Below are positions 1 to 28,434 of a stretch of DNA of 28,434 nucleotides, one piece after another. The stretch is from the IMG/VR virus record IMGVR_UViG_3300022226_000017, positions 1 through 28,434 of that record; one strand, written 5' to 3'. The notes beneath the pieces were generated by a model. That model ran no database searches. It was given only the letters and a program-made list of their open reading frames with translations, and had not been told where the DNA came from. The stretch is from a virus. Both the position numbers and the translations under genes were made by a program. The stretch's first letter is position 1. Every line of letters begins with the position of its first letter.

Positions 1-353
<353 letters not shown>

Positions 354-369
<16 letters not shown>

Positions 370-623
370 ACCTTCCACGCCTCATCGGAGATCGTGAAAA
401 CGGCCGTGATGTCGTGCAGCACCGGGATATCAGCCGGCGCGCTGATTTTGCTGTCTTTGGTCGGGCCGGTGTCGCACAACTGCATTAGGCCGCGGGTCGT
501 GCCCCATCGAATCGCCATCCGGGCTTCGGTGAGCGCCATCGTCGTTGCGGTGAGGTCTTGATCGTCTGGCACCAAACCGCCAAACACGCCGCGGTGCTTT
601 GTCGTCACAAGGATTGATTTCAC
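354..623 (-). CDS. Hypothetical phage protein, 89 residues
   Basis: Starts at GTG 623, preceded by AGGAG with a spacer of about nine or ten bases, and ends in TAA at 354-356. The protein has mixed charge with no signal peptide or membrane segment. It carries a central alpha-helical stretch with ALTEARMAIRWG and a hydrophobic C-terminal half with an ITAVFTISDEAWKVW ending. It lies between the annealing-protein candidate and the Gly-Tyr repeat gene, in the same leftward run. I do not recognise the family. Coding status rests on the good ribosome binding site, tight packing and lack of a better alternative. Confidence 0.7.
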
Positions 624-663
624 TTTTCAGATCTCCTGATGCAGTTGATGAAACTGGGTTGCG

Positions 664-1572
664 CTAATACGGAATCTCGTCATCGGTATACTCCGGCGGT
701 TCCTCGGTGGGTCGATTGGCGTTGCGCCTGCGCTCGAGCTCCTCGGCGGCGGCCGCGACAATGTCGGGCTTGTCCATGTCGGTGCAGATCCACTTGAGGT
801 AGTCGCCCGGGACGTCTTTCCATGGCTTGCCCTTGTGCTTGCCGAGCGGGCAGGTCTCGAGCGGGCGGCCGCTGGCGTAGGGAGCGCGGCCACCTTCAAG
901 GCGCGTCTCGGCGGCTTGTGTGCGAGCGTCGCGGCGCGTCTTGTCGAGATCGACCGGGCCCATGCGTCGTTTGATCTCGGTCGCGAGTCCGGAGAGTCCG
1001 GCGCAGCGCTTGACCGCATCGACGTGTGCGCGCTTGGCGGCTTTCTTCATCGCGCTATTGAGGCTGCCGTAGACTTCCTCGAGCGAACAAGCGCCGGTGC
1101 CTTGGGACACAGCCGCACCGCTCGCGTTGTAGAGCTCGCAGTCGATGATGATGTGCTTTAGCTCGTAGCCCTTGAGCGCGGCGCGTTTGAAATCGTCCAT
1201 GCCGAGAAAGCGCGTGCCGAGACCGAGCAGGCCGCACACCTTCTCGGCGCCCTTCTTGCTTAGGTCCGGATCCGAGAAATGGTACGGCGTCGTTTCCGGC
1301 GTGCAGTCGCCCTTGGGTGGCGGGCCGCCGTTGTTGCAATTCGCGGCTTTGACGACGTGAATCTGTATGACGTCTTCGCCGTCGATCATGTGCTCGAGCA
1401 GCCAGTCCACGAGCGCCTGGTAGTTCTCGCCGCGTTTCTGGATTTGCAGCGCGAAGGATGCGGGATCGACGTCGAACGGATGGGCGGGCACGCCCGGCGG
1501 TTCATAAGCGGTGACGGCCGTCGTGGTGACGGGTTCCGCCGTGCCTTCAATAATTTTCGGTTCGTTTTCCAT
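664..1572 (-). CDS. Rad52/Erf-like single-strand annealing protein candidate with DUF3820-type C-terminus
   Basis: 302 residues from ATG 1572. GAGA lies upstream, and the frame extends further but without a better start. Residues ~60-200 carry the pattern seen in phage annealing proteins: LSKKGAEKVCGLLGL (104-118), an II-D-CELYN strand with GTGACS (159-163), then NSAMKKAAKRAHVDAVKRCAGLSGL (172-196). Residues ~238-280 match the GKHKGK-W-DVP-DYL-W signature of the DUF3820 / exonuclease X C-terminal type domain (LGKHKGKPWKDVPGDYLKWI). The extreme C-terminus is acidic, TDDEIPY, resembling the protein-interaction tip of bacterial SSB. The likely role is binding and annealing single-stranded phage DNA during recombination and replication. 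Seen: the motifs. Inferred: the activity. No nuclease partner is visible in the window. Confidence 0.65.
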   Translation of the reverse strand: MENEPKIIEGTAEPVTTTAVTAYEPPGVPAHPFDVDPASFALQIQKRGENYQALVDWLLEHMIDGEDVIQIHVVKAANCNNGGPPPKGDCTPETTPYHFSDPDLSKKGAEKVCGLLGLGTRFLGMDDFKRAALKGYELKHIIIDCELYNASGAAVSQGTGACSLEEVYGSLNSAMKKAAKRAHVDAVKRCAGLSGLATEIKRRMGPVDLDKTRRDARTQAAETRLEGGRAPYASGRPLETCPLGKHKGKPWKDVPGDYLKWICTDMDKPDIVAAAAEELERRRNANRPTEEPPEYTDDEIPY

Positions 1573-1858
1573 TGATCGACTTTCTCGGTAGGTGGTGCAC
1601 GGCTGCCATGCGCGATGATGGCCGGCCGCCGGTGCGGATGAATTCGCCGCGCTCGCGAGCGGTCCAGACGGTTGTGCGAGGCCCGCCGGCCATGCCGTCT
1701 TCGAGCGGTGCGATGTTGGGCCAGCGAATGTAGTCGGCCAGGCGGCGTGCCGGCGGAGAGACGGCGTTAAACGCGCCCCACACCGCGAGCAGCAGCGCGA
1801 GGCTAAACAGTATGCCGCTCGCAAACGCGACCGCTATCCAGGTCCAGAACGAGATCAT
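1547..1858 (-). CDS. Small single-pass membrane protein
   Basis: 103 residues from ATG 1858, which overlaps the stop of the upstream gene as ATGA. Its end overlaps the start of the annealing-protein candidate by 26 bases. Residues ~2-32 are a long hydrophobic segment (WIAVAFASGILFSLALLLAVWGAF), followed by a polar, basic cytoplasmic-type tail. No cleavage site is evident, so it probably stays anchored. In an early-type gene run such proteins can be inner-membrane modifiers or exclusion factors, but nothing here decides that. It could also be a minor lysis protein, although the lysis cassette is elsewhere. Confidence 0.65.
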   Translation of the reverse strand: MISFWTWIAVAFASGILFSLALLLAVWGAFNAVSPPARRLADYIRWPNIAPLEDGMAGGPRTTVWTARERGEFIRTGGRPSSRMAAVHHLPRKSINGKRTENY

Positions 1859-2091
1859 GGGTGCCCCCTTCGGTTTATTGCGTAATAGTCTTCGAGGATC
1901 GCTTGCAAGATCAGATATTGCTCGTTTGCCGTGCGCTTCGAGATCCGGCCCTTGCCAATGAGGCGCGGATAGACATGGCGGCGGAGCTTGAGCTCGCGCT
2001 CGAGCTCGGTGATTTTGGCATTGATCGAGACGTCGCTCGTCGTCGGTTTGCCAAAGAGCTCGCGGTTAGCGACCGGATCAGACTGCAGCAT
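1855..2091 (-). CDS. Small helical phage protein (RRHVYPRLI-type)
   Basis: 78 residues from ATG 2091. Residues ~23-65 form a predicted coiled coil or helical hairpin with the pattern KITELERELKLRRHVYPRLIGKGRISKRTANEQYLILQAILEDY. Small proteins with the same ELxxRRxVYPxxVxxGKxxxxxAxxxxxxMxAIxxDY pattern are widespread in tailed phages and have no agreed function, so this is a family resemblance from memory. The start overlaps the upstream 64-residue gene by 14 bases and the stop overlaps the next start by ATGA, implying translational coupling. Confidence 0.75.
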   Translation of the reverse strand: MLQSDPVANRELFGKPTTSDVSINAKITELERELKLRRHVYPRLIGKGRISKRTANEQYLILQAILEDYYAINRRGHP

Positions 2092-2272
2092 GGCGGTGCT
2101 CCCTTAACGTCGCGAGGAGATCGGCAAAGCTGTTGGCAAAGTCCAAGCAGCCCGGACAGTTCACGGCCTTGAGCTCGGCCGGATCCTCGCCGACCCACTC
2201 CTCGAGCTCGTCGCGGGCCATGCCGCAAAGCGCGCGAGGTGCGTCTGGCGTGATGAGTGCATGGACAATCAC
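2078..2272 (-). CDS. Small Cys-motif protein, possible zinc binder
   Basis: 64 residues starting at GTG 2272, which overlaps the TGA of the upstream gene as GTGA. An LCG near residue 16 and a CPGC near residue 40 could form a four-cysteine-type site, but only three cysteines are visible, so metal binding is uncertain. The opening ALITPDAPRALCG and the segment DELEEWVGEDPAELKAVNCPGCLDFA look like a compact domain seen in small phage proteins. No strong ribosome binding site is seen, and coupling to the upstream gene is the likely way it is translated. Confidence 0.6.
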   Translation of the reverse strand: MIVHALITPDAPRALCGMARDELEEWVGEDPAELKAVNCPGCLDFANSFADLLATLREHRHAAV

Positions 2273-2574
2273 GGCCCGGGGCCGGTGAATGCCGTCTCGG
2301 CGTTGGAGAGATTCGAGACCGAGCCCGCGTCGATGACGCGAACCTCGACCGGGAAGCGACCGCTTCGGCCGTCGCGCCATTTGGTGTACTCGGCGAGCTC
2401 GCGCGCCACGAGTCCCTGGATGGTCGTTGTGCCAAACGTGAAGACGCCGGCGTGGGCTGGCGGGATCTTCGGCGGTTTCCAGTAGCCGCCCGGGCTGCGC
2501 GTCAAGATGCCCGCGCCGTGCTTGCGTGCGATCTCGAGCGCGTTCTGCATGGTGCGGCTGAGCTGTTTTGGCAT
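2269..2574 (-). CDS. Small phage protein, first gene of the left operon
   Basis: 101 residues from ATG 2574, with CAGGG about nine bases upstream. The frame remains open further upstream, but that part is translation of a tandem A-rich repeat, so 2574 is preferred. The core AGILTRSPGGYWKPP ... FGTTTIQGLVARELAEYTKWRDGRSGRFPVEVRV resembles a common small phage protein with the pattern GGxW ... FxTxTVxALVxxGLxxYT, possibly a winged-helix-like fold. No function is assigned to that group to my knowledge. It is the first gene after the 450-base leader, and its stop is fused to the next start (GTGA). Confidence 0.7.
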   Translation of the reverse strand: MPKQLSRTMQNALEIARKHGAGILTRSPGGYWKPPKIPPAHAGVFTFGTTTIQGLVARELAEYTKWRDGRSGRFPVEVRVIDAGSVSNLSNAETAFTGPGP

Positions 2575-2578
2575 GGTA

Positions 2579-2600
2579 AAAAACCCTGTAAAAACCCTGT
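2579..2600 (-). repeat. Tandem 11-base direct repeat in the leader
   Basis: Two perfect copies of AAAAACCCTGT (2579-2589 and 2590-2600), followed by another run of A. On the transcribed strand this reads ACAGGGTTTTTACAGGGTTTTT, ending just upstream of ATG 2574. It may be a protein-binding site (operator) or simply contain the AGGG ribosome binding site twice. The one-turn spacing of 11 bases favours a side-by-side DNA-binding arrangement, but this is inference. Confidence 0.5.
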
Positions 2601-2675
2601 AAAAATGCGGTCGCCGGCGTGGCGTTTGTGATGCCAAGAGGCCCGGGAGGGTTCAAACCCGGGGCAACTAGCGAC

Positions 2676-2719
2676 GCGCCGGCGGCCGCAAAAAGAAAGT
2701 TAGCACACCGCGCCGGCGC
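2676..2719 (-). promoter_or_regulatory. GC-rich inverted repeat in the leader
   Basis: GCGCCGGCG at 2676-2684 is matched by its exact reverse complement CGCCGGCGC at 2711-2719, with 26 bases between. In a leftward transcript it could form a nine-pair stem in the leader between the candidate promoter and the first gene. There is no U-run directly after it, so it is not a standard intrinsic terminator. Each arm is itself nearly palindromic and the sequence is GC-rich, so chance is a real alternative. Confidence 0.35.
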
Positions 2720-2740
2720 CGTAAATGACCGAATTCACTA

Positions 2741-2769
2741 GAATTATTTCCGCCGGTTTTTGCGCGCAA
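2741..2769 (-). promoter_or_regulatory. Candidate leftward sigma-70-type promoter
   Basis: On the minus strand TTGCGC (2769-2764) is followed by a 17-base spacer and TAATTC (2746-2741). Two or three bases differ from consensus in each box. It lies about 165 bases before ATG 2574 in the AT-rich part of the intergenic region, where a promoter for the leftward small-gene run would be expected. This is prediction from sequence pattern only. A phage-encoded polymerase promoter is not excluded. Confidence 0.3.
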
Positions 2770-3024
2770 TTTTCCGACTCGACACATTTCCTCTAAGACT
2801 CTCCAGATAGGTAATAGTAGTTACTGGAATTTTAGCTACGGTGGATAAGTTCAAAAACGCTAGGCTCCGCGCGGGCTGCAGAAGAAAATTGCATGTGGAC
2901 AAGCTGTTAGCGACCTGTTGACGGCCTGTGTAGGAAATTTGTCTCCACGCGGGGATGCGCGTATTGATTTGCACTCCTAGACTGCTCCACGGTAGCGTGT
3001 AGCAGTTGACGCCAAGGAGAAGCC

Positions 3025-3330
3025 ATGAGCCGTATCACTGCCAAGCAGACGCCCGACGTCTATCGGTCTGCACCGACCTGGGAGCCTAAGATCTCGAAAA
3101 CACTGCAACGCGCAGGCGCGGCCGGCTTGGCCGTCCTTGCCTTTGCGTGGCTAGTGTCGGATCCGCCGGCGCAAACCTACGAGCGACCGTGTGAGGAGCT
3201 CAACGCCAGAATCGCGGCGATCATCCTAGAGACCAATGCCGCGATGCTCGAGAAGCAGCCCGGCTTTCAACCCCTCTCCGCGTGGTCCACGATGAAGTGC
3301 GACGGCGCCGGCCAGTTCCGAGCACCGTGA
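3025..3330 (+). CDS. Small membrane protein, only plus-strand gene
   Basis: 101 residues from ATG 3025, with AAGGAGA at 3014-3020 and a four-base spacer, a strong start. Residues ~31-47 (AGAAGLAVLAFAWLVSD) are a single membrane span after a basic N-terminal stretch. The C-terminal ~55 residues would be outside, with cysteines at about 57 and 93 that could pair. It is convergent with the lysis-side gene, whose stop begins two bases away. Topology would suit a spanin-like, exclusion or envelope-modifying protein, but no family is recognised. Opposite orientation to every other gene suggests separate timing of expression. Confidence 0.75.
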   Translation: MSRITAKQTPDVYRSAPTWEPKISKTLQRAGAAGLAVLAFAWLVSDPPAQTYERPCEELNARIAAIILETNAAMLEKQPGFQPLSAWSTMKCDGAGQFRAP

Positions 3331-3331
3331 T

Positions 3332-3742
3332 CTAGGAGCGCTCCGCTTCAACGATTGCAGCCAGCGCGCGGCGCTGTGACGACAGCCGTCTAGTTTTGTT
3401 GGTGAGCTCCGCGACGTCGGCCGCTTGCCAAGACTCGGGCATGTAGTCGCGGCGGAACTCAAGCCGGCTTATGTCGTCCTCGAGTTGCGCGATCGTGCTC
3501 TCGATTAGAACCTTTAGCCCTGCGTTCACGGGCGCGACTTGTTTTTGCACGAGCTCGGTGATCTCGTCGGCCAGGGCATCGCCCAAAAATCCCACAAACG
3601 CCGGGCCGGCGATGAACCATGCTGTAGGCACCGCCACCATGCACGTCGTAGCCACTCCGCCAATGACGCCGAGCACCGCGCTTAGCGATAGCGTTTTGCG
3701 GTGCCGCTTTTCTTCGGCGGTCAATGATCTTGCTTCTGGCAT
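3332..3742 (-). CDS. Lysis-cassette membrane/coiled-coil protein
   Basis: 136 residues from ATG 3742, with GGAG seven bases upstream, immediately after the holin stop. Residues ~17-55 are hydrophobic and could span the membrane once or twice. Residues ~60-135 are a charged helical coiled coil (LVQKQVAPVNAGLKVLIESTIAQLEDDISRLEFRR ...). A membrane anchor plus coiled coil next to holin and endolysin fits an inner-membrane spanin or an accessory holin. Genes with this LVQ-PVNA-LK-hydrophobic-coil pattern occur in phage lysis regions. No outer-membrane spanin lipoprotein is seen on either strand nearby. The function is inferred from context. Confidence 0.7.
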   Translation of the reverse strand: MPEARSLTAEEKRHRKTLSLSAVLGVIGGVATTCMVAVPTAWFIAGPAFVGFLGDALADEITELVQKQVAPVNAGLKVLIESTIAQLEDDISRLEFRRDYMPESWQAADVAELTNKTRRLSSQRRALAAIVEAERS

Positions 3743-3743
3743 G

Positions 3744-4202
3744 TCAGAGCTCCGGTGCTGTCCTCGAACCGGTGATCGCGGCGGCGGCCTTCTTCGCCCA
3801 TCCGTTCGCGCTCATCTTCTCGGCCGAGCGGCCCACAATCCACACGCTGCAAACTCCGCCCCAAATGTAGGCGAAATTCTCATCTATGGCGATCGGCTGA
3901 CCGAAAGGAGATGCGATCGTCTGGACGACATACATGGCCAAGCCGGTGTAAACGATGGCCGGCCGCGCGCGCTTCGTGAAGCTGTCGCCCTGCGCCATTT
4001 CGGCGACGATGACATCCCTCACCTGGGCATAGCGCGCCTGGACGTTCTCCATGATGGCGAGCTCGAGGCCTGCCATGCGGTCCGCGTCCTTTTGCCTGAA
4101 TTGCTCGCGCTCCTCTTTGGAGAGCGTGAACTCGTCGGCGATCGCCGCGCCCTGCTCGAGCGCCTTGCCAAACAATCCGCCGATCATGTCCTTAAGTGCC
4201 AT
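3744..4202 (-). CDS. Holin, 3-TM / GTA-release type
   Basis: 152 residues from ATG 4202, with GAGGAG about seven bases upstream. The start overlaps the endolysin stop by 11 bases. The N-terminal ~75 residues are amphipathic and charged with LSKEEREQFRQKD. Then comes ARPAIVYTGLAMYVVQTIAS (~83-102) and a second hydrophobic span FAYIWGGVCSVWIVG (~115-129). The charged helix followed by the ARPAIVWTG-like turn is the signature of the phage 3TM holin family related to gene-transfer-agent release (PF11351-type). It would form the inner-membrane lesion that lets the amidase reach the cell wall. Only two clear spans are visible. Confidence 0.8.
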   Translation of the reverse strand: MALKDMIGGLFGKALEQGAAIADEFTLSKEEREQFRQKDADRMAGLELAIMENVQARYAQVRDVIVAEMAQGDSFTKRARPAIVYTGLAMYVVQTIASPFGQPIAIDENFAYIWGGVCSVWIVGRSAEKMSANGWAKKAAAAITGSRTAPEL

Positions 4203-4896
4203 GGTTTCGCTCCTCGAGTGCGTCAATGGGTTGGGATGCGCGCGCGGCTGCGTCGGCCTTGGCCGCGAGCTCCGGATCGTCGGGATCCGCGCGCTCGCCG
4301 CGGTAGTCGTTGGCGAGCTTGCCGAAATACCACCAGTCGAAATTGTCGCCTTCCCCGTCTTTGCGGCCCGACGGGTCGTACTTCGGCCGCTTGCCGCTGC
4401 CGGCCTCAATGGCCGCCCAGCGCACTTGATCGTGGCCGGCGATCGCCTCTTTCGGAAAGCCGAAGCGCGCCTCGAGCTCGATCACGAGCCGCGCCAGCGA
4501 TTCGTATTGCACGCGCTCGAAGCCTGAGTTGATCGTGCCGACGAGCTCCACGCCAAGCGTCCACTTATTGCAGTCGGCGCGGCCGTTCAAGATCGAGGCG
4601 CCGGCATGGTAGGCCTCCTGGTCGTATTCGACGAGCTTCCAGACTTCGCCATCGCGCCCAATCAGCAAATGCGCGCTTGCGTACATTCGCTCGGCCGGCC
4701 AAGTCGCCTCCTTCATGTAGTGGCGCCGTGCGGCCCGAGGGAGGTTGAGATCGACGAAGAGATCCCGGCAGATGCCCATGTCGTAGAGATTGTCGGGGTT
4801 GACGTTCTTGGCGGAGAAGTAGTGCACGACGAGGCCATCGACTGACTTGAGCGGCCGCGACGGGATGCAGTGACTTGGCAAGATCTTACTGCGCAC
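4192..4896 (-). CDS. Endolysin, N-acetylmuramoyl-L-alanine amidase (Amidase_2)
   Basis: 234 residues from GTG 4896, overlapping the end of the giant gene by 11 bases; TTG 4881 is an alternative start. The fold matches AmpD-like amidases: zinc ligands H25 (VVHYFSA), H155 (AGHDQV) and D174 in KYDPS, with likely catalytic E117 (LGVELVG) and K172. The YHAG at 96-99 and the SAHLLIGRDGE strand are also typical. The enzyme cuts the bond between muramic acid and L-alanine in peptidoglycan. There is no signal peptide, so it should depend on the holin encoded directly downstream. The last ~35 residues are a charged Ala/Asp tail without a known cell-wall binding domain. Confidence 0.9.
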   Translation of the reverse strand: MRSKILPSHCIPSRPLKSVDGLVVHYFSAKNVNPDNLYDMGICRDLFVDLNLPRAARRHYMKEATWPAERMYASAHLLIGRDGEVWKLVEYDQEAYHAGASILNGRADCNKWTLGVELVGTINSGFERVQYESLARLVIELEARFGFPKEAIAGHDQVRWAAIEAGSGKRPKYDPSGRKDGEGDNFDWWYFGKLANDYRGERADPDDPELAAKADAAARASQPIDALEERNHGT

Positions 4897-7800
4897 CGAG
4901 ATCCCCGGCGGCGAGCTCGGCCTCGAGCTCCTCGATTTGTCGGCGGATCTCCGCCGGATTGATCGCAAGCCGAACCTCGCGAGTGATCTGATTGCGCGCC
5001 CGATGGAGCTCGTTAATCGCATCGCGTTTGGCCTCCGCTGTGAGCTCGCGGTCGGCCTCAATGCGGTCGATCGCGTTTTCGATCTCGCGCACCTGGCTCG
5101 CGGCCTGCTCGAGCGCCGAGTTATTCGCCTGGAGCACTTGGCGCGTTGAGTCGCTCACGTAGGCCTCGATGCGGTCCGGTGAGCGGTCCGATATCAGGTT
5201 GATCGTGGCGACGACTTCGCGCGTCTCGCGCAGCATCGCATAGAGATCATCTTGCGATTTCGTTCGACGCAGCGGTCCGTCGTCGACGAAGGACCGCAGC
5301 AAGATATTGTCGCGCCAGGTCCGCGCCGGCGGGATGCCGCCCTCGCTGAGATCTCCGACGACATAGTCCGCCGCGCCGAGTGCCCAGGCGCCGAGCGTGC
5401 CGAAATAACCGCGGACAAGGTGCTCGGCCTTGAGCGGCGAGATCCCGAGCTTGCGACCGAGCGCGATCATGGCGTCGGACGTGTAGGCCTGGTACTGCTC
5501 GGCCGGCTCGACGGCCTCGAGCCATTGCGGAATGATCGGCGCGCCGGTGAATTTCTGATTACGCCGCAAGTCGTCGAGCGGCGCGTAGGCTTGCGGGATC
5601 GGGTTGAGCGAAAAGGTCTCCATCGCCATCCATAGCATCGCATCCGCGAGCTCGGTCTGGTCGTGGCTGTACATGTATTCGACCATCCGCTCCGGCAGCG
5701 TGCCGAATAGCGCGCCCGTCTCGAACGGCTTCGGAATGATGAGGTAGTCGTCTTCGCCTTCGCCGGTGAAGAAGATCCAAGAAAGATCCTTGATCCACTC
5801 CGGGAGCTCCTGATAGCGCTCGTCGTCCTTGTTCATCATGTACAAGATCAGACTCGGCAGCGTGATCGCAAGCCCGGCGCGAAGCGCGTAGGAAAAAGCT
5901 CGAGCTCCTAGAAACTTGAAGCGACCGGAGCGCATTTCGCCGGCCTCGCGCGCCACCCGGTAAAGCCCCTGCATGCGTGCGTTCAGCGGCCACACCGAAA
6001 GCGTGATGACGCGCAAGGCGTCGGAGCTGCCGTGCATGGCGAAATCGGTGGAGATCTCGCGGCCGGCGAGCGCCGCCTCGCGCGAGCTCACGCCTCGAGC
6101 TCTGAGCGCCTTGAACTCCGCAATGCGGTTCGCGTACTCGAAAGCCGACATGAACTCGTCGTAACGATCGAGCATCTTGTCCGGCGAGTCGATGACGTGA
6201 TCGACGTTGATGCCAGACGCCTGCGCCATCGAGGAGTAGCCCCCGCCGTTCGCCATGTAGAGCCAGTAATGCTCGTCGTTGTAGATCCGCTCGAGCAAGG
6301 CCTTGGTCGGTGCGGCGATCGGGACGATTTGCCCGCGCGAGAGAGTGAAGGCGTTCAAGGTGTCGCGGATGAAATTCTTAATTTGGAAATTCGGCGTGGC
6401 GGTCACGCCTCGGCGCAGCACATTGGAGAAGCCGCCAAGCACGTTGACCCAAAAGTTATGGATATTCGGGCCAAGATGATTGATCGCCTCGTAGAGCCCC
6501 GGATCCGCGATCTCAAAAAAGCGCTTCTTGCCGGCCTCGAAATAGAAATCTATGTTGCCCTTCGGATCCTGGCCGCGCTTCCAAAAAGCGACGTAGCCAT
6601 CGAGGTTCGACGCGAGCATGTCGATCATTTCGACGATCGCAATTTCTTCTTCGGATCCGACGAGCCCGGTCTTGGCCATGCGATACCAAGTCATATCGAA
6701 GCCGAGGCCCTCGACGAAGGCCTTGAGCACTTGCGCCTTGTCGATCGTGACGCGCGTGGTATCGGTGCCGATCGGCGCGGCGTAAAGCGCGGCCGTTTGA
6801 TTGTCGGCGCCCTCGAGCATCCGGTAAAACTTGCGCTTCCCGTCGTTGATTAAGCTCATCTGCACGAGCCGCGACATGTTCGAGACGATATTGTCGAAGA
6901 CGTCGTTGACGTTCGACGTGCCCCCCTTCAAGCGCATGAACGGCGAGCCGCGCTTCGGCCGCATGACGCGCTGATCGCCAGTGATCTCGTCGATGACGCG
7001 GTTGAAGGGAACGTAGTTTTTATTGATCTCCTCGATGGCCCTGCGGCTGTCGGGCGAAATGATCCCCGACTGCTCGTAGAAATCGAGCATTCGCTTGGAA
7101 AACGCGAGCCACTTGTCGAAGACGCGGCCGAGCTCGGCGTCCTCGTCACCGAGCCTCAAGCCGGCGGCGATCTCATCCGGACGCATGAGATTCTCGCGGC
7201 CCTGGTCTTGGAGCTCCTGGGCGCGTCTCGCCACCATGTAGAGCTGCATGGCGTCCATGCGATCCTCGACCGATGCGAAGACGTCCTTTAGGCCTTCGCC
7301 GGTGAATTCGATATCGCCCTCGGCGGTCCAGCCGATCGTGCCGCGATAAAACACCGCGCGCACGATGCCGTGAGCTCCTCGAGCCAGGCGAAACGCCTTG
7401 TAGGGCGAGTCGGTCGCATCGGCCACTTCGCCACGGATCTGCCGCTCGGCCTGCTTGAACGGCCGAAGCTCGTCGAAGGTTTTTTGTAGGAGCCGGTCAC
7501 TCCACTGATAAAAAATCTCGTTGAACCGTTGCGAGATCGAAAGCTTGTCCTTGCCGATCTTCGACGCGAGCCGAGCTCGATCGCCCTGCAGATGCCAAGC
7601 GTGCATGAGCTCTTGCACCGCGTAGAGCGTATCTCGAAGCTTCGGATGCTGGTCGAGCTCCTCCATGAAGGCATCGTAAAAACCGGGCGCGTGCTCGCGA
7701 GCTAGATGCTCCTGCGTGAACCACAGCCGGCCGAATTCGGCGAAGCCCTCGTAATCCTTCGTGACGTCGTAGCTCACCGTGAGGACCTCGGTGAGAAAGC

Positions 7801-10800
7801 CGGGCTGCTGGTAGAGCGCTTGGATCCACGGATAACGGCCGTCGAGCCAATGCGAGATCTCGTGCGCGATGACTTCCAAGTCGTTGCGGTGCCGCGATCG
7901 CACTTCGCCGTGGCCAGGCCGAAAGAAGCCGAGCCGCGACCTGGGGCCCTTGACGCGACCCTCGTAGATCTTGGCGCCGAGTCCACGCTCGAGCGCTTTC
8001 AAAATGTGCCGGCGCCGGACGGGATTTTTCGGGATCCGGACCGTTCGGCCGTTGCCGAGCTGGTACTGGTGGTCGGGCGTCAGCGGGAGATTTCCGAGCC
8101 GGCCAGTGATCGGCACGTAGTTCGTGCCAGCCTCCATGTCGAGCGGCCTCGAGGAATAGAGCACCGTGCCCGGCGGGGATTCCCCGGGGCGAGCTCGATG
8201 CCCGAAGGCGCGCTTTTCGCTGCGTCGGGCCTTGAGCTCGAGGAGCGCGTCGTTGCGTTGCTCGGCACCGGTGGCGGTCGAATTCGGATCCGCGCCGACC
8301 GTGATGCCAATACCCTCGAGCTTGCCTTTAGACGTCTCGACGACTTGCTCCTCGAGATCCGCGGCCACGAGCTCGAGCTCCTCGGTGAGCTCGGCCATGC
8401 TGTCCGCCCTTACCCATATTTGCCCACTTCCTGCGTGATAGGCGTCCAGGCCGCGCCGGCGGAGCGCTCGGCCGGCGGCTTTGAGCACAGCCTCCCCGGC
8501 TTCGTCGCCTAGCGTCTTGGTGAGCTCGGCGAGCTCGTCGATTTCAACGGCCGCAAGCGCTTTGGATTCGCCGGCCGCTTCGAAGGCGGCCATGTTCTCG
8601 AGGCCGGTTTCCGGGTCCGAGTACTCGGCGTCGATCGCGTCTTCGAGATCCGTCTGCCGGCGAGCTTCGCTGAATAGGTCGCCGGGATCCCCGGTCTCGA
8701 TTGAGTCCTGGCCGGCGTTTCGGGCTGCGTCGCGTCGGCGCTCCTCATCGGCCATCGCTTGCGCGGCGGCGGTGTCGTCGCCGAATAGGTCGCCATCGCG
8801 CTCGGCCATGCGGGCCCGCTCGGCCTGGCGCGCGCGCTCGATCGTGCCGCCAAGATGTGCGGGGTTTTCTGGCTGCGTCAGTATCGGCACACGGCCAAGT
8901 GGGGCCGCCAGCCGTTGCGGCTCGGCGCGCGGGCCTGCGCGTGCCAGTGGCGGGACGCCTTGCTCTCGGACCACTATGGCCGGGATCGCCTCGGCGCCTA
9001 GCAAGTAGGCCGCGTCGAGCCGGTGCCCGCCCTCGAGGACATAGGCGCCCTCGGCATCGAGGACCACTATGAGCGGATCCATGCGGCCGGATCCGCGGAT
9101 CTCGTCAGCCAGGGCCCGGCTCCTGGCGAGATCGTCCGCGACGCCGGTGAGGAGGTTCGGCGATTTGCCCGCGTAGAAATTCGAGAGCGGCACGCGCTGA
9201 ATCCCGGGCTCTACTTCATAGCCGGCCGTGAGCGACGCGGCGATCGAGCTCGTGTTGGCGACGTCGGTGCCGGCAACGTACGGACCAAGCGAGTCGCCTG
9301 GCTCGATGCGGTCGAATGACGTCGCTACTTCTTGGGCTTGGGTGGCGGCTTCGCCTGGCTCGTCGGCTTGGTCCGGACTATCGGCTGCCGGCCGTGCAAA
9401 CGGTTGAACCTCCGCAGTTTCAGGATCGAACCGAATTTCTTGGCCATTTAAGAGCGCCTCGATCAGCGTGGCGGCTTCGACCGCCGTGAGGTTGCCGGCC
9501 AGTATACCGGACACTTGCTCGGAGTAACCCGCCTGGTCGGCGAAGACAACGAGCTCGTAAAGCGCGCGGTCCTCGCCGGTCATTTCGGGCAAGTACTCGG
9601 TTTCCTCGAAAAACTCTCCGGCGTCCTCATAAGCCGCTACAGGCGCCGGACCGGGTCCCATGGCCTCCCGTGCCTCCCGGCGCAGCGTTCGGGCAGCCTC
9701 GAGCTCCTGGCGCACATAGGCGAGATTCTCGGGGTGGGTTCTCGATTCCGTGACGACGTCGAGCATTGCAGCGACGACTCGCGCCTCACGCACGCCGAGC
9801 TTGCGGCCGTCGAGCGCCTTTTCCACGGCGTTTCTGACACGCTTGACGGACATGCTCGTCGATGGCTCGGTATTGAGCGATTGGAACCATTCGGGATTGA
9901 CCGACGGCGTGCGGCTGATGATTCGATCGTTGTCGTCGTAGATCGGGATGCCGGCTTGCCCGCCGACGACGAGCTCGTCAGCCAGCGCAGCGAGCGCGAC
10001 GCGATGCGTCTCGCGCACAAGCCTCGGATCCTCGGAGAGCGGCCGAGGCTCCGGGATCGGCTCCGGTGCGGACGGTGCGGACGGTGCGGACGCTGGCGCC
10101 GGCGTGGGTTCTGGCGTGGGACGCGAGGCCTCCGCGCCGGTAGGGCTCGCGTCCTGGTCGGGCGCCAGTCCCGACTCGCGGGAGTCCATGTCGGCCACGA
10201 GCTCGCGGATCTGATCGCGGAGCGTTGCCATGGCTTCGTCGGGTTCCGTGACCGTGCCGAGATCGGACGCCAGGCGCTCGAGCTGATCGAGCGCACCGAT
10301 GACGTTGCCGGCCTCGAGCATCCGAGTGACATGGCCAAACATCGCGCGGTCGCCGGTCTTGGCCTCGAGCGCGGTCACGGCCTCGATGAGCGGCACGAGA
10401 CGCTGGTCGACGAAAGGCGGCGAAGCGGGCGCCGGAAGGCCCGAATCCGGTGCTGTGCCTGCGCTTCCCGGCGTCGACGAATCACCTGCAGGAGCGGTGG
10501 GCGGCGGTGCGGGAGCGGGGGCAGCCGTGGGCTCCGGCCCTGCGCCTGGATCCGGAGCTCCTCGATCGACGTCGGGCGGAATCGTAGGCCCGGCGGGGCC
10601 TGTAGGCGGTGGTGTTTCGCGTGGAACCGGATCCGCGTTGAAGTACTCCTCGATGTTGACCGGGCGCCGGCTGAGTCGGCCAGCCTCCCGCGAGCTCGCC
10701 ATGGTGCCGGCCGCCACACCGCCGAAGGTGCCGCCGGCGAGCGCTGCAAAGAAGCCTTGCTCGGCCGCCTCGCCGAATGACATGGCCGTCTCGGTGCCCC

Positions 10801-12220
10801 ATCGCTCGGCGACATACTCGAGCATCCCCTCTTGCACGGCCTCGGTCAGCGCCTCACGCCCGGCGGCCTTGCCCGTCTCGGTCACGGTCCTAATGGCCGC
10901 GCGCTTCAAGCCTTCGCGGAGAATCAAGGCGCCGATCTCCTCCCGGGCTTTCGACAAGACGCCGGCCTCGGCGATGCCCTTGGCTCCGACGCGCTCGAGC
11001 AGGGCCGAGCCGATCGCAAACGGGAGCGCCTCGAGTTGCTCCTGCAGGGAGACCCGCTCGAGGCCTTTGGCTTCGGCGCGGCGCTCGCCGAGCTCCTCCG
11101 CTCGAGCGGCGATGTAGGCCGGAAACGTGAACGGCGTTAAGACCGCGATCATGTCCGGGACCGACTCGATGCCCGTCTCGATGCCAAACTTGAGCACGGA
11201 GCCGAGCGTCTCGGAAACGTCGCCTTTGTCGTAGGCCTTTTTGATCTCGTCCGGCGTATTGCGGCGTTCGCCTCCGAAGTCTCGCCGGCGAAGATACTCG
11301 GGCATGATCTCGGTAAAGAGATTTTCAAACGCCTGGCTTTCTTCGCGCTGCTTGACCTCGTCGGCGTTGAGATACCGGACGCGGAACTTGCCATCATCCG
11401 GATCGCCTTCGCCCCAATCCGAGCCGAAAACGATTTGACCGAGCGGCAGCTTGCGCTCGAGCGCCTCGCCCGGAAGTCCGACGATGCCCTTGATTGCTGC
11501 ACCGAGTAGCGAGCTCCCGCGCTCGGCTGCCAGGCGCGCCGCGTTCGAAAAAAAGCCGTGCCGGCCGGGCGGCTGTCCGTAATCATCCGCGACGGTCGGC
11601 ACGGCTAACGGCGGTGCCGTGGGTTTGAGGTAGGCGTCCATCGAGCTCGAGGCTGCTTTCGAGATCTCGGTCGCCTGTTCGTTGGTGTCGGCCGATGGCC
11701 ATTCGATGCCGCTCGCGATCGCGCGCTCGATGGCGTCGCCGGCGTCGAGCTCGCGGCCGTCGTAGACAAACGGAATCACGGTCGGGCGGCCGCCGTTGAG
11801 GCGCTCGTCTTCGACGGATCCGGATAGGATCGTGTGAATCCCGCGATCGTCTGTAAAGCCGGCGCCGGTCTCAAGGTTGCGCCGGCCGTGCTCGATCAGT
11901 GGCTCGAGGTTCGGATCCGGGCGCCGCGAGCTTGTCGGTTGCGGCTCGTTGCGATCGGCAAACTCGTCGAGCGTGCCCAGGAGCTCGCCGGCGCGCGCGC
12001 GGTTGCGGGTGTTTGCTGATTTGAGCAAGTTGTCGATTCGAGCTCGAGGATCCTCTCGAGGCGGCCCGACTTGCGGATCGACGGCGAGCCCGAGCTTGCG
12101 CCGATACGCGATCGGGTCCATGTCGGAGTAGTGCTGCTTATAGATCCGAGACGCGAGCGCCTCGTCCGTGAGATCGGCGTATTGCGGGTACTGCTCCCGG
12201 AAGTCTGCCAGCCCTGGCAC
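4886..12220 (-). CDS. Giant polyvalent ejection protein (ParB-like, GGDEF-like, zincin, LPD38 regions)
   Basis: 2444 residues starting with GTG 12220. In order: 1-48, an N-terminal FREQYPQYADLTDEALA motif common to phage internal virion proteins; ~120-198, a domain with IP-V-DG; ~225-510, hydrophobic and amphipathic helices; Pro/Ala-rich linkers ~530-600 and ~685-730; ~985-1085, a ParB/sulfiredoxin-like fold (IRGSGRMDPLIVV, VLEGGHRLDA); ~1200-1345, a GGDEF-like region with TGLENMAAF and a degenerate GSGQI in place of GGDEF; ~1440-1500, a zincin with HEISH (1453-1457) and a likely third ligand in YEGFAEF; ~1930-2290, a region like large polyvalent domain 38 (PLNARMQGLYR, IPKPFETGALFGTLPE); then a coiled coil to 2444. 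Such proteins are packaged, injected with the DNA and thought to act in the new host. The activities are inferred from motifs. Confidence 0.85.
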   Translation of the reverse strand: MPGLADFREQYPQYADLTDEALASRIYKQHYSDMDPIAYRRKLGLAVDPQVGPPREDPRARIDNLLKSANTRNRARAGELLGTLDEFADRNEPQPTSSRRPDPNLEPLIEHGRRNLETGAGFTDDRGIHTILSGSVEDERLNGGRPTVIPFVYDGRELDAGDAIERAIASGIEWPSADTNEQATEISKAASSSMDAYLKPTAPPLAVPTVADDYGQPPGRHGFFSNAARLAAERGSSLLGAAIKGIVGLPGEALERKLPLGQIVFGSDWGEGDPDDGKFRVRYLNADEVKQREESQAFENLFTEIMPEYLRRRDFGGERRNTPDEIKKAYDKGDVSETLGSVLKFGIETGIESVPDMIAVLTPFTFPAYIAARAEELGERRAEAKGLERVSLQEQLEALPFAIGSALLERVGAKGIAEAGVLSKAREEIGALILREGLKRAAIRTVTETGKAAGREALTEAVQEGMLEYVAERWGTETAMSFGEAAEQGFFAALAGGTFGGVAAGTMASSREAGRLSRRPVNIEEYFNADPVPRETPPPTGPAGPTIPPDVDRGAPDPGAGPEPTAAPAPAPPPTAPAGDSSTPGSAGTAPDSGLPAPASPPFVDQRLVPLIEAVTALEAKTGDRAMFGHVTRMLEAGNVIGALDQLERLASDLGTVTEPDEAMATLRDQIRELVADMDSRESGLAPDQDASPTGAEASRPTPEPTPAPASAPSAPSAPEPIPEPRPLSEDPRLVRETHRVALAALADELVVGGQAGIPIYDDNDRIISRTPSVNPEWFQSLNTEPSTSMSVKRVRNAVEKALDGRKLGVREARVVAAMLDVVTESRTHPENLAYVRQELEAARTLRREAREAMGPGPAPVAAYEDAGEFFEETEYLPEMTGEDRALYELVVFADQAGYSEQVSGILAGNLTAVEAATLIEALLNGQEIRFDPETAEVQPFARPAADSPDQADEPGEAATQAQEVATSFDRIEPGDSLGPYVAGTDVANTSSIAASLTAGYEVEPGIQRVPLSNFYAGKSPNLLTGVADDLARSRALADEIRGSGRMDPLIVVLDAEGAYVLEGGHRLDAAYLLGAEAIPAIVVREQGVPPLARAGPRAEPQRLAAPLGRVPILTQPENPAHLGGTIERARQAERARMAERDGDLFGDDTAAAQAMADEERRRDAARNAGQDSIETGDPGDLFSEARRQTDLEDAIDAEYSDPETGLENMAAFEAAGESKALAAVEIDELAELTKTLGDEAGEAVLKAAGRALRRRGLDAYHAGSGQIWVRADSMAELTEELELVAADLEEQVVETSKGKLEGIGITVGADPNSTATGAEQRNDALLELKARRSEKRAFGHRARPGESPPGTVLYSSRPLDMEAGTNYVPITGRLGNLPLTPDHQYQLGNGRTVRIPKNPVRRRHILKALERGLGAKIYEGRVKGPRSRLGFFRPGHGEVRSRHRNDLEVIAHEISHWLDGRYPWIQALYQQPGFLTEVLTVSYDVTKDYEGFAEFGRLWFTQEHLAREHAPGFYDAFMEELDQHPKLRDTLYAVQELMHAWHLQGDRARLASKIGKDKLSISQRFNEIFYQWSDRLLQKTFDELRPFKQAERQIRGEVADATDSPYKAFRLARGAHGIVRAVFYRGTIGWTAEGDIEFTGEGLKDVFASVEDRMDAMQLYMVARRAQELQDQGRENLMRPDEIAAGLRLGDEDAELGRVFDKWLAFSKRMLDFYEQSGIISPDSRRAIEEINKNYVPFNRVIDEITGDQRVMRPKRGSPFMRLKGGTSNVNDVFDNIVSNMSRLVQMSLINDGKRKFYRMLEGADNQTAALYAAPIGTDTTRVTIDKAQVLKAFVEGLGFDMTWYRMAKTGLVGSEEEIAIVEMIDMLASNLDGYVAFWKRGQDPKGNIDFYFEAGKKRFFEIADPGLYEAINHLGPNIHNFWVNVLGGFSNVLRRGVTATPNFQIKNFIRDTLNAFTLSRGQIVPIAAPTKALLERIYNDEHYWLYMANGGGYSSMAQASGINVDHVIDSPDKMLDRYDEFMSAFEYANRIAEFKALRARGVSSREAALAGREISTDFAMHGSSDALRVITLSVWPLNARMQGLYRVAREAGEMRSGRFKFLGARAFSYALRAGLAITLPSLILYMMNKDDERYQELPEWIKDLSWIFFTGEGEDDYLIIPKPFETGALFGTLPERMVEYMYSHDQTELADAMLWMAMETFSLNPIPQAYAPLDDLRRNQKFTGAPIIPQWLEAVEPAEQYQAYTSDAMIALGRKLGISPLKAEHLVRGYFGTLGAWALGAADYVVGDLSEGGIPPARTWRDNILLRSFVDDGPLRRTKSQDDLYAMLRETREVVATINLISDRSPDRIEAYVSDSTRQVLQANNSALEQAASQVREIENAIDRIEADRELTAEAKRDAINELHRARNQITREVRLAINPAEIRRQIEELEAELAAGDLGAQ
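5351..6433 (-). other. LPD38-like region of the giant protein
   Basis: Residues ~1930-2290. It begins with FSNVLRRGVTATPNFQIKNF and IRDTLNAFTLS. It then runs through the ISTDFAMHGSS segment and LSVWPLNARMQGLYRVAREAG. A membrane-like stretch (ALRAGLAITLPSLILYMMN) follows, then LPEWIKDLSWIFF, IIPKPFETGALFGTLPERMVEYM and the NPIPQAYAPL segment. This series is the hallmark of the polyvalent-protein-associated C-terminal domain 38 in phage ejection proteins. Its biochemical role is not known; the hydrophobic segment suggests membrane contact during DNA entry. Confidence 0.75.
7691..7933 (-). other. Zincin metallopeptidase segment of the giant protein
   Basis: Residues ~1430-1510. VIAHEISHWLDG gives the HExxH zinc motif (H1453, E1454, H1457), and DYEGFAEFGRLWF about 35 residues on offers a glutamate as third ligand. 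The EGFAEF after HExxH is usual for metallopeptidase-like modules in phage polyvalent proteins. All catalytic residues visible are intact, so proteolysis of a virion or host protein is plausible. Confidence 0.65.
8186..8623 (-). other. Degenerate GGDEF-like segment of the giant protein
   Basis: Residues ~1200-1345. The order of elements follows a diguanylate-cyclase fold: PETGLENMAAF in place of the usual DxLTGLxNRRxF; VEIDELAELTKTLGDEAGEAVLKAAGRAL in place of DIDxFKxxNDxxGHxxGDxxLxxxAxxL; then AYHAGSGQIWV in place of the R-GGDEF strand; and GIGITVGA near the end. The GGDEF signature itself reads GSGQI, so cyclase activity is unlikely and nucleotide binding at most is expected. Confidence 0.6.
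8951..9268 (-). other. ParB/sulfiredoxin-like segment of the giant protein
   Basis: Residues ~985-1090. VPLSNFYAGKSPN, ADEIRGSGRMDPLIVVLDAEG, YVLEGGHRLDAAYLLG and IPAIVV follow the ParB N-terminal pattern, where the GxxR-type phosphate loop here reads EGGHRLDA. ParB-like modules are frequent in injected polyvalent proteins, where they may bind nucleotides (CTP-type) or cut DNA. Which applies here cannot be told. Confidence 0.65.
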
Positions 12221-12230
12221 GACGGAGCTG

Positions 12231-13118
12231 CTAGCGAAGCCCGAGCGGGTCGTTGGCTTTGCCGCTGAGATTCTGGACGTCGATTCCCATGGTCCGCGCG
12301 GCCTTCGCTACCGCCTGGCGGTGCCCGATCATGTTGCCCTTACCGCGCTCGGTCCTAAAGATCCGCTCGGCTTCTTCGGCCACGGCCGCCACGTTTTGCG
12401 CGACGTCCTTGCTGAGTCCGGAGTAGCGCTGCGTGACCGGATCCCAAAATCCGCCATAGAGCTCGCCGCTGGCGTTTGCGATCGCATTGGAGTCCGACGC
12501 GCCGATCGTTCGGGAAGCGTCCGGCTTGCCGCCATCCGGGCCGGCCGCCGCGTCGCGGCGCTCCGATCGCGAGCTCACGTCTTCATAGGGTTGGCCTTCC
12601 CAAAATATTTCGCCATCACGACTGACGATATCTTGCGACATGATGCGGTCTTCGCTGGCCCATCGGCGCGTGTGCATCTGCAGGGTCGATTTCTGCTTTT
12701 CGGCTTCTTCTCGAAACCACTTGTCCGAGTACTCGACCGGTAGCATGGATCCGCTCATCGCGCCCGACTGGATCATGTCTTGGCGAAATTGTTTGTAGTT
12801 GCTCGCGTCGATCGACTCGCGCATCGCCTCTATGACGTTGACGCCCGAGATCATCGAATTGATGTAGGAATTTCGGAGGTTCGCGGCCTCGTCGAATAGC
12901 CCTTGAGATTCCATCGCCTCGATCTGTGCCGGCGTCTGCTCGATTTGCTGGCGGATCTTCTTCGCCTTCTCGCGCTGCGCGATGACATTCTTTCGCTCGG
13001 TCTCCGCGTCGGTCAGGATCGCGTTGCGAAGGCGGCTCGTTTTGATGGCTTCGACGTCGCGAACGGTGCGACCCATGTCGAACGTCTGGAAACCCTGGCC
13101 GAAGTTTTGAACGGGCAT
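12231..13118 (-). CDS. Probable internal virion/ejection protein, helical
   Basis: 295 residues from ATG 13118, with AGGAG eight bases upstream. Residues ~25-75 are a strongly charged coiled coil (ETERKNVIAQREKAKKIRQQIEQ), followed by helical stretches. The C-terminal part has AVAEEAERIFRTERGKGNMIGHRQAVAKAARTMGI. There is no signal peptide and no enzyme motif. It sits between the DNA-transfer-type protein and the giant polyvalent protein, a place usually filled in P22-like phages by the second of three ejection proteins (gp7/gp20/gp16 set). Its assignment is by position and composition, not by recognised homology. Confidence 0.7.
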   Translation of the reverse strand: MPVQNFGQGFQTFDMGRTVRDVEAIKTSRLRNAILTDAETERKNVIAQREKAKKIRQQIEQTPAQIEAMESQGLFDEAANLRNSYINSMISGVNVIEAMRESIDASNYKQFRQDMIQSGAMSGSMLPVEYSDKWFREEAEKQKSTLQMHTRRWASEDRIMSQDIVSRDGEIFWEGQPYEDVSSRSERRDAAAGPDGGKPDASRTIGASDSNAIANASGELYGGFWDPVTQRYSGLSKDVAQNVAAVAEEAERIFRTERGKGNMIGHRQAVAKAARTMGIDVQNLSGKANDPLGLR

Positions 13119-13130
13119 GGATGGAGCTCC

Positions 13131-14738
13131 TTACAAGGTCGGTTGCGGTGCCGGGTTTTGTAAGCCCTGGTAGAGCAAGTAATTGGAGATCCCGCCTTGC
13201 ACCGCGTTATTGACGCCCTGGGCTCCGCCGATCGCGATATTGGCCTCGTTCACGCCTTGCTGTTGATAGATGCTCGCGAGGTTTGTGCCTTGCTGTCCGT
13301 ACGCGTTCGCCGTGTTGGCGCCGGCGGCCGAGCTCGCGCTCACTGCTTGAGGAGCTCCGACGTTTAAGCCGGCGCCTGCGCCAAGCGATGCGAGATAGTT
13401 GTAGTAGGCCTGGTCGGCGTGCTGGATATCGCGAGCTTGGAGCTCTTGATTTCGCACGGTGGCTTGATCCATTCGCGTTGCGTCGCCGGCGGCGCGGCCG
13501 TAGTAGCTCTCGAGCGCTTGGTCACCGCGAGAAATGTCGTTGCTCGCGACGCTGAGCCTTCGGGCTGTGTCGGTCTCAACCGCGCGATCGCCTCGAGCAA
13601 GGTCCACTTCGGCCACGCCCAGGCGCCGCGCGAGATCCGACTCGAGCGCCACGTCGCCGCGTGAGATATCGGCCTGGCCTGTGGCGAGCCTTCGAGCCGT
13701 ATCGGATTCGACGGCCACATCGCCGCGCGAGACGTCGCCGGCGCCGAGTGCCACGCGGCGAGCAATATCGGACTCAAGACCAATGTCGCCCCGCGCGACG
13801 TCGGTGGCTTCGCGGCCCTGGTAAGCCGCGATTGCCGAGTCCTGCCGGCCGAGCTCCGCCTGGCGCGCTCCGACATAGTTGTAGTACTCGCCGGCGGCCA
13901 GGCCTTCGGCTCGACGCTGTGCCTCGAGGAGAGCGCGGCCGCCGTAGTTGCCGCCGGCGCTGTTTTTGCGATCGACCTCGCGGCCGGCCTGCTCGACCAT
14001 GAACTCATAGCCGGGAGACGTTTCGAAGTTGGGCCCGACGACTTCGGTGCTGCGCGCGAAATTAAAACGCGGGTCGTTTTCGTAGCCGCCAGGCGCAGCA
14101 AGCCGCACATCATTGGCGCGGCCGCTCGACTCGTCGCCGGTGATGAGGTTGCTCAAGCGCTCGGCGCCGGCGCGTTGCTGCGACTCGTCGCCGGTGATCA
14201 GGTTGCTTGCAAGGACGCTGCGGGCTCGGCCGCCGGCTTCTCCGCCGGTGATGGACCTCCCCAGGCGCGCGGAGCTCGCGCGGCGTTGCGACTCGTCGCC
14301 GGTGATGTAGTTGCCGAGCCGGGTCTCCGCTGCGCGTCGGATGGCGAGATCTTGCTCCGGAGTTTCTCCAGCCAGGCGCGTTTGCCTGAGATTCTGGCCG
14401 AGCTCGGAGTCCGCGCCCGACGCCGCGCCGAGCCGCGTGTAGTCGATATTGGGATCGCGATACGGGCCCGTCTGCGGCGCGTTCGGATCCAGGCCGAGCG
14501 CGGCACCATAGGCTTGATTCGCCGCTTGCTGGTTTTGGACAAACGGCTCGAGGATCGCGGTTTGGTAGTCGAACTGGCGCGCGATCTCGTTGATCTGCAT
14601 TTGCGTCGCCTGAACAGTCGCGTCTGCGGCGTTGGCGGATGCTGCGCTCGTGGCGTCGGAGGCCTTATCGGCGGCTCTTTTGGAAGCGTAGCCAGCAAAG
14701 ACAGCACCGCTAACTACGGCGGCTGCAACGAAAGACAT
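13131..14738 (-). CDS. DNA-transfer/ejection-type virion protein with two internal repeat arrays
   Basis: 535 residues from ATG 14738, with GAGG about ten bases upstream. The N-terminus (SFVAAAVVSGAVFAGYASKRAADKASDA) is a hydrophobic Gly/Ala helix typical of phage DNA-transfer proteins, followed by FDYQTAILEPFVQNQQAANQAYG. Residues 140-211 are four 18-residue repeats with ITGDES. Residues ~243-300 carry the SPGYEFMVEQAGREV ... AGEYYNYVGARQ pattern shared by many podoviral injection proteins. Residues ~304-435 are about five 22-residue repeats with ARRL...D-SRGD-A-ESD. The C-terminus is Gly/Ala/Gln-rich. The likely role is a packaged protein that helps form the conduit for DNA across the envelope. 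Confidence 0.75.
   Translation of the reverse strand: MSFVAAAVVSGAVFAGYASKRAADKASDATSAASANAADATVQATQMQINEIARQFDYQTAILEPFVQNQQAANQAYGAALGLDPNAPQTGPYRDPNIDYTRLGAASGADSELGQNLRQTRLAGETPEQDLAIRRAAETRLGNYITGDESQRRASSARLGRSITGGEAGGRARSVLASNLITGDESQQRAGAERLSNLITGDESSGRANDVRLAAPGGYENDPRFNFARSTEVVGPNFETSPGYEFMVEQAGREVDRKNSAGGNYGGRALLEAQRRAEGLAAGEYYNYVGARQAELGRQDSAIAAYQGREATDVARGDIGLESDIARRVALGAGDVSRGDVAVESDTARRLATGQADISRGDVALESDLARRLGVAEVDLARGDRAVETDTARRLSVASNDISRGDQALESYYGRAAGDATRMDQATVRNQELQARDIQHADQAYYNYLASLGAGAGLNVGAPQAVSASSAAGANTANAYGQQGTNLASIYQQQGVNEANIAIGGAQGVNNAVQGGISNYLLYQGLQNPAPQPTL
13434..13829 (-). repeat. Coding repeat array, 66-base (22-residue) unit
   Basis: Four clean units of 22 residues at 326-347, 348-369, 370-391 and 392-413, each built as ARR-L-(x)6-D-(I/V/L)-(S/A)-RGD-x-A-(V/L)-E-(S/T)-(D/Y), with a partial unit before (~306-325) and a decayed one after (414-435). 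The spacing fits a helical solenoid or long coiled coil. DNA copies differ at many third positions, so the array is old rather than freshly duplicated. Confidence 0.85.
14106..14321 (-). repeat. Coding repeat array, 54-base (18-residue) unit
   Basis: Four consecutive 18-residue units at residues 140-157, 158-175, 176-193 and 194-211, each of the form (R/L)-L/A-(G/S)-x-x-ITG-(D/G)-E-(S/A)-x-x-RA. In the DNA the ACTCGTCGCCGGTGAT stretch recurs in three of the units. It lies just before the conserved SPGYEF region of the same protein. Confidence 0.85.
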
Positions 14739-14742
14739 AGGC

Positions 14743-15216
14743 CTAGTCCTCGAGTTGCTTGGTGGGATGGGGCGCCAGGCCTTCGAGCTCGTCGAAGCTG
14801 GGGACGGTCAGCCGATCAGCCATCCTAGTGCCGTCGCGCTCGTCAGTCGGATTCGCATGGACCGTAAGCCAAATGGTAGCAGAAAAGGTGTGACCCGCTC
14901 GCTTGAGGCCGGCCGGGCTCCGAAAGACGTTGAGGCCGGTCAAGCGCTTGGTCCCTTCTTCGGTCGCGACTTCAATGTCGCCGATGACGATATTGACGCA
15001 ATCGTGCTTGTGGATCCGGCCGGTGAGCACGGTATCGGCTGGGATCTGGAGCTCGCGCACATAGACGTGGCTCGCGAAGTGATGCAGGACCGGGAGCTCG
15101 GTCACCGCGTCCGGACAGGCGAGTAAAGCGTCCTCGAGGCGGCAGATACGCTCGCGAAATTCGCGCTTAGCCGTAGGCAAGCCAGCCGGTCGTGCCGCTG
15201 TCTGTGGTTTTGACAT
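14743..15216 (-). CDS. Cupin-like phage protein
   Basis: 157 residues from ATG 15216, with GAGG four bases upstream. It overlaps the tailspike gene end by 50 bases; a longer frame exists but lacks as good a start. The core (LPVLHHFASHVYVRELQIPADTVLTGRIHKHDCVNIVIGDIEVATEEGTKRL ... FRSPAGLKRAGHTFSATIWLTVHANP) follows the double-stranded beta-helix pattern of small cupins. H-K-H in GRIHKHD and H in VHANP are possible metal ligands. Such genes are common next to tail genes in tailed phages. No substrate is known to me, and a structural or chaperone role is possible. Confidence 0.75.
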   Translation of the reverse strand: MSKPQTAARPAGLPTAKREFRERICRLEDALLACPDAVTELPVLHHFASHVYVRELQIPADTVLTGRIHKHDCVNIVIGDIEVATEEGTKRLTGLNVFRSPAGLKRAGHTFSATIWLTVHANPTDERDGTRMADRLTVPSFDELEGLAPHPTKQLED

Positions 15217-17389
15217 AGAGCCTCGTGCCGGGGGATCCGGTCGTATTGAAATATCGGTCGCCGGCGGATCCGTAGACCGCACCCTCGGGCGTGCCGTCGC
15301 CGCTCGAGAATCCCGGCAACGTATCGACGTAGATCCTAAGCTCCGATAGCCAGCGCTGAAAAGCCGAGTCGAAGACCGGGCCGAGATACGGAGGCAGCCG
15401 GCGCGGCTTGACGGGCGACGGCGTCAACGGACCGGGCCCGGCCGCTGCGGTGCCGGCTGCCGTCAATGCGGGGAGCGATGGCGTGCCGGTGGCCGAGATT
15501 CCCCCGACGGAAGCGGTGCCGGCTGCCGTCAATGCGGGGAGCGATGGCGTGCCGGTGGCCTGCCAGTCCGTGCCGATTTGCGGCGAGCCGCTCGCGAGCA
15601 TAGGCGTCGTGCCGTCGGGTAGGACGTGATAGATCGGGTCGTCGGTGCTCCACGTCAGGCTGGCGCCGTCGAGCGTCATCTGGTCGGCGCCGTAGTTGAT
15701 GCTCGTGATCGTCCGGATGGCTCCGCTCGAATTCGGCAAATAGACCTTTTGCCCCACGACGCCGAGATAGGACATTCCCCAATCGTCTCGGAAGCAGAAA
15801 ATATGCCCAGCCTTGAGCGTGATCGTGTTGCCGGTGCCGCCGCTGGCCGCCTCGCCTACGGGATCCGCGTTATTGACTTGAGCGCCGCCGGCGGTCGGGT
15901 TGAATGCGGCCGTCGTGCGATCGCCGGCGTCCGGATCTCCGACATAGCTCGGCCGCGTGTTTTGGTTGTTGGCGAAGACGTTCGGATAGTCGGTGTCGCC
16001 GTCTTCGAAATTGAAGGTATCGAAGGCGCCGGACTGCGGCCGAAATTCACAATCCACAGCGACGGCGCTCTCAGTATCGACGAGGTTGGCCCGCACGCGG
16101 AGCCCCTTCCATCCATTGTCCTCGATGCCGTCGGGGATCCCCGGGTCGTTGTCTTCGTTGTTGGCGAAGCGCCGGAAGTACGGGCGCGAGAAGACCGGGA
16201 CTTGGAGCATGTCGAAATTGCAATTCATCAAATCGCAGTAGAGGAACATGTCCGTGTAGGCGGACGCGGCCGCGGTCGTGGTGATGAAAGAGCCGATCGA
16301 GCCGAGCTTGTACGCGGTCAGATGCAGGATCTTGACGCGCGAGATCGAGCCGTCGCTGCCATGGTCAGTGATCGTATTGCACTGGAAGAAGCGATCGCGA
16401 CAGTCCCATGCGAAGCAGCCGAGAGAAATGACGTGGCCGGTCTCGTGCTTGCTGGCGGGGTTGTCTTGCTGATCGCCGGCGCGGTTCGCGTTTCGGTAAG
16501 TGCAAAACTCGAAGGCCTGCGGGCCCCAAGGATCATAGGCGTCATTCGATTGATTGCCGCCCGATGAATCGTAAGCGCGCATGCCGAGCGATATCGTGCC
16601 GGGATCCTCGGTCGCCCGATGGTAGCCGTTAAAGTCGCACTCTTGCCAAAGGAGATCCTGGCCGACTGGCTCGGTGTTGTTGTGGCCACCCTCGGCCCAC
16701 CGACACAAATAGAAATAAAAGCGCGTGCCGATGATGCGCAGATAGTCTCCCCAATCCTGATTATCTTGGCCCGGCTGCCCGAGCGTCGTCGGGAAGTCTT
16801 GCGTATCGGTCGTGCCGTGCGGGCCGGGGAAATCGACGCCAATGAACTTGAATAGGTCGCAATTGATGTCGAAGGAATTGCCGAAGTAGTGCCGGCCGCC
16901 GCGAACGATGAAGCTCGAGGGCGTGCCGTCCGGCGTGCCGTCGCCATTGCCGAGAAAAAAGAAGTTCGAGCAGTTGACGAAATCGAGTTGCCGATAGGCC
17001 GGATACCCGTCGTAGTTATCGACCGCCCAATCCGCCTCGTCGCCGAGCTCTAGCGATCCGCTCGTGCCGTCGTTCTCGGCCTGGATCGTAACGAAGCTGT
17101 TCGCATTGCCCCATAGCGCGCCCATCGCGCCGCCGGTGGTCGTCGCATTGATGCGGACCGAGGCCCCTGGCCTTATGCGCAACGTCCAATGATTGCCGGT
17201 CGTGCCGCTGTAAACGCGAAAGCGCTCGGTGAACTCATAAGACGAAAGCCCGTAGAGCTCGACGACGTCGCCGGCGCCCCATCCGCCGCCGTAGGTGCCC
17301 TCGAGCGATGCGTATGTCAGCCGCCGGTTGACGAAGGATAGGCCGTCGTTTCCGTTGTCGCCGCCCTGGCCGCAAAAGTAATCAGTCAT
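15167..17389 (-). CDS. Tailspike-like protein with beta-helix body
   Basis: 740 residues from ATG 17389, overlapping the previous stop by eight bases. Residues ~1-520 are Asn/Asp/Gly-rich beta repeats (FVNCSNFFFLGNGDG, LLWQECDFNGYHRATED and similar) consistent with a right-handed parallel beta-helix, as in P22-type tailspikes. Residues ~610-650 hold two copies of a 22-residue GTPSLPALTAAG repeat. Then comes an amphipathic helix, and the last 46 residues (GDGTPEGAVYGSAGDRYFN ... LYVKTTDSGTTGW) match a C-terminal motif widespread in phage tail proteins. It probably binds and may cut surface polysaccharide; catalytic residues are not identifiable by eye. Confidence 0.75.
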   Translation of the reverse strand: MTDYFCGQGGDNGNDGLSFVNRRLTYASLEGTYGGGWGAGDVVELYGLSSYEFTERFRVYSGTTGNHWTLRIRPGASVRINATTTGGAMGALWGNANSFVTIQAENDGTSGSLELGDEADWAVDNYDGYPAYRQLDFVNCSNFFFLGNGDGTPDGTPSSFIVRGGRHYFGNSFDINCDLFKFIGVDFPGPHGTTDTQDFPTTLGQPGQDNQDWGDYLRIIGTRFYFYLCRWAEGGHNNTEPVGQDLLWQECDFNGYHRATEDPGTISLGMRAYDSSGGNQSNDAYDPWGPQAFEFCTYRNANRAGDQQDNPASKHETGHVISLGCFAWDCRDRFFQCNTITDHGSDGSISRVKILHLTAYKLGSIGSFITTTAAASAYTDMFLYCDLMNCNFDMLQVPVFSRPYFRRFANNEDNDPGIPDGIEDNGWKGLRVRANLVDTESAVAVDCEFRPQSGAFDTFNFEDGDTDYPNVFANNQNTRPSYVGDPDAGDRTTAAFNPTAGGAQVNNADPVGEAASGGTGNTITLKAGHIFCFRDDWGMSYLGVVGQKVYLPNSSGAIRTITSINYGADQMTLDGASLTWSTDDPIYHVLPDGTTPMLASGSPQIGTDWQATGTPSLPALTAAGTASVGGISATGTPSLPALTAAGTAAAGPGPLTPSPVKPRRLPPYLGPVFDSAFQRWLSELRIYVDTLPGFSSGDGTPEGAVYGSAGDRYFNTTGSPGTRLYVKTTDSGTTGWLAYG
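15447..15560 (-). repeat. 48-base perfect direct repeat, 66-base period, in the tailspike gene
   Basis: Bases 15447-15494 and 15513-15560 are identical, offset by 66 bases (22 codons), and encode the ATGTPSLPALTAAGTA unit twice. The identity at DNA level suggests recent duplication or conversion. Confidence 0.95.
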
Positions 17390-18791
17390 CGAGCACGGTC
17401 ACGGCCGCATAGGCGGCTTTGATCGTAACCGCGCATGGGTCGGAGACTTCGACCTCGAATTGCTTGTTTCTGGCGATGCCGAGATTTCGGAAGACGGCGC
17501 GGCGATCGGTCTGGCCCACCTTGCCGAGCGGTGCGAAAAGTTGCGAAGACCAAACGCCATGATCGTTCGAATGACGTAGCCGGATTTGCGGATCCGCGGT
17601 CGGATCGGTGGTCGAGCCGCCGGCGATATCGACGACAACCTCATGCCAGTCGAGAAGGTGATTATTGGCGTGATGGATCTGCGTCACGCGCCGACGGATG
17701 AGCGGCTCGCCGGCGTCGGTGAAATGCGTTAGATCGAGCCGATAGTATTTGCCCTCGAGGCGCGAGCCGACGACGTTGACCGCATCGAGCGGGCCGGCGC
17801 CGCCGGCGCGGTACGCGGTCCCATCGCCGAGCGCGCGGCTCTCCCACATGTTCGCTCGAATGTTGAAGACGAGCGACGGTGTCCCGGGGTCGAGGTTCAG
17901 CACATAAAACGACTTGCCGGCCTGCTTGTAGATGTAGGCGGACGCGGCGTTTCGATGCGAGAGAAGCGAGAGCTCGTGCTCTTGCTCGTCGCCGGATATC
18001 ACGGCGCCAGTCTGGCCCTGGAAGCGATACACGAATAGGCCGCCCTCCGGAGTCGTCGCGAGCATGAAGACGCCATCGTCAGACTCGGCCAGTGTATCCG
18101 GCGCCGCGAGCCCGACTTCGTGCGTGGCATTGAGCATGAGCTCGTAGGGAAAATCGGCGTTGCCGGTGTTGTAGTAAAGCTGGGTCGTGACCTCGCCCAT
18201 GATGTAGAGAATCGACGCCGTCGCCGCGTGGCCTTTGATGTTATCGGGCTGCACGCTGGCGGCCTCAAAATCGAGCGCGTTCCAATCGGTAGGATCCTCG
18301 ATCGCGCTGATGTAGAAATTATCGGTCCCGACGTCGTTGACGATGAAAAAGCCGTCCTTGTAGACCACATGAGAAGGCGCGCTCGGAAAGTCGAGATCCG
18401 TGATCGTGGCGAAGGTGGTCCCGTCGTAGGTGTAGCCGGTCGTGCCATCGACGATGCACAAGTAATTGCGGCCGCGTGCCATCCTGCAGTAAGCCGAGCT
18501 CGTGGCGAGCGTCCCGATCTCCGTCGCGCCGCTCGTTTCGATCTTGACGAGCTTCGTGCCGAAGACGGCGTATAGCGCACCCTTCCATGGGAGCATCTTT
18601 GACGTCCGGACCGGGCCGTCGCCGGCGTCGCCGAGCTCGACCAGCCCGGGCGCCGTCTCGAGCACAATCGGCGCCTTGGATCCAAAGCCCTTGACCGCCG
18701 AAATAAAATTAAGCGTCTCCTGATTGGAGACCAACATCGAGCGATCTTTCGCGGTGGGCCCGATGAAAGGTATTTCGATGCGGCGCGGCAT
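17382..18791 (-). CDS. Tail hub / packaged-DNA stabilisation protein, P22 gp10-like
   Basis: 469 residues from ATG 18791, fused to the previous stop as TAATG. The N-terminus (IPFIGPTAKDRSMLVSNQETLNFI) followed by ETAPGLVELGDAGDGPVRT is the typical opening of the P22 gp10 / phage stabilisation family. Repeated beta blades follow (LYAVFGTKLVKIE, RNYLCIVDGTTGYTYDG, HVVYKDGFFIVNDVGT, SILYIMGEVTTQLYYNTGN), and the C-terminal half has a WDH-like fold. It is expected to close the portal channel below the gp4-like adaptor and receive the spikes. Length matches P22 gp10 (about 470). Confidence 0.85.
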   Translation of the reverse strand: MPRRIEIPFIGPTAKDRSMLVSNQETLNFISAVKGFGSKAPIVLETAPGLVELGDAGDGPVRTSKMLPWKGALYAVFGTKLVKIETSGATEIGTLATSSAYCRMARGRNYLCIVDGTTGYTYDGTTFATITDLDFPSAPSHVVYKDGFFIVNDVGTDNFYISAIEDPTDWNALDFEAASVQPDNIKGHAATASILYIMGEVTTQLYYNTGNADFPYELMLNATHEVGLAAPDTLAESDDGVFMLATTPEGGLFVYRFQGQTGAVISGDEQEHELSLLSHRNAASAYIYKQAGKSFYVLNLDPGTPSLVFNIRANMWESRALGDGTAYRAGGAGPLDAVNVVGSRLEGKYYRLDLTHFTDAGEPLIRRRVTQIHHANNHLLDWHEVVVDIAGGSTTDPTADPQIRLRHSNDHGVWSSQLFAPLGKVGQTDRRAVFRNLGIARNKQFEVEVSDPCAVTIKAAYAAVTVLDD

Positions 18792-19411
18792 TAGAGCGGG
18801 TAGACAATTTGCCAGCCGGCGAAAATCCCCTTAGTGCCGGACGCGGTGAATGCAGAGCTCGCGCCGAACAAGCCGAACGTGATCGTTCCATTGGCGGCGA
18901 GCTCCGCCCACACTTGCGTCGATATCGAGTTGTCGATTGCCTCCGACGAAAGGCGCCGCGTGGCGGATGGACGCAGCGCCGCCGGGATTCCGCTCATTAC
19001 TAAACCGGCTTGATCCGACGTCGCGGAGATCTCCGACTCCGCCCACATGACGACGAAATCGCCGAACCGGCGCCAGTTGATCGTGCCGGTAATTGGCTCG
19101 CCGATGAGCCCGGTAAAGGAGCCCGTAAAGCTACCAGCGACGAGCGGGTTTGAATTGAGCTCCTCGGTGATGAGGTTGCCGTCGGTGTCCTCGATGCGGA
19201 CGTCGCAATCTTCATCGACCCAAATCTCCGCGCGGCCGGATCCGGAAAGAATGACCGGATTAGCGTGCGCGACTGTGAGCGCGGAGTCCTGATAAATCGA
19301 GATCGGCGTATTGGTGCCTGGCTCGTAGACGTTGACCTCGCCGGCCGCCAGCGGGGCACCGAGCGCGTTAGTTACTCGGTGGCGCTTGGACAAGATTTGT
19401 CGGATAGCCAT
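18791..19411 (-). CDS. Fibre/tip protein with head-binding-type N-terminus
   Basis: 206 residues from ATG 19411, with GGAGA upstream and adjacent to the stop of the gp4-like gene (TAAATG). Residues ~10-80 (GAPLAAGEVNVYEPGTNTPI, IYQDSALTVAHANPVILSGSGRAEIW) match the N-terminal virion-attachment module of many podoviral spikes and fibres. Residues ~105-206 look like a beta-sandwich tip (WRRFGDFVVMWAE ... GTKGIFAGWQIVYPL) of a receptor-binding or C1q-like kind. It may be a short secondary fibre beside the larger beta-helix spike. The function is inferred from motif and place. Confidence 0.7.
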   Translation of the reverse strand: MAIRQILSKRHRVTNALGAPLAAGEVNVYEPGTNTPISIYQDSALTVAHANPVILSGSGRAEIWVDEDCDVRIEDTDGNLITEELNSNPLVAGSFTGSFTGLIGEPITGTINWRRFGDFVVMWAESEISATSDQAGLVMSGIPAALRPSATRRLSSEAIDNSISTQVWAELAANGTITFGLFGASSAFTASGTKGIFAGWQIVYPL

Positions 19412-20539
19412 TTAGCGATCGTCTCCGCCGTCGATGTGGAAAGAGGCGCGGCGCGACATGAGGCCTCGATCGACTCGGAGCCTATTGCGCCGGCGCGTGC
19501 CCGTCGCCATCGACTCGTAGGCTTCGCGCATCAAGCGCAGTTGCCGCAGGGACAGCGACTTGCCGTATTCGCCGGAGAGCTCGTCGGCCAGCTTGTAGCG
19601 AACGTAGCGCAAGCTCGAGCCGTGCAGATGAATGGTGCTCGTGAGCTCGGAGACTCGAGTCCGGTTGACCAGCACATCGAGCACGAGGATATCGCCGGCG
19701 AGCGCGCCTCGATCGCAGTAGAGCGTGGCGAGCGGATACGCGCGAGAGAATAGGATCCGGTACGGCCGGCCGCCCTGGCCTTTGCTCTGCAGGCGGTTGT
19801 AGCGCGTTTGATCCACGAGCTTGATCGGATAGTCGGTGCCGATGCCATCCGGCAGCGCGTAGCGATCGGCGCCGAGCGGCAGCACGGAGAACTCATCGAC
19901 TTGAAGATCGTCGCCGGCGGATCCGGTCGTCAACGTAAGCGTGAGCGTCGCTTCGCTCGGAATGATTTCGTATTCGTAGGCGCCGGACTCGGTGAGCGTT
20001 TGCGAGAGTATCGTCGTCGGGCCGCTTTCATCGACGGTGAGCACGACGTCGCCGGCCTCGACGGTGAGCTCGAGCCGAAGCACATAGGTCGCGCCAGGCG
20101 TTACCGTGATCGCCTGGCCACAAGCTCCGGATCCGGCGGCCGTCGCGACGCCGTTCGCAATGCTCCATCCGCCGGTGAGAGTCGTCCAGCCGGCCGAGCT
20201 CGAGAAATCGTAGTCGGCCACGGTCTCGTTGTCCGTGATGGTCGCGCCGACGCGCACATAGCCTTGTTCGATCGAGCTCGGGACGGCGTCCTCGAATCGG
20301 TTCGTATCGAGATCGCCGGCGGGCCCGTAGGTGTAGATCGCTTTGCCGGCGGTCAAATCGAAAAAGTGCTTAGTAATCCCGGGCGTGAATTGCTTCGAGA
20401 CCGACTCACTATCGAGGAGCTCGAGGAGCGTATCGAAGCCGTCCGCGAGCTCCTCCGGAGACAGGACCGCGCCGCGCCCTGGCACGTTGACGAGCTTAAG
20501 CGCTCGCGTGATGAGAGTTTGCGCGTCCATGTTGGACAC
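19412..20539 (-). CDS. Tail adaptor / head completion protein, P22 gp4-like, with inserted beta-sandwich domain
   Basis: 375 residues from GTG 20539; ATG 20530 (residue 4) is an equally good start and avoids the hairpin at 20537-20563. Residues ~6-50 (TLITRALKLVNVPGRGAVLSPEELADGFDTLLELLDS) and ~225-350 (DYPIKLVDQTRYNRLQSKGQGGRPYRILFSRAYPLATLYCDRG ... ADELSGEYGKSLS) are the two halves of the gp4-like adaptor fold that binds the portal. Residues ~98-222 form an extra domain (DFSSSAGWTTLTGGWSIANGVA ... ITVTPGATYVLRLELT ... LQVDEFSVL) resembling CBM4/9-type beta-sandwiches. P22 gp4 has about 166 residues, so this protein is over twice as long, mostly because of the insert. Confidence 0.75.
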   Translation of the reverse strand: MSNMDAQTLITRALKLVNVPGRGAVLSPEELADGFDTLLELLDSESVSKQFTPGITKHFFDLTAGKAIYTYGPAGDLDTNRFEDAVPSSIEQGYVRVGATITDNETVADYDFSSSAGWTTLTGGWSIANGVATAAGSGACGQAITVTPGATYVLRLELTVEAGDVVLTVDESGPTTILSQTLTESGAYEYEIIPSEATLTLTLTTGSAGDDLQVDEFSVLPLGADRYALPDGIGTDYPIKLVDQTRYNRLQSKGQGGRPYRILFSRAYPLATLYCDRGALAGDILVLDVLVNRTRVSELTSTIHLHGSSLRYVRYKLADELSGEYGKSLSLRQLRLMREAYESMATGTRRRNRLRVDRGLMSRRASFHIDGGDDR

Positions 20540-20563
20540 TGCCGAGCATCAAGCTCGACAGTG
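20537..20563 (-). promoter_or_regulatory. RNA hairpin before the adaptor gene (11-pair stem)
   Basis: On the minus-strand transcript CACTGUCGAGC, loop UUGAU, GCUCGGCAGUG forms an 11-pair stem with one U-G wobble. On the plus strand the same position is a C-A mismatch, so the structure belongs to the transcribed strand. It covers GTG 20539 and ends just before ATG 20530. No U-run follows, so it is more likely a processing, stability or translation-control element than a classical terminator. Confidence 0.6.
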
Positions 20564-20567
20564 CGCG

Positions 20568-20732
20568 CTACTCGGCCGGTTCTGGCTTTTTCTTCTTGCC
20601 GATACTGTCCGGCGAATCAGCCCAGCCGGCCGCCTCGGCCTGCTTGATGTTTCGCTCGCCAGTGAATAGTTGGCCCTGCGGACAATCCTTCGAGTAGAGC
20701 CAGCATCGCGGCTCGGGTTTCTTCTCTGCCAT
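20568..20732 (-). CDS. Small Cys-containing protein between two hairpins
   Basis: 54 residues from ATG 20732, with AGAGGAG about nine bases upstream. A longer frame to 20810 starts with TTG and would run through the hairpin, so it is less likely. The core CWLYSKDCPQGQLFTGERNIKQAEAAGWADSP has two cysteines and resembles small phage proteins of the GxxFTG ... GWxDSP pattern found next to structural genes. The C-terminus is Lys/Pro/Glu-rich. The function is unknown. Confidence 0.65.
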   Translation of the reverse strand: MAEKKPEPRCWLYSKDCPQGQLFTGERNIKQAEAAGWADSPDSIGKKKKPEPAE

Positions 20733-20759
20733 GGGTTTTCGCTCCTCTTGCGTGGTGGC

Positions 20760-20785
20760 GCCGGCCTGCCTTTCGGCAAGCCGGC
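20760..20785 (-). terminator. Strong GNRA-loop hairpin after the coat gene
   Basis: On the minus-strand transcript GCCGGCUUGCC, loop GAAA, GGCAGGCCGGC gives an 11-pair stem including one U-G wobble, closed by a GNRA tetraloop. The plus-strand version has a C-A mismatch there. It lies 29 bases after the coat stop. There is no U-tract downstream, so it may be a partial terminator, a 3'-end protector or an RNase III site separating abundant coat mRNA from downstream tail genes. Confidence 0.5.
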
Positions 20786-20813
20786 TAACGTCGATGAGTT
20801 GATTGGCCAAAGA

Positions 20814-22037
20814 CTACCCCCAAAGTCGGACGCCGAGCTCCGGGTAGATTGCCTTTGCGCCGAACAAGATATCAAGCCGGATGATTTCCTCGTCCTCGTC
20901 GATATCGTACGCCTTCACCACGCGGATCGAATAACCGCGCCAGTCCGCACGCGCCTTGAAGACGGCCGAGTCCGGGAGCTCGAGCGGCACCGTGACGAGC
21001 GCGAGTGCGTTCTGGTGATAGCCCAAGTTTTGCGGATAGATCGTCGCGGCCGTGCCGAGAATCGTAATCGCGGCATTGTTGGCTGGCAGCGCCGAGACCG
21101 TTTGAAAGGCCGCCGTCGATGCGGTCGTCCCGTCGTTCAGATCCGGGTAGACCGTTGCGGATCCAGCGCCGGCCGTGGTGGCGACGTCAGCGGTCACTAC
21201 GAATTGCTGCAGATAGCTTAGCGTCTTCTTGCTGACCGGATTGACCGCGAACACGCCGGCCATTGTGAAGATATCGCCCGCCTTGAGCGCGCCGGCCTGC
21301 GAGCCCGTCATACCGTCGAAGGCGACGACGTTGGTGTCATTGGTGAACGAGGCATCATTGACGAGCGGCGTGCCCGTGTAGGTGCCGACCGTGTGATTCT
21401 CAATGTTCTGGTCGCCGTAGATATCGAGGTTTGCCAGGCGGCCGAGCCGTCCCGAGCGCACCATGCCGTGAACGATATCCGCATTGAAGACGCCGCCGGA
21501 TCCGGTGCCGCCCAAACCATCGGCCAAGCCCCAGCGCGCATCAGGATCGACAATCAGCTTGCGCATGCCGTCGTCGGGCACGCCGCTATTGTCCATCCGC
21601 TTCGCGACGGCAGCCAGGGCGGTGAAGTCCGCCGGCGTGGTCCCGGGCGTACCTACCGAGTTGAAGAAGGCGAGCGCGCCCTCGGCCGCGAGTGCGACGT
21701 CGATCTCGTTCGCAAGGGTAATCATCGCCGGCTTAACGTAGCGCTCGGCATACTCCTCGATCGTGAGCGTGAGATCTTGCACCGAGAACGTCCAAGAGAC
21801 GTGCTTGCGGTTATTGATGACGATGGACGTCGTTTCCTCGATGACGTCCGAATTCGCGCGCGTGGCGCCGTCGGTCGCCTTGAACTTGACCGGCTTTCGG
21901 ATCGTGACCGTGTTGCCGATCTTGACGAATTCGCGCTTGTACTGCCGATGGACGTTGTGCCCCATCACGCAGTTATTTTCCAAGTGAAAAAGCGCTTCTT
22001 TCGCAATCACCGTCGGGGTGATGAGTGTATTGGCCAT
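20814..22037 (-). CDS. Major capsid (coat) protein, P22 gp5-like
   Basis: 407 residues from ATG 22037, with GGAGGG about nine bases upstream. The opening ANTLITPTVIAKEALFHLENNCVMGHNVHRQY, followed by KIGNTVTIRKPVKFK, NRKHVSWTFSVQDLTLTIEEYAERYVKPA and a C-terminal DEEIIRLDILFGAKAIYPELGVRLWG, follows the P22-type coat family (HK97 fold with I-domain). It is the expected immediate neighbour of the scaffold gene and is followed by a strong hairpin. Length is close to P22 coat (430). It would form the icosahedral shell with scaffold assistance. Confidence in the family is good from pattern and gene order. Confidence 0.85.
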   Translation of the reverse strand: MANTLITPTVIAKEALFHLENNCVMGHNVHRQYKREFVKIGNTVTIRKPVKFKATDGATRANSDVIEETTSIVINNRKHVSWTFSVQDLTLTIEEYAERYVKPAMITLANEIDVALAAEGALAFFNSVGTPGTTPADFTALAAVAKRMDNSGVPDDGMRKLIVDPDARWGLADGLGGTGSGGVFNADIVHGMVRSGRLGRLANLDIYGDQNIENHTVGTYTGTPLVNDASFTNDTNVVAFDGMTGSQAGALKAGDIFTMAGVFAVNPVSKKTLSYLQQFVVTADVATTAGAGSATVYPDLNDGTTASTAAFQTVSALPANNAAITILGTAATIYPQNLGYHQNALALVTVPLELPDSAVFKARADWRGYSIRVVKAYDIDEDEEIIRLDILFGAKAIYPELGVRLWG

Positions 22038-22042
22038 TTCGA

Positions 22043-22064
22043 GTTGCCCTCCGTGCCGGGCAAC
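22043..22064 (-). promoter_or_regulatory. Hairpin at the coat-gene ribosome binding site
   Basis: GTTGCCC, an eight-base loop and GGGCAAC form a seven-pair perfect stem between scaffold and coat. The coat ribosome binding site (GGAGGG) lies in the loop and 3' arm, six bases before the ATG. Folding could hold coat translation back or set its rate. This is inference from sequence. Confidence 0.4.
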
Positions 22065-22084
22065 CCTTCACGGCGCCGGCGGCT

Positions 22085-23134
22085 CTATGAGTTTTGAGCG
22101 GCTTTCTCGATTTGCGAGCGGCGTATTGCCGCATAGTCGTCCATTTCTGCCGTCTCGAGATTCACAGGTCTTTCTGACACTCCCGAATCTCGATTCTCGG
22201 AAGGCGGGTCGCCGGCCTTGGTGTCGCCCGGTCGGCCTTTGCCCTTACCGGCCGCCTTGCCCTTGCCAGCGGTTTCGCCACCTTTGTCGTCGTCTCCGCC
22301 TTTGCCCTTGCCGGTCTCGAGTTGGTCCTCGAGGCCTTTGATGAGCTCGCCGGCTTTCGCCTTGGTCTCGAGCTCGGTCAATCGGCGCTTCGCGTCAGCC
22401 TTCGACTCGTTGAAAATCTCCTCCGCGATCTCGTGATTGTCGGAGAGATAGACGTAGAGCTCGGGCCCGAAGTCCGAAGCCAGGATGAAATCGCCCATGG
22501 CTTTATTGACTGAGACGTCTTGATCCTGCAGCGCGAGGAGGAACTCGTCGCCGAGCTTCTCTTTGCCGCGATCGGAAAACTTCGTTAGCTCCTCATCGGA
22601 CGCTCGCGGCGGTTGGGCCGTGCTCGAGCTCGATGCGTCGCTCGCTCCGTTTGCCTTGGGGTCGGTCTTGGCCTTGGCCCGCTGGCGCTTTGACGATGCC
22701 GTCTTAGCCTTCCAGTCGGCGTAAGCGTCCGCGAATTCTTCCGGAGTATCGAAGTCCTTAAGGACTGGCTTCGTCGGTGTCGGGAGTTGCCCCCGGACAC
22801 TGTCGAGCTCTTGCGTGAGCTCGGCGATCTTCCGCTCATTCGCGTTTGACCGATCGCGCTCGGCTGCGAGTTGGCGCTGCAGGATCCGCATACGCTTTTC
22901 GCTGTGCCGGTCGCGCGGCTTGCGCTGATTAGCTTGCTGATTTTTGGGATCCGTTGCCGAATCGGATTCGTTTGAGCCGTCCGAAGACTTCGACTTGTCC
23001 TCGTTTGGTTTGGCGGCTGCGGCGGCCTCGTCGGTTTGCTGCCCTGACGATTCTGTCTCATCAGTCACCACCGCCGTATCGGGTGGCCGGGGGGCCTCGT
23101 CTTCGGTTGAGACCTTGCTAGGCTGCGTCGTCAT
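22085..23134 (-). CDS. Scaffolding protein, P22 gp8-like
   Basis: 349 residues from ATG 23134, with AGAGGAG about eight bases upstream. The protein is acidic and hydrophilic with a disordered N-terminus. A coiled coil at ~75-118 (EKRMRILQRQLAAERDRSNANERKIAELTQEL) precedes the scaffold-like VLKDFDTPEEFADAYADWKAK (124-144), a Ser/Ala linker, a helical core ~185-270, a Lys/Gly-rich segment ~282-312 and a C-terminal DDYAAIRRSQIEK helix. Position directly before the coat gene and composition fit a P22-type scaffold that directs procapsid assembly and then leaves. The basic C-terminal end would be the coat-binding part, by analogy with P22. Confidence 0.8.
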   Translation of the reverse strand: MTTQPSKVSTEDEAPRPPDTAVVTDETESSGQQTDEAAAAAKPNEDKSKSSDGSNESDSATDPKNQQANQRKPRDRHSEKRMRILQRQLAAERDRSNANERKIAELTQELDSVRGQLPTPTKPVLKDFDTPEEFADAYADWKAKTASSKRQRAKAKTDPKANGASDASSSSTAQPPRASDEELTKFSDRGKEKLGDEFLLALQDQDVSVNKAMGDFILASDFGPELYVYLSDNHEIAEEIFNESKADAKRRLTELETKAKAGELIKGLEDQLETGKGKGGDDDKGGETAGKGKAAGKGKGRPGDTKAGDPPSENRDSGVSERPVNLETAEMDDYAAIRRSQIEKAAQNS

Positions 23135-23163
23135 CGTATTACTCCTCTGGATCGGTTTGCAAA

Positions 23164-24840
23164 TCAGTACAACAGTCGGATGATCGCGACGATGGCCGCG
23201 AGCTCCATTTCTCGGCGCCGGCGGGTCCGTACCGCTTGGGCCAGGACGCCCTCGAGCTCCTCGATATCGGCCGCGAGCTTGCCGAGCTGGGCCGCCTGGC
23301 TGGGGGCGCTCTCGCGCACTCGATCGAGCTCGAGCTCGAGCTCCTCGATGTCTTCGTCGATGTGCCGGGCTTCTTCACGGAGCCGGGCCTTATGGCGCGC
23401 GACGGGCTCCGGATCCGCTTCGACGGGATCCACGGCCGAGCTCGGCTCCGCCGGCGTGCCGTACTTCCAGATGAAGTAATCGCGATCGAATGGCTCCTTG
23501 CGCTTCTTTTGCCGGCTGGACGGGTCCGCAAGCTTGTCGGGCGCCGCGACTTGCGGGCCGGTGGCTTGGCCTGCCGCGATCGGTATGGCAATCACTGGCG
23601 CGCCGTCGGCCGCGTAGATCGTGAGCTTGCCGGTGCCTGTAGCCGTCAAGAGCGGCAGCGATGGCGTCCCGCTTGCGAAGTTGCCGGCGAGCGATGCCGA
23701 ACCTTCGGCCGTGACCAGCGCGATCGCCGGCACGCCCGTCGCCTTCACGGTCTTTGATCCGACGCCGGTGGCCGTCGGCAATGCGGTTGCTGGAGCTCCG
23801 GAGGCTGGCAGCGATCGCTTGGCCGCGCCGGCGGCCGTCGGAAAGCTCGAGCTCGGCGTCCCGGAGGCCTTGACCGTCTTGGCGCCGGCGCCGGTGCTCG
23901 TCAATGCCGGCAGTGTTGGCGCCCCGCTGGCTGCGTTTGCCTCGAGCGCCGCGACGCCTTCGGCCGTGAGAAGCGCGATCGCCGGCGTCCCGGACGCCTT
24001 GACGGTCTTGACCGCCGCGCCACTGCTTGTAAGCAACGGCGCCGCCGGCGTCCCGGAGGCCTTGACGGTCTTGACCGCTGCGCCCGTGCTCGTCAGCAAC
24101 GGTGTAGCCGGCGTGCCGGAGGCCTTGCGTGTGACTTTCGCAGCGCCGGAGCTAGTTGGCAATGCTGTTGCCGGCGTGCCGCTCGATGTGATGCCGCCGG
24201 CGGCGGGCGTGCGGTAAGCGGCGAGAATCGCGGCGTTGATCGTTGAATGCGACGGGGTCGTGCAGTCCAGATCGTGCGATCCGCTCGTTTGTTTCATCCA
24301 GGCTGAATTAAATTTGGATGAGTCTAATTGCTGCTCGAGCGTCCATCCGTCGCTTGTGTCGTCGAACGTGTTGACGGCGCCGCACACCGTCGAGACGATG
24401 ATCGAAGCTGTGTTGAGGGTGACGGCGGAAAAGGTCACATTGTTTCCGGATTGCTGCTCTGCGACAGGGTTGGAAGCGTGATCGTCGAGCTCGATCTCCC
24501 CCTCGATCTCCATGGCACTGAGGCACGGGAAGTATCCGGAATTGTTGCCCGTCAGATCCGCCGTCACTGTCGTATCGCCGCCGGTGATGTCCGACAAGAA
24601 GCGTTGAGTCGCGTCTCTATCTGCCCCGCTTACGTCGTGATGTGCTGTGAGCCCATAGGGAGCGCCGCCGCCGTTGACGTCGTCCGTGATTGTTCTTGCG
24701 GCCGCGTTGGCTGCAAGCAGATTCGCCACGATCGCGTTGCCCGTCGTGGTATTGCCGACCTCGATGATGTTGACAGAAATACTCGAGGCACCGCTGCCGC
24801 CGACCGCGCCGGATTCTTGTAGGTGGTCTAGGGCAGCCAT
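23164..24840 (-). CDS. Repeat-built virion/fibre-like protein
   Basis: 558 residues from ATG 24840, overlapping the upstream stop by 13 bases. Residues 1-215 are a beta-rich globular part (SISVNIIEVGN, VTADLTGNN, VTFSAVTLNTASIIVSTV) of unknown family with cysteines at 106, 153 and 193. Residues 218-432 are ten tandem 21-23-residue repeats of the KASGTPATPLLTSTGAAVKTV type. Residues ~450-470 contain DRDYFIWKYGTP. The C-terminus ~475-545 is a charged coiled coil (EEARHIDEDIEELELELDRVRE) ending in hydrophobic AIVAIIRLLY. It resembles a fibrous decoration or fibre protein; its location between portal-proximal genes and the scaffold is unusual for a tail fibre. Confidence 0.7.
   Translation of the reverse strand: MAALDHLQESGAVGGSGASSISVNIIEVGNTTTGNAIVANLLAANAAARTITDDVNGGGAPYGLTAHHDVSGADRDATQRFLSDITGGDTTVTADLTGNNSGYFPCLSAMEIEGEIELDDHASNPVAEQQSGNNVTFSAVTLNTASIIVSTVCGAVNTFDDTSDGWTLEQQLDSSKFNSAWMKQTSGSHDLDCTTPSHSTINAAILAAYRTPAAGGITSSGTPATALPTSSGAAKVTRKASGTPATPLLTSTGAAVKTVKASGTPAAPLLTSSGAAVKTVKASGTPAIALLTAEGVAALEANAASGAPTLPALTSTGAGAKTVKASGTPSSSFPTAAGAAKRSLPASGAPATALPTATGVGSKTVKATGVPAIALVTAEGSASLAGNFASGTPSLPLLTATGTGKLTIYAADGAPVIAIPIAAGQATGPQVAAPDKLADPSSRQKKRKEPFDRDYFIWKYGTPAEPSSAVDPVEADPEPVARHKARLREEARHIDEDIEELELELDRVRESAPSQAAQLGKLAADIEELEGVLAQAVRTRRRREMELAAIVAIIRLLY
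23545..24189 (-). repeat. Ten-unit coding repeat array (about 63-69 bases per unit)
   Basis: Consensus unit (K)-A-S-G-T-P-A-x-x-L-L-T-A/S-x-G-A-A-x-K-T-V. The best-preserved neighbours, for example around 23990-24130, are nearly identical in DNA (GGCGTCCCGGAGGCCTTGAC is shared). The same unit type occurs twice in the tailspike gene at 15447-15560. Confidence 0.9.
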
Positions 24841-25193
24841 GTCTTCATCCGGTCATGCACGGCGATCGCGGCGGTATGGCTCGCGAGGTACTCTCCTCCT
24901 TCGACGTAAACGACGCTCGCGAGCGCGCCTAGTCGTGCAAGATCAGGCGGCTGCAAATGACGATGGTTCGGGCCGAAAACATACGTTGCATCGCGGGGGT
25001 GCTTGAATTCGGAAAGCGGCGTGACGCCTTTGATCGTTTCTCCCTCTTGACTAGCAAATAAGATGGTTGGGCCGTACCTAGCGAAGCCGCGCTCGGGCCA
25101 AAGCCTAACGACGGCGTCAATGCCGGCCAGGCGCTCTAAGTGCCGCCAATTTTCATCCCAATGGCAAGGAAAGTAGACGAGCCTGACAGCCAT
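24828..25193 (-). CDS. Possible SPOUT-like methyltransferase-fold protein
   Basis: 121 residues from ATG 25193, four bases after the previous stop. Features reminiscent of SPOUT/TrmH RNA methyltransferases are a central GPTILFASQEGETIKG, then DATYVFGPNHRHLQPPDLARL resembling the FGPE-xGL loop, VVYVEGGEYLASHTAAIAVHDRM resembling the IP...SLNVxxAAxxxLYE knot, and a short length. Key asparagine and arginine positions are not clearly conserved, so it may be inactive or another fold. It is an isolated enzyme-like gene between virion genes. Hypothetical protein is the conservative label. Confidence 0.6.
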   Translation of the reverse strand: MAVRLVYFPCHWDENWRHLERLAGIDAVVRLWPERGFARYGPTILFASQEGETIKGVTPLSEFKHPRDATYVFGPNHRHLQPPDLARLGALASVVYVEGGEYLASHTAAIAVHDRMKTWLP

Positions 25194-25197
25194 GGGG

Positions 25198-25599
25198 TCA
25201 GCGATTTTGCCCTTGATGGTCGATTTCGGTATCGCTCAAAATTGTGCGTAAGCGCGTGTTAACGGAACCTCCAAGGCTAGAGGCGACGCACTTGGCATGC
25301 GTGAGCGTGGTCCAGAATCGCTCCGGTATCTTGACCTGCAGATCGAACCATACGATTCCGCCAGGGTCGTTTGCACCGCGATCTCGCTCTTGCGCTGCAA
25401 CCCGAAACCAGCTAACACCGTTGTCCACGCTCCACCACATTTCGGTGCGCAAAAATGTGGCGTTGCCGCCGCGATGGTTTGTGACGTCCGCCGAGACTTG
25501 GCAATAACGATCGCTGGCTAGCGCGGCGAGCGCGAGCTCGCGCGGAACTCCCTCGAGCAGTAACGTGGCCGTCTGATCTCTTTCGATGCGCTCTGCCAT
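25198..25599 (-). CDS. Hypothetical virion-associated beta-rich protein
   Basis: 133 residues from ATG 25599, preceded by AAGGAG about 12 bases upstream, directly after the Fn3-like gene. The N-terminal helix (IERDQTATLLLEGVPRELALAALASD) is followed by beta strands TFLRTEMWWSVDNGVSWFRVAAQ and GGIVWFDLQVKIPERFW. There are two cysteines (about 33 and 103). No family is recognised and no signal peptide is seen. Tight spacing suggests expression with the neighbouring accessory genes. A minor structural protein is the best guess. Confidence 0.6.
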   Translation of the reverse strand: MAERIERDQTATLLLEGVPRELALAALASDRYCQVSADVTNHRGGNATFLRTEMWWSVDNGVSWFRVAAQERDRGANDPGGIVWFDLQVKIPERFWTTLTHAKCVASSLGGSVNTRLRTILSDTEIDHQGQNR

Positions 25600-25607
25600 G
25601 GGTTCTT

Positions 25608-26291
25608 CTACTCCTTCTCGATGTACCAAAGTTGGCCGGCGATTCGCACCATGATCCAGCGCGTTCCGCTCGGGATGTTTTGCCACTGCCGCCAGCCGAC
25701 GTAGCTCATAAGCCCCGGGCCGCTCATTGCGTTGTTGAGCGTCGGGCCTGGCGGCTGATACGCGCCAGTGAATGTAGTCGCCCACCAAACGAGATCCGCC
25801 GGCGCCGGCTGCGCCTTGTAGGCCCAATTCCCGGAGAGGTTCGGGCACGAAATGAAATTCCCGGCAACGGGCAGCGTGCACACGACAACCTCATAGGCCG
25901 GCGGTGGGGGAGACTCGAGCCATGACACCGAGAAGATCGGGACGCCTGGCAATCCGGATCCTGGCGGGCCTGGCGGGCCCATAACCTTAGCGGCCTCGTT
26001 GCTGAACTGAGATTCAAGGCCGGCGGTGTCGATAGCCGTCGCCGCGAAGTAGCAGGAATTGACGTCCGGGAGCGGTGCGATCGTCGTGCCGGTGCATGAG
26101 CTCGGCGGGAGGGTGAGCGAGTCCGTGTAGCTTCCGGAGCTCGAGCAGCCCCAATAAAAGCGGATCGACTCGAGCTCGCCGGCGAGATCCGTGCCATTGG
26201 TACGCAGGGTCGGAGGCGTGCATGTCAAAAGCGCCTCACCAGCAAAAAGCGCCGGTGCCGCGAGCAGCAGCAGCAGCGCGAGCAGGTTCAC
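25608..26291 (-). CDS. Secreted Fn3-like protein with signal peptide
   Basis: 227 residues starting at GTG 26291, which overlaps the stop of the upstream gene as GTGA. Residues 1-18 (NLLALLLLLAAPALFAG) are a Sec-type signal peptide. Residues ~22-100 follow an Fn3-like pattern common in secreted phage proteins (LRTNGTDLAGELESIRFYWG ... YTDSLTLPPSS ... CYFAATAIDTAGLESQFSNEAAKV). A short collagen-like GPPGPPG follows, then a Trp-rich C-terminal half (WWATTFTGAYQPPG, SYVGWRQWQNIPSGTRW). Cysteines suggest disulphides outside the cytoplasm. It may act in the envelope of the infected cell or decorate particles after release. Confidence 0.7.
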   Translation of the reverse strand: MNLLALLLLLAAPALFAGEALLTCTPPTLRTNGTDLAGELESIRFYWGCSSSGSYTDSLTLPPSSCTGTTIAPLPDVNSCYFAATAIDTAGLESQFSNEAAKVMGPPGPPGSGLPGVPIFSVSWLESPPPPAYEVVVCTLPVAGNFISCPNLSGNWAYKAQPAPADLVWWATTFTGAYQPPGPTLNNAMSGPGLMSYVGWRQWQNIPSGTRWIMVRIAGQLWYIEKE

Positions 26292-26626
26292 GGAACCGTG
26301 ACGGTAATCCGGATCTGAAACGTCGCCGCGCCCGGGAGCAAGTCGCCCGGGTTGATCGTTTGCGGGAGCGATGAAGTCCGGCCGACTGCGTTGATTGAAT
26401 CGACGTGGAAGGTGTAATCGACGTCCGCAGTCAACAGCGTCGGGAAGGAATTCGCGCCTTCGACACAAACGCCTATGAGAGCGCCATCGAGAAAACACTC
26501 GTAGCTGTCTACCGTCGCGCCGGCGAGCGGCGCCGTAATGTCGATCTCGACGTCATAGGGTGGCGCCGAGCTCGCGAGCGCGGACAAGGCCAGCAGCGCG
26601 AGCGCGGTGGCTATTCGGTAAAACAT
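26288..26626 (-). CDS. Small secreted Ig/Fn3-like protein
   Basis: 112 residues from ATG 26626, with AAGGAG about eight bases upstream, a strong start. Residues 1-20 (FYRIATALALLALSALASSA) are a clear signal peptide. The rest is one beta-sandwich-like domain (YDVEIDITAPLAGATVDSYECFLDGALIGVC ... DYTFHVDSINAVGRTS) with two cysteines close in sequence (about 44 and 54) that could pair. The end overlaps the next secreted gene. The function is unknown, and export is the only firm inference. Confidence 0.7.
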   Translation of the reverse strand: MFYRIATALALLALSALASSAPPYDVEIDITAPLAGATVDSYECFLDGALIGVCVEGANSFPTLLTADVDYTFHVDSINAVGRTSSLPQTINPGDLLPGAATFQIRITVTVP

Positions 26627-26637
26627 GGCTTTTCTCC

Positions 26638-27111
26638 TTACGAAGCGGGCACCGTGATCGTCAATGAAGTGAGCTCGACCGACTCGGTGGCGGTCACGCT
26701 CAAGCTCGTGATCTCGATATCGCCGCCGCCACCGCCGGCCGTCACCGTGCCCTCGAGTACTTTGGTGCCTGCCCGGTTATAGATCGAGAATTGCGCGATC
26801 GTGCCGCCGGTGGCACTCGCATCGGTGAGCGGGACGCCTTGCAGCGTGCCGACGCCGGTTGACCACGCGCCAAAGGCCGGGTTTTGAAAGTCGATGGTTG
26901 CGACTTCCACATCGCCCGACGTTTCGAACTTGAGATTAGAGGTGCCGGTGCCGGTGTTGATGAGATCGTCGAGCGCGTCGCCTAGCGCGTTGCGCGCGTT
27001 GGTCTCGAGCGTGAGCGCCATCAAGAGCGGGCCGACGAGGAGCTTTAGCGCGATCTTGCTGATTCGCTCGAGCAGAGTCGGGCCGGGGTTCGGTAGTGCG
27101 ATCGCGTGCAT
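26638..27111 (-). CDS. Conserved phage beta-protein, 157 residues
   Basis: ATG 27111 has GAGGAGG seven or eight bases upstream, so it is chosen although the recognisable domain begins at the MALTLETNARN segment (~31). That domain (NARNALGDALDDLINTGTGTSNLKFETSGDVEVATIDFQNPAFG ... TIAQFSIYNRAGTKVLEGTV ... DIEITSLSVTATESVELTSLTI) is a pattern I know from many tailed-phage genes of unknown function near structural genes. The N-terminal extension (ERISKIALKLLVGPLL) is hydrophobic and could be an anchor or a poorly used start region. A virion decoration role is possible. Confidence 0.7.
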   Translation of the reverse strand: MHAIALPNPGPTLLERISKIALKLLVGPLLMALTLETNARNALGDALDDLINTGTGTSNLKFETSGDVEVATIDFQNPAFGAWSTGVGTLQGVPLTDASATGGTIAQFSIYNRAGTKVLEGTVTAGGGGGDIEITSLSVTATESVELTSLTITVPAS

Positions 27112-27112
27112 G

Positions 27113-27385
27113 TTAGGCCTCCTCGGCGTTTGCGGGGTTTTGCGCTTTGGCGATCGCCGCGTCGGCTTCGGACTGGGCCTTGGCGGCCTTGTCTAGCGCT
27201 TTGAGGATGGGCCCGTACTGAGAATCGAAGGCCATGCAGAGTTGCTTACACTCGCGGAGCGCCTCGTCGAGCTTCGCCTTGTCGCGCTGCAGAGCGTTTA
27301 GGTGCTTGTCGAGCTCGGCGCGTTTCTTCCTGAGATCGGCGGGGTCAATCGCTGCCGGCGTTGGGCTCGGTGGGGTTTTGGGCAT
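27113..27385 (-). CDS. Small coiled-coil protein
   Basis: 90 residues from ATG 27385, with GGAG nine bases upstream; MME at 27397 is an alternative start. After a Pro-rich start, residues ~20-80 form a charged helical coiled coil (RKKRAELDKHLNALQRDKAKLDEALRECKQLCMAF), ending in an Ala-rich tail. It overlaps the upstream gene by 41 bases and ends one base before the next start. Similar small helical proteins occur after portal genes in podoviruses. The function is unknown. Confidence 0.65.
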   Translation of the reverse strand: MPKTPPSPTPAAIDPADLRKKRAELDKHLNALQRDKAKLDEALRECKQLCMAFDSQYGPILKALDKAAKAQSEADAAIAKAQNPANAEEA

Positions 27386-27554
27386 CGCGTGGGACTCCAT
27401 CATCGTATTTGATCGAGCCGTCGGCACGTCTGACGACGGCGGTTCCCTTGATCTTGACCGCCTTACCGAGCAAGAGCTTGAGCTCCGGTTCGGGCATTGC
27501 ATCAAGATCCGCTTGCGTTAAGTGGATCTCGCGCGTTTTTTGCTGGTCGGTCAT
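27345..27554 (-). CDS. Small hypothetical protein after the portal
   Basis: 69 residues from ATG 27554, with GAAGG about nine bases upstream. A TTG start at 27599 would add 15 residues but has a worse binding site. TQADLDAMPEPELKLLLGKAVKIKGTAVVRRADGSIKYDDG is a compact charged domain with a beta-like second half. It is in line with the portal gene (55-base gap) and the following coiled-coil gene. No family is recognised. Confidence 0.65.
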   Translation of the reverse strand: MTDQQKTREIHLTQADLDAMPEPELKLLLGKAVKIKGTAVVRRADGSIKYDDGVPRDAQNPTEPNAGSD

Positions 27555-27608
27555 TTCGCTAAAGCCTTCAATCGCGATGCTGATAGGCAACGGCGCCAAG
27601 CCTACCAG

Positions 27609-28434
27609 TTACTCGGCCGCTCTTTCCACTATGGCCCGTTCCATGCGATCGCCTCGGCGGACGATTGTGATAACGGTATCGTCCTCGAGCTCGGCGCCTT
27701 CGAGCTCGCCCTGGTCGTTATAGTTGAACTTGATCGCATTCGGGCGTTTGGCTTTCTCGTCTGAAAGGCTGACGACTACAGCCGTCGGCGCGGCCGCCGG
27801 CGTGCTCGAGGCGGCCGGCCTGGAGCTCGAGCTCGAGGCCTCCGGGAGCTTACGATCGACGTAGGCCTTGACGCGCTCGAGGATCTCGACGGTTTGATCG
27901 GTCAGCGCCATCTGAATCGGCTTCTTGTGCGCGTTCTCGTTGCCCTCATGCGCGGCCATCACGTCCTTGACGATCCGCTCGACGTCGGCGAGGAATTGGC
28001 TGTCGTCGCGCGCCTGGCCGGCGGTGCCGCTGCGCTCGAGCTCGGCCATCTTCGCCTCGGCCTCTTTGATCTTGCTTTGCGCCACGATAATCCGCGCCTC
28101 GGCGTCTTTGCCCTTGGCCTCGTTGCCGGCTTTCTCGGCTTCTTGCTTGGCCGTCTCGAGTTGGGCCTGGGCCATCGCCACGCGTTGCTGCGGCGTCTCC
28201 GGCGGCTGCCAGGGCTGGCCCGTCTCCTCGACGATCGGCTGTCCCTGCTCGCCAATGATAATGCCCGACGGTAAATCCTTCGCGCGCTCCTCGTCCGTCT
28301 TGAGCTCGTCGGGTAGAAGCTTGCGCAGTACGGCGGAGATCCGATCGGCTCCGGGGCCGCCGATGTTCTCCACGACAAGGTGCACGATATTGGCCGCGAG
28401 ATCCGGACCGATCTTGTCCAAGATGCCGAGCTGC
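27609..28434 (-). CDS. Portal protein, C-terminal part, P22 gp1-like, 5' end outside window
   Basis: The frame is open to the right edge (visible residues begin Q-L-G-I-L-D-K), so at least 274 residues of a longer protein are seen. LGILDKIGPDLAANIVHLVVENI and ADRISAVLRKLLPDEL, then the PPETPQQRVAMAQAQLETAKQEAEKAG coiled helix, fit the C-terminal crown and barrel of P22-type portals. A Ser/Ala/Pro-rich linker (~200-218 of the visible part) and a beta-like tail (IKFNYNDQGELEGAELEDDTVI) follow. A portal forms the 12-fold DNA channel. Placement before scaffold and coat in the leftward order agrees, although eight small genes intervene. Without the N-terminus the family assignment is good but not certain. 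Confidence 0.7.
   Translation of the reverse strand, partial: QLGILDKIGPDLAANIVHLVVENIGGPGADRISAVLRKLLPDELKTDEERAKDLPSGIIIGEQGQPIVEETGQPWQPPETPQQRVAMAQAQLETAKQEAEKAGNEAKGKDAEARIIVAQSKIKEAEAKMAELERSGTAGQARDDSQFLADVERIVKDVMAAHEGNENAHKKPIQMALTDQTVEILERVKAYVDRKLPEASSSSSRPAASSTPAAAPTAVVVSLSDEKAKRPNAIKFNYNDQGELEGAELEDDTVITIVRRGDRMERAIVERAAE

Follow-up and report, generated by a model that had tools for sequence, protein, structure and literature searches.

The stretch of DNA analyzed here, referred to as the window, is the IMG/VR virus record IMGVR_UViG_3300022226_000017; it comprises 28,434 bases, in which no tRNA genes were found, and is apparently a fragment of a viral genome. Its minus strand carries a portal-like end (27609 to 28421), a scaffold gene (22085 to 23134), the major capsid gene (20814 to 22037), the head-closure gene Hc3 (17382 to 18791) and candidate ejection genes, followed by a giant open reading frame (ORF) of 2,444 amino acids. 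The giant runs uninterrupted from its GTG start codon (12220) to its stop codon (4886), and this start is credible because the giants of related phages open with the same N-terminal motif. The protein of 2,444 residues originally noted at 4886 to 12220 is thus a real, single-frame ORF, its location on the minus strand having been left unstated.

Genes for products of 535 and 295 amino acids (aa) lie between a short-tail-fibre-like gene (14743 to 15282, minus strand) and the giant. The 295-aa gene directly upstream of the giant (12231 to 13118, minus strand) occupies the slot of candidate ejection proteins, and its product shares 32 to 38% identity with that of the gene directly upstream of the giants in two IMG/VR relatives, L016 and L094; same-place relatives of the 535-aa gene adjoin the giants of these two as well. 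Directly downstream of the giant, an ORF for an amidase-type endolysin (4192 to 5061, minus strand; phrog_9611, E 1e-13) is 65% identical to its positional counterpart in L016 and L094, and since the homology starts only around residue 56, the true start of the endolysin is probably beyond the stop of the giant. The capsid (42%) and Hc3 (29%) of the window are related to their counterparts in Vibrio and Thalassomonas phages, in which a block of small coiled-coil genes is followed by the giant and then by the tail spike. The giant is thus placed among virion structural genes, a position it shares with its counterparts in Vibrio, Thalassomonas and Shewanella phages and one in which P22-like phages keep their ejection proteins. 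A gene for 206 aa at 18791 to 19411 (minus strand) begins with about 80 residues that match the N-terminus of the gene directly following the giant, which in Shewanella phage X14 is the tail spike; because of this matching start, the receptor-binding gene seems to have been relocated. In addition, the tail-gene region harbors a 740-aa ORF without a PHROG match (15167 to 17389, minus strand), whose start looks tail-spike-like by eye.

A tblastn search of phages with the giant yielded 153 records, none of which covered 80% of the query. The matches fell into three parts, i.e., residues 4 to 57, 222 to 488 and 1344/1391 to 2411, and the middle of the protein differed between phages. The first part contains the motif FR..YPQY.D..D..L...Y..YS (12050 to 12211, minus strand) and is 31 to 45% identical over 41 to 57 residues to the giants of Vibrio, Shewanella and Thalassomonas phages, L016 and L094. 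This conservation agrees with the virion-type motif that had been proposed for the N-terminus, and by analogy with the N-terminal signal of P1 DarB (PMC9024508), residues 4 to 57 are a candidate capsid-targeting signal. Residues from about 100 to 204 (11611 to 11923, minus strand) resemble, by eye, repeats in other phage virion proteins, and a search for the wider occurrence of residues 101 to 204 returned one weak match to a Roseobacter phage (E 3e-4). The second part is an N-terminal body domain (residues 222 to 488; 10757 to 11557, minus strand), which is delimited by blastp homology (37 to 41% identity to the giants of other phages) and has no recognized fold. Membrane-active helices, which had also been suggested, found no support: hydropathy revealed no confident transmembrane helix in the N-terminal body, the best 19-residue means being just 1.3 to 1.5, although residues 222 to 488 are conserved. 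Residues 701 to 955 (9356 to 10120, minus strand) are common only to the closest giants, those of L016 and L094, with 38 to 41% identity (E 1e-28 and 3e-40).

In the middle of the giant, Pro/Ala-rich linkers set a ParB-like segment apart from a GGDEF-like domain. The ParB-like segment (residues 1005 to 1086, motif LEGGHRLDAA; 8963 to 9208, minus strand) matched phrog_3264, a profile without a curated cut-off, at E 1.2e-4, PF02195 with a within-record E value of 4.3e-5 and a score of 18.5 bits, which is under the curated cut-off of 26.3 bits, and the NCBIfam model Noc at E 0.0033. The conserved pocket Arg (GxHR) is present as GGHR at residues 1064 to 1067, and a ParB family protein at E 0.2 was the sole match of the whole giant in a PDB sequence search. 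No relatives of the segment were found in homology searches, including L016 and L094, and the ddrB-ParB model (PF18763) had no match in the window by hmmscan at E thresholds of ≤1 or 0.001; 3 of the 17 giants scanned do match it. Residues 1005 to 1086 are a probable ParB-type DNA module, judged by sequence. The ParB-like fold put forward earlier retains moderate sequence support together with the GGHR motif, but lacks a confident structural model (pLDDT mostly <55).

The zincin and the LPD38-containing C-terminal half of the giant (residues ~1391 to 2430) are referred to as the chassis. Its mostly helical C-terminal portion (residues 1600 to 2430; 4931 to 7423, minus strand) includes LPD38 (PF18857; residues 2133 to 2302; 5315 to 5824, minus strand), and the match of 153 bits (E 1.3e-44) against a cut-off of 27 bits substantiates the predicted LPD38-type region. 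LPD38 was present in all 17 giants that were scanned together. A scan with the C-terminal alignment detected 71 viral loci, and genome contigs contributed 5 more. In the distant group of Vibrio phage 1.232.O, PTXU04 and phiARM81mr, only the LPD38 half is held in common, without this zincin. The structural model of residues 1600 to 2444, which is fairly confident (pLDDT 81.6, pTM 0.78), had no match in the PDB at E ≤0.001 and matched 58 predicted viral structures at the same threshold, many of which are named large polyvalent protein domains. The middle cargo of the relatives is a methyltransferase, a helicase, a GNAT-like, RadC-like or ddrB-ParB domain, or GGDEF. By sequence comparison, the giant is a constant chassis with exchangeable middle cargo, and the chassis is common to more than 70 phage loci.

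The zincin-like metallopeptidase domain spans residues 1391 to 1555 (7556 to 8050, minus strand) and contains HEISHWLD at residues 1453 to 1460 and EGFAEF at residues 1491 to 1496. HEISH (1453 to 1457), followed by D1460, is the only HExxH of the giant, and the motif alone is weak evidence because 67 of 2,000 shuffled sequences contain one. H1453, E1454, H1457, D1460, E1491 and E1495 are invariant across 17 diverse giants, which together with the downstream EGFAEF helix corroborates the intact metallopeptidase motif of the original prediction. Among the chassis relatives whose N-terminal side is complete, nearly all have HExxHxxD; the patterns used to find the 71 loci contained EGFAEF, whose conservation there is partly by construction, but that of HExxH is not. 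The model of the domain is mostly above a pLDDT of 90, and a profile match of the region to a solved LF-type zincin domain (E 0.0012) was obtained, the fold-search lists having been filled by GGDEF rows. An Asp three residues past HExxH marks a widespread group of phage MPTases according to Iyer et al. (PMC5512222).

Residues 1197 to 1343 (8192 to 8632, minus strand) are confirmed as a true, albeit degenerate, GGDEF-family domain by profile, homology, model and fold match. PF00990 gave 12.8 bits (E 0.0013 in this record) for the window alone and scored above its cut-off for the same domain in L016, L041 and L096; blastp of the window domain against L041 resulted in an E value of 6e-16. In an AlphaFold model of residues 960 to 1600, the domain has a pLDDT of about 95, the best 50 Foldseek rows are GGDEF-containing structures throughout, and the best VIA-align row has a Z score of 16.0 (rmsd 2.1 Å over 140 residues) against a solved GGDEF domain. 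Since the underlying alignment included intact homologues, the model is not independent of the homology. The degenerate cyclase-like fold that had been proposed is nevertheless borne out. The domain as a sole query retrieved no close relatives from viral contigs and phage matches only at E of about 0.7 to 0.9, whereas relatives surfaced via the whole giant plus an alignment. Scanning with intact members detected at least 80 loci, from which 53 nonredundant members were compared; once the window is counted in, 42 of 54 sequences sit in ORFs of at least 1,000 aa. GGDEF is accordingly more frequent as a cargo of giant phage ORFs, and the phage GGDEF family is larger, than previously described.

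The window reads VEIDELAELTK and GSGQIW where the family has VDxDSLKWVND and [SG]GDEF. All 53 family members keep the G, D and E of GDEF, which are replaced by S, G and Q in the window. In VDxDSLKWVN, the first Asp, the Lys and the Asn are likewise invariant (53/53; E, A and T in the window), partly by construction, as the search patterns were DSLKWVN or LTG; GDEF was not part of them. Starting the search from intact members also disfavors degenerate ones. The window thus lacks the GG[DE]EF signature and the metal and GTP residues, and because every catalytic residue checked is lost, its GGDEF domain should not make c-di-GMP. In the tree, it groups with the intact L101, L094 and L016 (support 0.91) on the longest branch. 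As these neighbors keep GGDEF, an intact ancestor is most likely, with the loss placed on the window's own branch. Relatives with [SAG]GDEF may well be active enzymes, since a tested cyclase tolerates a change of the first residue of GG[DE]EF, and activity is possible with, e.g., AGDEF (PMC3974145).

The presence of several disparate domains in a single large ORF among virion structural genes places the giant in the polyvalent class, as had been proposed. We consider it likely, with a probability of roughly 0.7, that it is a polyvalent, ejection-type protein of a podovirus-like phage, built on a shared chassis with exchangeable cargo. From the position of the gene and, by analogy, the proteome of Burkholderia phage JC1 as well as P1 DarB, we infer that it is packaged in the virion; a literature search with the terms used found no report on virion proteomics of close relatives. 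Mass spectrometry of CsCl-purified JC1 virions identified the LPD38 giant gp69 by 51 unique peptides (PMC9144972). Together with the LPD38 half, the N-terminal motif and body would take the giant into the head and would also mediate its exit during DNA ejection; no solved ejection protein resembles the model of the chassis, so that the fold does not support injection. The zincin would probably cut the giant into parts, before or after delivery. Such autoproteolysis is not assured, given that the virion RNA polymerase of N4 contains an MPTase yet is packaged uncut according to Iyer et al. (PMC5512222). The delivered cargo would consist of a probable ParB-type nuclease or NTPase and the catalytically dead GGDEF domain, which may be a relic, a spacer or a noncatalytic binding or interaction module. 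The idea of a multi-effector package delivered with the DNA is weakened by the loss of the cyclase residues, by the zincin being likelier part of the chassis, and by a ParB-like segment of only moderate support.

Among the more specific readings, it is possible, if tentative, that the pseudo-GGDEF domain has been retained for a noncatalytic job, either as a binder of GTP or of a cyclic dinucleotide or in holding and gating the adjacent zincin. The fold and the C-terminal tail G.RA.xGE.PPG are kept over about 150 residues, the giant of the window, like those of L016 and L094, has its GGDEF domain directly before the zincin, and the GGDEF domain of FimX, which is noncatalytic, is among the fold matches. 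However, a recent relic would look identical, the alignment shows no correctly spaced RxxD inhibitory site of the canonical kind, and the GGDEF domain of L041 is located near the N-terminus, far from its zincin, so that adjacency is not needed. Selection on the domain cannot be judged from a single degenerate sequence. It is rather doubtful that the zincin targets host proteins as an effector instead of being a processing enzyme: Iyer et al. (PMC5512222) list this function as possible, but the zincin belongs to the constant chassis and not to the variable cargo, which better fits a structural or processing role, and since nearly every chassis relative with an intact N-terminal side has it, it is likelier a processing or packaging part than an added effector. 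More speculative still is the proposal that GGDEF is a regular injected cargo in this phage group and that the window's version serves as a pseudo-enzyme, i.e., a sponge or sensor of a host nucleotide signal or a regulator of the neighboring protease. An active multi-effector, in which the injected GGDEF domain would go on producing or consuming a nucleotide signal beside the protease and the ParB module, is quite improbable; the fold is well kept and a tested cyclase tolerates a change of the first position (PMC3974145), but the window differs beyond that position (first Asp → E, K → A, N → T, G → S, D → G and E → Q). A sequencing or assembly artifact can practically be dismissed, even though only a single metagenomic contig without a second copy was seen, because the changes are spread across about 45 codons with homology in frame throughout. 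A frameshift was rejected, as no other frame of the window carries a hidden GGDEF motif.

An ejection-type polyvalent protein with a constant chassis and exchangeable cargo can be compared with several known systems. In Iyer et al. 2017 (PMC5512222), GGDEF, MPTase, ParB-like and LPD38 domains are all described in polyvalent proteins, and the set of domain kinds is therefore not new. The polyvalent proteins described there likewise are giant multidomain ORFs in the context of virion genes, with an MPTase bearing the Asp past HExxH and with LPD38, which is said to be phage-only. In contrast to them, the GGDEF domain of the window is catalytically dead and its ParB-like segment is not Pfam ddrB-ParB by hmmscan; the exact domain combination was not met in the accessible text. 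The giants of L016 and L094 share 43 to 45% identity over GGDEF, zincin and chassis as well as the linker and the neighboring genes, and in L101, GGDEF, HEIAH and the chassis are ordered as in the window; all three have an intact RIGGDEF, unlike the window. The giants of Thalassomonas phage BA3, Vibrio phage FGH and Shewanella phage X14 have the chassis, zincin, N-terminal motif and body and genome position of the window, but are devoid of GGDEF, and the two that were scanned, FGH and X14, carry methyltransferase cargo instead. JC1 gp69, likened here by its description, is also an LPD38-bearing podovirus giant, but the DarB-like protein is larger (4,515 aa) and has helicase/methylase, lytic transglycosylase and LPD3 cargo (PMC9144972). 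For phage polyvalent proteins, the giant provides a clean picture of exchangeable cargo on a constant chassis, namely the zincin and the LPD38 half.

What is new is the catalytically dead GGDEF cargo and its combination with a ParB-like segment outside the ddrB-ParB model. Furthermore, there is evidence for a distinct GGDEF family of phages, marked by a tail motif of its own, that recurs in giant ORFs and as small stand-alone proteins. The intact relatives raise the question of whether a phage supplies the cell with a ready-made cyclic-dinucleotide synthase, for which the window would be a natural dead counterpart. Free-standing GGDEF proteins of about 152 aa were observed in Bordetella phage CN1 (L014:11956-12411) and Pseudomonas phage Epa38 (L015:5838-6299). 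These Yuavirus/Vojvodinavirus proteins show the subfamily signature and tail motif of the window, with the catalytic motif intact in contrast to the latter, and the features shared with the giants suggest an exchange between small and polyvalent forms. GGDEF and an LPD38-type chassis were also seen together in the giants of L120, L141 and L149; HExxH was not found in those of L120 and L149, and the only one of L141 is located far upstream of the chassis. Finally, the L016 giant (L016:3155-13417), in which the ParB-like segment was not found, as in L094, differs from the window by a RadC-like JAB domain at about residues 1653 to 1746, which one other giant also has; RadC is reported by Iyer et al. 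(PMC5512222) only from polyvalent proteins of conjugative elements.
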